Position numbers and translations under genes: made by a program. Positions 1-64,000 of a stretch of DNA of 64,000 nt are shown here, one piece after another; positions within the stretch are counted from its first letter, which is position 1; every line of letters starts with the position of its first letter. This DNA comes from Tomocerus qinae (taxonomy: Eukaryota > Arthropoda > Collembola > Entomobryomorpha > Tomoceridae). The DNA lies in assembly GCA_020055645.1 (NCBI GenBank), contig CM034546.1, positions 132,391,875-132,455,874 on the forward strand, written 5' to 3'. The notes below the pieces were generated by a model that was not told the origin of the DNA, did no database searches, and was given only the letters and a program-made list of their open reading frames with translations.

Positions 1-3000
1 CTGGAATATCGGAGATATTTGAAGAAGGATTTGAATGCAACGACGGTTTGAAAATTTTAGGAAATTCATGTTTTATTACTGGTGTCTTCTGTTCACTTAC
101 GGCCGCTGTTGCCATGTTTTTCAGTGTTTCAGCTGGAGATAGTGTTGACGCTGTAGTTGTAGGTGATGGAGAATTTGAAGCAGAGACATTTTGTTGAAAT
201 TCGGTTCTAAAATTTTCAAGATATTTGCTGTAGTCAAATTCTTCTGCTTCTTCAAAGTCATGCTGGACATTACTTGCGTTGCCCAAACCTTTGAGTAAAA
301 ACTCTTGCATCACATTGCTAACATCTGTCATTTCTATGTCACCATCATTTGAGTGGTCATTATCGCTGTTGTTTGAATCATTAGTATTTTCATCTGCAAA
401 TACATCATATCTTGTTCTGCTTTCTGACGGGGCAGTAAATACTTCTGACTCTGCAGATTCTATTTCTTGATTACTTGTTCCCTTTTGAGCTAGCTGAATG
501 CCAAAATGCAAATCTTCCTGTGCGCTGGTTAACGTTTCCTCCTCTTTCAAACCGGATGGAATATCATCTTTACCTTCTAACTTATTGACAATGTCGAAAA
601 ATGATGGTGATTTAATTATCGGACTTTTAGGGATTGATAAACTCTGCCTCTTTTCATTTGTTTGTTTTTGCCCTGAAAGACATTTAAAGTCTTCCAAGTT
701 ATCGCTGAAGTCGTCATTATAGTTAACTTCTTCAATATGATTTTTGATATATGTTATTATATCGAGGGTATTTGCTTCACACCCAAAACGTTTTTCTACA
801 ATATGACTACTGTCCAGCGTAATTGTTAGCAGTTTCTTAAATAAGCTGCTGTAGCGACCTGAACTCTCTTCAGGCAACAGGAAGAACTGAAATTGTTCAT
901 AGGCTAAAAATATTTTTTCTCGGGGAGAATTTTTAAAACGCTCCTTAAGATTTTTACAGAATTTGTCACTGTCTTTATCCCCGAACATGTACTCCTGAGG
1001 CTTGGTCCAGTTTTGAATGACGAATGTTATATTTTGATGAATAATCAATTGTTTATCAATAGACCGCAACCCTTCGGCAGTAACGCTAGTCAAATGTTTC
1101 CAGCTTACGTCCTATATAAAAAACCAAAATGCTGTCAGTTGTCAGTGATGACTGGCCCTTCTCCTGTAATGTCCTTTTAGAAATCAACTTTTGTATGGCA
1201 GACCTTTTGACAAATAGTGTAACTGTGTATAGTATGCTGTAACTTACATTATGAATGTGTATGGATAGTTTGGCAAACACGGAATATGTATGGGGATAAT
1301 TTTCTATACGCTACCGTAAAAACCTTAAAATCTAAAACAAGCAAAGTGGTACAAATATATCGTTCTGGAAAGTAACATAAAATTATAGTTACATAAGACC
1401 CAAGTAGAAACTGTCATGGCTGCAAGCAGAATGCATAGAAAGTTATGTGGTAAAGGGAAAAGAGATCAATGCTCTGATTCTCTGGTAATTATCCTTATTG
1501 ACATCGACATTTTCCTTAAATCACATTATAGGTATTCAAAAAACAAATCAAAATGCTACCAATATCGGTTGTTACCAAATTTTATAAAAGATTAAGTTAC
1601 CATACATACTTTATTAATCTTGCCATACACATTCATAAACCGCCATACCAAGCCACATAATCTAATATTAACTAACCTATACAAAAGTCATGTGTATGCC
1701 ATACAAATTCCTATTTTCCTCTGTTTTACGGATAATAATATTTTTCTTAAAGCCCCGTAAATCCCTATTCTAATAATTCTAAGCAAATAATTCAAAAGGT
1801 ATGACAAAAGTCTGTTTCTTACTGGGCTTGGTGTGGGTCGTGATGAATTGGTTGCTAATAGCCAAGATAAATTTAAAGAATAACGTATTGCCTACTAACA
1901 GTTTTGAGTTGTACTGGAAAAAAGTATTTTATGACGAATAATATAATATCTGCTGTATGTAGCTTACATGCATGACCACAATCGGCATCACAGTCAGGGT
2001 GATGTGCCATAATAATATGTAGTTCTCCAACAAGGACGTATTTAGGGGGGGTGCTAGGGTGCTTAAGCACCCCCTAAATATTTTGAAAACACACTAGATA
2101 TTATCGCGTTTTCACCACTTATTTAATATTTAAAGTATTTAATTCCAAATTGGAGGAAACATATATTTTCGTTTTCATATGACACAATAACATATATATT
2201 ATTTTCGAGCATTTTCGAATATGTTTGAACATTTTCGAATCCTTTTTTCCCTGTATCGAACCTTAGGATCTGAGATTACCTCACATTATATTGTTACAAT
2301 TACAAAATGGAAATGTGGTTAGCAATTGACCCCTTCTGAAATGAGGTTTTCTGTTTAAAACACCTAAAACTAAATCGGCCGAACTGGGTGGGTGATGACA
2401 GATAAATCATATATTTAGAAGGGTACTGCCCCCAGCCCCTTAATCTTGATATAAAATGGATTTTTTTGACATAGATTACAAATCATAAATTTTTTCGCGC
2501 TTCGCGCGTGTATTTCTTCTTTTTTACTAATATAATGATGCAAGGACGTATTGAGGGATGGGCTTTACCAAAATCAAAAAAAAGGGGCATTTTTATCACA
2601 ATCACAAAAAATTTCGCGCTCCGCGCGATTATTTCCTTTTTTAGGCCGTTTTTGACTCATATCCGTGAAAAAAATCCAAAAATTTTCGCGCTACGCGCGA
2701 ATAAATATCATTACAATATCTATTGGAATTAGCCCCTTCCGAAACTAAGTTCTGTATACGTGCTTGTAATTGATGGTTCTAATTGCTTGACTTATGTAAT
2801 ACTCATTTTTAGAAATTAGCACCCCCTAGATCCAATTTCTAGATACGCCCTTGTTCTCCAAGATATTCTTATTAACCTTTATATTACCACTAGTGAACCC
2901 AGCTTTACTAAAAAAATGCTAAATAGGCTTGTCGCTGTAGCAAGACCAATTTGGATTAGAAGTTTTTCAATGCTAGTTAATACGCACATTAAGATAATTT

Positions 3001-4048
3001 CTCTAATCATTTTCATTTAATCACTAATAATCACATTATGTAAGTTTCTATTATTGTTTCGATATTTTATAATACGAAGCAACTCATTTCGGTGGTTTAA
3101 TAGAAGTGGGCATTCGTATTTTACTTTTAAGGAACGTTCATATATTACGTGGACAGTGGATGGGACTCAAAAGTGTAATAATCACTTGCGTTACACGTGG
3201 GGGAGAGGACTTTGCGTTACGCAATACGTGCACGTACCCTAGGTTCTACCAGACGTACAGACATAGATAGATATAATATAGATATGTTGGTAAATTTATT
3301 GTTTTATCTAAGTCTGGCCGCAGCGAGGGGGGGGGGCACCGGGGCACGTGCCCCCCCCGAAATAGAGAAAAATAAAGAAATTTTTGTCTAAAATCTCAAA
3401 AAATCGCTACAATTTTCGCGCTTCGCGCGAAAATTAGCTAATTTTTTCTCTGTGCCCCCCCGAAATTTTTTTCTGGCTGCGGCCCTGGTCTGGTTATAAT
3501 ATAGAGAGAACTAAAGTTAGTAATTCATTCTGGCACACTTCCTCTTTCTTAAAAGACTTAAGTACTTTAAAAAGGTGTTCAATTATACTTACACTGATGT
3601 GATCTCCGTGCAGATAAATTGTTGTTGACGAGATGCAAGTACAGAGGCCACTTAACATGATGTAATCTCTTTCACTGCTACTCATAAAGTTACCTTTCAC
3701 GTCCAATAGATACACAGCCACTCTTTTCTTCACACCTTTTAAAACAAACATCGGTTTGGACCAAGTGATAATACACTTTTTGGTTTTGTTCGGAGTGTCA
3801 CCGAAAGTTAGAATTTTGTTGGCAGTTTCTTCATCGACTGTAATTTTATTTTCATTCTGAAGGTATTTCAGCATTTGTCCCAGTAGCTTGGATTTTCCTG
3901 AGCGCGGACTGCCTAAAACGGTTACAATTGCCACCAAGGCCCCTTCTGTTTCGGAAATTTCAAACAAATTTTCCAATACTTCTGTGTCGACACTGAATAC
4001 ATTGTTGTCAATTGATGCCAACTCCAAAAATCGTCCTGGCTCGCCCAT
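1..4048 (-). CDS. GB1-GTPase/helical/(Hsp70) fusion protein, left duplicate, truncated by window edge
   Basis: Two exons are visible: exon 1 at 4048-3593 (ATG to a GTAAGT donor, 152 codons, phase 0) and exon 2 from 1111 to the window edge (acceptor ATATAG, then DVSWKHLTS). Exon 1 is the N-terminal half of an atlastin/GBP-like G domain, with P-loop GSPRSGKS at residues 46-53 and the G3-like DVKG at 116-119. Exon 2 continues with ITFVIQNWTKP, where atlastins have the base-recognition RD. It is a near copy of the gene at 57635-63297. Exon 1 differs at five residues by my count, and exon 2 carries an in-frame 3-bp indel near 390. I saw no in-frame stop before the edge, so the helical and Hsp70 parts should lie to the left. 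The intron (1112-3592) is larger than its twin's because of two inserted elements. A TGA lies in frame just before the ATG. Confidence 0.85.
2031..2853. mobile_element. 823-bp non-autonomous hAT-like element with 8-bp TSD
   Basis: Ends are inverted: CAAGGACGTATTTAG on the left and the complement of CAAGGGCGTATCTAG on the right. An 8-bp target duplication, TTCTCCAA, flanks it at 2023-2030 and 2854-2861. The duplicated locus at about 62094-62101 has a single TTCTCCAA with no insertion, so the empty site is in this same window. The interior has no coding capacity but carries three CGCGC-NN-GCGCG-type palindromes near 2495, 2612 and 2686. The 8-bp TSD is typical of the hAT superfamily; the assignment rests on that and on the ends only. 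A second copy lies inverted at 19878-20674. Confidence 0.9.
2882..3311 (+). repeat. Dispersed repeat family R1, copy in intron 1 of the left gene
   Basis: Begins near ACTAGTGAACCCAGC and ends with a GATA-type microsatellite followed by GGTAAATTTATTG. Related copies are at 18882-19704, 27294-27862 (inverted), 31582-32404 and 62125-62750. Copy-specific internal sequence is shared with 27294-27610 and 62410-62740. No terminal inverted repeats or coding capacity are evident. Compared with its twin at 62125-62340, this copy has lost about 190 bp between two CCAGCT microhomologies. Confidence 0.7.
3318..3487. mobile_element. 170-bp MITE flanked by GTCTGG
   Basis: A G/C-homopolymer-rich insertion interrupts AAGTCTGGTTATAATATAG, which is continuous in the duplicate at about 62735-62755. 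GTCTGG is repeated on both sides (3312-3317 and 3488-3493). The ends share GGCCGCAGC in inverted orientation, and the interior has the palindrome TTTTCGCGCTTCGCGCGAAAA near 3413. It is non-coding. The family cannot be named with certainty; a 6-bp (possibly imperfect 8-bp) TSD is compatible with hAT. Confidence 0.8.
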
Positions 4049-4320
4049 TGTAATTCACTTGCCAAACTTTAAAATGGTTTTAAATTAAATTTGATGTTAC
4101 AATGGGAAAGTTTCTAAAAATTGAATTCTCCAAACTTTGACCACGAAGATTGTCATATGATATGTAGATAGCAATTTCAATGCTGATAAAACCTAGTTGT
4201 GTGAAAATTGACTCGCGGAAATGTAATTACATTACAGCAGAGTACTTTACTATATATAATGAGATCTATATATAAAGTACAGGTAGATAGATAGCAATAC
4301 CTTTCTGCGTTGTTTGTATG
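4049..4320 (-). promoter_or_regulatory. Conserved upstream block (putative promoter/5'UTR)
   Basis: This stretch upstream of the ATG at 4048 is almost the same as 63298-63550 upstream of the twin gene. It includes a TATA-rich segment (complement of ACTATATATAATGAGATC, near 4249-4266). Similarity is expected from the recent duplication, so it is not proof of function. Calling it a promoter is inference from position. Confidence 0.3.
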
Positions 4321-4600
4321 AAGCTATAACTATTACTACTTCTATTGGGACTTTCAATGTCCTGTCCTGGTGTAGCTCGATGTCGATGACTCATCGCATC
4401 GCTTGCTTCGCTTTCCTTTCTCTCACACACTCACACAAGCCGGAGCCAAAGCACTCTTAAGTCAGTGACTGTTGGACCCGGCGGCCACAAAAGCTAAGAC
4501 CCGACATACTATTATTGCACTACCGAATTACTCGGAAGTGGATACAACCAACAGCTGACATTCATATAAATTCAACGGCCACTATCGAGAATGTCCGAAA
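4321..4600. other. Unique spacer before the satellite array
   Basis: No gene seen. The right-hand duplicate lacks this stretch and everything up to about 6938. It includes TCATATAAATTCAACGG, which resembles a degenerate satellite unit, just before the array. Confidence 0.4.
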
Positions 4601-6060
4601 TTCGAATAAATTCGACCATCTTCGAATAAATTCGACCATCTTCGAATAAATTCGACCATCTTCGAATAAATTCGACCATCTTCGAATAAATTCGACCATC
4701 TTCGAATAAATTCGACCATCTTCGAATAAATTCGACCATCTTCGAATAAATTCGACCATCTTCGAATAAATTCGACCATCTTCGAATAAATTCGACCATC
4801 TTCGAATAAATTCGACCATCTTCGAATAAATTCGACCATCTTCGAATAAATTCGACCATCTTCGAATAAATTCGACCATCTTCGAATAAATTCGACCATC
4901 TTCGAATAAATTCGACCATCTTCGAATAAATTCGACCATCTTCGAATAAATTCGACCATCTTCGAATAAATTCGACCATCTTCGAATAAATTCGACCATC
5001 TTCGAATAAATTCGACCATCTTCGAATAAATTCGACCATCTTCGAATAAATTCGACCATCTTCGAATAAATTCGACCATCTTCGAATAAATTCGACCATC
5101 TTCGAATAAATTCGACCATCTTCGAATAAATTCGACCATCTTCGAATAAATTCGACCATCTTCGAATAAATTCGACCATCTTCGAATAAATTCGACCATC
5201 TTCGAATAAATTCGACCATCTTCGAATAAATTCGACCATCTTCGAATAAATTCGACCATCTTCGAATAAATTCGACCATCTTCGAATAAATTCGACCATC
5301 TTCGAATAAATTCGACCATCTTCGAATAAATTCGACCATCTTCGAATAAATTCGACCATCTTCGAATAAATTCGACCATCTTCGAATAAATTCGACCATC
5401 TTCGAATAAATTCGACCATCTTCGAATAAATTCGACCATCTTCGAATAAATTCGACCATCTTCGAATAAATTCGACCATCTTCGAATAAATTCGACCATC
5501 TTCGAATAAATTCGACCATCTTCGAATAAATTCGACCATCTTCGAATAAATTCGACCATCTTCGAATAAATTCGACCATCTTCGAATAAATTCGACCATC
5601 TTCGAATAAATTCGACCATCTTCGAATAAATTCGACCATCTTCGAATAAATTCGACCATCTTCGAATAAATTCGACCATCTTCGAATAAATTCGACCATC
5701 TTCGAATAAATTCGACCATCTTCGAATAAATTCGACCATCTTCGAATAAATTCGACCATCTTCGAATAAATTCGACCATCTTCGAATAAATTCGACCATC
5801 TTCGAATAAATTCGACCATCTTCGAATAAATTCGACCATCTTCGAATAAATTCGACCATCTTCGAATAAATTCGACCATCTTCGAATAAATTCGACCATC
5901 TTCGAATAAATTCGACCATCTTCGAATAAATTCGACCATCTTCGAATAAATTCGACCATCTTCGAATAAATTCGACCATCTTCGAATAAATTCGACCATC
6001 TTCGAATAAATTCGACCATCTTCGAATAAATTCGACCATCTTCGAATAAATTCGACCATC
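4601..6060. repeat. Perfect 20-bp satellite, 73 copies
   Basis: The unit TTCGAATAAATTCGACCATC is repeated 73 times with no variation that I can see. Each unit contains the dyad TCGAA-TAAA-TTCGA. Because 20 is not a multiple of 3 and no frame contains a stop, all three minus-strand frames are open through the whole array and encode the same 20-residue peptide repeat in different phases. These ORFs (507, 495 and 521 codons) are artefacts of periodicity and I do not annotate them as genes. Flanks show only weakly related sequence (TCATATAAATTCAACGG on the left). Confidence 0.98.
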
Positions 6061-6938
6061 TATGAAATCTGGAAAGAAAATCCAAGCTAAAAATTGTGCC
6101 CTTTTGGTGTTATGCTGAAGATGTATTTTCAGTGTACAAAATACCATTTACCATTTCCAGTGACAAGTAGTTTTTAATAGTATTTACTGTTATTTCTACC
6201 ACCTAAAAATTAGTGTTGTTAAGAAATTGTAAAAAGTACTTTTATTTAATTTTCGTACAGAAGTTTTAATAAAATTAGCCGCTTATACATAAAAAGCCGT
6301 CGTATCTGACGATTTTTGTCACAAATTGACTTATGAGTTAAATCAGCATTTAAGTTACCATTACCTAGCGCATAAATGACATTTGAATGACATTTTTTCA
6401 ATACTTAAATTGGGCTTTTAAATATAAATCTTATTTTAGAGGAAATAGAGCATGAAAATTTATTTTAATATGTATTTTGTGTATCTCTGGTAATTATTCA
6501 CTACCATTTGTAGTTTTTACCATTAAATGCATTTTTACCACTGTGATAAGGCCAAAAGGTGACAAATTTTGTACACTGTGCATATTAGACATTTATACCT
6601 TAAAGAAGAAATATATTACACTGAAAATGCTTTGTGAAAGTAGAAGTGCTCTGTCAACCAGTTTTTAGGTCAAAGTCTCTTTCTTTTTCTCTTGATTTTA
6701 AACCTGCTATGTATTTCACTGTACTTTCTAATGAGGTATCACTTTGTAAGTCAAAAAGAAAATGAAAGGAAAAAGGTTTTGGACTGCAGGATGCTTATGA
6801 CGCTGCTTTTATTAGCAAAAAATTATCTTTTAGTGGTTCAATATCATTGTACTCCAATCGAAATAAGCTAGATTCCTTTGTGTGAATTTGTTCACATTGT
6901 TGTGACGGCTAGGGTTTGTGGACGGGCTCGTATTATAT
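6061..6938. other. Gene-free AT-rich spacer
   Basis: No exon, RNA or clear repeat recognised. CTAGGGTTTGTGGACGGG near 6909 resembles the left terminus of the element that begins at 6947 and may be a remnant of a related copy. Confidence 0.4.
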
Positions 6939-6946
6939 AGTTAGAT

Positions 6947-7806
6947 TAGGGTTGTGGGTCGGGTTTTTTATGGGTTGGGGTTTTTTAAACCCCGCTTTAC
7001 TTAAAAAACCCGGGGTTTATTGGGTTTTTTGGGTTTTTTACAAAACATACAATAATTTCCACTAAAGATCCATCTATAGAAGCAAAACATACTAACTTTG
7101 TCATATTTCTATTCGAAAATGTACACAAATGCATAATCAGGTGGAAACAAAATAATATTATAGCTTTTTTCATACTTTAATACTTGCAGTAATTCTGTAT
7201 AGTGAATCACGTGAATATATAGAAATCACGATCATAATGTCTATATATTATTTGTTTTATATATATTTTAATCGCTGTGAAGATATTGGTTTATATAATT
7301 AACTTTTACTTACGATTCGCCAATGAATGCTTTGAGGTACATAAGTGGAAACATTATTATACTGAGTTTTAATTAATCACTTGCATATTATTACTGTACT
7401 GCTTTAAGCTCCACATTAATGAAGGAATTTATTAAAGTCAATGCAATCAGTAATATATAATAATGCAGTTTTTCACTAGTTGTTATCATATCAGACAGTA
7501 TAATAATTAATATAGGCTTTTACGAAAAATACTGCCTGTTAACTGTACTAACACATGGTAAAAATTAAAAGTTTATGCATTAATTTTTGATTTTATAGAC
7601 GTAAATAATGGTAGTTTTAGGATTACATGGTTGTTGTTATTGTCAGCTGTAGTTTTCCTATATATACTATAGTATAGGCTTGTATTTATGCCTATACTTA
7701 TATAAAAAAAACCCTTAAACCCAAAAAACCCAAAAAACCCTAAAAAACCCAAAAAACCCGGGGTCGAGGGTTTTTTCCTAAAAAACCCGGGTTTTTCGAT
7801 ACCTTG
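6947..7806. mobile_element. 860-bp non-autonomous element with 8-bp TSD AGTTAGAT
   Basis: AGTTAGAT occurs at 6939-6946 and 7807-7814. The duplicate locus has the uninterrupted TATATAGTTAGATCATCCC at about 63596-63614, so this is a precise insertion. The ends are imperfect inverted repeats (TAGGGTTGTGGGTCGGG on the left; complement of CAAGGTATCGAAAAACCC on the right), followed by low-complexity subterminal GGGTTTTTT/AAAAAACCC blocks at 6960-7040 and 7706-7795. No transposase is present. The 8-bp TSD points to hAT. Confidence 0.85.
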
Positions 7807-7814
7807 AGTTAGAT

Positions 7815-8003
7815 CATCCCAAACGTACATTTTCTGTTTAGTTTTCAGCTATGGCTCAAATGCAATGAATTTTGCGCTCTTTGTGAAATTCTTTCATGCA
7901 TAAATTGTGACAAACATCTATGTTACTGGTCTCAACTAAGAATTTATCATCTCGATGTCTATATAGAGTATTCGTTATCTACCCAACATAGTATCCGTTC
8001 TGT
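7815..8003. repeat. End of the locus duplication
   Basis: Matches 63609-63822 with small indels. Homology to the right-hand locus stops near ACCCAACATAGTATCCGTTCT. Confidence 0.75.
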
Positions 8004-8224
8004 TCATTATAATATTCACAATTGCTAATCACATTTCTGCTATTTCTCTACCAAAAACATGTGTCGTGCTTACTTTTTTGGTTGACGGTTTTCTCAGGCG
8101 AGCATCTGCTACGGCTTGCCGCTTGTTTTTATTATTTTAATGCTTGTCCATTTCCACTTGTTGAGCAAACTGTAATTTAGCGGTTTTCTTTGTTTTTGTT
8201 GTAAATAATTACTGAAACGTAGAA

Positions 8225-8325
8225 ATTCGCGGCGCTTCGGCAAGTTGGCCGATGCATCAACCAAATTAAATACACCGAAATATATGTTAATCGGCTCATC
8301 AGCCTTCCGCATAGGTGCATCCCTA
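8225..8325 (-). mobile_element. Fragment of a hAT-type MITE
   Basis: Read on the minus strand it begins TACTAGGGATGCACCTATGC and contains GATGCATCGGCC. The TAGGGATGCACC start is typical of many hAT MITE ends. The other terminus is not identifiable. 8070-8130 just before it is a scrap of the R3 repeat (complement of CGGCAAGCCGTAGCAGATGC). Confidence 0.35.
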
Positions 8326-9025
8326 GTATTTAGTCAATCAGAAATCTTCAAAACAATATGGTTGCTATTGGTTGCATTATAGATAAATAAATACTAAAGG
8401 AATCACATTATACAATATTTTGAGTTTCTCATTTCAAACCAAATAACGATGGTGGTAAAAAATGTGATGTAATTTTGTTAATAGTTCAATTATTTTGCAT
8501 GAGTAAAAAAGTTATTAAACTTTATATGGCAAATAATTAACAGAAATTTATTATACTAACTAATTAACAGAAAACATAACAAACAAAGAAGAAGTTTTCA
8601 AACTTAATGGGAACGAGAAGCCTCAATTTTTGCATTATAGGTTCGTACATGTAGCAATGATTCATTCATCCATTCATTCATCAATGACGCATCCCATCGA
8701 CCAACTTTGTTTAATACCTAAGTGATAAGAAAATTAGGGCATATATAATTTTATTTTTATACGGAGGACGATACGTCTGAAATTTATATTATACACAATA
8801 TCCTTCCATTACTTGCATATAAAAGAAAGGCGAGATTTGTTGCAAATAATTTACCAATGCAATTCCGTGAATTTGAAGCTGATTGACATTTAGTACCCTT
8901 TCCCATAACTTATAACGCTTTTAATGAACGGTTACTATTGATGTTTTTGGTGTCTATGCTTAATTATGCTAATAATATTTGAATCAAATTATGAAGGACT
9001 TCCACATAAGAATATAATGAAAAGT

Positions 9026-9031
9026 TTTATT
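9026..9031 (-). promoter_or_regulatory. Poly(A) signal AATAAA of the BAG gene
   Basis: Complement of TTTATT, about 30 nt downstream of the stop codon at 9062-9064. Confidence 0.6.
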
Positions 9032-9061
9032 TAAGCCACCAACTACAAAAAATAATTTCTA

Positions 9062-9997
9062 TCATCGACATCTATGGCAACGTTTGCCGTCTTTGTGCGT
9101 CTTTGAGTTAAGTTTCTTTGCTGCATCTTCAGCTCTTATAATTCCATCCCTTTTTCTTTTTTTATCCACTGGATTATTGTTCACATTGATATCATCTAAC
9201 TGCTGTTGATACTGGCAGCATTTTTCTATCAGTACATTATATGTACGGTCAAAACATTCACCTTTATATTCTTCATCTATGCTTTTCTCAAGGACATCAA
9301 TTTCCTTAAGGATTTTTCCGATTTCGTCAAGTTTTTCATCTGCAATATTACCTACATAATTTTAGAGAAAACGTTTATTCCAGCAATACTAGCTGGATTG
9401 ATAAAGTATTAGAGTATCCTCAACCCCAGACATAAATCTAAAATTATTTCTGTAGTTTTCAATGTCACACAATAATCTTTTTCACAACCCTACTTACGTG
9501 GGAGTTAAATAAAAAAATAAAAAATAATTTGAAAGTAAATTAATAAAGTGTTATCTTCCTTTTCTGCCACTCTGGATCTTTTTCGTTAGAAATTGTAGGG
9601 TCTATATTATTCTTTTCGGTTTTTTGCATTGTGTTGGTACCTTGCAGCTTTTCACTTCGTTTTCATGTTATATTACCATTATGAAAACATAAAAAGCTCA
9701 TATAAATATCTTATTAAGACTGTTAATAGCGAAAGCGTAATTTAATACGTGTTAAATGCAATGTGGAATGTTGTCTCTGCTTTAGTTGATCAATTATCAA
9801 ATTGTCAAAAATATTTTTCAAAATCAAAATTAAGTATTTTACACAATTGTCTTCATTTAAAAAATCTCACCAGCTTGAAATTTTTGAAGGCATGGAGTTA
9901 CTTCAGGTTTCCCATATAAAACTTCATGGAACCGTTTTCCAAAATCAGAAAGTGATTGGTCCAAACTTGGTAAGCGAGGTGGTCGTAATTGTCTCAT
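9062..9997 (-). CDS. BAG-domain protein (Hsp70 co-chaperone type), two exons, 138 aa
   Basis: Exon 1 is 9997-9871 (MRQLRPPRLPSLDQSLSDFG..., 42 codons plus 1 nt) and ends at donor G|GTGAGA. Exon 2 is 9351-9062, after acceptor TTATGTAG; the phase-1 join gives QAG-NIADEKLDEIG and runs to TGA. Residues about 48-122 align without gaps to BAG domains of the BAG3/4/5 type: ILKEIDVLEKSIDEEYKG, then a Tyr, LIEKCCQYQQQLDDI, a loop, and basic KKRKRDGI leading into the last helix. BAG domains bind the Hsp70 nucleotide-binding domain and promote ADP release. There is no signal peptide, so it is probably cytosolic; the C-terminus is basic and Cys/His-containing (KRCHRCR). A coding-looking segment at about 9545-9665 may be an alternative exon but has no good donor. 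The family call rests on pattern recognition only. Confidence 0.72.
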
Positions 9998-9999
9998 AA

Positions 10000-12900
10000 T
10001 AAGATTTTCAAATATTCAAAATAAACTTGAATACAACTAAAAAATTAACTCGCACTGAATATAGTTTGTTTTTATTTACGAGGGAACAGATAACTAAGCA
10101 TGGTCATCGACTATATTTGGAGAATTTATGTTAATTATAAGGTGACCAGAAAGTTGGCAATTAAAATTAGGATCTTCGGTTAGTAAATACAAGGAATTGT
10201 AGCTACGTTAGGCCGTTTGGTTTTTCGTCAATAACTTTAAGAAATATAGTAAACTGTAGATTATGTTATAAACAGTTTGCAAAAAAATTACTTTGGCGCA
10301 CGTTAAAGCGGTTAGAGACAAATTTGTCCCGAAAACAGACCTAGGTGTGCTATCTTTGCAGGGGTAAGGCCAAATCCACACACCTAAGCAGGCAGGACTC
10401 CTTTGGCATCTGTATAGGTTTTAATGTGAATCAAGCCGGGCACCTAGAAAATTGTTTGGCAAACCATAGTCGCAAGAGCCTCTTTGATTTATGTTTAAAA
10501 TAATATCTTTTTTATAAAATTGAATGTTGAATTAAACAAAGTGTAGTTTAAGGTTTCAATTTATAGAGTTTAAAATTAACAGTCCTACATTTTCGCCAAT
10601 ACAGCCGAGAGCCGAGAAAAGTAAAATCAGAGTGCACATTAGAAAATATGACCACCATTATTTCTCATCATAACTGAGTTTAGAGTAGAGTACAAGGTTA
10701 GATTAGATATTTGTGTCCAATTAACACTGTGTTGCGACTGTCACTAATACATTGAATGCATGCAGATAGGTAGTAACAAATTTTGTAGTTCATGCTTACA
10801 TGCCACATAATGCCACCAACATTTATATTTGATGGCATCCTCAACGCCTGAACGTTGGTCAAACATATTATTATTATGGCCATCCACAACTTTTAAGGTT
10901 ATACAGCAATGTAGTTACTTGTACTTAGCTCTACATACTAAAGTAATTGATCCGATGAAATCAATGTGCAACTTTTGGTGTATGTCATTACACTACATTA
11001 CATTACAGTCTCCATAAATGACCACCTGCTTAGGTAGGTTACTAACTTTAATTTACCAAATAATTCCAATAGCAAATTAAGTTACGACCCATAATTTCAC
11101 TCAAACCATGTATGCATCCTAATAAAAATAAACACTGGTAATCGCTGGACTATACTAATACTAGTAAGGTGGTTATGGAATATAAATTAAAACTGAATTT
11201 AACCATAGATGCCAAACATTTTATCGTGAGCTAATTTTGAACTAAAGTTTGTAAACATAAATAAATTTTTATACTTTTCGAAAGCGAAATCTATAGGAGT
11301 AGCATGATTTTGGCAGGAACATTTCATTTAAAGATGTGATCAATCAAAGTGACCAAAACTCTACCGAAATGTTTTGAGCCATTTATTAGAAGTACTACAT
11401 TGTAAAAGTGTAAACATGTTCAAACTAAGCAAACGTGGCTGACTGCCGTGACTGCATCATGAAAACATAAGTTTCAGCCACGACTAAAATGAATTCCCAT
11501 AACATTCATTCATTCCCATTCTTAAAACAAATGAACCTTCCTAACACGTTGGCCGAGGAGGTGGCTATAATTAGTGTAAAGGGTTCGGTTTCTATTTTAC
11601 AAAATCATTTGTACAAAACAATTAATTCTTAATTCCCATGCTGCCATTTGATTTGTATTATTTTTTGTGTTGTATTAATTGTTGAAAGTAATTTACTGTG
11701 TCGAAAGGCAACTTCGATTGAAGCAGTCAATAAATTATATATTATACCAGCCGAAACCTAGCACATACTGGGTGGTAGACTATTTACTATACACTATTTT
11801 ATGGTTTAATTTTGAAATAACAAGCTAATTTTAACCCAGGGTGTCAACCACATACAGACATAATATATGACAGGTAAATTTATTGCTTTATCAAGTCTAC
11901 GATTAAATATAAATGATTTAGTTGCCGTGCATAATAATAAGCTAAACGTTTTATTTTTATGGGAACGAACGGGCAAGGAGTTTTTGTAAAACGGACTTGT
12001 TGAGATTTGCCAAGTTTAAGATTGGATTCTGTTTCTAGCTAAGAACTGAAAATGAACACACAATGATGTACACTGTAAAATGTCTATTCAGACCCCCTGT
12101 ACCGAAAGAACTGAAAGTAGTACAGCAAAATGGTTAATCTCAGTCGAAAGGCCGTTCAAAGTTACACTATTGAAGGTACTTTGGTAAATCTCACTTGCCC
12201 TTAAGGGGTCCAAAAATCACTCAAAAACTCTATCTGGAAACGTGCCTTGCCTGGCCCGCCCACATGGCAGTTTATTAGTAATTACCGATAAATCATGATG
12301 TTTTTTAGTGTATTTTTCTAATGACCTTTTGAGCTTTTGACTTCCGCGACTTGAACTTGACCTGACCTACCTTATAACGCTTCAAATGAGCTACCACAAG
12401 ATGCCTCACAATGTCGGTAACCAAAGTTACACCAATTTTTAATGTTTAAACCACGCCCACATGGAAGGGGTGTGTCCGTATTTTTCCATTTTCACTCACG
12501 TTTCATCCCAAGATTATGCACGTACACAGAAGTTTGAATTAATTGTCTCTATTATGAGTTATCGTGCTAACAGACAGATAGACGGACAGAGAGGTCGGCC
12601 ATTCATGTAATGCAGCTCTGCTACTTAATAATTACGCAGCTAATATTTATTGCTATTACTAAGTTGTAGACTCACTCGAAACTTGTGAATCTAATGACAT
12701 CTGTGAAAATGATTCCAATTACAGGACACTTGAATTATTTTGCTGACGCACAAGCAAAAAATATGCGGCTTAGCACACAGGAAGTACCACTCAGATACAG
12801 ACACATTAAACAAGCGTGAAGCATAGCTAGTTATATTTATTACATTGATAAGCGTGTAATGACAAACTAATGATTCAATGGTCAGCTTAGGAAGAAAAAT

Positions 12901-13015
12901 AACACCATTTATGGACAAATATAAAATTAAAGCAAATAATTCTGTTATCATATGCAGACACCACTTGCTCATCTTCTTGTCGTGCCTAATCCCATTGTAC
13001 ATTTACCCTAAAAGA
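10000..13015. other. Gene-free stretch with repeat scraps
   Basis: No exon recognised on either strand. About 11872-11915 holds an R1-family 3' end (GGTAAATTTATTGCTTTATC). 12080-12620 has a style common in invertebrate transposons (GGGGTGTGTCCG, then AGACAGATAGACGGACAGAG), but no ends could be fixed. 12690-12760 is related to 14200-14260 and 25550-25600 (TGACATCTGTGAAAATG). Confidence 0.45.
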
Positions 13016-13019
13016 TTAA

Positions 13020-13564
13020 GGGTGGGTTCATTGTTCGCAAATTCCAGATTCAGAGAGAACGGCAAAGAGTATAGTAATAATATTGACACTTTTGAAATCT
13101 ACGCATATTTCTCTATCGAACCTGAAGGCCAAAATGTCAAAAAAATTTTTCGAAAGCTGAAAATTTGAATTTAATTTGAGTAGGAGAAATGCGTTGCAGA
13201 AATGTATTTACATTTTTATTTACTGTTTAAATGATGAAAACTGAAAAAAGCGGCTTCAGGTTCGATAGATATTTTGATCGTCTTTTTTTTGAAATTTATT
13301 TCACCTCTGCACAATGTCCTAAAGTTTCGCAATTTGGAAAATGCGATTTTCCATGTAAAATTTTTGATAATTACTGCGAAAAATTTTGTGGGAAGAACAA
13401 GGAGACGTCCACAAACAATTTCTTTACAAACAAAAGCTCCGCAACCATCAAAACAACTCAACAACTCGCAGCAATTCCCTCTCATCCACAATTTGCGCGC
13501 ACACCCTATTTTTTTAAGTTTTGTCGCAGACTATAGATTCCGCTATGAAACAATGAACCCCACC
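13020..13564. mobile_element. 545-bp piggyBac-like MITE flanked by TTAA
   Basis: TTAA lies at 13016-13019 and 13565-13568. Inverted ends are GGGTGGGTTCATTGTT (left) and the complement of GGTGGGGTTCATTGTT (right). A TTAA target is characteristic of piggyBac. A second internal inverted pair, CTATCGAACCTGAAG / CTTCAGGTTCGATAG, lies at about 13113 and 13252. The overlapping ~100-codon ORFs on both strands (13216-13612) look like chance ORFs. Confidence 0.65.
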
Positions 13565-13709
13565 TTAACATTTCGGCTAATGCAAAACATGCTTTTCTTG
13601 AATCGGGAGTAAATGAGCAAAAATGTCAAACCAAATCAAAAAAGCCAAAAGCACTATATCCAAAGCCAAAATTATTAACTAAAAATATTTAATCATACAA
13701 TAAAAGGAA

Positions 13710-14284
13710 ATGAAGCTATTGAAACTTTATAATTTTATCGAACTAAGTGGATTTTTGTCATTCCATCTTCAAATCAATCGAAGAAAAAGATGTTACAAAA
13801 TATGCAAAAAGTTCTTCTGTAATAATGGAATATATTCTAAAACAGATTGTCGCTTAACCAAACCATATCCATTTAATAAAACTAAACGAAAAAATTTAAA
13901 GGTAAAACGATCAGAAAAATTACTTATTTCAGTGTCCAAATTCTCACTCGTAACGTTCGCAAGAATAAGCCGGAGAAAAAGTTAAATCGAACGTTTGCAA
14001 ATGAAAATTCATAATTACATAACTGCTGACTGCTGTGACTAACGCAAATTTTTATTAATGTATTTACAGTAACAAAATGTTAGGGTACTAAAATTTTGGA
14101 AACAATAAATGAAGAATTCAGATGTAGGAATGAGAATTGACAAGCATTGTGGAATTGAGAGTTGTAAGTTTTTTACTATAATTGGTTTCTAATATTAACT
14201 TTATAACTACGACTCAAATGACATCTGTGAAAATGGACTGAATTATCCACCATGAGGTTGTTTAATGACGCACAAACTAAATGA
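13710..14284. other. Dispersed repeat, left flank of the foldback insertion
   Basis: 14200-14293 continues at 18481-18540 once the foldback element is removed, and the joined sequence resembles 25550-25670. An AT-rich ORF at 13710-13985 has no recognisable features and I do not call it. Confidence 0.5.
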
Positions 14285-14645
14285 ATAAAGTAAGGGTCAG
14301 AGTACATATGCGACTGCCGAATGGTAGATAGCCGACTGCCGAAAGGTACATATGAGAAAGCCGAATGGTATTTAGCCGAATCCGAAAGCTCCCGAAAGGG
14401 TATATATCCGAATCCGAAGGGGTACCTAGCCGAATCCGAACAAAAATCCTTTCGGAAATTCTGAGTACATATCCGAATCTTAACCTACCAAAATTTTCGA
14501 GGTGGGCATAATTTCCCGGCCAGGTTCGCGTGTCCAAAAAACTAATATATTGCATTTCATCAATAAACTACTCAACCTATTTTTATAAAGTTTAACCATA
14601 TGCCAATATATAACAACAAAAAACCACACATAAGCTCCGTAATGC

Positions 14646-15200
14646 AAAAAGTCCAAGAATATGCTTCTTAATAGTAAAAAATCGAAACATATGCTCATTT
14701 ATTCTAACAAATCCAAGCATATGCTCCTTAAAACTAACAAATCCAAGCATATGCTCACTAATACTAACAAATCCAAGCATATGCTCCTTAATGCTAACTA
14801 ATCCAAGCATATGCTCACTAATACTAACAAATCCAAGCATATTCTCATTCATACTATCAAATCTAAGCTTATGCTCATTCATACCAACAAATCCAAGCAT
14901 ATGCTCATTAATTCTAACAAATTCTAGCATATGCTCATTAATTCTAACAAATTCTAGCATATGCTCATTCCTACTAACAAATCCTAGCATATGCTCCTTA
15001 ATACTAACAAATCCAAGCATATGCTCATTCATACTAATAAATCCAAGCATATGCTTATTCATACTAACAAATCCGAGCATACACTCATTCATACTAACAA
15101 ATGCAAGCATGCAATTTTTGATACCAACAAATCCAAGCATATGATTCTAAATGCAAAAAAATCTAAACAAAAACTAACAATTATTGCCGAATCCACGCAT
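14646..15200 (-). repeat. 30-bp minisatellite, left block
   Basis: About 18 diverged units. On the minus strand the core is GAGCATATGCTTGGATTTGT plus a TAGTATTA-type tail. The core includes the 10-bp palindrome AGCATATGCT. It runs opposite to the right block, as part of the inverted arms. Confidence 0.92.
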
Positions 15201-15799
15201 AATCTTCCCAATACTAAACGCAAAAAATGCATGAAATGACGAGTGAAACCTTGTCCTAAGAATTGAAATAATGATACTAACATCGAAGGGAGGTGATATT
15301 TAAAGTAAAAGCATTTCAGATACATAGATTTTTGTATTAACTTTATTGACCACTTCACGGTTTCTAATTTGGTGGGCCAGAGGTAGAAATTTTACATTAA
15401 CAGAGAATCAAGAAATATTCTAAAACTTTGCTGAAGTACGACCTAAGGTCAAATTTCGTTTTTAAATTGAAGTGGGGGTATTGGTATTGGCATCTTACTC
15501 CGGTCACGCACCATGTTCATTGGCTTGGGATTTACGGAACCATTATTATACATACTGCTATTAATTGACAATGGCCCATTTTGAAACCGAGTTAGCCTTA
15601 ATTGGAAATGTAGCGCCAATTAGAAATTCAATTGAATCAAAATATTCTATTATTATTTGGTTGTACTTTTTGGTCCTATCAGAAAGCTCTAACTTCTATA
15701 TATCAGTTCTTTTCGAATCATTCCATTATTCCTGAGACCCAATCCTGCCCAAAGATGCATGAAACATATTAGCATATCCTTGGATTCGTTATATAGTAT

Positions 15800-16972
15800 T
15801 AATAAGAATATGCTTGGATTTGTTCGTATTATTAAGAATATGCTTGGATTTGTTCGTATTATTAAGAATATGCTTGGATTTGTTCGTATTATTAAGAATA
15901 TGCTTGGATTTGTTCGTATTATTAAGAATATGCTTGGATTTGTTCGTATTATTAAGAATATGCTTGGATTTGTTCGTATTAATAAGAATATGCTTGGATT
16001 TGTTCGTATTAATAAGAATATGCTTGGATTTGTTCGTATTAATAAGAATATGCTTGCATTTGTTCGTATTAATAAGAATATGCTTGCATTTGTTCGTATT
16101 AATAAGAATATGCTTGGATTTGTTCGTATTAATAAGAATATGCTTGCATTTGTTCGTATTAATAATATATGCTTGGATTTGTTCGTTTTTAATAAGTATA
16201 TGCTTGGATTTGTTCGTTTTTAATAAGTATATGCTTGGATTTGTTCGTATTAATAAGTATATGCTTGGATTTGTTCGTATTAATAAGTATATGCTTGGAT
16301 TTGTTCATATTAATGAGTATATGCTTGGATTTGTTCGTATTATTAAGAATATGCTTGGATTTGTTCGTATTATTAAGAATATGCTTGGATTTGTTCGTAT
16401 TATTAAGAATATGCTTGGATTTGTTCGTATTATTAAGAATATGCTTGGATTTGTTCGTATTATTAAGAATATGCTTGGATTTGTTCGTATTATTAAGAAT
16501 ATGCTTGGATTTGTTCGTATTATTAAGAATATGCTTGGATTTGTTCGTATTATTAAGAATATGCTTGGATTTGTTCGTATTAATAAGAATATGCTTGGAT
16601 TTGTTCGTATTAATAAGAATATGCTTGGATTTGTTCGTATTAATAAGAATATGCTTGGATTTGTTCGTATTAATAAGAATATGCTTGCATTTGTTCGTAT
16701 TAATAAGAATATGCTTGGATTTGTTCGTATTAATAAGAATATGCTTGCATTTGTTCGTATTAATAATATATGCTTGGATATGTTCGTTTTTAATAAGTAT
16801 ATGCTTGGATTTGTTCGTATTAATAAGTATATGCTTGGATTTGTTCATATTAATGAGTATATGCTTGGATTTATTCGTATTAATAAGTATATGCTTGGAT
16901 TTGTTCGTATTAATAAGTATATGCTGGGATTTGTTCGAATTAATAAGTATATGCTTGGATTTGTTCGAGTTT
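15800..16972 (+). repeat. 30-bp minisatellite, central block with ~600-bp higher-order repeat
   Basis: About 39 units of ATGCTTGGATTTGTTCGTAT plus a 10-nt tail. Variants (ATTATTAAG, ATTAATAAG, GCATTTG, and the marker AATAATATATGC) recur in the same order, with the marker at about 16161 and 16762. This gives a higher-order period of about 600 bp, or 20 units. Open frames through it are periodicity artefacts. Confidence 0.93.
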
Positions 16973-17103
16973 TGTCCACTGACAAAGGATTATCCAAGAC
17001 TACGGATTTTGGGTGAGCTGCAGTCCCCCATAAGTGGTTTTGAGTGGTTCTAGGGAAAATTATTTCCTTACCTTGTAACAGCTGTTACCATATCAACATA
17101 CCT

Positions 17104-18119
17104 TGAGTAAGCATATGCTTGGATTTGTTAGTATTATTGAGCATATGCTTGGATTTGTTAGTATTAGTGAACATATGCTTGGATTTGTTAGTATTAATGT
17201 GCATATGCTCGGATTTGGGACAATTAATGAGCATATGCTAGGATTTGTTAGAATTAATGAGCATATGCTCGGATTTGTTAGTATCAATGAGCATATGCTT
17301 GGATTTGTTGGTATCAATGAGCATATGGTTGGATTTGTTAATATCAATGAGCATATGCTTGGATTTGTTAGTATGAATGAGTATATGCGTGGATTTGTTA
17401 GTATGAATGAGTATATGCTTGCATTTGTTAATGGGTTTGTTAGTATTAAGGATCATATGCTTGGATTTGTTAGTATTAGTGAGCATAATCTTGGATTTGT
17501 TAGTATTAGTGAGCATATGCTAGGATTTGTTAGTATTAGTGAGCATATGCTAGGATTTGTTAGTATTAGTGAACATATGTTCGGATTTGTTAGTATGAAT
17601 AAGCATATGCTTGGATTTGTTAATATGCTTGGATTTGTTAGTATTAAGGAGCATATCCTTGTATTTGTTAGTATTAGTGAGCATATGCCTGGATTTGTTA
17701 GTATTAGTGAGCATATGCTTGGATTAGTTAGCATTAGTGAGCATATGCTTGCATTTGTTAGTATAGGGGAGCATATGCTTGGATTTGTTAGTTTTAAGGA
17801 GCATATGCTTGGATTTGTTAGTTTTAAGGAGCATATGCTTGGATTTGTTAGTTTTAAGGAGCATATGCTTGGATTTGTTAGTATAGGGGAGCATATGCTT
17901 GGATTTGTTAGTATTAGTGAGTATATGCTTGGATTTATTAGTATTAGTGAGCATATGCTTGGATTTGTTAGTATTAGTGAGCATATGCTTGGATTTGTTA
18001 GTTTTAAGGAGCATATGCTTGGATTTGTTAGTATTAAGGAGCACATGCTTTGATTTTTTAGAATAAATGAGCATATGTTTCGATTTGTTACTATTAAGAA
18101 GCATATTCTTGGACTTTTT
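17104..18119 (+). repeat. 30-bp minisatellite, right block
   Basis: About 34 units of GAGCATATGCTTGGATTTGT plus a TAGTATTAGT-type tail, with point variants and a few shortened units (near 17430 and 17620). It is the inverted partner of the left block. Confidence 0.92.
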
Positions 18120-18480
18120 GCATTATGGAGCTTATGTTTGGTTTTTTTTGTAGTTATATATTGGCATATGGTTAAACTTTAAAAATAGGTTGAGTAGTTT
18201 ATTGATGAAATGCAATATATTAGTTTTTTGGACACGCGAACCTGGCCGGGAAATTATGCCCACCTCGAAAATTTTGGTAGGTTAAGATTCGGATATGTAC
18301 TCAGAATTTCCGAAAGGATTTTTGTTCGGATTCGGCTAGGTACCCCTTCGGATTCGGATATATACCCTTTTGGGAGCTTTCGGATTCGGCTAAATACCAT
18401 TCGGCTTTCTCATATGTACCTTTCGGCAGTCGGCTATCTACCATTCGGCAGTCGCATATGTACCCTGACCCATAAAGTAA

Positions 18481-18881
18481 TACCGGTAATCACACGAAAT
18501 AACATTTATAAATTGATTAGTACATTAACATTATTATATTGTACTAGTGACCCCCAGTACTGTTATGCCCCCAGTACTGTTAGGCCCCCAGTACTGCTAT
18601 TGGATTTTATACAAAAATTGAATCCCACAAAGAAATCTAGCGTTCAATAATTTGTATTAATGTTTAATTTAAGATAATGTACCCCAAAACAGTTTACCCG
18701 AAATCCAACACACGTAATGTGCCTATGTCGGGTGCGTTCCAAAGAATTAGAATATTGTATTTCATTCGCGGTTGCGCATTGCTACAAAATGGCAACGTCC
18801 ATGGCATAGAACATACATAGATAGATAGTTAGATACATACAACATAGGTACAATCATCATTATTTATATGATTATTTACTT
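18481..18881. repeat. Dispersed repeat flank with short tandem and MITE fragment
   Basis: 18481-18540 is the right flank of the foldback insertion. 18548-18600 has three tandem ~18-bp units of CCCCAGTACTGTTAGG. 18671-18735 matches the left half of the MITE at 48330-48461 (AATGTACCCCAAAACA, TTACCCGA). A GATA microsatellite lies near 18820. Confidence 0.55.
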
Positions 18882-19704
18882 TACTAGTGAACCCAGCAAA
18901 GGAACGAACCTAGCAAACCCATCATATACACCAAATTTTTGGTGCATATCTATACTTTTTACATTATATGTAATTATAATTATAATATGTAATTATTATA
19001 TACATAATTATTCGATAATTTGTTGGAAAGTCATTAGCCAATAGTAAACACATTGAATCTTCTTTATTGTGCAGAAAATACACTACGACTTTTAAATGAA
19101 GAAAATATTATTCAAATACAATGGAAATTATTATAAGCTAAAATTACAAATAACAATTGGTTTCAAATAAATAACATGAAACCTACTTTTTGAGATCTTA
19201 TTTAAAGTGTACAAATTAAATTTTACCATACGTTTAATCCGTTTCAGCAGCAGTTTCAGTCTTCAGGACGTGTAAGTATGAATACGCAGTTGATAATTTT
19301 CAGATTAAAAAAATGAGTATTTCTTTTGACAGGCATACGGAAGTGAATTCGGTAGTTTGTTTTTTCGTCAAAACTCACCAAAGAATGAATTGAAAGTGCA
19401 AAATGTAAACAGTGTATGCAGTAAAAAACACTTCACAACAAAGCAAAACACTTTTAACTCAGCTGATACTTCTGAAAGTTGCATTACACAAAATGTGCAT
19501 ATTATGAAACAATTCTATTTTAATTTTGGTATACTGCTAGAGCCTCGGCTTATTCTACTTTCAACACTCATTTCCACATTTCATGAAATGCAAATTTTAC
19601 TTTTACGATCGCCCTACCAGACATACATACAAACATACATACATAGATATATAGGTAGGTAAATTTATTGCTTTATCAAGTCTACGATTATAAAATAGAG
19701 ATTA
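18882..19704 (+). repeat. R1 dispersed repeat, 823-bp copy A
   Basis: Appears identical, base for base where I compared it, to 31582-32404 (offset 12,700). Starts TACTAGTGAACCCAGC and ends with CATA/GATA microsatellite, AAATTTATTGCTTTATC and AATAGAGATTA. It lacks inverted termini and a plausible protein; the shared 101-codon ORF shows no domain. The flanks resemble an uninterrupted TTACTTTATTATTGC in the related segment near 25675, which suggests insertion at a TA. Confidence 0.85.
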
Positions 19705-19877
19705 TTGCAAAAAGTTGCAGATTCCTTTGTCGGGTTGACGCAGACTTTTATGGCGCCAGCAACGACATAAGAATCTGGAAAATTTCATACACAAGTATTT
19801 AACCTTACACATCTCTATAACTGTCTATTCCCATCAATTATTATATTTGTCTGCCCTATCATTCAATAAAATACGAT
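19705..19877. repeat. R2 dispersed segment
   Basis: Matches 25684-25890 (TTGCAAAAAGTTGCAGATT, GACGCAGACTTTTATGGC), then is interrupted by the hAT MITE at 19878. Confidence 0.6.
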
Positions 19878-20674
19878 CAAGGGCGTATCTAGATATTGGA
19901 TCTAGGGGGTGCTAATTTCTAAAAATGAGTATTACATAAATCAAGCAATTATAACCATCATTACAAGCACGTATACAGAACTGAGTTTCGGAGAGGGCTA
20001 ATTCCAATAGATATTTTAATGATATTTATTCGCGCGTAGCGCGAAAATTTTTGGATTTTTTTGACAACTTTTTTTGGAAATGAGTCAAAAAAAGCCTAAA
20101 AAAGGAAATAATCGCGCGGAGCGCGAAATTTTTTGTGATTGTGAGAAAATATGCCCATTTTTTTTGAGGTTGGTAAAGCCCATCCCTCAATTCTCCTTGC
20201 ATCATTATATCAGTAAAAAGCGAAAAAATTTATGATTTTTAATCTTTGTCAAAAAATCCATTTTATATCTAGATTAAGGGGCTGGGGGCAGTACCCTTCT
20301 AAATATGTGATTTATCTGTCATCACCCACCCAGATCCACCGATTTAGTTTTAGATGTTTTAAACAGAAAACCTCATTTCAGGTCAATTGCTAAGCACATT
20401 TCCATTTTGTAACAATATAATATAAGGTAATCTCAGATCCTAAGGTTCAATACAGGGAGAAAAGGATTCGAAAATGTTCAAACATATTCGAAAATGCTCG
20501 AAAATAAAATATATGTTATTGTGTCATATGAAAACGAAAATATATGTTTCCTCCAATTTGGAATTAAATACTTAAATATTAAATAAGTGGTGAAAACGCG
20601 ATAATATCTAATGTGTTTTCAAAATATTTAGGGGGTGCTTAAGCACCCTAGCACCCCCCCTAAATACGTCCTTG
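19878..20674. mobile_element. 797-bp hAT-like MITE, inverted second copy
   Basis: Same family as 2031-2853 in reverse orientation. The 8-bp TSD AATACGAT is at 19870-19877 and 20675-20682. Ends are CAAGGGCGTATCTAG and the complement of CAAGGACGTATTTAG. Two of the three CGCG palindromes are kept (near 20033 and 20113). Confidence 0.9.
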
Positions 20675-20682
20675 AATACGAT

Positions 20683-21899
20683 CATTTGTAAATGTTATCA
20701 ATGTGTATTTTATCCGCTTATTTTCCTGTCTGAGTTACTCAATGCGAACGAGATTAACTAATATTTAACTTGAAAAGTCGTTTATAAAATACAAGACATA
20801 TCCTTGACAGGTATTAAGGATGAACATTAAATGTTATGATACCATCGGCCATCGGTGATGAGACAAGCAATGGTGTTGTTTATTAATAAAGAAGTGGCAA
20901 GCAAAGAAAGGAATGTTAAGCTCAATCCCATGTTGTTATATTAGATATTTATAGATATTATATAGGTAGTTCATTAATAAATAATTATATAGCAATATGA
21001 AAATCCATTTGCTTTGGGTAAACATGATCCATCATGCACGTCTTTATAACGTTTATGTCTCATGATCACAATTTTTCAAGCCAGTTAACTTTTATGCAAT
21101 ACTAGTTGAATCCTAGCACACAAAATGTGCTAGAAAATGTCGCAATCAGTAAATTTCTAGCGACTGCGCATTGGCCCGAATTTCACTAATTAATTACAAA
21201 ATATTACGGACATAGAAACAAACAAACATTTATTCAAGAATAATGAAAGAATCCCATGCGCATGCCCCACTTTATGCTTATGTAGAGTAAAGATGTACAG
21301 ACCCATTTTATAGTCCATTGATCACTTTCAAATGTGGAATGACTTAATATATGCTTAATATCCTGTCAAAATATTAAGCATGATGAATATTACATTTGCA
21401 TGATATCATCTGTGTCTGTGATGGGGGACAATAAATAATAGGCAAGGAATCTTAAGCTCAAGTCCATATTATTACTATAAATATTAAATCTATTTGCTCT
21501 TGTTAAACATGATTTACGGAATAATCAACCATGCTGTCTTTCGAACGTTTGCTTCACGTTATCACAATAAATTTTCCAACCAATTAACGCATGCATTATG
21601 TAAAGACCCATTTTATAGTCCATTGACCACTTTGAAACGTGGAATGACTTTGCATTTTATTTAGGAAGTAATATGCATCGGAATACCATCTGCATTTTTC
21701 CACAGGGAATATAATGTAGGAGACTCAGACTTCAGATTAAAAGAATGAGAACTTAGCTGCCACCTCTAATCATTTTATTGTAATAAAACTAAAATGATCA
21801 TGCTTACATTGCAAACATGTTGTCGCTTAACCATACTATATGCAAAATCTATTTAATAATCAAGATGTCAAAACTTTAAACAAAAACGACCCATTGTCA
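20683..21899. repeat. R2 dispersed segment with internal diverged duplication
   Basis: 20690-21080 and 21340-21830 both resemble 25890-26470 (for example GATGGGGGACAATA, GGCAAGGAAT, AAACATGATTTACGGAATAATC). No gene seen. Confidence 0.6.
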
Positions 21900-21907
21900 T
21901 AAAGATG

Positions 21908-24900
21908 CAGGGGCGGCTTTCCCAATGGGCGGACTGGGCAGTTGCCCAGGGCCTCGCGCTTAGAGGGCCTCGTGCCGACACTTGCCTTGCCAGTAAAAAA
22001 CAATGACAAAGCATAAGAGTTTCATAAAATTGATGAGAGCTTTAGTATTAAAATAATATTATGTAAATAACAACATATAACTTTCTCATTCTCACTTCTC
22101 ACCAAATACTAAACGAAATCTGTAGATAACTTGACATTAGGCGGTCAAGGCGGTATATCAAATGTAGCAAGCATTTTAAACTTAGCAACAAAGCAAATGT
22201 GGATGTCATGTCGCATTTGATTTCAAAATTTTGCAGTTTCCTCCCAATTAGAATTTCAAATGGCATCCCGTGAAAGGGATGTGGGTAGAAAACATCTCCC
22301 AGGGTCATTGAAACGAAAGCAATAAAAGCATATCAGCCAAGAAAACAAAAAATTAAGAAATTCCTTGTTAAAATTTGTGAATGTTATTAGTAATTGTGAA
22401 GAAACAAATGCCGAAAAGACGGGAGCAAAGCAGATGAAAATGATGAAATACTTACTCATAAGTTAAAATTAAACAGAATTTATCATAAACATAGTTGCTT
22501 TTTTAAATATTAAATCAATTAACTATTAATGAAAGTGAGAAACATATTTTGAAATCCATACTTACTTTTAAAATTATTGTTTTGCAAAGCACTTAATTCA
22601 GATTCAAACAACGAAATGACATTGACATTTGATGCCAATGACAATCTCTGCCTTACCAACCAAACTGGACCACTAGTATGTGAAGTAATGGAGACAACAT
22701 TGTCAAATTCAGAAAGTAGATTATTTTAGTAATTATTTTAGCCTTTATAGATAGAGTACATTATTTGACTAGCAGTTAGTAAAATATAAAACATTTGTAT
22801 TTTTTCCCAGATACTACTGAAGGTAGGGATAACTCACTCAATCAAACCATCACAGACCCAGGCACATGGCCCGAAACAATTGGTAATGAACTACGACTGC
22901 AAATAGTAACCGAAGGACCATGTAGAACAAAATTGGAGCAATTTCCCAGAGATAGTTTGCAGAGAAGTTTTAATTTATCGTATTTTCGAAGGAAACTGAA
23001 GAATGGCCAAATGTTAGACCGAAGCTGGCTCGTTTATTCAGAAAAAAAAGAATTTTGTTATATGCTTTCCATGTAAATTATTTGGAGCGACTACTAAAAC
23101 TAAGTTATCTGCCAACGGAACTTCTGATTGGAAGCATTTAGAAGATATTTTAAAAGTTCATGAAAACAGCAGTGATCACTTAGGGTCAATGGATAGCTGG
23201 AATCAATTTCTTTTAAGAACAAAACAAAAAATTACCATCTTTGATCAAAATTTAAACTTACTTCAAGAAGAAATATCACACTGGCGAAATGTTTTTGAAC
23301 GAATTGTTGCAATAATATTGTACCTTACCAAAAATAACTTGGCACTAAGAGGACATAATGACAAAATAAACACCTATGGTAATGGAAATTTTCTTGGACT
23401 GATTGAAGTTTTGGGGAAATTTGATCCCGTCTTCCAAGAGCATATAAGAAGAATCTCTGTTACCAAAAGGACTACAAGTTACTTAGGAAAGAATATACAA
23501 AATGAAATCATCCAAGTCCTATCACAAAAAGTGATTTCAACGGTATGTGCAGCAATAAAGAATAGTAAATATTTTTCCATTATTATGGGTCAATTGTTCA
23601 ACTGAACAATTGTCAATTGTCTTGCGTTATGTGAAATTTGCTAGTACAATTACTATAGAAGAAAGCTTTTTGGGATTAGTGAATATTAATTCTCAAACAG
23701 GAGAGGATTTAACTGCGACAGCCATAAATTTCATCAACGCCTTGGATATTGACTTTAATAACTGCAGGGGGCAAGGGTATGATAATGGTTCAAACATGCG
23801 CGGTTGCTATAAGGGTGTACATGCAAGAATTATGGCACTTGAAAAACGAGCATTTTTTCCCCTTGCTCCTGTCATAGTCTGAATCTCTTGCTTAGTGACG
23901 CTGCAAAATCTTCAAAAGAAGCTATGTTGTTTTTTGGAAACATTCAACGACTGTACAACTTTTTTGCTTCATCAACAAAAAATGGGAAGTACTCCAAGAA
24001 AATGGTATTTCTTTAACTTTAAAATCTCTGTCCGATACTAGATGGGAATGTCGCTACGAAAGTGTGAAAGCTATTCGCTACCAACTTCCTTTTATTGGAG
24101 TTGCTTTGCTAGTCATTATAAAATCTTTCAATGAGCCACAAGCTACGAGTGATGCCACATCATTATTTGATTTAGTAATGACCTATGAATTTGTACTTAG
24201 TGTAGTTATTTGGTATAATATATTACACAAAGTAAACGAAGTAAGCAAATTCATGCAGACGAAAGACTTTCAGCTTGACGAAGCAGTCAGACATATAGAA
24301 AAATTGTCCAAATATTTTATAGATCAAAAAGGTAAAGGATATACATCAGCTGAAATTGATGCACGGGCTATATGTGACGAATTGGATATTGAAAGGGTGT
24401 TTCGAAAGAAAAGAATTCAAAAAATGAAATGTTTTTTCCCAGAACGAAATAGTGATGCAGTAGATGCTGAACCAGAGACCGAAAACTTCCGAAAAAGGTT
24501 CTTTTTAGTTTTGATTGAAAAAGCCATTCAATGCATTCAGAAAAGATTTGTTGAATTTAAACATCACCAAGACTTATTTGGATTTCTCTACTGTTTAACC
24601 AAATTGAAATATGAAAACACTGAAAATGTTTTAAAATCATGCAAGAATTTAGAATCTTGGCTGACTGATAGCAGTGATCCATCTATTTCTGATGTGGATG
24701 CTCTTGAACTGTGCAACGAATTAAAAACATTGTCAACAAAACAAGGTAAAACATCATTTTACCCGAAAATTTGAATGTGCATGGAACATTGAAACATATG
24801 TATGATAAAAATATGCACATACTGTACCCAAACACTACCATTGCATTACAGATCATACTTACTGTACCTGTCACAGTTGCTACAGCCGAAAGAAGTTTTT

Positions 24901-25275
24901 CTAAATTAAAATTGATAAAAATGTATTTGCGATCAAAAATGTGCCAAGAGCGTTTGAGTGGCCTATAGGGATTCTTTCCATAGAGCACGAAATTGCTGGG
25001 ACATTAGACTTTAGCGAAATTATTGATGATTTCAGTGCAAAAAAGGCTCGGAAAATCTCATTTTAATATTCTTCCAACATTAAACGTGTGAGCAGTATTG
25101 ATCTTTAATTAAATTTTGGCAAAGTATGAATATTTGTGAGAATAAAATGGGAAAATTATATTCAATAAAACTGTAACTATAAAATATTTATAATGTGGGG
25201 CACTTATTATTTTCCAAAATTAGGGCCTCGCACAACGCATTTGCCCAGGGCCTCGCAAATCCTAGAGCCACCACT
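21908..25275 (+). mobile_element. Degenerate full-length hAT transposon with 8-bp TSD
   Basis: TSD TAAAGATG lies at 21900-21907 and 25276-25283. Left end CAGGGGCGGCTTT pairs with right end complement AGTGGTGGCTCTA (one terminal base apparently lost). Subterminal GCCCAGGGCCTCGC motifs occur near both ends in inverted orientation. It contains a decayed transposase gene at 22790-25066 in the same orientation, so it was once autonomous. Confidence 0.9.
22790..25066 (+). pseudogene. hAT transposase (ZMYM1/TTF-zinc-finger type), broken
   Basis: Order of remnants: a TTF-type zinc-finger region (LQRSFNLSYFRRKLKNG, 22950-23070), a DUF4371-like catalytic region (NVFERIVAIILYLTKNNLALRG near 23290; GQGYDNGSNMRG near 23770), and the hAT C-terminal dimerisation region (VATAERSFSKLKLIK near 24875), then IEHEIAGTLDF to a TAA at 25064-25066. 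At least four frame changes or stops interrupt it (near 23076, 23605, 23882 and 24966), so no active transposase is made. The family call rests on these motifs and on the enclosing TIR/TSD structure. Confidence 0.9.
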
Positions 25276-25283
25276 TAAAGATG

Positions 25284-26480
25284 GTATGAATATATCCGGC
25301 AAAAAGTTAAACGCCATACTAACTTTAGAAAGAAAAAATTAACAGCTATACCATTGTTAGGGCAAAAATAATTTATTAATGCTTTTGCAGTGGGAATAGG
25401 AAAATTTTTGAATACTAAAATTTGTGATACAATGATATATAATTTAGTGCTTTGATCCAAGATGGGGAATTAAAAAGCACTGTAAAATTGAAAGGTGCAA
25501 TAAAGTTCAAGTAGGCTCTAATTTCAACATTATTTGTAAAACTAGGAATCAAATGACATCTGTGAAAATGGGCTGAATTATCCACCATGAGGTTATTACT
25601 ATGACGCACATGAAGTATGCCGGTAAATCACAGGAAACAACACTTACTGATTGATAAGTGCGTTAACATCAAATATTATTTACTTTATTATTGCAAAAGG
25701 TTGCAGATTTCTGTTGACGGGTGACGCAAACGCCTTTGTGGCACCAACAACGAGTTTCTCCGACAAGTTCATATGCCTAATACTACTACAAGTAGTAGTG
25801 CTTGACACTCGCATTCTGTATCATATAAATATATACACTATCTATTCCCATTATTAACTCTATGTGTACTGTCCTGTCACTTCTAAAATTTAGGACCATT
25901 TGTTAATGTGATTGTTATCACACGTGTATTTGATCCGCTTATGAACTGTTCTGATTTACTCAATGTCAACCCGATTACCTAATACTATTTCGATTAAAAA
26001 GTCTTTATAGAATGTTAAGAGATATCCTGTAAAAATATTAAGCATGAATATTACATTTACATGATATCATCTGTGTCTGTGATGGGGGACAATATATAAT
26101 AGGCAAGGAATGTTAAGCTCAAGTCCATATTATTATTATAAATATTAAATCTATTTGATCTTGTTAAACATGATTTACGGAATAATCAATCATGCTATGT
26201 CTTTCGAACGTTTGCTTCGCAATATCACAATAAATTTTCCACCCAGTTAACGTATGCATTATGGAAAGAACCATTTTATAGTCCATTGACCACTTTGAAA
26301 CGTTGAATGACTGCATTTTATTTAGGAAGTAACATGCATCGGAATACCATCTAAATTTTTCCACAGGGAATATAATATAGTAGACTCAGAGTTTCAGATT
26401 AATGAGATGGGAATTATTTGAAAGTTGAACTGACACCTCTGATCATTGTAATAAAACTAAATAAATGACCATGCAGACTT
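25284..26480. repeat. R2 dispersed segment, less-interrupted copy
   Basis: 25550-26470 is colinear with pieces at 14200-14293, 18481-18540, 19705-19877 and 20683-21830. It lacks the foldback element, the R1 copy and the hAT MITE, so it serves as an internal reference for those insertions. Confidence 0.6.
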
Positions 26481-27293
26481 TGTAAACTTGTTTATAAGCA
26501 GTTTTTTCTCTGTCTCTGGCAAAGTTAATAATAATTTATCGTTAAAATTATATCATTGTAATGTGAAAACGGATGATCCTGGCCACAATGTATATCCAAA
26601 TCTGTTATAATGTGAAGCCTACTCCTGAGACTTCATAGGTAAAGGTAATAAAACGATATTTTAATCATGCATGCTCAATTAGCCATGTGTTAATGTACAT
26701 TGTACTTTTGAAAGTGGGTGATCTAATACACCGAATTGCTTGTTTTCTTACTCTTCCTGATTCCCCCTATAAATTCAATCAATCTGGGCCCAAAATTTAG
26801 ATTAAAGTTACCAGTTAGGGTTACATAGATCAACCTTATTACAATTTTGACCTATAAAGATCATTGAGTCATAATTAGAAAGATAAATGAGCGAAAGACT
26901 AACAAATTTATTTACTGTAAAAATGTCAGCTTACAATGATATTATTATGCAAAAAGAAAGCAATTGAGCTAAAAAGACACTTTTGGCATAAACTCTGTTA
27001 TCTGTTAACTTTGTTATTACTTTGTTCTGTACCTCATATTATATGGATATTTTCCTTACGTTTTTTCTATGGGCTAATATGTTTAAAAAATAAAAGATTT
27101 TTTTTAACGTAAAACTTCATTCAGTCTCACAGTACTATTTTGTCACAATATGATGAAGACAGTAGTTAGTAGCAATGATAATTTCAATGTGCTAGAAATG
27201 CAGCAATCATACCCATAGGATAATCGTAAAGTGGAGTTGCGCAATGAAAAATTTCCGTGATAATTCTAATATATAACCACAGAGTGAGATAAA
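26481..27293. other. Gene-free stretch
   Basis: AT-rich; no exon or defined repeat recognised. Confidence 0.4.
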
Positions 27294-27862
27294 ACAATAA
27301 ATTTACCAACCTATCTATCTATATATCTATGTCTGGTAGGAGAGCCTAGGGAACCTGCATATATTACATAACGAAACACCCCCTCCCCCATGTGTAACGC
27401 AAGTGCTGACTTTAACAGTCATCGCCTCTTCCCATCGACTGCACACACAATATCTGCACGCTGCACGTTCCTTGAAAGCAAAAAAACAAAATGCGCATTC
27501 CCGCTTCCTCTAAACCAACGAAATGAGTTGTTTCATATTATTATAACATCAGAACAATAATACAAATGCACATTAGATGATTAATGGTGATTGAATGGAA
27601 ATAATTAGCTAAAGAAGACAATTCATTTTCCAAAATCCCGGAATCATATTTTTCTGATTTTAAAGGGGAACATTCTGGGTGGGGTGTTTATTAAAAATAT
27701 AGTCTTTAATTATTCCCTTCATTGGACACTACGATCTACAGTTATTATTTTGGTTTAGGAACTTTTCCATTTGAACCGGAATTGTTTTTATTATTGTGAT
27801 GGGTGGCCTGCTTAATTTCTCTTGAGTGCCAGGTTCGCCCCTTAGCTAGGTTCACTAGTTTA
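27294..27862 (-). repeat. R1 dispersed repeat, inverted copy
   Basis: Starts ACAATAAATTTACC, then the microsatellite, and ends near TAGGTTCACTAGTTTAG. Its interior matches the complement of 3000-3290 and 62420-62740 (for example the complement of AAGGAACGTTCATATATTAC, diverged). Confidence 0.65.
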
Positions 27863-28179
27863 GTATAAATATGGTTTCTGTTCATCTTAAGTAAGAAGAA
27901 AATTGTTTGTTCTAGCTTGTGGTATATGCCGAAGTTGAGATTTTATTTTAAAGCCACTAAAATCAGAAAGTATCGTAGGTTAATGTTGACTACGAAAATT
28001 AAAAGAAAATCAAAAAGGAATGACAGCTAAATCAAAAGAAAATTAGAAAAGAAAAAAATGAATAATATTGACCATCAATAGTGAAGGAAAATCATTAATT
28101 AATAATAATGACTATTAGAATCAACAGATACTCAGTATTAATATTGACTGTCAAATTTAACAAAAAATTATATTTCAAT

Positions 28180-28320
28180 GGATTGATTATCAAAATCCAC
28201 ATAAAAACAAAACGGACGGACACACTGTGCGGTTCTATAAGCTCGTCTGGGGAGCTATAACGTGAACGTGAAGGCCAGCGCAGTATTACAGATGTCAAAT
28301 GCAAGCATGAAGGTGGAAGG
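28180..28320 (+). repeat. R3 repeat 3'-end fragment
   Basis: CGGACGGACACACTGTGCGG then TTCTATAAGCTCGTCTGGGG, matching the tails at 31125-31192, 43960-44010 and 44890-44935. Confidence 0.55.
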
Positions 28321-28716
28321 CAATAAACTTTCTGTTAATTCGAGAATATACTGTCATGTGGTCCTGTCTATGTAATTAGCTGACCTTTTAATTTGTGCTT
28401 GCCAAGCGTATCACCGCCCATGGGACTCACGAGTTCTTTGCTTCCCATGCCGTCAATATTGATTATGTTACTCATTTACTAGAGATATATTCATTCCTGA
28501 TATTATAGCTATAACATAACATCATGTTCGGCTTTGGCATAGACAATGCAATGCTTTATTACGGTGTGGTACAGTGAAGTTTAGTGGTCTTTATGACATC
28601 CACTTTATTATTTCTTACTCTTATTAAAGATGAAAAAGTAACAACTATTAATATTTTTGTAAAAGCAACCTGGAGGTTTCTGTGAATATTTTAAGTGTGT
28701 GAAAATACGAGGAAAG

Positions 28717-29505
28717 ATGTCTTCAATTGTGGGCGAAGCTGAGGAAAGACTGTACAAAATTTCTTCTTTTCAGTTATTTGATGGTTCGTTTAATTTGGAT
28801 CCCATTTTAGCCCAAACTATTAAAATCGACCTGGGTTTGCTGCAAAAAGGTTGAATACAAAATGATACACAACCATGCTCATGAATAGATTTTGCATATT
28901 GAAACCTGCAAAAAAACACCTTTTGTCGTCTTTACACGTTTTTGCCGGCAACATTTTAAAGTACCAAAAAAATTGTAGTGTAAAAACGTGTAGCCGCTAT
29001 AAATGTAACCATCAAAAACAAATTTCAGAGTCTTGTGTAGCCATCCCGACCTACTTCCTACACTCCAATCAAAATAATCAACTGGGCTGAATTTAGGCAA
29101 CGGACATTCGTTGCCTGTGGAAAGCGCTAAACGATGAATTGATAACAATTTTCACAGGCAGCAACCGAACCTCAATCCTTGCAACGTAGTACCAACCACT
29201 GCCTAAATTCAGCCAATCAACAGTACTCTTCATTTTTAATTTACCTGTAATGGAACCTTGGGTTCTTATCTGCATTGTAGTAAATTTTGTATCTTATTTT
29301 AGAATGCTCTGACAACAAATGGGATATGAAAGCTTGGGCAACTGCTGTAGTATTGGCTCACTTCGCTGTCAAACTGAAGGACTTGGAAGACGACTGGGAA
29401 TTGATAGCTGACAAATCTAAATTATGGCTAAATGATAAGTATACAGACAAATCAGAACAGATTTTTGAAAAGGCTGTTGAGATTGTAAAAAATCATACGA
29501 AATAA
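28717..29505 (+). CDS. VWA5A-like C-terminal domain protein, two exons, 111 aa
   Basis: Exon 1 is 28717-28849 (MSSIVGEAEERLYKISSFQL..., 44 codons plus 1 nt, donor G|GTTGAA). Exon 2 is 29303-29505 after acceptor TTATTTTAG; the phase-1 join gives LLQK-ECSDNKWDMKAWATA. The product resembles the C-terminal tail of von Willebrand factor A domain-containing protein 5A: a QLFDGSF segment, then WATAVVLAHFAVKL, DDWELIADKSKLWL. The VIT and VWA domains of the full-length protein are absent; they may lie in unrecognised upstream exons, or this may be a truncated copy. An in-frame TAA lies upstream of the ATG. AATAAA overlaps the stop codon (29501-29506). The intron carries a 131-bp MITE. Confidence 0.6.
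29084..29214. mobile_element. 131-bp hAT-like MITE inside the VWA5A-like intron
   Basis: Inverted ends GGGCTGAATTTAGGCA and the complement of GGCTGAATTTAGGCA. Near-perfect 8-bp flanks are AATCAACT (29076-29083) and AATCAACA (29215-29222). A lone terminus of the same family (GGGCTGAATTTAGGCAGGGG) is at 38961. Confidence 0.75.
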
Positions 29506-29519
29506 ATTAAATGCAAATA

Positions 29520-30149
29520 TAAAATACCCCAGCCTTTCACTTTCGTTACGCCAAATTATTTCATGTCTCCATTAATGAAGTTCAATGTTTTATTATTTGG
29601 AGGCATTCAACTGACTCAAAACTCATGTAAAATGAATGTACCATATGAATACAATATTACGGTATTCGGTGAAACCTCAAATGTGATTATATGATTGCAT
29701 TAGTTGGTTGGGTTAATTTTAATTTAAGCTGCATGTTAAACCTAAAAATTTTAATAACACTTATTTTACAATAATATCGTTCATGTGAGAAGAAAATCTA
29801 AACCATTTTTATGGAAGAAATTTTAAGTCTTCGATCCACATATCACAATATAGTTTGTAGGTTAAAAACTGTAGGAAGAGTTAAGAGATACAATTTTTCT
29901 TCTAAAACAAACTAATTCGGCACAAAATTGGGATTCACATTTACCCTCTCTATATGATAATTTTTGCTAGATATTGCAACATACCTATTTGTGGGATAGA
30001 CTGAAGGGTTCTAAACTGTAGAAAAGTTTTAATTGTATATAGCATCCAACAACCATCATGTCCCATTACTATACTGAGTGAGTGAAAATCTTAATCAGGT
30101 TTAGAAATGAAATCCATTTTAAAATCTATCTATTGAAAATGGGAATTGG
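29520..30149. other. 3' flank of the VWA5A-like gene, no gene seen
   Basis: 29930-30010 is loosely similar to 56590-56690 (TTTACCCTC..., TTGCTAGATATTGCAACAT), probably a diverged dispersed repeat. Confidence 0.4.
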
Positions 30150-30156
30150 TTAAAAA

Positions 30157-31192
30157 ACCTACGGCAAGCCGTAACAGAAGCTCGCCTGAGTGAAGGGGAC
30201 CGTGTACACAGTTTTAGCAGAATAATAGAAATAGGTTTATTTTCATATCTATTGGTTAATATTGAGTATCAAAATCAAAATGTATGAATGTTGACCATCA
30301 AAGTCAACACAAAACCAAAGCAGATTAACATTGACTATGAAAATCAACAGAAAATCAAAATAGATTAAGATTGACAATGAAAATGAACAGAAGTTTGAAA
30401 TAGATTAATGTTGACTATGAAAATCAACAGAAAATCAAAATAGATAAGTGATGACTATGAAAATCAACAGAAAATCAAAATAGGTAATTGCCAACTATGA
30501 AAATCAACAGAACATCAAGATTTGATTAATGTTGACTATGAAAATCAGCAGAAAAACAAAATTGTTTAATGTTGACTATGAAAATCAACAGAAGATCAAA
30601 ATTGATTAACGTTGACTATGAAAAGCAACAGAAAATCAAAGCAGATTAACGTTGACTATGAAAAGCAACAGAAAATCAAAATTTATTAATGTTGACTGTG
30701 AAAATCAACAGAAAATCAAAATTGATTAATGTTAGCTATCTTAATGAAAAGTTATTCGAAAAATATAAATTTAACTATCTATTTGCATATAAATGCGAAA
30801 TAGATTTATTTTCGTCTTATAATAGGTATTTTCCGGTTTTTTTTACTTTATTATAAAATTTCAAATTTGGTCGAAGCGGCATTTAATATTTTGTACTATC
30901 CCGTTAACAATCCATAGGAAGCACATTTGAACTTTTAATGTCCATTTAATGTCACATTTTCATTTTGACTATCAAAATGAAGACAAAGTGAGCGCGCATC
31001 ATCTCAGCAACCTGTGGACCAATGTGGCCCATTTTCAATAGGCTTTGTCACAGGTCCATAGGCAATGTTTATGCCAAGTTTAGTTTAAATCCATCAATGT
31101 CTTCAAAAGTTATCGTGTAAACGGACGGACGCACGCACGGACGGACGGACAGTGCGATTCTATAAGCTGCCTTATCAGGCGAGCTAAAAATT
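30157..31192 (+). repeat. R3 repeat element with 40-bp tandem core
   Basis: Begins CGGCAAGCCGTAACAGAAGC then TCGCCTGAG and ends CGGACGGACAGTGCG... ATCAGGCGAGCT. The two ends share GCTCGCCTGA in inverted orientation. About 12 units of a 40-bp repeat, GATTAATGTTGACTATGAAA plus ATCAACAGAAAATCAAAAT, occupy 30260-30735. Each unit contains the dyad TGTTGA...TCAACA. Non-coding. Related copies lie at 42985-44940. Confidence 0.75.
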
Positions 31193-31581
31193 GTGGGGAG
31201 GTTTTCTATTGCCTGCGTGCTGGAAAACAAAAATAACATGTCAATGTAATAGCATTGCATGCCTTTACTTTTAGTTATATCTGTGACACGTGACAATTTC
31301 ATCCAAATCGGTCGAGTAACTTCGGAGTAATTTCAACCAAGTTTTTCAACCCTCATGGGGTGTATCCTGAGTAAAGGGAGCGGCATACCGAAAATGGGAA
31401 AGACGTTGTTTTTCACAATCCTCTTTCTCTTTTAGGTTAACACTCAAACCGTTTTGGAATTTCAAATCATTTTGCTTACACATCTTTTAAATTTATACAA
31501 TTAGTATTATTTCGAGCCTTGTATTAGCAGGCCAAGCTTTAGGCTAATGCTCTATCAGTCGAAATTGGGAATATTGTATTG

Positions 31582-32404
31582 TACTAGTGAACCCAGCAAA
31601 GGAACGAACCTAGCAAACCCATCATATACACCAAATTTTTGGTGCATATCTATACTTTTTACATTATATGTAATTATAATTATAATATGTAATTATTATA
31701 TACATAATTATTCGATAATTTGTTGGAAAGTCATTAGCCAATAGTAAACACATTGAATCTTCTTTATTGTGCAGAAAATACACTACGACTTTTAAATGAA
31801 GAAAATATTATTCAAATACAATGGAAATTATTATAAGCTAAAATTACAAATAACAATTGGTTTCAAATAAATAACATGAAACCTACTTTTTGAGATCTTA
31901 TTTAAAGTGTACAAATTAAATTTTACCATACGTTTAATCCGTTTCAGCAGCAGTTTCAGTCTTCAGGACGTGTAAGTATGAATACGCAGTTGATAATTTT
32001 CAGATTAAAAAAATGAGTATTTCTTTTGACAGGCATACGGAAGTGAATTCGGTAGTTTGTTTTTTCGTCAAAACTCACCAAAGAATGAATTGAAAGTGCA
32101 AAATGTAAACAGTGTATGCAGTAAAAAACACTTCACAACAAAGCAAAACACTTTTAACTCAGCTGATACTTCTGAAAGTTGCATTACACAAAATGTGCAT
32201 ATTATGAAACAATTCTATTTTAATTTTGGTATACTGCTAGAGCCTCGGCTTATTCTACTTTCAACACTCATTTCCACATTTCATGAAATGCAAATTTTAC
32301 TTTTACGATCGCCCTACCAGACATACATACAAACATACATACATAGATATATAGGTAGGTAAATTTATTGCTTTATCAAGTCTACGATTATAAAATAGAG
32401 ATTA
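31582..32404 (+). repeat. R1 dispersed repeat, 823-bp copy B
   Basis: Apparently identical to 18882-19704, including its microsatellite. The flanks differ (left ATTGTATTG, right ATTAAG), so this is a dispersed, very recent copy rather than a tandem duplication of the surroundings. Confidence 0.85.
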
Positions 32405-32621
32405 ATTAAGATACAAAAATATTAAAATATTCAATATTCGACAGTATTATTTCGACAATTGAATTTCGAAAAAATTCCATGAAAATCAAATGGGACATGG
32501 GTGGGCCTGGGATTCTTGACGAAAATTGTCGTAGTAACTGAATAGAATTAATTGGCTAAGATCCTCCATAATCCATACGATACTCCTCCGCTAATAATTC
32601 CAAGGTGATTAGAGAAATTCA

Positions 32622-32714
32622 GTGGAGTGGAAGGAACAAGGATGTGTCATAGGTAAAATAAACAAGGTTGACACAATGGACAGCAGTCATGGTTATACTA
32701 TACTCACCAAGGGG
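32622..32714 (+). other. Possible orphan exon ending in a consensus donor
   Basis: An open stretch reading WKEQGCVIGKINKVD then MDSSHGYTILTKG ends exactly at GGG|GTAAGT. No partner exon was found; the downstream sequence is minisatellite. Only the donor and the open frame support it. Confidence 0.2.
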
Positions 32715-32740
32715 GTAAGTCCAAAACCATTCCGACACTT

Positions 32741-33150
32741 TTCGTGTATTTTCGAAACTATCGAGTATTTCCGAAACTATTCGAGTATTTCCGAAACTAC
32801 TCGAGTATTTCCGAAACTATTCGAGTATTTACGAAACTACTCGACTATTTCAGAAACCATTCGAGTATTTCCGAAACTACTCGAGTATTTCCGAAACTAC
32901 TCGAGTATTTCCGAAACTACTCGAGTATTTCCGAAACTATTCGAGTATTTCAGAAACTTTTGGAGTATTTCAGAAACTTTTGGAGTATTTCAAAAACTTT
33001 TGGAGTATTTCAGAAACTTTTGGAGTTTTTCAGAAACTTTTGGAATATTTCAGGAACTCTTCGCATATTTTCAAAACTTATCAAGTTTTTCCTAAACTTT
33101 TCAAATATTTTCGAAACTTATCGAATTTTTCAGAAACTTTTGAAATAGTT
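32741..33150 (+). repeat. 20-bp minisatellite A (about 20 units)
   Basis: Unit TATTCGAGTATTTCCGAAAC, becoming progressively diverged after 32950 (CAGAAACTTTTGGAGTATTT). Some units contain the palindrome TACTCGAGTA. The 134- and 157-codon ORFs through it are periodicity artefacts. Confidence 0.93.
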
Positions 33151-33360
33151 TAAATTATTTTCTAAACTTAATGATCTAACTCAAGGCAAATATAACCTAA
33201 CCAGGTAGCCTTTTGCCATAATTTTAGTTTTAATTTTTTTTTACTAAATACAATTTAAATAATACATGTTTTGAAGTACAAGTTTGATTTCGAAAAGACT
33301 AGCCAATCCGGCATTGTAGTACTAAAGTCACCTGAAATCCGAAGTACTCGAAATATTTCC

Positions 33361-34220
33361 AAAGAACTCAAATTATATCCAAAGAACTCAAATTATATCC
33401 AAAGAACTCGAATTATTTTTAAAGAACTCAAATTATATCCAAAGAACTCGAATTATTTTTAAAGAACTCGAATTATTTTTAAAGAACTCGAATTATTTTT
33501 AAAGAACTCGAATTATTTTTAAAGAACTCGAATTATTTTTAAAGAACTCGAATTATTTTTAAAGAACTCGAATTATTTTTAAAGAACTCAAATTATATCC
33601 AAAGAACTCAAATTATTTTTAAAGAACTCAAATTATATCCAAAGAACTCGATTTATTTTTAAAGAACTCAAATTATATCCAAAGAACTCGATTTATTTTT
33701 AAAGAACTCAAATTATATCCAAAGAACTCGATTTATTTTTAAAGAACTCAAATTATATCCAAAGAACTCGATTTATTTTTAAAGAACTCAAATTATATCC
33801 AAAGAACTCGATTTATTTTTAAAGAACTCAAATTATATCCAAAGAACTCGAATTATTTTTAAAGAACTCAAATTATATCCAAAGAACTCGATTTATTTTT
33901 AAAGAACTCAAATTATATCCAAAGAACTCGATTTATTTTTAAAGAACTCAAATTATATCCAAAGAACTCAAATTATTTTTAAAGAACTCAAATTATATCC
34001 AAAGAACTCGATTTATTTTTAAAGAACTCAAATTATATCCAAAGAACTCGATTTATTTTTAAAGAACTCAAATTATATCCAAAGAACTCGATTTATTTTT
34101 AAAGAACTCAAATTATATCCAAAGAACTCGATTTATTTTTAAAGAACTCAAATTATATCCAAAGAACTCGATTTATTTTTAAAGAACTCAAATTATATCC
34201 AAAGAACTCGATTAATTTTG
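33361..34220 (+). repeat. 20-bp minisatellite B with 40-bp alternation (43 units)
   Basis: Units alternate between AAAGAACTCAAATTATATCC and AAAGAACTCGATTTATTTTT. The alternation is regular from about 33640 onwards and irregular before, where runs of one type occur. This implies amplification of the dimer after that of the monomer. Confidence 0.95.
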
Positions 34221-35118
34221 AAAACTAATATATTGAGTCAAGGAAATGATTTTAGATAGAGAAATTCGAATTTGGTATGAAAAATATAATTGTTAGTTTG
34301 TAATGTTTAATACTCTTTCTATATTAGCACTGTGGCAAATTAGTAGAAAGCCTTTTGAAATACAGCCTGATCAAGAGCTTATGATTCATATCTATGCTAT
34401 AAATTGTTGTCCTTGTCCTTACTTGGAATTCGGAAATATTTGACATCGAATTACCTTGGTTGAGTTTGTATGTATTTTTTTGTACGCTCATACATAACAC
34501 ACTCGGTACTAACTGATTCTGCACAGGGGGTCAAAATGACTTATGACGTTTTCTTTTCACTAACCTATAATGCTAGTTCTTTTCATACACCCTGTATATG
34601 TATACACTTATGGCAACACAAATATGCTATGTAAAACTTATTCTTTCGATCCCAAACCAATTCTTTGGTATTAAAAAATTAATTCCTCCTGAACAAAAAA
34701 AACCCCAATTTTGAAAATGATACAACAAATTCAGGTTATGTTCCCAAACATGTCATAAAAATGTGGACTCTTTAAGTTTATGAGCCATGGCCGTTTTCAT
34801 TAAAAAACCCCGTCTAAAACAATTTGCCTATTCAACTACGTGTTAAAAGTACAAGAGGTTACAACCAAATATCTACCGAACGGAAAAAACCCCATTTTCA
34901 AGACTCCTGTATGACCTTTGTCATTAATAAATCTATGCGGGTAATGATTATTGAGGCTCTATTTCTATGAGCCATGAGTCAAATGTTAAATTGCAAAATG
35001 TGCCCTTAACCGGTTCTCCCCTTTCGGCCCTAGTAAAAGTGGCAGGGCTTTTTTTATTATAGATTAAAATGTTTAAAATTCGGTCTGTGTTTCATTCTAC
35101 TGGTATAAATTGACTTAC
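34221..35118. other. Gene-free stretch downstream of the CARD-like exon
   Basis: No second CARD exon could be recognised on the minus strand here. An ORF at 34324-34524 (-) shows no features. Confidence 0.4.
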
Positions 35119-35262
35119 AGCGATATTCTTTTCTTCGAACGAAATAAATCCCTCTTGTATAAAGTGACGTATAGCAGAAAAAATATTGTTAAAGTTTTCT
35201 ACAAGGAAAACAAAATTATTTCGGATTCCTTCTTTCAGTTTATTGTCCATTGTTGATACTAT
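35119..35262 (-). CDS. CARD-like first coding exon (partial gene)
   Basis: The exon is bounded by acceptor CATTCCAG (exon starts at 35262) and consensus donor GCT|GTAAGT (exon ends at 35119). An ATG at 35250 opens 44 codons in phase 0: MDNKLKEGIRNNFVFLVENF, then NNIFSAIRHFIQEGFISFEE. This matches the first three helices of a caspase-recruitment (death-fold) domain: a basic/hydrophobic helix 1, LV..., then the typical QEG-[I/F]-[L/S]-[T/F]-EE turn. CARDs mediate homotypic interactions in apoptosis and innate signalling. The rest of the domain is not recognised downstream, so this is either a multi-exon gene with an exon I missed or a remnant. It could be a chance match, given its short length. 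Confidence 0.45.
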
Positions 35263-35451
35263 CTGGAATGACAAATGTCTATTACTAAATAATTGTAATG
35301 CTTGTTTTTAATGATACGCTATAATATGTTGTAAACAGATATAACATGCAGGTTCAAGCTAAATATACAATAATTTAAGACACAATCACCATGGGTTATC
35401 CTATTGAAGACTACAGCGAGCCTTAATTTTCTGTTATGGTGAGCAGGTATT

Positions 35452-35672
35452 TTTAGTGTTCCATTGTAGCCAATTGAAAATTATTTTTACCAAAATAGCT
35501 ACTAGCCAAATTGGCCATAAATCATGATTTTTTAAATTTTGCGAAAGTTCCCATATCCCCATTTGCTATTTTTGACCATTTTAGCAACTAGCTAACAAAG
35601 AATTTCAAGCAGCCTGCCGGCAAATTTAGCCAGCAATTTTAGTCGACTAACCTGCTGTTCACTGAACACTGG
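35452..35672. mobile_element. Decayed CAGTGTT-type MITE
   Basis: Ends TAGTGTTCCATTG and CTGAACACTG are inverted. The interior (AGCTACTAGCCAAATTGGCC, GCCGGCAAATTTAGCCAGC) matches the better-preserved copy at 41892-42169. No target duplication can be read. Confidence 0.5.
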
Positions 35673-35689
35673 AAGCTCTGTTTGATATG

Positions 35690-36725
35690 CAACAAGTCTC
35701 AATACAAACATAACATTCGCATCCATTGATAATATACCATAGAAATCAAGTGGAGTATTAGCCAACCAACTCTACATACTTACATACTTGATGTTAATAG
35801 TCAAATGGTTGTACCTGTTTATATTGTGACCCTTACTCACTCACAACCACACTTGTCATTCGAATAATCGACCCAACCCGAGCCAAACCAACGTCATCCA
35901 GTAGTAAACCAACCCTAAATGCTGGCCGTCCTGAATGTTTTTAGCGAACCGTAGTGATAAGTATTTAAAAATGTTGGAGCAAGGTAATCCGGTTCTTTGA
36001 AAAATCCAATCTAGCGGAAGTTAGATTGGATATACAAATTTTATACAAAATGTACAAAATTAGATGTACAAAATACCACTTTTAATGATATTACATAATA
36101 ATTAATTTTACATTTAGTTGGCCAAATTATGTCTGCAGTCATACTGGCACCTTTCTCAAAACCAAACGTGAGACAATGCAATACGATGTTTGAAGGCCGA
36201 CAGGCGACGTCTGATCTATCGCGCTTAGATTTTGGCAAACTACATGGCAAAATCACATTACCGTAAAATTACATAAGCATTTTCGAATACATTTGAGTAA
36301 AGTGAAAGTGACATCGCCACGCAAGGTTTACCCGCGTTTTCAACATGACCTTAACGGTTATAAATAGTATATATGAAAAAATGGCAAAAAAGGTTTTATT
36401 TCAATTTCTTACAGAATTTTGAATAATATTAATTGGTGCTAATACAAAATGGCTGAGAAAAGCTAAACAAATGGGACAAAACCGCTTTGATTAATGCCAT
36501 GCTGGGCCTGTAAATTCATCGTGGAGTCGCGGAGGTCCTCCGCATTTGGCAAAAACCGACATTTGTCCACTAAAAGCGTGGAATTGTTTTGGGTCGCGGA
36601 TTAGATCGGCCAAGAAGTAAGCTTAGGACGACCAGGCTACCTAGGCGCCCCCCTCAATGAAATAATCATCGAAAGCGAGTGGCTAATGGAACTACCAAAT
36701 ATTATTTATTTATTTTTAAGCTAGT
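35690..36725. other. Gene-free stretch
   Basis: No exon or defined repeat recognised. Confidence 0.35.
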
Positions 36726-36878
36726 TAAAGTGTCACTTCCTTTTCACTTCCTCCATTAAAGAGGACTATTCAGTTACTAATTTTGTCTAAAATTCAAAAT
36801 ATCCTCACCTGGGGCAACGCACTTGTTTTATTTATGCACGATCCTTTGCGGAGGAAGTGAAAAGGAAGTGACACTTTA
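36726..36878. mobile_element. 153-bp MITE with 29-bp perfect TIRs
   Basis: TAAAGTGTCACTTCCTTTTC then ACTTCCTCC at 36726-36754 is exactly complementary to 36850-36878. Boundary TA dinucleotides suggest a TA target (Tc1/mariner-like). Confidence 0.8.
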
Positions 36879-37097
36879 TCTAGGGTCTAAATAAGAAACA
36901 GCTTCTTTCCTAGGAAGGTAATTGGTGCTGTTAAGACACTTACAAACATTGTTCAATATTAATGCATTATTGCTGTCAATCTATATACACAGTTAATACT
37001 ATCAATACAGTATAGAATGGACACAATCAATATAAAGTGAAATATTGCATTACTTCCTCAATCGTCTCATCATAGAAAAATCACTTATAGTATAGTT

Positions 37098-37175
37098 CAA
37101 GATACCTAGATTGGTCCCATGGCTACGCCTCTTGCTAATAAGAGGCGTAGCCATGGCACCAATCAAGGCATCTTG
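37098..37175. repeat. Near-perfect hairpin, ~36-bp stem, 6-nt loop
   Basis: The arm CATGGCTACGCCTCTT is followed by the loop GCTAAT and its complement. The outer stem CAAGAT.CCT.GATTGG continues with a few mismatches. It could be a tiny foldback MITE or the source of a hairpin RNA; nothing distinguishes these here. Confidence 0.6.
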
Positions 37176-37176
37176 G

Positions 37177-37440
37177 TATAGTTATTATCATCATACTTAT
37201 TTACTTGAATATCAAGATAGTACTTAAAATACTCTTTTTTAAATATTTTTAGAGATTTACCATTGCTAATATACTCTGGTATCAATAGCCACTCAAGTGA
37301 AGCTTGGTTTGAGAATTGTCTCTTGTCATAGCTAGAAATTCTATTGGATTTAATTATATAATTGTATGTTTTCGATCTTGTATTTCGCGTTACTACGTTC
37401 TCAATTTTCAAGTAATTTTCGAAATACGGTGGACAGTCTA
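37177..37440 (-). mobile_element. 3'-terminal fragment of a non-LTR retrotransposon ORF2
   Basis: The minus strand reads NVVTRNTRSKTYNYIIKSNR, then SNQASLEWLLIPEYI, SLKIFKKEYFKYYL. This is the usual C-terminal pattern of LINE reverse-transcriptase proteins: TRS.., a basic stretch, ...W..LP..I..S.S...FK..L..YL. The upstream part is lost, and the hairpin at 37098-37175 abuts its end. Confidence 0.5.
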
Positions 37441-38957
37441 TGTTACAGCCAGCTATATCTCTGTCTAACCGTAAGACGCTACCTCGAAAATTTTAAGTCT
37501 ACTTAATAGAGCCTCGTTTCTCTTTCTCGAAGGACCAGCCTTAAAGGCAATTCTACTCTTATAGTATTTAGATGATTGTTTCTAAGAATCGTTCACCTTT
37601 GATCCGAGGACCTAGGCTAATTGAATTCTTAACAATCAAACTAAATACAGAGACAATGTATGCTTAACCTTTCACCTTGTATCCGAGGACCTGGGCTAAT
37701 CGAGTTAATACACTTATCTCTATCAGATGATTATGCTATAATGAGGTACACAAGACCACGTGACAGTTATGGGAACTGAGAAATTTTCTTTATTTACTAA
37801 TAAGCACACACATACAGCCATACAGATTAACAACTAAATCAGGCTTGTACGATAAGGTCAGACTGTGATCCGGCACTCAGGGCTTTATCTTACCGGTCAA
37901 TTCAACCAATAAAGGCAGCTCTAGGCAATATACCTTTCAATATGAGCAAGTATCTGTTACAGATCACTGTACTGGCCTTATCCGTACAATCCAATTTTTA
38001 AATATACTAAGTACACGATTTTTCACCACCGACTTCTGCTTACAACACTAATTTTCACATCATAGACACAACATAATATAACTATATCATACATCATTCG
38101 AATCCTCATGACCTCTAGTATTTGTTTTTGCATAAACATATTTTCTAAATACACATTTAATCATTAAAATTAATTAATTATCTTAAATACATAATATTCA
38201 TAATTTAAATAATTTCGTATTGCTAGATAATAAATAAATAGATACCAAAATGTAGCAAATAAATATTTTACAATATTACATATAAATGAATTTCACTTTA
38301 TGAACTGAATCTTTCCGTGTTCTTTCCGTGTGTCGACAACAGTCTACATTATTTAAAATTATGTAGGTTACTTTAAGGAGTGATTACATTTACAGCAAGA
38401 GCAAATGCATGACCAAACCGTTACATGTCGACTTTAGAATGTGTGTCGGTTCGGTATCAAAGCGAACCATTCTGGTTTGCCAAACCGATAGTGAGCAAGT
38501 GTGCTCACTACTGCTCACTATCACAATTATCATAATTGTATTATCTGAGCCGCGATTAGTATGAAATGTTGCCACTATAATATTTCCCTAAATCATTTTC
38601 ATTACAAATAAATTGAACACTGAGCTAAGTGTGGTAAAGTGTAGTTTTAAGATTATCATTACGGCTTTTTAACAGTAAATAGGTTTTGTTTTTGCCACGA
38701 TTTGCTGTAACTGGAACTAGCAATTGCACACATTGATCTTTTTTGTGATCACCATCAAATTCAGGTATAGTTAAACAGATTTACCTCACATATCTAAATT
38801 ATTCATACCTAGAAATACCTAATGGAAATACCTAGTAGAAAAATGGCAAATAATTTTTTGGTTCGCAGTAAAGTAAAGTAAAGAAGAGCTTCTATTAAAG
38901 TTTAAGCGTCTCAAGACGCGAACTAAGTGACACGATAATACCATAAATCGCGGGTGT
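37441..38957. other. Gene-free stretch
   Basis: A short repeat, TCCGAGGACCT(A/G)GGCTAAT, occurs twice (near 37602 and 37682). No exon seen. A lone MITE end lies at 38961-38980. Confidence 0.35.
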
Positions 38958-39067
38958 AGGGCTGAATTTAGGCAGGGGCACGGAATTAGACTATTATCAT
39001 AGGTTAAGCTGGAAGAATAATGCTATATGACGTAAAACGACAGAGTGCAGTTCTGAGAGCAGATACA

Positions 39068-39235
39068 GGTAAACAATTTAGGGTCGCGTGAAAGCTGCCT
39101 AGTCAAATCGTCGTGGCGCGTTCTCAAACTTCCAAACATGAAATTCATGTGAATGCAAGCAGAGACTAAAGTTTGAGTTCGCGCCACGACCATTTGACTG
39201 CTGGGTAGCTTCCACGCGGCCGAAAATTGTTTATC
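39068..39235. mobile_element. 168-bp imperfect hairpin MITE
   Basis: GGTAAACAATTTAGGGTCGC pairs with the complement of GCGGCCGAAAATTGTTTATCC. The internal stem ATCGTCGTGGCGCG / CGCGCCACGACC continues to a short loop around 39150. Confidence 0.65.
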
Positions 39236-39734
39236 CGTTGTACGTCTATGGCTTATAGCGTGGTTTCCCAGTGGGTTGGGCAGGGGTTTACCTCGTTGCC
39301 GGTAAACATTTTTGCTAATTCATCTTTTATCACTTAACACTCTTCTGGTTAAGGCTCTTGCATGCATGGACTTGTTGACTTCTTATCCAGGTGTCGCATT
39401 TAAAAATCAAAAGTTCCGTTTTAGGATTTGAACTTCCTCAAGAAGTTCGTTAATTTCTCACATAGGCGCATGGGGTCAATGAGTTTGGAGTCTTTACAAA
39501 TTTTCCGTAGCTGAAGTATGAAGTCCGCTCCGGCGTCGTCACCCCTCCACCGCCATTACACCTCTTAGTATATGTTACCTTTACCAGACCACTACAACGC
39601 ATTAGTTGTTATATGTTGATAATAATATTGATATTGATACAAGGCTCCCTCCTCCACTCCATCGTCTTGTTACACATTACACGCATTTTAGTTGATGTTG
39701 TTCTCTTCATAATATAATATTATTACACTAATTT

Positions 39735-39958
39735 TTCGGTGACCAGCCGGAAAATGGCTGGCTAAATTGGGCGGTCGGTTGAAATTCCTTGTTAACCAGT
39801 GACTAAAATGGCCAAAAATAGTTAAATGGGGCTCTGTGAACTGAGAAAATCATCCTTTACTAGAAGAAATTTACAAAACCATGATTTTTGGCCAATGTGG
39901 CAACTAGCATTTTCAGCCATTTTGATCCTGGTCAAGATCACTTTTAGCCTGCTAAACC
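39735..39958. mobile_element. Partial CAGTGTT-type MITE
   Basis: GGTGACCAGCCGGAAAATGG..., ATTTTCAGCCATTTTGATCC match 41892-42169. A further piece (CCGGCCAGCC...GAGCACTGG) is at 41822-41880. The copy appears to be broken by later insertions. Confidence 0.5.
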
Positions 39959-39970
39959 CGCATAAATATA

Positions 39971-41053
39971 CAGTGTGTCCCAAAATGAATGACTCACAAT
40001 TTGACCCTACATAACTTCCAAACGGTTTAACATATTCAAACGTAATAAACACCATTCGAAAGACCAAGCGAAAACTTAGAAATCAGCTAACTATCAATAA
40101 TAACAAAATACTAGAACTATGTAAAAAGTTGCTTGGACGAAAAAAGGTGAATTCGTACTCCCGTAAATGACTTAATGCCAATTTGGTCTCTAATAACATT
40201 TGAATTATTAGGTTTAGGTCAAAGAGAATAGCGGAGATGAAAAGAGCGTGCGATTTTGATTAAAATCCAAAGGTTCTTAAATGTAAAAGTAAAAACACAT
40301 TCTTTTATAAAGTGACCTGCAAAAAAAAATTCGATTTTGTAAGGAAAGCAATCTGGGCAGTTGGAAGTCGTTTTTGGACAGTTTTTCCGATTTGGTTGTA
40401 ACCCGGATCGGTCACCACTACATGATTTAATGTTTCGTCCTTCAAAAGAGAATGGCCTAACAATCCCGAGACAGTATCCTAGAGTCAAAACCAAATCAAG
40501 CATGTAGCAGTTCATAGCACGGTGAGGTTAATTTTAAGTTCTACGATTATTCATAATTTTAGATTCGTATTTAATCACGTGCAATAATATCTAAGAATTC
40601 GAAAAACTATCCAAAAACGACTCCCAAGTGCTCAGATAGCTTTTCTTACAAAATCGAATTTTAATCTGTCTTTGCAAATAGTCCTAATTGATTTTTACTC
40701 TTTTTTGCAGGTTACTTTCCAAAAGAATGTGTTTTTATTTTTACATTTAAGAACCTTTGGATTTTACTCAAAATCGCACGCTCTTTTCATCTCCGCTATT
40801 CTCTTTGACCTAAACCTAATAATTCAAATGTTATTAGAGATCAAATTGGCATTCAGTCATTTACGGGAGTACGAATTCACCTTTTTTCGTCCAAGCAACT
40901 TTTTATCTAGTTCTAGTATTTTGTTATTATTGATAGTTAGCTGATTTCTAAGTTTTCGCTTGGTCTTTCGAATGGTGTTTATTACGTTTGAATACGTTAA
41001 GTCATTTGGAAGTTATGTAGGGTCGAAGTGTGAGTCATTCATTTTGGGACACA
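39971..41053. mobile_element. 1,083-bp foldback element, Tc1/mariner-like, at TA
   Basis: Left end CAGTGTGTCCCAAAATGAAT pairs with the complement of the right end (TGTGTCCCAAAATGAATGAC). The inverted arms are about 430 bp each (39971-40400 and 40620-41053). TA lies at 39969-39970 and 41054-41055. Mirror ORFs on the two arms are non-coding by-products. Confidence 0.75.
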
Positions 41054-41073
41054 TACAGATAAATTTATTGCTT

Positions 41074-41632
41074 GTGTGTTAGGGGGAGAGCACGGCTACT
41101 ACTATTGATTAGTAGAGCTATGCTACCGCTCAAGCCGCGAGGGCTTACTTGCAGTGGCTCCCGGAACAACTTTACTAAGTGTACAGACTTACACGAAGAG
41201 ACTTAGTGAAGAGTACTGAACCATGAGACGGAACGACTCAACACTGTCCCGCAACTCGATCTGGTGGGCAGTCAGAGAGGGACCGGAACATGTAAGCCGA
41301 CCGCCAGTGACCACAGGCAAATCACTTATAGCAGTCTACTTCAATCCACCTTATCACCTCATGTGCATCCCATTGTCCAGACTTGTGCTAGGTAGAACTC
41401 GTAGCACGTATACAGACCAACAGAACAATCCATACACTACAGACAGGGCATTGATAGATAATCATATTGTCACTAAGATAGGCAAATCAATGCTAATAAC
41501 GAATATACGGCAATGACAGCTTCCCCCAGCTCCAGACTACTACCTTATAGACCTGAGGCGCTCCAGAGATTCGAACTCCAGACCTCAGCCTGAGAAGCGG
41601 CTGTTTAGACCACTAGACAGACCTGTACGCCC
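41074..41632 (-). mobile_element. tRNA-derived SINE, 559 bp, with 14-bp TSD
   Basis: Target duplication TAAATTTATTGCTT lies at 41060-41073 and 41633-41646, inside an R1 3' end. On the minus strand the 5' part has a tRNA-like head: an A-box-like segment, GTCTAGTGGTCTAAACAG, and a B-box, GGAGTTCGAATCTC, at about 41565-41625. This is followed by a long unrelated body ending TAACACAC. The head does not fold into a complete functional tRNA (no convincing acceptor stem). Retrotransposition is implied by the long TSD. The ORF at 41223-41516 is incidental. Confidence 0.8.
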
Positions 41633-41690
41633 TAAATTTATTGCTTTATCAAGTCTACGATTATAATATGGAGATTCATGGACCAAATCT
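41633..41690 (+). repeat. R1 3' end (SINE target)
   Basis: TAAATTTATTGCTTTATCAA, GTCTACGATTATAATATGGA; the SINE sits within this motif. Confidence 0.65.
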
Positions 41691-41891
41691 GGCCTGTGAA
41701 TGTGTATTTTTTAAACTGATCCGGTTTACTGTACAGTGGCTATAAGATTCTGTCCGAAAGTTTACTTTTATTCGAAAACTAACAAAAATTGATTGAATCT
41801 AAAATTTTTCATAAAGAATTTCAAACAACCGGCCAGCCAATTTATCCGACCAGCCGGCTGGTCACTGAGCACTGGATTGCGAACCCATGAA

Positions 41892-42169
41892 CAGTGTTCC
41901 ATTTCAGCCTGCTAAAAATGATTTTGACCAGCCAGCCGGCTAAAGTGGCTGAAATGACTAGTGGCCAAAATGGCCAAAAATCTTAGATTTTTAAATTTCC
42001 CGCCAGATCAAGGATGGTTTTCTCAGTTCACATAGCACTATTTGACTGTTTTTGGTCATTTCAGACATTTCGACCATTTTAGCCACTGGCTAAAAAAGAA
42101 TTTCAACCAGCCGGCTGGCCATTTTAGCCAGCCATTTTAACCAACCAGCCGGCTGGTCATCAAACACTG
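41892..42169. mobile_element. 278-bp hAT-like MITE (CAGTGTT...AACACTG)
   Basis: Inverted ends CAGTGTTCC and CAAACACTG. 8-bp flanks CCCATGAA (41884-41891) and CCCAGGAA (42170-42177) match at 7 of 8. The interior is rich in GGCCAAAATGGCC and CCAGCCGGCTGG palindromes. Confidence 0.75.
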
Positions 42170-42179
42170 CCCAGGAATA

Positions 42180-42984
42180 CCAAGAATTCAAAATGCAGCA
42201 AGCAAAGGTATTACTAGCTGTTTTTGTTGATATGAAATGCATATCAGAAGTTCAGATAAGAGTTAAGATATTGCACCATTTGTTAGACTCGCTCAATCAC
42301 CATAAAAACCGTGAATGTAGCAATGTAGCTCTAGCTCTAGCTGGTGATGTAGAGGTGCAATGCAATGTACATGGTAGTGCCTAGCTTAGCTAGCCTACCA
42401 CCTACACACCAACGCTAGCACTTCTAAGGCAATCTCATTTCATGAAATCTATATTTTTATTTAGTCTAGTTATAGGGTCATCATTGTGACCTTTTGTGAC
42501 CGTCCACAGGCTGAACTACAACAACTACTAAGTCAAATAAGAGCCCGTTGGAAATGTCGGATGATAACTTGGTTCATGAAGTTCAGCTATGTATTATATC
42601 TGTACCCTGATTCCCCATAAGACGAGATATGTGGTTAATTCAAATTAAATTCTGACCTTGTGGAACTTTACGAACCAAGTTATTTCTTTAGCTTTTCAAC
42701 GAGGTATATTTCGACTCTGTAGCCGTTGTAGAACGGCCGGATCTTGGAAACTAAGTTGATAAGTTTCCATGCAAGCTTACGAAATAGCCTTAACATTACT
42801 AAGTAACAAGCCAAATTATCATGACACTCCGGTGTTTGGAGGACTCATAGCGGACTGTGTCGTTAGGGTCCGTCCATTAGGTGCCGATCCGGTAAGAGTC
42901 CGCGTCCGTTAAGAGTCCGTCCTTTAAAAGTCTTATAAAAGGCCGCTACTCACCACTTGTATAAAATAACACTAACAATAACCT
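42180..42984. other. Gene-free stretch
   Basis: A short ORF at 42193-42384 has no features. TAAGAGTCCG occurs twice near 42894-42925. Confidence 0.35.
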
Positions 42985-44940
42985 ACAGCAAGCCGTAACA
43001 GAAGCTCGCCTGAGTGAAGGGGACTGTGTGCGCGTTTTTGGTAGAATAATAATAGGAAATTTATTTTGATTACTAAAGTAAACATTAATTCATAATAATT
43101 AGATAATCATTTTTCAAAATGCCAAAATAGAATAATTTTGACTATGAAATTCAACAGAAAAGCATAATACAGTAATGTTGACTATGAAAATCAACAGAAA
43201 ATTTAAATAAATTAATGTTGATAATCAAAACAGCTTAATCGCATTTCTATATTAATATTTACTATCAAAACCAACATAAAATCTAAACAGATTAATGTTG
43301 ACTATGAAAACCAACAGAAATTCAAATTTGATTAATTAGGAGTACTAAAATCAACAAAAATTCAAATTTGGTAAACTATGTGTATTAAAACCAACAAAAA
43401 ACTTATTTGATTAATTAGGAGTATTAAAATAGATAGGATACCTAAATAGATTAATGTTGACTATCAAAATCGACAGAAAATCAAAATAGATTAATGTTGA
43501 CTATCAAAATCGACAGAAAATCTAAATAGATTAATGTTGACTATCAAATTCAACAGAAAATCAAAATAAATTATTGTTGACTACAATAAGCAGTATAAAA
43601 TCAAAATTAATAAATATTGTGCCTCAAAATCAACAGAAGATCAAAATCGGTTAATATTGGCTATCAAAATAAGAAGTAACTCGAAATTTGGCTATTGATT
43701 TGAATATAAATGCGAAAGATTTATTTCCGTCCTATAATGATTATTTATTGCTAATAATTTGTAGGAAACACAATTGAAATTTTTATGGCCCATTTTCTGC
43801 TTTGACTATCAAATAAAGACAAAGTGAGCGCGCGGTATCTCAGCAACTTAAGGACCGATTAGAACCAAAACCAATAGGGTTCGTCACAAGTCCACAGTCA
43901 TTATTTATGCCTAATGTGGTTAACTTAGGTCAATGCGTTCGAAAGTTATCGTGGGTCCGGACTGACGGACGGACAGACTGTGCGGTTCTATAAACCATGC
44001 GTCTATAAACCGGTCTTTTTTAGAATAACAGAAATAGGTTTATTTTGATATTTATTGATTAACATTGAGTATCAAAATAGATGAATGTTGACCACCAAAA
44101 AAAAGGAAAATGAAAGTAGATAAACGTTGATTATGAAAATCAACAGAAAACCAAAATTGATTAATGCTGACTATCAATATCAACAGAAAATCAAAATTGA
44201 AAAATGTTGAATATCAAAATTCATTATTGAGGCGAGCTAAAACGCCTGTGTACAATAATGGATTAATGTTGTCTACCAAATGAAATCGTCATGCTTTATT
44301 AAACAAAAGCACATCTAAATTTTCAATTTAATCTTTTGTACCCTCGTTTTTCGACAGCTGGAAGCAGTTTTAACAAACAAAAAATTGTTCTTACTATTGA
44401 AAAAAGTCTAATTTAGAAACACTCAAATGTTTTTATTACCATTTTTAATTTCCACTAACAGGATCAGTTTTAAGTAGAAACATATATTGCGACTATAAGA
44501 TAACCTATTAAAAGCAAGCAGAATAAAATGGACAATTTGTAGCTTGAATATGTTAACCAATAATTTGGCAATTAATACTATATTAATCCAAGTTATATAA
44601 GAGCAGACTGTTTAACAAGCATAAAGATTTGTTTTGGTCTGTGTTTTACAACCATTACAAATATTTCAACAAGATTTCAATAAAAGCGGCATTATGGCAA
44701 TCAACAGTAACATCGAAGATTAAATAACATATTTATTCGGCGGTTATTTGCGAACTGTTAGAAATATTTAGCCAACAATCAATAGAGATCGTGGCAAGCC
44801 CATAGACAACGTTTTTGTCAAGTTTGGTCAAATTCCGTCAATTTCGTCGGGAGTTATCGTGGGGACAAACTTGGTGTAGTTTCATCCCGCGGACGGACAG
44901 ACTGTGCGATTCAATATAGCTCGTCAGGTGAGCTAAAATA
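42985..44940 (+). repeat. R3 repeat elements (at least three fragments)
   Basis: First fragment: CAGCAAGCCGTAACAGAAGC at 42988 to CTGTGCGGTTCTATAAACC at 43997, with a 40-bp tandem core at 43130-43690. The second starts near 44020 with a short core at 44060-44220. The third is a tail at about 44780-44935 ending GCTCGTCAGGTGAGCTAAAA. Core units are ATTAATGTTGACTATCAAAA-type with the TGTTGA/TCAACA dyad. Confidence 0.7.
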
Positions 44941-45229
44941 AGCAGTTTGCTGTCTAATGCTGCCACAATGGTATAAAATATCTAACAATATCAAAATAGT
45001 ACAGAAGATTTACTCTTGCTTCTACCGAAGTTTAGATTTAATAAAACTATCACTATTAGAGGACGGAAATAAATCTATTTTGGATTTATATTCAATTTTA
45101 TAATGAAATTTACATTTTCTAATACCTTTTTATTTTGAGTCAATAATGCCGTAATAATCGAAATAATTTCGCTCGGAATTATTGTTTCAAGCGCATAAAA
45201 CAATTCCTAAAAAGGCCGTTGAAAGGCAA

Positions 45230-45950
45230 TACGGTTTTGGCTCTACATTATTTAAACTTCTCGCTCTTGCGGATCCAGGAAAGAGCGTTCACAGAATCGG
45301 ACGAAAATGTCATCCTTATGTCTGGGCAGTTGATGGCTCTTTTCATTGAGTCTACTAGGCAGGCACCGATGCAGCAGGCCATTAGCTCCAATCCAATCTC
45401 GGAATGCCAATTTTCTTCAGGGGGGTCTTGTCTTTGCAGAAATTAGTTGCACTGTTGCCCCGCCTCCCCCTCATGAATAGGCATGTACTGAATGCGACTT
45501 TATTTGCGTCAACAGCACATGCCAGGATTGGCGGGCATAGTCCATCCCAAATAAACATCGAGAGATTTCTGCTGTAGATACATGTCTTGAATTCTTTAAA
45601 GATATCTTCCGACACCTTCTCGTCCCATCCAACTTTCGACTCCCAGATTCTCTGCAGCAACAACTTGGGTAGGAGCGTAACAGGGCACGTAAATCCGATG
45701 GGACTTTATGGGCTGCAGTCAGTATCCCCCGTTTGGTGACAGGTTCGCCAGGCTTTATTTCTTATTCGGTCAGGAGACAGGCCAAAGCATCTTGTAGTAA
45801 ACTCCAGGAAAGTCCCAGGACTGGTATAGTTTCTTCTTCGGCAGCATTTATGGAGTTAGACTTCCACCCTCTCAAATCGAATTTAGCGGAGGCCATGAGT
45901 GCCGTGGATTCCTTCTGGAAAATCATCTCCTTGTCTGTAGCGTAACGGGC
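45230..45950 (-). pseudogene. BEL/Pao LTR retrotransposon pol fragment
   Basis: Pieces in order on the minus strand: GWKSNS and VLGLSW (near 45850), TKRGILTAAHKV (near 45725), IGFTCPVTLLPKLLLQRIWE then SKVGWDEKVS (45700-45620), SAKTRPP and IGIPRL (near 45410), then ELMACCIGACLVDSMK and FSSDSVNALSWIRKSEKF (45380-45240). These are the linker, Peptidase_A17-like and RNase H-like segments of BEL/Pao pol. Frameshifts and stops break it and no LTRs are visible, so it is a dead fragment. 45990-46370 may belong to it but shows no motifs. Confidence 0.85.
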
Positions 45951-46379
45951 AAGGACGACTTGAGAAGTAGTTTATTGTAGCTATGGCGTAGATGTGCATC
46001 TCTGTGGTAGTTGATGGTGGCTCCTAGTAGGAAAGGTCTAGCGGAGCCACTAAAAAGAACTCGCTGGTGACGACACTCTAGTATGCGACGGCAAATTTCT
46101 AGTGGGTCATCCCACTACCGGAACCAGAGGAAGTCTCGATCTTCTTTTCATGGACCATTTGGAACACGTGGGATAGAATTTCAGATATTCTCCGCTTCCA
46201 ATGAGACAAAGTTGCAGCAGTAGCTGAGGTCCATGCTGGTAAGCCATAGCCGGTATTTTCGATGAGTCTTCTCACTGGTACCAACCCTCCGTAAAGACAA
46301 TTTTTAATCTTTTCCTCGCCGATGGTGCAGTAGCCCATCTTCTCTTCTCTTCTATTAAACCGACCGTTCGGATTTTGAC

Positions 46380-47140
46380 CAAACCTTCAGAATTGAGTTT
46401 TTTATATATGCAGCTACGACATAATAAAAATTCAGACATTGATTGTATATGGATGTATAGAAATTCAGGTGACCTACGGATAATTAAAGTATACATCTGT
46501 AATATAAGATCTATATTATCTTTGAATATAAGTAACACAAAACCGAGCGTATAAATTTTGACTAAACTTCCAAAATCAAGTCATTAGATATGTAGCTACA
46601 ACATACTAAAAATCCAGACATTGATATTATATGGAAGTATAAAAACTTACTGTAGACCTAGAACAAATTGTAATATACGTCCGTAATATAGGAGTTACAT
46701 CATTTGACAATTTTTAACAAGAAACCTAGAGAACCAAATTGAACAAAATTGTGTAGGTGGATGCATTGTTTTCATATATTCCAAAAATATGTGATAATAT
46801 AGGACGTGTCAATTATCATTAAGGGCGGCAATTGTGCCTTCATATAGACGTTTATATAGTATAAGGATAAATAAATCGCGCCTACAACTTATGCATACAT
46901 AATTTAATATCGAGTGAACCTAATTCAACCAAATTTTTTAATATAAACTTCATATATTTACTAACAAACTGTGAACATTTTGGCCATGCCTATGACTATT
47001 AAGAATGGCATTTATAGGTTTATATAAATATCTACTATATATCGTATGCAATGATGTGACAGTTTTAAACTTGTATATGGATAATTTAAAAGCAAGTGAA
47101 GCAAATTCAACCAAACGTTGCGGATAAAGACTTCATATAG
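46380..47140. other. Gene-free AT-rich stretch
   Basis: Loosely repeated sentences (AACCAAATTGAACAAAATT..., TTCATATA) suggest an old diverged tandem of about 150-190 bp. No gene recognised. Confidence 0.35.
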
Positions 47141-48279
47141 ATGTTAACGGCAATAAGTAAATTCAGGCATTAAGCTTAATGCCTAAAAATGCCCGGCATT
47201 AAGCTTAAAGACTAGTCACTTAGTTTAAAGCCTAGGTATTAAGTTTAATGCCTGAATTTTACGCGGCATTAAGCTTAGTGCATGGTCTTATTGCCTGTTT
47301 TGGGTGGAAATGGATGTAAACCAAAAACTAAAGTCTAATATACGCATACGATGTGTATTCAAGTAAAATATAAATGTATAATATATGCATCTTGGTAGGT
47401 AATACTAATGTGCACATGTAGAACATGAAAATGTTTTGAAAAAAATAGATAGTGTAACAGGCGAAAATCCAAATTTTAGCCAGACGAATATTGAGGAATT
47501 AAAATTTTTTTATTGAGACCGGGTACAGAAAAGAAAGATTCAACCGATTTCATTCTCAACAATTTTATAGCAGTTGAATTCAAAGATCATGTTACTGGTG
47601 AAGTGATTTCTTCGTTATATAGCATGGACAATACTGATGTTCTGTTATTACGGAAGATTTATGAAATTATAATGCGCACACATTTGTAGCGTTCACGGTG
47701 GAAGGGGTGTATTCAGAAAAACTTGCATTTTTTCATTACGACCAGGCAATGCATAAAACATTTGTACATTTGGTTTCACCGCTATTGATTTGGAAACTCT
47801 TGTTCTCTTTAGTTGACATTGTTTACACTTTATACGCGATCTCATTAAAAACGTTTTTATTTTCTCATTATTCTTCTGACAAGATTTTATACTTAAATTT
47901 TCAGAAATAAAAATAAGTGAGTTCAATTTCTGTGGTGATGATTTGAAATAGTCGATAATGTTTGTTCGCATGCTGCATAATCTTTATCTTTTCCAATCAT
48001 TTTCATGTTCTACATGTACACATTAATATTGCCTACCAAAATGCACATTTTAAACATTTATTTTTACATGAACACACAGCGATTGTATTAGACTTAAGTA
48101 TTAGACTGTTAGACTTAAGTTTTTGTTGTTTACATTCATTTCCATCCAAATTAGGCAATAAGGTAAGGATTTAAGCCTAATGCCGAGCAAAATTCAGGCA
48201 TTAGTATTAATACCTAGGCTTTAAGCTTAATGCCTGGACATTAGGCCTAATGCCTGAATTCACTGATTTCCGCTAACAT
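47141..48279. mobile_element. 1.14-kb element with GGCATTAAGCTTAATGCC subterminal palindromes
   Basis: The left end ATGTTAACGGCAATAAGTAA and the complement of the right end (ATGTTAGCGGAAATCAGTGA) match imperfectly, followed on both sides by AATTCAGGCATTA and several copies of (A/G)GCATTAAGCTTAATGCC-type palindromes. A clear target duplication was not found, so the superfamily is unknown. It contains a small coding-looking segment (47422-47689). Confidence 0.6.
47422..47689 (+). pseudogene. Coding-looking fragment, unknown protein
   Basis: After an acceptor-like CACATGTAG, a frame reads HENVLKKIDSVTGENPNFSQ and TNIEELKF. A 1-nt slip at the T-run near 47507 then leads to LLRPGTEKKDSTDFILNNFI, ..., LLLRKIYEIIMRTHL and a TAG at 47687-47689. 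Composition is protein-like, unlike the surroundings. I do not recognise the family. It may be an exon captured by the element. Confidence 0.35.
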
Positions 48280-48329
48280 GTACATGCAAGCAAACAAACA
48301 CAAACATACGTACATACATAGGTGTTTTA

Positions 48330-48461
48330 TAATGTACCCCAAAGCAACTTACCCGACGTCCACCACACGCAACATACTTTTGTCGGGTGCCTTCCGAAGT
48401 TACCCGACAAAGATGCTTTGCTGATAGTGAACTTCGGGTATACTGCTTTGGGGTACATTAT
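48330..48461. mobile_element. 132-bp MITE with AATGTACCCCAAAGCA ends
   Basis: The left end TAATGTACCCCAAAGCA is the exact complement of the right end. Internal TTACCCGAC/GTCGGGT inverted motifs are present. A half copy lies at 18671-18735. It sits about 200 bp upstream of the fusion gene start. Confidence 0.75.
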
Positions 48462-48665
48462 TAAAAACATTAATTATTCAATGCGCGTGCACCAGATTAC
48501 GATTATACTTTAGTCTTCAAGATGCTGATGATGAAACTAGCCTGTTCTTTCTTTTTATGTTTTGGTATTGCATTCCGTGGAAAAATTTTTTGGTGTTTTA
48601 AATAGTATAGAATATCAAGAAAATGTCTTAATTTAATATTTGTACAAATAATTACACTCTTATAG

Positions 48666-51600
48666 ATGGCTATGGCAAAAGCAAGTGGTCGCACGGAAGA
48701 AAATATTGGGCAACCGGTCCAAATCATTGACATTATAATGAATCGCAATAAGCCATCGAAGATGAGTGCAAATACTACCAACCTAAGATACATATTAAAC
48801 AGTATTAGCGATCGGGACATCGCATTGATATCCGTTGCAGGGCCTTCTCGACTCGGAAAATCCTTTTTACTGAGTTTCATGGTTCGTTATCTTGGGGCGC
48901 TAGAGAAAGAAGATTCCACTGACTGGATTGACAACGAAGACCAAAATAAAGCCCTAGAGGGTTTCCCGTTCCAAAATGGTATTGAAAGAATGACTACCGG
49001 AATTTGGCTTTGGTCTCACCCTTTCATTATCAAAAATGCAGTTGGGAAAGAGATTGCCGTTCTATTAATGGACACTCAAGGCGTTTTTGACGACCACACT
49101 ACAATGAAAGAATGGTCTGCTATTGTCGGAATAAGCTTGCTCACATCTTCGTGCCTTATATACAATGTAGTCAATAATTTACAAGAAGATTCTCTTGCCA
49201 TTCTAGAAACATTTATGCAATTCGGAATGTTGTCAATGGAAAATTCTGATTCGGGGGATTCCTGCTTTCAAAAGTTGGTATTCTTAACTCCTCAGCGACC
49301 CAGGGTTCCATATGGAACCTCAAAAAATCAAAATCTCTAAATCGCCCAATTCGGCTATATCCGAGGTCTTTTTGTCGTAGAGTGCCAAACAAAAAAGTTT
49401 TTTTCCCAAAAAATTTAAATCTTGGATTCCCCTGATTCGTCTATATCCGAGGAGTTTTCTTTCTAGCACTTATAGTTCCTGAGATAGCATTTTTGGGATT
49501 TACGGTCCTTGAGGAGTTAATAAGAGATTGGAACATGCCAGATGACTGCCAATATGGTCCCCTTGGAGGACAAAAATTTTTAGCTCACAAATTACAAATT
49601 CAACAACATTTGCCCCCAGAATCGATCCGAGTACGACAGACTTTGACAAAATGTTTCGAAGAAATCGATTGCTTTCTGATGCCAGATCCTGGAGAGCAAG
49701 CCAAAAGTAATGACTTCAGAGGAAGTTTGGCTGAATTAGACGAAAAATTTGTAAAAAATCTCTTGTCATTTATGGACAGCCTAGTGAGTCCAGAGCAAAT
49801 AGCAGTCAAAAAGGTTGACGGGCAGCCTATCAAAGGGAAAGATTTATTGACTTATTTTCAGAGGTACGTTACCTTGTTTAACAACAGCGGAATTCCTAGC
49901 CCCACAAACATGCTAGATGCAACGGCATATGCAAGTTGCGATGTACTTGTTTCAAAATGCTTATCATCAGTCACTGATCAATTCCTTGAAATTCTGGGTA
50001 AAAAAGGTTTTGTAAACAAACAAGAATGGGAACAAATATTTAATCCGTTAAAAATTGAAGCAATGAAAAAATATGATTCAAAAATTAAATTTGGGGACCC
50101 GAAAATTGCTGCTCAGCAGCGAAGAAGGTTAGAAGGAGAACTTCTGAAACTATTGACTGATATCAAGAGCAAAAATGAAGAAGCTGTAAATCAAAAAGTC
50201 GATGAGGAACAGCTTAAACTGATCGATGAGTTTTCTTCAAGAATAGCTATTATTTTAGACAAGGAATTCCTGATGAAAGACGATTTGGAAACAGTCATTT
50301 TTAGAGAAACGGAATCCATGGTTAAAAATTTCTGCAAGGCTTTCAGTCAATGCAAGGAGGTCCTTGAAAGTAATGTACCTATTCTAACACAGAAATTGAA
50401 AGAAGTAGCAAGACAATTTCGCACAGGAAATGACGATAAAATTTCCAAAGCTTCTCAAATTTTAAATACCGCTGTAGAAGCCGCCCTTAGAAAATATCAA
50501 GATGATATGGACCTACGCATTCTACAAGCAGGCGAAGGGACAATTAGCGATGACTTTTTGTTAAAATTAGATGACACCTTTCGTAAACGGGCTTTTTCAC
50601 ATTTTCAAACTCTGCCAAAGGAAGGACCGGATGGCTTTGTAGCAAAATTTCGAACAGAACTTGAAATGAAAATGAATGAGAAATTTGCAGGTTATGCAGC
50701 AGAAAATTCAAAAAGAAAAACATGCAAAAAAGCAAAACGGAAGAACTGATCGGAGAGGTTACGAAATTGTATTTAGAAGAAATATCAGATGTATTGTCCC
50801 GGGAGGCCGCCCCAGATGCTCTGTTTCTTGAACACAAGCATTTTCAACTGCAACAGAAGTACTCTGATTTGTTCATGAGCAGATGTGAGATCCAAGAAGT
50901 AAGTAGTCTGATTCCATTTAGACAAATTCTCAATTCCAGTCTACAAAATGCTTTGGAAATGGCAAAACACCAATTGTTTGAAAAACAAAATGAGGTAAGG
51001 AAACACATTTCAGTTGAAATTGATAGGCAGGTCCAAGGTCACCACAATCAAATTTCCGAGCTACTAAATGAACGGCAGCTTTGTACTGAAGAATATTTAA
51101 AAAACACTCACGCTAAGGTCATTAAATCTTGCCAGTCAAAGCTGAAATTTCCAAGTTTCCTTACATCGGAAGAACGGAAGGAATACAATAGCATTTTATT
51201 GTCCCATTTAAATCGGGATTTTGAACTTTTGCTTTCCTTGTATGAAAATAAATATCAAGAAGCAAACGCCCTAGCAGAAAACGTCATCGCTACCATTATT
51301 GATCACTACCATAAAGCCATGGAAGGGATGTCAAATGACATATTTGATAAATCTCAACTGGATGAATGCCATTCAAAAGAGAAGATCAAATGGCAAAATG
51401 ACCTTTCGCAAAAAGTAACATTTTTCCCACCTGAAATTTTGAACCAATACCAAATAAAGTTGGATGGCCACCTAGAAGAAGCTTATGAAATAATTGTCGA
51501 CCATTTTGAAGCAAACCTTTCAGAGATGAATCAAAGAGTAATGTCCATTTATTATGATTCCATTTCCCAATATAGCACTCAAATGGAAACAAAAAACAAA

Positions 51601-54427
51601 CCTAACAGTGACAGGGAAGCCTTGAGTGGATGGCACGAACTATACAAGGAAAGAGCGGTTACAAGTTTCAATCACCATATAATGAAGTTGAAAATGAATT
51701 GTGATTCCCAAAGAAAGAAATTAGAACGACAGCTTTCTGAAGAATTCCAAAGTATTTTGCTGATAAAAGATGCAAATGAACAGGAAATTGAAAACAAAGC
51801 TGAAAGCCATCTCCAGGACGCTTTGGCAAAATTTAATCGAGATGCTTCAAATTTAATGGAAGACAAAAGTTTGAAACCAGATTCATTTTTGAAAAAACTC
51901 AAAGATATTAGAATCAGGGCAAGTCAATACTTTTATGAAAATAGTTCTGGTATTTCCCGACAAATAATGAGCACGAAGAAGATAGACCTCGATGAACAAC
52001 TTGAAAAATGCTATACCAACATTTACGATGACTTCATGAAACTAAAAGAAGAGGAGACATTATTAATTGATACTTCTGTTGCAACATCTATTTCTTATTA
52101 TCAATCCAAGATGGACGGATTGTTAAAAGACTCTCAGCTTGTCGAAATGGATAATTTTGAAGTTTTTCATGAAAAAAGTCTTAAAGAAGCTCTCCAAAAA
52201 ATCCCAGATGACTGCCTAGAATCAGTATCAGAATCCGTTAAACAAAAAATTGACTCATTGTATGCGAAATACAAAATTGGCCAACAACAACGTCTTGATG
52301 AAGCTGCCAATGACGTGAGAAGGATGGTGGAAGACTTGAAAACTGAAATCACTAATACCGTATCCCAGAAATGTAAGGCGGCTAAAGATTCCAAAGAGTT
52401 GTTCGACTTAAAAGAAAATCTAAAAACCAACGCACATGAAATGCTAAAATCTTTCAAAGTTTCCGGTGCACAATCAAATAAGCAGTCTTTGATAGACGAA
52501 GTTGAAAAACATTTACAAGAAACGATTGTCAAGGGGGAAGAAGAGATTAATAGCAGAGAACCAGAAAGCACGGTGATGAATATAGTCAAAGATACTGCAA
52601 TTAAAACATACCAAGAGGAAATGGAGAAACACTTCTCAGTCACCCCATTTATGGAGCCTAGAATTTTGGATGGCCATCATAAAAATGCTTGTAAAAAAGC
52701 AATGCATAAGGCTGGAACCGTAATTACTTTAACCCCAAAAGTCACCATCGAATTGGATGTTATGTTTAAGGGCGCATTTACAAAATTCCAAAACAAGAAT
52801 CGTATGAACACCACGAAAAACCCTGCAATAGGAATTGACTTGGGAACTACTTTCTCATGTGTGGCGGTTTATAACCAAGGTATGAAAAGGGTCCAGATAA
52901 TCCCAAATGAAAACACAAAAAATACTACACCAAGTTATGTCGCCTTTACCAAAGACGGAACTGAGCTCGTTGGCGAACCTGCTAAAAACCAAGCACATAT
53001 GAATCCCGAAAATACAATATTCGATGCGAAACGTTTGATCGGGCGACGATTTGACGAAGACGTTGTTCAACGTGATATAAAACAGTGGCCTTTTAAGGTT
53101 ATCAATGAAAATGGGTCCCCAAAAATTCAAGTAAATGACAAAAATTACTTTCCTGAAGAAATTTCGGCCAAAGTTCTAACAAAAATGAAAGATATTGCAG
53201 AAATCCATTTAGGTTGTAAAGTTGAAAATGCGGTGATAACTGTTCCTGCTTACTTCAATGATGGTCAAAAACAAGCGACAATTCATGCAGGTCAAGTAGC
53301 AGGCTTGAATGTTCTTGGAATTCTAAGCGAACCTACCGCCGCGGCCATTGCTTACAGTTTGAACGAAACTTATAATAAAAGTCGCAACGTATTAATATTT
53401 GATTTTGGCGGCGGTACTTTTGATGTTGCTATCTTGTCGATACACAATGGAAAAATCAATGTCAAAGCGGTAGATGGCGATACTCATTTAGGGAGGAGAA
53501 GATTTTGACAGCAACATGGTCGACTATTGCGTAGAGCAATTCAGAAACGATAAAAATATTGATTTGGTTGCTGATCGGGAATCTGATAACGTCATTTTGC
53601 GAGGGGATTGCAATAGAAGACTTCGACGACTAAGAAATGAGTGTGAAAAACGAAAAATTGACCTATCAGGAGCTACTACTGCAGCAGTGGCGCTTGATTG
53701 CATTCACGAAAGAACAGATATTCACGTTGAAATTTCAAGAAGTGAGTTTGAGAAAATGAACAAGATTTTATTTGACAAAGCAGTTGACATTGTCCAAAAA
53801 GCCCTTGAGGGTGCAAGGCTGAAAAAAGAAGAAATTGACGATATTGTTTTAGTTGGAGGATCAACTCGTGTTCCAAAAATTCAAGAGCTACTTACTAATT
53901 TCTTTGATGGCCGAGCATTAAATAGATCCATTAACCCTGATGAAGCCGTAGCTGTCGGTGCCGCCGTTCAAGCTGCCATTCTTAATGGATGCACAGCAGA
54001 GGAGCTGGCTGACTTTGAACTGACTGATGTTACACCACTGTCTATTGGTATCGAGGTTGTTGGAGGAAATCATTCAATTATAATTGGCAAAAACACGCCG
54101 ATACCTGTGAAAGAGAAACAGAACTACACGACAACCAAAGACGATCAGACTTCCGTTAACATTAAGATTTATGAAGGAGAGGAGAAAAAAACAAAGGACA
54201 ACCATTTGCTTGGCGAATTTGTTTTAGATGGAATTCCGAAGGGAAAGAAAGGTTCCGCGGATATTGTAGTTTCAATGGAAATTGACACAAATGGAATTTT
54301 GACGGTTAATGCCACATGCAAAGGTGGTAATACTTCCAAAAATCTGTCTATTCAACAAAATAAAGGGCGATTGACAGAAGACGAGATCAGGAAATTGTCA
54401 AATAAAACCGTGCATGGTTTGCCATGA
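48666..54427 (+). CDS. GB1/RHD3 GTPase - helical repeat - Hsp70 fusion protein (interrupted reading frame)
   Basis: Four colinear pieces total about 1,840 codons. Piece 1 (48666-49286) and the start of piece 2 form an atlastin/GBP-like G domain: P-loop GPSRLGKS at residues 59-66, switch I MTTG at 109-112, G3 DTQG at 136-139, G4 IRDW just after 49519. The atlastin-like middle domain follows ([20 protein letters not shown]). 49900-52800 is a long helical region with about six AxxxYxxxM motifs each followed by an LxxxH segment. From about 52820 comes Hsp70: [35 protein letters not shown], then the beta substrate-binding part, ending at TGA without the alpha lid or EEVD. Breaks: a TA-flanked element at 49287-49517; a frame change near 50715 in an A-rich stretch; and a 1-nt excess G near 53487 inside the conserved LGGEDFD. 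No introns otherwise; CACTCTTATAG precedes the ATG. No signal peptide or membrane segment was seen. It could be a recently disabled gene, an introner-bearing gene, or partly an assembly error. Confidence 0.88.
49287..49517. mobile_element. 231-bp TA-flanked TIR element inserted in the GTPase coding sequence
   Basis: ACTCCTCAGCGACC at the left end pairs with the complement of the right end (ACTCCTCAAGGACC). TA flanks both sides (49285-49286 and 49518-49519). Conceptually removing it with one TA leaves KLVFL directly followed by IRDW, which is what atlastin family members have. Internally, ATTCG(G/T)CTATATCCGAGG occurs twice about 75 bp apart. If left in mature RNA it stops translation. A GT at 49278 and an AG at 49516 would splice it out in phase with loss of two codons (VF), so an introner-like role is possible but the sites are weak. 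Confidence 0.82.
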
Positions 54428-54429
54428 TT

Positions 54430-54678
54430 CATTAATACTTATCTATAATAATAATGCATGATCATTTATTTCAGGAAAAATTGGAATATTTGCATACATG
54501 ATGTAACATAATACAAGTAACTTGATATAAATATTAAATCATTGACTACACTCTGTTTTTAATCGCTTTTAATTTTTGATTCCACTTCACTATAAGTAAA
54601 CAAAATAATTTTATTGGGTTGTAAGGCTTTTTTTCTTGCTTATTATGATTGACATCTCGCTCTAATCGAATAGAATTA
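54430..54678. other. 3' flank of the + fusion gene
   Basis: No canonical AATAAA was spotted close to the stop; AT-rich sequence only. Confidence 0.35.
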
Positions 54679-54807
54679 CAGTCGCGTCAGATATAGATCG
54701 AACTCCATGCGACATAAACGGCCGTCATGCAGGCTTTTTTACATGTAAAAATGAGGCCATAAAATCGTTTCTTTAATGTCGAGTTCGATCCATTTCTGAT
54801 CTGACTG
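54679..54807. mobile_element. 129-bp MITE at TA
   Basis: CAGTCGCGTCAGATATAGAT pairs imperfectly with the complement of ATTTCTGATCTGACTG; the CGAACTC/GAGTTCG stem is internal. TA lies at 54677-54678 and 54808-54809; Tc1/mariner-like. Confidence 0.75.
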
Positions 54808-55081
54808 TATATTATTATTTCAATCTCCTATACTCCATTTTATATCCTTGTACGTGAATTCAGTACTTTTTCATAACAGTTTTCATATGTTTGGGTACCG
54901 TAAGTAGCTATTCGGTATCAAAAATGAAGCAACTAATTCTCCCTTTTTGCTATTAAATGGAGTGAATGAATGAAGTATTAAAAGAAACTGTACAGGGTGG
55001 CGTATTGATTGAACGGTAATGGAACTTAGTGCGTGAATGATAATGGAACTGAGTTTTATTTTTGTTCTTCCCCTGCACTGT

Positions 55082-55294
55082 TATATCGTCCTTTAAGGAA
55101 CGAAAAAGTCAAAATATTTTTGTTTTGTGCACGAATAAGCCAAAATCCATTTTTGTTTGGTGGCGGAAAAAGCCTATATCCATACGCTTGTTAGTGGAGT
55201 TAGGCTATTTCCTGCCCAAATGAATATAGGCTTATTCGTGAAGCAAACAAAAAAAATTGAATATTGGCTTTTTCGTTACTTGAAGGACGATATA
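55082..55294. mobile_element. 213-bp MITE with TATATCGTCC ends
   Basis: TATATCGTCCTTTAAGGAAC then GAAAAAG pairs with the complement of CTTTTTCGTTACTTGAAGGA then CGATATA. Inner inverted segments GAATAAGCC / GGCTTATTC. TA-bounded. Confidence 0.75.
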
Positions 55295-56261
55295 CGTTTG
55301 TAACTTTGGTGACTTTATTGGACTGCCTTCCCGGTTTTCGAGAAGCCTTCGAGCCGCCTTCCTCTTGATGATGTCTACCAAAAGAAACCGAAGCAAGAAA
55401 AAATATTTGCTTTTTTATTTTTTAGCAATGCATACTAAGCGGTTAGAGGACATTTCTTGGTATAGGATAATAGTCATCCTGCTGATTTACTACTAATTAA
55501 AATAATCGGAAGCTTTTTTGTCCTAAAATAAAAATTTATTTTACAATATTCAATTTTCATGGAAAACACATGTAAGGCACACATTCGCATATAGCAAGGA
55601 AAACTGTTCATTCACTGTCGTCGGATGGGAACCACAACAGACTTTAATTCAGTATTTCACAAAAAAAATATCAGAGTTCTCTAAAAGCTCATGATCAATA
55701 CAGCTTAAGTTCGTATCGGATAGGTTGCATACATCATGTTACGAAAACAATATATTAAAATTTTTGCAAGTTGTATTCTTAATCCTTTTAATATAGTGAC
55801 TAATATTGATGAAAAGTGGCACTCAGATGTGAAAGCCGAGAAACATTACAGGCCTGGAGTTCGAATCCCATGCAGCAGATGGATGCCCTGCAAAAAATTT
55901 CCCCCTTACCAAACAATCAATGATTATTTTGGAAATTGAAAAATTTTAAAAATAGGGAATGGGGGAGAGACATGTCGATTTTCTGATACTTATGTTTTGA
56001 AATAGACTAAAGGCAGCAATTTGATGTTTCTCGCTATTTTCTGAATTTAATATCTCTTAACAGGTGACGTAAAGGGAAATCTGAAAGGAATATAAAATTA
56101 ATTACTGAGATTAAAATGCAATGGATGTGCTTTTCTACTTAGCCTAATGGCCAAGAATTCGTGCATTCATGCAATTCGTTCAGGTTTTTTCGATTAAAGT
56201 CCGGGTTCATAGTTACGGACAGATTTTCCGACTATCATATTCCCATTTAAATTACACATAA
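55295..56261. other. Gene-free stretch between the convergent genes
   Basis: 55845-55870 contains a B-box-like GGAGTTCGAATCCC, and 56138-56205 has an A-box-like TTAGCCTAATGGCC followed by GGGTTCATAGTT; both look like worn tRNA-derived repeats. The short ORF at 55736-55939 is not supported. Confidence 0.35.
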
Positions 56262-56583
56262 ACTTTTTTTAGGAGAATCCCTAAGGATCTAAGACCATTG
56301 TTCTACACCCATACATTAAATGTACAAAAGATCCGTCGAAACCTATTCTATGCAGGACATAGAGAAAATTTCACATTTTTGTCTTCTATATACTTCAAGA
56401 TATAAGATTTAAAGATGATATCTTTAAAATTAAAAGGTAGAAGACAAAAATGTGAAATTTTCTCTATTTCCTGCATAGAATAGGTTTTGACGGATCTTTT
56501 TTACATTTAATGTATGGGTGTAGATTCTGTAGATGTATAGGTGTAATGGTCTCAGATCCTTAGGGATTCTCCTAAAAAAAAGT
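56262..56583. mobile_element. 322-bp foldback MITE, arms ~130 bp
   Basis: ACTTTTTTTAGGAGAATCCC then TAAGGATCT pairs with the complementary right arm. Inner arms GTAGAAGACAAAAATGTGAA / its complement meet at about 56420. Probably TA-flanked. Confidence 0.8.
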
Positions 56584-56589
56584 ACGAAT

Positions 56590-57612
56590 TTCGCATAAAA
56601 TCGAGATCGTATTTACCCTCCATGACAAATTTTGCTAGTTACCTAGCAACATCCCTTCTTGTGGCTGAGACAGGTAAAGGGTTTCAAAAAGTATACCCTG
56701 ACCTTAGTGTAAAATTAACTTAGTGAGTATATAGTATCACGTTGTGACTGTCTATGAAGGAAACTTTATGTTTCACACAAACCAAATGAAGCTTTTCTGT
56801 TTTTAACAAGATAAGGTTTAGTTAATGATTTTTCTTTTATGTGACACACAAAAATTCTTAAACAAAGAAACCCCCAACCGCATCAATGAAACTACATTTT
56901 TCGAAATGCTAATAAATATCATTACCATAAAATGATTATTGCTATTCCATAATTCCAAAAATAAAGATATCTGGGCTTACTTGATTGAATAAGATTATTT
57001 TAATTACTTATATTAGTTTAATTAATATACAAAAAAGACTACTGGGTATCTATAAATTTCTGAAACTTGTTTTTATTTTGCAGCGAACTTTGCTAAACCG
57101 ATTAAGATTTTTTTGTGTTAATACCTATGTATTGTTAGCTATTACTATATATATAGAAAATGGGGCGTGAGTTCACCGATAATTAATAGTTAAAGAGGGT
57201 TTATTCATCTCCAGTGAAAAGTGCTCCTTATGTTATTATACCACAAATTTTAAGAGGTATTGGCTAAGAAGCCGCCATATATGTGTTTTTTAACAATTAA
57301 AAGTCAAGCAATGGAATATGGAAAATCGTTCCTAACGCAAATGAAATGAACCATAATTGTTTTAGTATATTTTTGATGTGATATAGGTCACCTTCACTAT
57401 TTTTATATAAATGTACATATATAATTTATGGGTAAAAAATTCTTTTATATCGTGCAGGTAAGCTATTGTAAGAAACAGCAAATAAATACTCAGATCAACA
57501 ATTAACTTAATTTCTTTTGTTTGAATTATATTGAAGGGAAGTAAAATTGTATTTTATTAGACGTGACATTTGAAATTGGTGGAATATAATGACATTTAGA
57601 GAATATTGCATG
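56590..57612. other. Gene-free 3' flank of the - fusion gene
   Basis: AT-rich; no exon recognised. 56595-56690 resembles 29935-30010. Confidence 0.35.
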
Positions 57613-57618
57613 TTTATT
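57613..57618 (-). promoter_or_regulatory. Poly(A) signal AATAAA of the - fusion gene
   Basis: Complement of TTTATT, 17 nt past the stop codon at 57635-57637. Confidence 0.65.
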
Positions 57619-57634
57619 AAAATATCAATTGAAA

Positions 57635-60600
57635 CTAATATGGCTTAGTATATTTATCATAATTTTCCTGCACCTGTGCTACTGCACGGTCGATATCAGG
57701 GACCAGTGTATGTTTATCCCGTAGCAGCTTAAATGTGTCGTTTATGGACCTGTTAATGTTGAAGCGAGCTGTCTCACTTACAGAAGGGCTTTGAATCTTT
57801 TTACTGATGCTAAGTAAAAAGCTGTTGGCTTCTGCAGTGGCATCTTCACGTGTGGTGACAAACTTTCTGATTTTTTTCTGTAACCTATCTATATCCTCAG
57901 GTTTCAAATTGTTTCCGCAAGTATATCGTTTTGATTTCCTTCTGGAACATGCATCGCTCCATGATTGATCGATAATGCTCCAGTGATACTTTTTGACCTC
58001 ATCGGAATTGGGATGGTACTGTTTCCAACGATTTTGAGCAGAAATATCGCCACATAGCAAAGCAGCCATGAAAGCGCAACCTTGCGAGATGATTTGTTTG
58101 TCTTTGACAAATACATTTCTGACCTTTTCCAGCGAACCAATTAGAGTTTTCTTGGCAGTAATTGCAGCTGGACTTTTTTCGTTATCAATTAAAATTACAT
58201 CTATTTTATCTTTCAGGCAAGAGAATTTCACAATGTTGCTAATAAATGCATTTATTCGATTTTCCGGGCTGTTTGAAGACCAAAATCCCACTCCAACATA
58301 GTTATCACCAGAAACGGCTTTTACTTCTAGAGATTTACTGGTATCATAATACCCCGCATCCCATTTCTCATATGTTGTGTTGATCAAAATAAAATCTTTT
58401 AGACCTGGCCTTTTATCCGAGAAGTAGGTGAATCCCACAGCAGCCGAACATATATCTCTCAAAATGTGAATTTTTTGAAAACCAGCAATAAGTGCTGCAT
58501 CATAAACAGCTTTCATTTCATTCACACCCAAAAAGGACGGCACTGCTATTACACAGACGTTTATAATGCATTTTAATGCACTCTGATGAAGATATTTCCA
58601 TCTAGAAAAAAGTAGAGAAAGACATTCTTCCATTCGAAATGTGCATTCTTCGCCATTCCACTTGACTCTCTCTGAGTGGGCAATATTTCCTTCGAATAGA
58701 GAGGAAAGCTTGATGTGATTGTTCTCGAACTTCCCTGAGGTGCTTCCTACACAAACTTCGCCATTGTATCCAATAACCAAGTTTTTGCTTGTAGTTTGAG
58801 TTTCAATTTTATTTTTGCAAAATATAGACACTGTAACGTTATTAGTTTCAATGTATATACCTAGCCCATACTCAGGTTTTGGTGCATTATGTTCCTCAGA
58901 ATATTGGCTAATACCATGGTCCATATTAACTTTCTGGGTTGATTGATTTTGACTACTTCGCAAGTTATAAGATGAACTTGGGGCTTCTTTTCGCATTGGA
59001 CACCTTGGGAGGATTTTGTTTCAATTTCTCTTCAAATTCAAGAGTTAAAAACGAATAACATTCTAGTATTTCAATTTCTAAGCCTCGCTTCTTCTCTTCA
59101 ACTAAATTGGTAACTTCAATCGTGCTTGTAAGTTGATCAAACTTTCGCTTTGCTTCGGAAAATTTCGTCTCGTGTAGATTTTGTAATTGACTCTTTTCTG
59201 CATAAACGCCTAAGCGTACTGGTCCATTCATTTCTGTTTCATAATACATTTTGGCCGTCATAGCTGCAGTGTCAATTTTCTTTAAAGACGTCTTCAATCT
59301 CAAGTCATTATTTCTATGAATATTGTCATACAACCTTTTCAGTTCCAGCTCAATATTGTTTTGTAAATCTGCCAAAATGGGAGAATGTTGTAAGTGACAA
59401 GTTTTTATGATTGCTCCAATCAATTTGGATTGTAGGGCATCGTGAATTTTCAACAGACTTGGGTCGTCAACGACAGAATTTTTGGTAGCTTCCATATCTT
59501 TTTCATATGCAGCTTTTACTGTTCGTACAGCAGCATTTATAATTTTGGTTTTCTCTTTAAAAATATTACTGTTATGCTTGCAAAAGTAATCTTTTGCTTC
59601 GACAATTTTCGCTGTGACCTTACTTTGCAAATAAATTCGTGAATCGAATGTCTTCATTGCTTCTGTGAGACATCGTTCATGGTTATTCTGAAAAATAGTC
59701 TCGTTCATATGTATGGAGGTCTGGAAGGATTTTTCCATCTCTTCAATATATTTCAAAACAGCGTCAATGGCTTTATTAACATTCGCATCTTCTTGAAATA
59801 TAACTTTTTTATTTTCGGGTGACCCAATAAAATCATTAACTTCATTTAAAATATCACGTGATGACTTGTTTTCACTTAGTGAACAATTTCCAAAAACTTG
59901 ACAAATAGTATCTTCCAATTTGCTTTGGTCTATTTCTGAGGCGGAGGCTGACTTGGTAGCTGACGTCATCTGTGGCGCATGCCACTTAGTCTGTGTATCT
60001 ATTCGGGGAAAATTGTCGACAGCTTTCTTCTCGGGTACAGGGTACGAATAATCCTGGGGTTTTTCTTTCACCACATTAGAATGGATTCTAATGTCTGGAA
60101 TATCGGAGATATTTGAAGGAGGATTTGAATGCAACGACGGTTTGAAAATTTTAGGAAATTCATGTTTTATTACTGGTGTCTTCTGTTCACTTACGGCTGC
60201 TGTTGCCATGTTTTTCAGTGTTTCAGCAGGAGATAGTGTTGACGCTGTAGCTGTAGGCGATGGAGAATTTGAAGCAGAGACATTTTGTCGAAATTCAGCT
60301 TTAAAAGGTTCAAGATATTTGCTGTAGTCAAATTCTTCTGCTTCTTCAAAGTCATGCTGGACAATATTTGCGTTGCCCAATCCTTTGAAAGAAAACTCTT
60401 GCATCACATTGCTAACATCTGTCATTTCTATGTCACCATCATTTGAGTGGTCATTATCGCTGTTGTTTGAATCATTATTTTCATCTGCATATACATCATA
60501 GCGTGTTCTGCTTTCTGACAGGGCAGTAAATTCTTCTGCCTCTGCAGATTCTATTTCTTGATTACTTGTTCTCTTTTGAGCTAGCTGAATGCCAAAATGC

Positions 60601-63297
60601 AAATCTTCCTGTGCGGTGGTTAACGTATCCTCCTCTTTCAAACCGGATGGAATATCATCTTTACCTTCTAACTTATTGACAATGTCGAAAAAAGATGGGG
60701 ATTTAATTATCGGACTTTTAGGGATTGATAAACTCTGCCTCTTTTCATTTGTTTGTTTTTGCCCTGAAAGACATTTAAAGTCATCCAAGTTATCGCTGAA
60801 GTCGTCATTATAGTTAACTTCTTCAATATGATTTTTGATATATGTTATTATATCGAGGGTATTCGCTTCACTCCCAAAACTTTTTTCTACAATATGACTA
60901 CTGTCCAGCGTAATTGTTAGCAGTTTCTTAAATAAGCTGCTGTAGCGACCTGAACTCTCTTCAGGCAACAGGAAGAACTGAAATTGTTCATAGGCTGAAA
61001 ATACCTTTTCTCGAGGAGAATTTTTAAAACGCTCCTTAAGATTTTTACAGAATTTGTCACTGTCTCTATCCCCGAACATGTACTCCTGAGGCTTGGTCCA
61101 ATTTTGAATGACGAATGTTATGTTTTGATGAATAATCAATTGTTTATCAATAGACCGCAACCCTTCGACAGTAACGCTAGTCAAATGTTTCCAGTTTACG
61201 TCCTATATAAAAAACCAAAATACTGTCAGTTGTCAGTCATGGGTGGCCCTTCTCTTGTAATGTCCTTTTAGAAATCAACTTTTGTATGGGAGAGCTTTTG
61301 ACAAATAGTGTGACTGTGTATAATATGCTGTAACTTACATTATGAATGTGTATGGCAAGTTTGGCAAATACGGAATATGTATGGTGATAATTTTCTATGC
61401 GCTACCGTAAAAACCTTAAAACCTAAAACAAGCATAGTGGTACAAATATTCGTTCTGGAAAGTAACATAAAATTATAGTTACATAAGACCAAAGTAGAAA
61501 CTGTCATGGCCGCAAGCAGAATGCATAGATAGTTAGTTAAGGGAAAAGAGGTCAATGCTCTGATTCTCTGGTAATTATCCTTACTGACATCGACATTTTC
61601 CTTAAATCACATTGTATTCAAAAAACAAATAAAGATGTAGCATTACTTACCAATATCGGTTGTTACCAAATTTTATAAAATATTATCTTACCATGCATAA
61701 TTTATTAATCTTGCCATACACATTCATAAATCGCCATACCAAGCCACACAATTTTTGTATGCCATACAAATTCCTATTTTCCCCTTTTTTACGGATAATA
61801 ATATTTTCCTTAAAGCCTCGTAAATCCTTATTCTACTAATTCTAAGCAAATAATTCAAAAGGTATAACAAGAGTCTATTTAATACTGGGCTTGGTGTGGG
61901 TCATTATGAGTTGGTTGCTAATAGCCAAGATAAACTTAAAGAATAACGTATTGCTTATTAACAGTTCTGAGTTGTACTGGAAAAAAGTATTTTATGACGA
62001 ATAATATAATATCTGCTACGGCCTATATAGCATACATGCATGACCACAATCGGCATCACAGTCAGGGTGATGTGCCATAATAATATGTAGTTCTCCAAGA
62101 TATTCTTATTAACCTTTATATTACGACTATAGTGAACCCAGCTAAGGGGAGAACCTAGCACTCAAGAAAATTTCAGCAAGCCTCCCATAGTAATAAAAAC
62201 AATTCCAAAAAAGTCATCGGTATTTCCGTTAGATTATTATTTAACCAATACTGTTATTTAATTATACAAAAAGGGTGGGCACACGGGCACAAATAAATCA
62301 AGGGAGCAGTAAAAAGTAACACCAGCTTTACTAAAAAAATGCTAAATAGGCTTGTCGCTGGAGCAAGACCAATTTGGATTAAAGTTTTGCAATACTAATT
62401 AATACGTACATTAAGATAATTTCTCTAATCATTTTCATTTAATCACTAATAATCACATGTAAGTTTCTATTATTGCTTCGATGTTGTAATATTACGAAAC
62501 AACTTGGTGGTTTAATGGAAGTGGGCATTCGTATTTTACTTTTAAGGAACGTTCATATATTACGTGGACAGTGGATGGGAGAAGGAGTTACTCAAAAGTG
62601 TTACAGTAATCACTTGCGTTACACATGGGGGGAGGATTTTGAGTTACGCAATACGTGCACGTACCCTAGGTCCTACCAGACGTGCAGACATAGATAGATA
62701 TAATATAGATATGTTGGTAAATTTATTGCTTTATCTAAGTCTGGTTATAATATAGAGAGAACTAAAGTTAGTAATTCATTCTCGCCACTCCCCCTTTCTT
62801 GAAAGACTTAGTACTTTAAAAAGGTACACAATTATACTTACACTGATGTGATCTCCGTGCAGATAAATAGTTGTTGACGAGATGCAAGTGCAGAGGCCAC
62901 TTAACATGATGTAATCCCTTTCACTGCTACTCATGAAGTTACCTTTCACGTCCAATAGATACACAGCCACCCTTTTCTTCACACCTTTTAAAACAAACAT
63001 CGGTTTGGACCAAGTGATAATACACTTTTTGGTCTTGTTCGAAGTGTCACCGAAAGTTAGAATTTTGTTGGCAGTTTCTTCATCGACTGCAATTTTATTT
63101 TCATTCTGAAGGTATTTCAGCATTTGTCCCAATAGCTTGGATTTTCCTGAGCGCGGACTGCCTAAAACGGTTACAATTGCCACCAAGGTCCCTTCTGTTT
63201 CGGAAGTTTCAAACAAATTTTCCAATACTTCTGTGTCGACACTGATTACATTGTTGTCAATTGATGCCAACTCCAAAAATCGTCCTGGCTCGCCCAT
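57635..63297 (-). CDS. Divergent GB1-GTPase - helical repeat - Hsp70-like fusion protein, three exons, ~1,317 aa
   Basis: Exons: 63297-62842 (donor AGT|GTAAGT), 61202-59004 (acceptor ATATAG|GAC, donor AAG|GTGTCC) and 58933-57635 (acceptor CAACCCAG|AAA). All joins are phase 0. The 70-nt second intron contains CTTATAAC, a good branch-point match, and removes what otherwise looks like a frameshift. Domains: G domain with P-loop GSPRSGKS (46-53), DVKG where DTQG is usual, no TTG switch I, and QNW where RDW is usual; middle domain (FQFFLLPEESSGRY); an acidic, low-complexity linker (about residues 280-480, NDSNNSDNDHSNDGD); and three repeats of YxxxM...LxxxH type (YIEEMEK, YEKDMEA, YETEMNG). Last comes an Hsp70-like part (VIAVPSFLGVNEMKAVYDAA) without IDLGTT or DFGGGT signatures, ending in an alpha-lid-like helical tail. 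A probable pseudoenzyme paralogue of the + gene it converges with. Confidence 0.88.
58934..59003 (-). other. 70-nt mini-intron between helical and Hsp70-like regions
   Basis: GTGTCC...CAACCCAG with an internal CTTATAAC branch candidate. Splicing joins KQNPPK to KVNMDHGISQY in phase 0. Confidence 0.7.
62125..62750 (+). repeat. R1 dispersed repeat in intron 1 of the right gene
   Basis: Counterpart of 2882-3311, but it keeps about 190 bp (62144-62333, AAGGGGAGAACCTAGCACTC...) lost on the left. It ends AGATAGATATAATATAGATA, GGTAAATTTATTGC. Confidence 0.7.
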
Positions 63298-63560
63298 TGT
63301 AATTCACTTGCCAAACTTTATAATGGTTTTCAATTAAATTTAATGTTACAATGGGAAAGTTTCTAAAAATTGAATTCTCCAAACTTTGACCACGAAGATT
63401 GTCATATGATATGTAGATAGCAATTTCAATTGCTGATAAAACTTAGTTGTATGAAAATTGACTCGCGGAAGTGTAATTACATTACAGCAGAGTACTTTAC
63501 TATATAATGGGATCTATACATAAAGTACAGGTAGATAGATAGCAATACATTTCTGCGTTG
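63298..63560 (-). promoter_or_regulatory. Conserved upstream block of the right gene (putative promoter)
   Basis: Nearly the same as 4049-4320, including GACTCGCGGAA, CAGCAGAGTACTTTACTATA and AAAGTACAGGTAGATAGATA. Position suggests promoter/5'UTR; no defined element is proven. Confidence 0.3.
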
Positions 63561-64000
63561 TTTGTATCCATCTCTGAAGTGCAGAAGTCATAACTATATA
63601 GTTAGATCATCCCAAACGTACATTTTCTGTTTAGTTTTCAGCTATAGCTCGAATACAATGAATTTTGCGCTCTTTATGCAATTCGTTCATGTATAAATTG
63701 TAACAAACATTATTTTGATCATTGGCCAATAGTACATCTATGTTACTGGCCTCAACTAAGAATTTATAATCTCAATGTCTACATAGAATATTCATTATCT
63801 ACCCAACATAGTATCCGTTCTATGCTATTTAGTATAGGGATATACCAATGCATTCGCGACCAATGAAACCATTCTTGTTTTGCTGATGTATCGAAATCGG
63901 CAAAAATTAATGGTCGGCCAAATGCCTATTCTATTGTCGATGCTTAACTTATTTTTTGCTGTTTCATCTTGTTTCATCATGTTTCATCATCTATTTGCTG
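63561..64000. repeat. End of the right locus duplicate and unidentified flank
   Basis: 63602-63822 matches 7807-8003 on the left; beyond it TAGGGATATACCAATGCATT may be a decayed hAT MITE start. No gene seen to the window end. Confidence 0.45.

What the first reader, a model, noticed from the sequence alone, without database searches (positions are those of the whole stretch)
48666..63297. A family of GTPase-helical-Hsp70 fusion proteins
Two convergent genes here, and a third copy at 1-4048, join an atlastin/GBP-like GTPase domain to an Hsp70 module through a long helical region. Each module is recognisable from motifs (P-loop GPSRLGKS and DTQG with [29 protein letters not shown]). I know of no characterised protein with this order. 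A GTPase that remodels or assembles on membranes, fused to a chaperone ATPase, would be a new kind of machine. The functional reading is inference.
Basis: partly seen in the sequence, partly recalled or inferred. Interest (0 to 1): 0.93.

Follow-up and report, generated by a model that had tools for sequence, protein, structure and literature searches.

The report
Springtail GTPase-Hsp70 fusion gene family
A springtail-like genome carries a family of giant proteins that join a membrane-remodelling type of GTPase, a rod of repeated helical bundles and a cut-down Hsp70 chaperone in one chain, a combination I found in no paper searched and whose job is still unknown.

Summary
The architecture is real. 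The window's gene 1 is a broken copy of an intact gene, about 6 kb outside the window, whose single 1842-codon open frame runs from GTPase to Hsp70. The same order occurs in two named springtails, Folsomia candida and Orchesella dallaii, and in unnamed metagenome or archive proteins. The host genome has 15 near-complete lidless Hsp70 matches, three with stops inside, all on one contig, plus degenerate ones like gene 2. The 'helical region' is a tandem array of atlastin-type three-helix-bundle units. Twenty-five fused Hsp70s group apart from the host's canonical Hsp70. They keep the ATP site but lack the hydrophobic linker, the lid and, in 23 of 25, the J-protein-contact arginine. All three modules show purifying selection in two paralogue pairs. 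Likeliest function (inference): a cytosolic GTP-assembled scaffold whose Hsp70-type heads are uncoupled from the J-protein cycle, perhaps in defence or stress.

The parts
48666..49287 (+). Gene 1, first part of the atlastin/GBP-type GTPase domain (P-loop [12 protein letters not shown])
   Evidence: Pfam GBP 3.1e-31; nearest solved structures atlastin-1, 8.4e-39
49288..49520 (+). 233-nt insertion inside the GTPase frame: terminal inverted repeats of 17-20 nt flanked by TTAA, like a piggyBac-type miniature element (type by recalled signature); absent from the intact copy in L009
   Evidence: Inverted repeat 49281-49300/49504-49523, 85%; only these two arms found in the window; the two blastn pieces to L009 meet at TTAA
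49521..49796 (+). Gene 1, rest of the GTPase domain (IRDW onward)
   Evidence: Pfam GBP 4.2e-14, profile 156-258
49797..52815 (+). Gene 1, rod of about seven to nine tandem atlastin-type three-helix-bundle units; frame break near 50.7 kb
   Evidence: the last on the intact copy; unit profile hits atlastin-1 at 4.7e-13; all-helical AlphaFold2 model of 50680-52803, model pLDDT 75
52816..54424 (+). Gene 1, lidless Hsp70 (nucleotide-binding domain plus substrate-binding beta domain); frame break near 53.49 kb; stop soon after the beta domain
62842..63297 (-). Gene 2 copy B, exon 1: diverged GTPase domain (GSPRSGKS, DVKG), donor GTAAGT
   Evidence: Pfam GBP 5.6e-12; sequence
61203..62841 (-). Gene 2 copy B, intron (GT-AG, inferred from sequence)
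   Evidence: the same donor and exon junction in copy A
59004..61202 (-). Gene 2 copy B: end of GTPase (IQNW), low-complexity acidic region, three bundle units (about 59765-59055)
57638..58932 (-). Gene 2 copy B: degenerate Hsp70-like domain; frame break at 59020-58965 just before it, absent in copy A
   Evidence: Pfam HSP70 1.6e-6; copy A open there; fold model unusable, pLDDT 42
1..4048 (-). Gene 2 copy A (exon 1 4048-3593, intron 3592-1112, exon 2 from 1111); continues left of the window in L026 to its degenerate Hsp70
   Evidence: Pfam GBP 9.4e-13; longest aligned piece to copy B 96.9% over 5138 columns

Best explanation
Shown: a multigene family that encodes, in one chain, an atlastin/GBP-type GTPase head, a rod of repeated atlastin three-helix bundles and a C-terminal lidless Hsp70 with an intact ATP site; the window holds a recently broken copy and two copies of a degenerate paralogue. 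Inferred: the protein is soluble. GTP drives head-to-head pairing and swinging of the rods, as in atlastin and GBP, so that many copies assemble on a target. The Hsp70 heads bind exposed peptides through the kept beta-domain pocket. Because lid, hydrophobic linker and usually the J-contact arginine are gone, ATP hydrolysis would be slow or intrinsic and the grip loose and multivalent, giving avidity-based capture instead of J-protein-driven folding. Degenerate paralogues would be non-catalytic partners in mixed assemblies. Clustering, recent duplicates, broken copies and pseudo-enzymes suggest a defence or stress effector.
For: Open frames through all three modules: 1842, 1831, 1490, 1525 and 1528 codons. 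GBP+HSP70 in F. candida (two proteins), O. dallaii and eight unnamed proteins (scans). Bundle-unit profile hits atlastin at 4.7e-13, and 4.4e-8 without the first and second units; 32 units beyond the last one against a mean of 0.02 in 50 shuffles. No membrane-like segment after the GTPase in nine fused proteins. Twenty-five fused Hsp70s on one side of a branch, 100/100, with an insertion absent from three canonical ones. Eleven ATP-site positions intact in 24 of 25; linker leucines lost in 22 of 22 that reach it. No lid in 20 of 20 that read through the beta domain. Ka/Ks 0.09-0.29 across modules in two pairs. Linker and R167 function: PMC7289447, PMC6843406 (passages). Active and degenerate genes share clusters (coordinates).
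Against: No expression, biochemical or localisation data. Two of 25 fused Hsp70s keep arginine at 171 and three have lysine, so loss of J-contact is not universal. L013 and L019 have intact Hsp70 ATP sites but no recognisable P-loop, so GTP-driven assembly cannot hold for every member. L022 has lost part of the ATP site. In the GTPase tree the fused label needs at least three changes, so gains or losses of Hsp70 are likely. Defence is only a gene-family-dynamics argument; rim positions of the peptide cleft are variable, but the choice of positions was post hoc and all 14 contacts together are not unusually so.
Confidence: 0.35

Rival explanations
1. A general stress chaperone or disaggregase: the GTPase only oligomerises the rods, and the Hsp70 heads hold or extract aggregated proteins in desiccation, cold or heat.
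For: ATP site kept and central cleft valine 438 kept in 19 of 22; Hsp70 is the most constrained module in both measured pairs (Ka/Ks 0.13 and 0.09).
Against: Loss of lid and linker, and of the J-contact arginine in most copies, removes what DnaK needs for refolding (PMC6843406, passages). A general chaperone would not obviously need so many duplicated and degenerate copies.
Confidence: 0.25
2. An atlastin-like membrane-fusion or tethering machine with a chaperone attached.
For: GTPase and bundle units are nearest to atlastin, not GBP.
Against: No 19-residue window reaches hydropathy 1.6 after the GTPase in nine fused proteins; in the five single-frame own genes the highest window lies in the GTPase core. 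A lipid anchor or amphipathic helix was not tested.
Confidence: 0.1
3. The Hsp70 is a passenger: the GTPase-rod does the work and the Hsp70 is a scaffold or pseudo-domain, as in gene 2.
For: Degenerate Hsp70s in gene 2, L025 and L027, and in P0005, P0011 and P0014.
Against: ATP-site residues intact in 24 of 25 main-type copies and Ka/Ks 0.09-0.13 for Hsp70.
Confidence: 0.15
4. Artefact: separate GTPase and Hsp70 genes read together, or assembly error.
For: The window copies do carry frame breaks, some perhaps sequencing errors.
Against: Uninterrupted frames in five own loci and the same order in other species.
Confidence: 0.01

Closest known systems
Atlastin (ER membrane-fusion GTPase)
   Same: GTPase domain nearest atlastin-1; rod units match atlastin's three-helix bundle; DTQG and IRDW motifs
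   Different: Several bundle units in tandem instead of one; no membrane anchor seen; Hsp70 at the C-terminus
GBP (guanylate-binding protein)
   Same: Same Pfam GTPase family PF02263; apparently soluble; long helical part
   Different: Weaker match than atlastin; I know of no GBP with Hsp70 (recalled)
Cytosolic Hsp70/Hsc70
   Same: 45-52% identical to the host's own canonical Hsp70; ATP site kept
   Different: No lid, no EEVD, polar linker, extra 6-12 residues in the NBD, usually no arginine at 171; fused to a GTPase
Atlastin-like proteins without Hsp70 in mite, pseudoscorpion, tick and Folsomia (P0013, P0015, P0016, P0018)
   Same: GTPase plus helical part; the unit profile hits all four. It does not hit P0017, Folsomia 'Atlastin-1', at 0.01
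   Different: No HSP70 in their precomputed domains
BmAtlastin-n of silkworm (PMC4926086; abstract and outline seen)
   Same: Cytoplasmic atlastin relative with GTPase and coiled-coil middle; antiviral in silkworm
   Different: No Hsp70 mentioned in the abstract; sequence not compared here

Membership tests
Atlastin | Atlastin-type GTPase motifs (P-loop, DTQG, RDW) | tested here: met
   In gene 1's intact copy and four other single-frame genes; not in gene 2, L013 or L019
Atlastin | Three-helix-bundle middle domain | tested here: met
   Unit profile to atlastin-1 residues 359-432, 4.7e-13, 4.4e-8 without the first and second units
Atlastin | Two transmembrane segments and cytosolic tail after the bundle | tested here: not met
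   Highest 19-residue hydropathy after the GTPase is below 1.6 in 11 of 12 proteins (nine fused, P0011, P0013); the exception is gene 2, 2.06, inside its Hsp70-like part; none in the helical part of 12 of 12
Atlastin | GTP-dependent membrane fusion | not testable with these tools
   Needs biochemistry
GBP | PF02263 GTPase domain | tested here: met
GBP | GBP_C helical domain PF02841 | tested here: inconclusive
   Not reported for gene 1 pieces at 0.1; unit profile reaches GBP5 at only 0.0028
Canonical cytosolic Hsp70 | ATP-site residues | tested here: met
   24 of 25 fused rows keep D10, T13, T14, K71, P147, E175, D199, T204, D206, E268, K271; L022 does not
Canonical cytosolic Hsp70 | Hydrophobic interdomain linker | tested here: not met
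   0 of 22 rows that reach it; the host canonical Hsp70 has DVLLVDV
Canonical cytosolic Hsp70 | Alpha-helical lid and EEVD tail | tested here: not met
   0 of 20 that read through the beta domain. tblastn of the lid is strong only in L001 and L004 (6e-71, 7e-40); five of the 16 fused loci give weak matches (0.005 to 0.69), none downstream of the Hsp70, and L024, a broken locus, one at 0.51; 0.8-1.4 kb downstream was held for the 13 complete own loci
Canonical cytosolic Hsp70 | J-protein contact arginine (R171) | tested here: not met
   R in 2 of 25, K in 3, other in 20: met by a minority
GTPase-rod-Hsp70 family (this report) | All three modules in one protein in more than one species | tested here: met

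The most novel reading that the evidence does not exclude
A two-nucleotide machine of a new kind: GTP hydrolysis assembles and moves multi-bundle rods while an ATP-fuelled, J-protein-independent, lidless Hsp70 head captures targets, and catalytically dead paralogues tune mixed assemblies. In springtails this would be a diversified cell-autonomous defence system comparable in role to GBPs.
Probability: 0.25. Interest if true: 0.94.

Novelty: new variant of a known kind. Interest (0 to 1): 0.8.

Why it matters
It shows that a dynamin-superfamily GTPase has been joined, consistently with one origin, to an Hsp70 that then lost the parts governing the usual chaperone cycle while its ATP site stayed intact and all three modules stayed under purifying selection in the pairs measured. 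This gives a natural test of what an Hsp70 does without lid, linker and J-contact, and of whether a GTPase rod can replace co-chaperones. Database entries call the Folsomia protein 'uncharacterized' or 'Heat shock cognate 71 kDa' (name cut in the listing), so the family is hidden by annotation.

Tried and rejected
Rejected: separate genes (single frames); transmembrane anchor. My own first gene 2 model with a 71-nt intron before the Hsp70 part: copy A is open through that stretch, so a frame break in copy B is likelier. My early result that all fused Hsp70s lost R171 (11 of 11) became 23 of 25 with more paralogues. An early Hsp70 tree without host sequences did not resolve the fused clade; the GTPase tree has 4 of 18 inner branches well supported, needs at least three changes of the 'fused' label and has a very long gene 2 branch.

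Led nowhere: AlphaFold2 of the gene 2 Hsp70-like domain (pLDDT 42); gene 2 homologue search, 7604 candidates, none at 1e-3; the Foldseek and VIA rows shown were all Hsp70-type matches, so the helical part was not tested there. Cleft-rim variability: suggestive for three positions picked after looking (308 and 665 of 20000 random triples as high), not for all 14 contacts. The species name was not established: host genome 334443149 bases, contig C2 71848904. I recall Tomocerus qinae as near 334 Mb; the papers searched did not confirm it. That the host is a springtail is inferred.

Limits: the homologue searches scored only the 7981 and 7989 candidates sharing most words, so absence outside springtails is not shown. 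The genome HSP70 search scored 72 of 90 candidates. A genome-wide GTPase census and a search for the insertion elsewhere did not complete. Literature searches were seen as listings (20 of 487, 0, 4, 8 of 56 and 6 of 139 papers).
Full report
OBSERVATION. The window lies at contig C1:132391875-132455874 of a 334-Mb genome in 115 contigs. Gene 1 (+) spans 48666-54427. Its pieces match Pfam GBP (3.1e-31, 4.2e-14) and HSP70 (2.2e-90, 2.8e-88). The helical region and the start of Hsp70 share one 942-codon frame (50680-53505). Three things break the gene in this copy: a 233-nt insertion with terminal inverted repeats and TTAA flanks inside the GTPase, and two single-nucleotide length differences from an intact copy. 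That copy, at C1:132380678-132386203 in locus L009, is one open frame of 1842 codons that starts with methionine. It matches the window at 99.88-99.90% over 46353-55218 apart from the insertion; the match stops where L009 stops. The window's gene 1 is therefore a very recent duplicate, either decaying or partly mis-sequenced.

GENE 2. Gene 2 (-, 63297-57638) has an exon with a diverged GTPase, an intron, a low-complexity acidic stretch, three bundle units and a degenerate Hsp70. A copy (2A) starts at 4048 and runs out of the window to the left, where its frame continues from the bundles into the Hsp70-like domain. The longest aligned piece of the two copies is 96.9% identical over 5138 columns; two shorter pieces are at 96.3% and 90.2%. 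In the parts compared, about 20.5 of 319.7 synonymous sites changed against 32.5 of 1243.3 non-synonymous ones, Fisher p 0.0024; exon 1 Ka/Ks is 0.19 and the compared part of exon 2 is 0.50. So intact gene 1 plus gene 2A, and broken gene 1 plus gene 2B, look like two copies of one convergent pair, although the gene 1 copies are far more alike than the gene 2 copies.

FAMILY IN OTHER SPECIES. A search with gene 1's GTPase and helical part found 6 proteins; a search with an alignment of five of them found 45 at 1e-10. By precomputed domains, 11 of the 45 carry both GBP and HSP70: F. candida P0001 and P0007, O. dallaii P0012 and unnamed P0002, P0003, P0004, P0006, P0008, P0009, P0010 and P0014. 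My own scans confirm this for P0001-P0004, P0007, P0012 and P0014. P0005, P0011 and P0014 have a well-matched GTPase and only a remnant Hsp70 (7.7e-5, 1.1e-4, 1.7e-5). O. dallaii belongs to Collembola. Mite, tick and pseudoscorpion relatives carry the GTPase and helical part without HSP70. The searches scored only the candidates sharing most words, so presence outside springtails is not excluded.

FAMILY IN THE HOST GENOME. Of 86 HSP70 matches, 15 start at profile position 1 or 2 and end at 488-523, and all 15 lie on contig C1; three of these have stops inside. Three matches on C2 are full-length (1-596). I fetched those 15 loci and one more. Five hold all three modules in one frame: L009, L011, L012, L015 and L016. 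In the others the modules lie in separate frames (introns or breaks) or the GTPase is diverged. Thirteen further C1 matches cover only about profile positions 97-221, like gene 2, 12 of them in open frames of 541-1729 codons. I fetched two of these (L025, L027): each has bundle units and an Hsp70-like part; L025 also has a weak GTPase match (4e-15), while in L027 a GTPase remnant is seen only by eye. By coordinates, each group of the 15 on C1 also holds a degenerate copy except the one at 128.97 Mb (counting the match at 78370374, positions 96-241, and gene 2 itself). L013 and L019 have intact Hsp70 ATP-site residues but no P-loop.

THE ROD. A profile of the last unit before Hsp70 found 32 further units in 12 sequences after the last 100 residues of each helical part were removed; 50 shuffles gave a mean of 0.02 and a maximum of 1. 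Iteration gave 87 units in 12 sequences, a number inflated by training on the same set and a loose cut-off of 0.1. A profile of 26 units hits atlastin-1's three-helix bundle at 4.7e-13, and the best 11 solved sequences are all atlastins. With the first and second units left out (16 of 26 kept) it still hits at 4.4e-8. AlphaFold2 makes the second half of this region all helix up to residue 708, followed by strands of the Hsp70 fold (mean pLDDT 75.2, pTM 0.33, so relative placement is unreliable). No 19-residue window reaches hydropathy 1.6 after the GTPase in the nine fused proteins scanned; in the five own single-frame genes the highest window lies in the GTPase core.

THE HSP70. Twenty-five fused Hsp70s from the host and other sources form one side of a branch with 100/100 support against the host's canonical L001 and L004 and bovine Hsc70. 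This is consistent with one origin but does not prove it. All 25 share an extra 6-12 residues in the NBD that these three lack. They are 45-52% identical to L001. Eleven ATP-site positions are intact in 24 of 25 (L022 differs). The linker leucines are gone in 22 of 22 that reach the linker. Position 171 is R in 2, K in 3 and another residue in 20. All 20 that read through the beta domain (13 own, 7 others) stop within 28 residues of the end of the match or of that point, and no strong lid match is found in the fetched loci. In DnaK, the arginine R167 and the linker leucines serve J-protein action and interdomain coupling (PMC7289447, passages; PMC6843406, passages); solved complexes of auxilin crosslinked to Hsc70 R171C appear in the listing. 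The central cleft valine 438 is V in 19 of the 22 fused rows that reach it.

SELECTION. Ka/Ks in L014/L015: GTPase 0.20, rod 0.29, Hsp70 0.13. In L012/L016: 0.16, 0.25, 0.09, with Ks 1.8-1.9 and so near saturation. Of two further pairs, L012/L018 gave 0.09 for Hsp70 (Ks 2.0) and no value for the other modules, and L009/L011 was saturated throughout.

MECHANISM. Shown: the architecture, the conserved nucleotide sites, the lost regulatory parts and the selection. Inferred: GTP-driven assembly (from atlastin and GBP), uncoupled Hsp70 heads (from DnaK mutants), and a defence or stress role (from gene-family dynamics and the antiviral cytoplasmic BmAtlastin-n, PMC4926086, abstract). I put 0.35 on the full mechanism and about 0.98 on the architecture.

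NOVELTY. No paper with this fusion appeared in the listings of searches. In the Folsomia genome paper (PMC5490193, passages) 'GTPase', 'atlastin' and 'guanylate' do not occur in the main text. The library lacks most subscription journals. I rate it a new variant of a known kind (an apparently soluble, multi-bundle atlastin relative with an Hsp70 added), with a categorically new machine as the bold reading.

Noticed in passing
P0007 (Folsomia candida, 2112 aa), residues 1-345: Extra N-terminal part with a weak AAA match (AAA_22, 1.6e-4, residues 130-243, below Pfam's cut-off); a real fusion or a gene-model join.
   Followed up: partly
L022 (C1:64457000-64466000): Hsp70-like stretch followed by a helical part resembling the post-GTPase region; a rearranged or broken copy.
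   Followed up: partly
window 4562-6147: Short-unit tandem repeat, open in three minus-strand frames; likely non-coding satellite.
   Followed up: no
window 14592-18178: Long repeat arrays open in several frames on both strands.
   Followed up: no
window 22783-24774: Open frames that look like a hAT-type or zinc-finger transposase (by eye).
   Followed up: no
L001-L003 (C2:14673691-14686556): Three neighbouring full-length canonical Hsp70 genes ending in EEVD, on mixed strands.
   Followed up: partly
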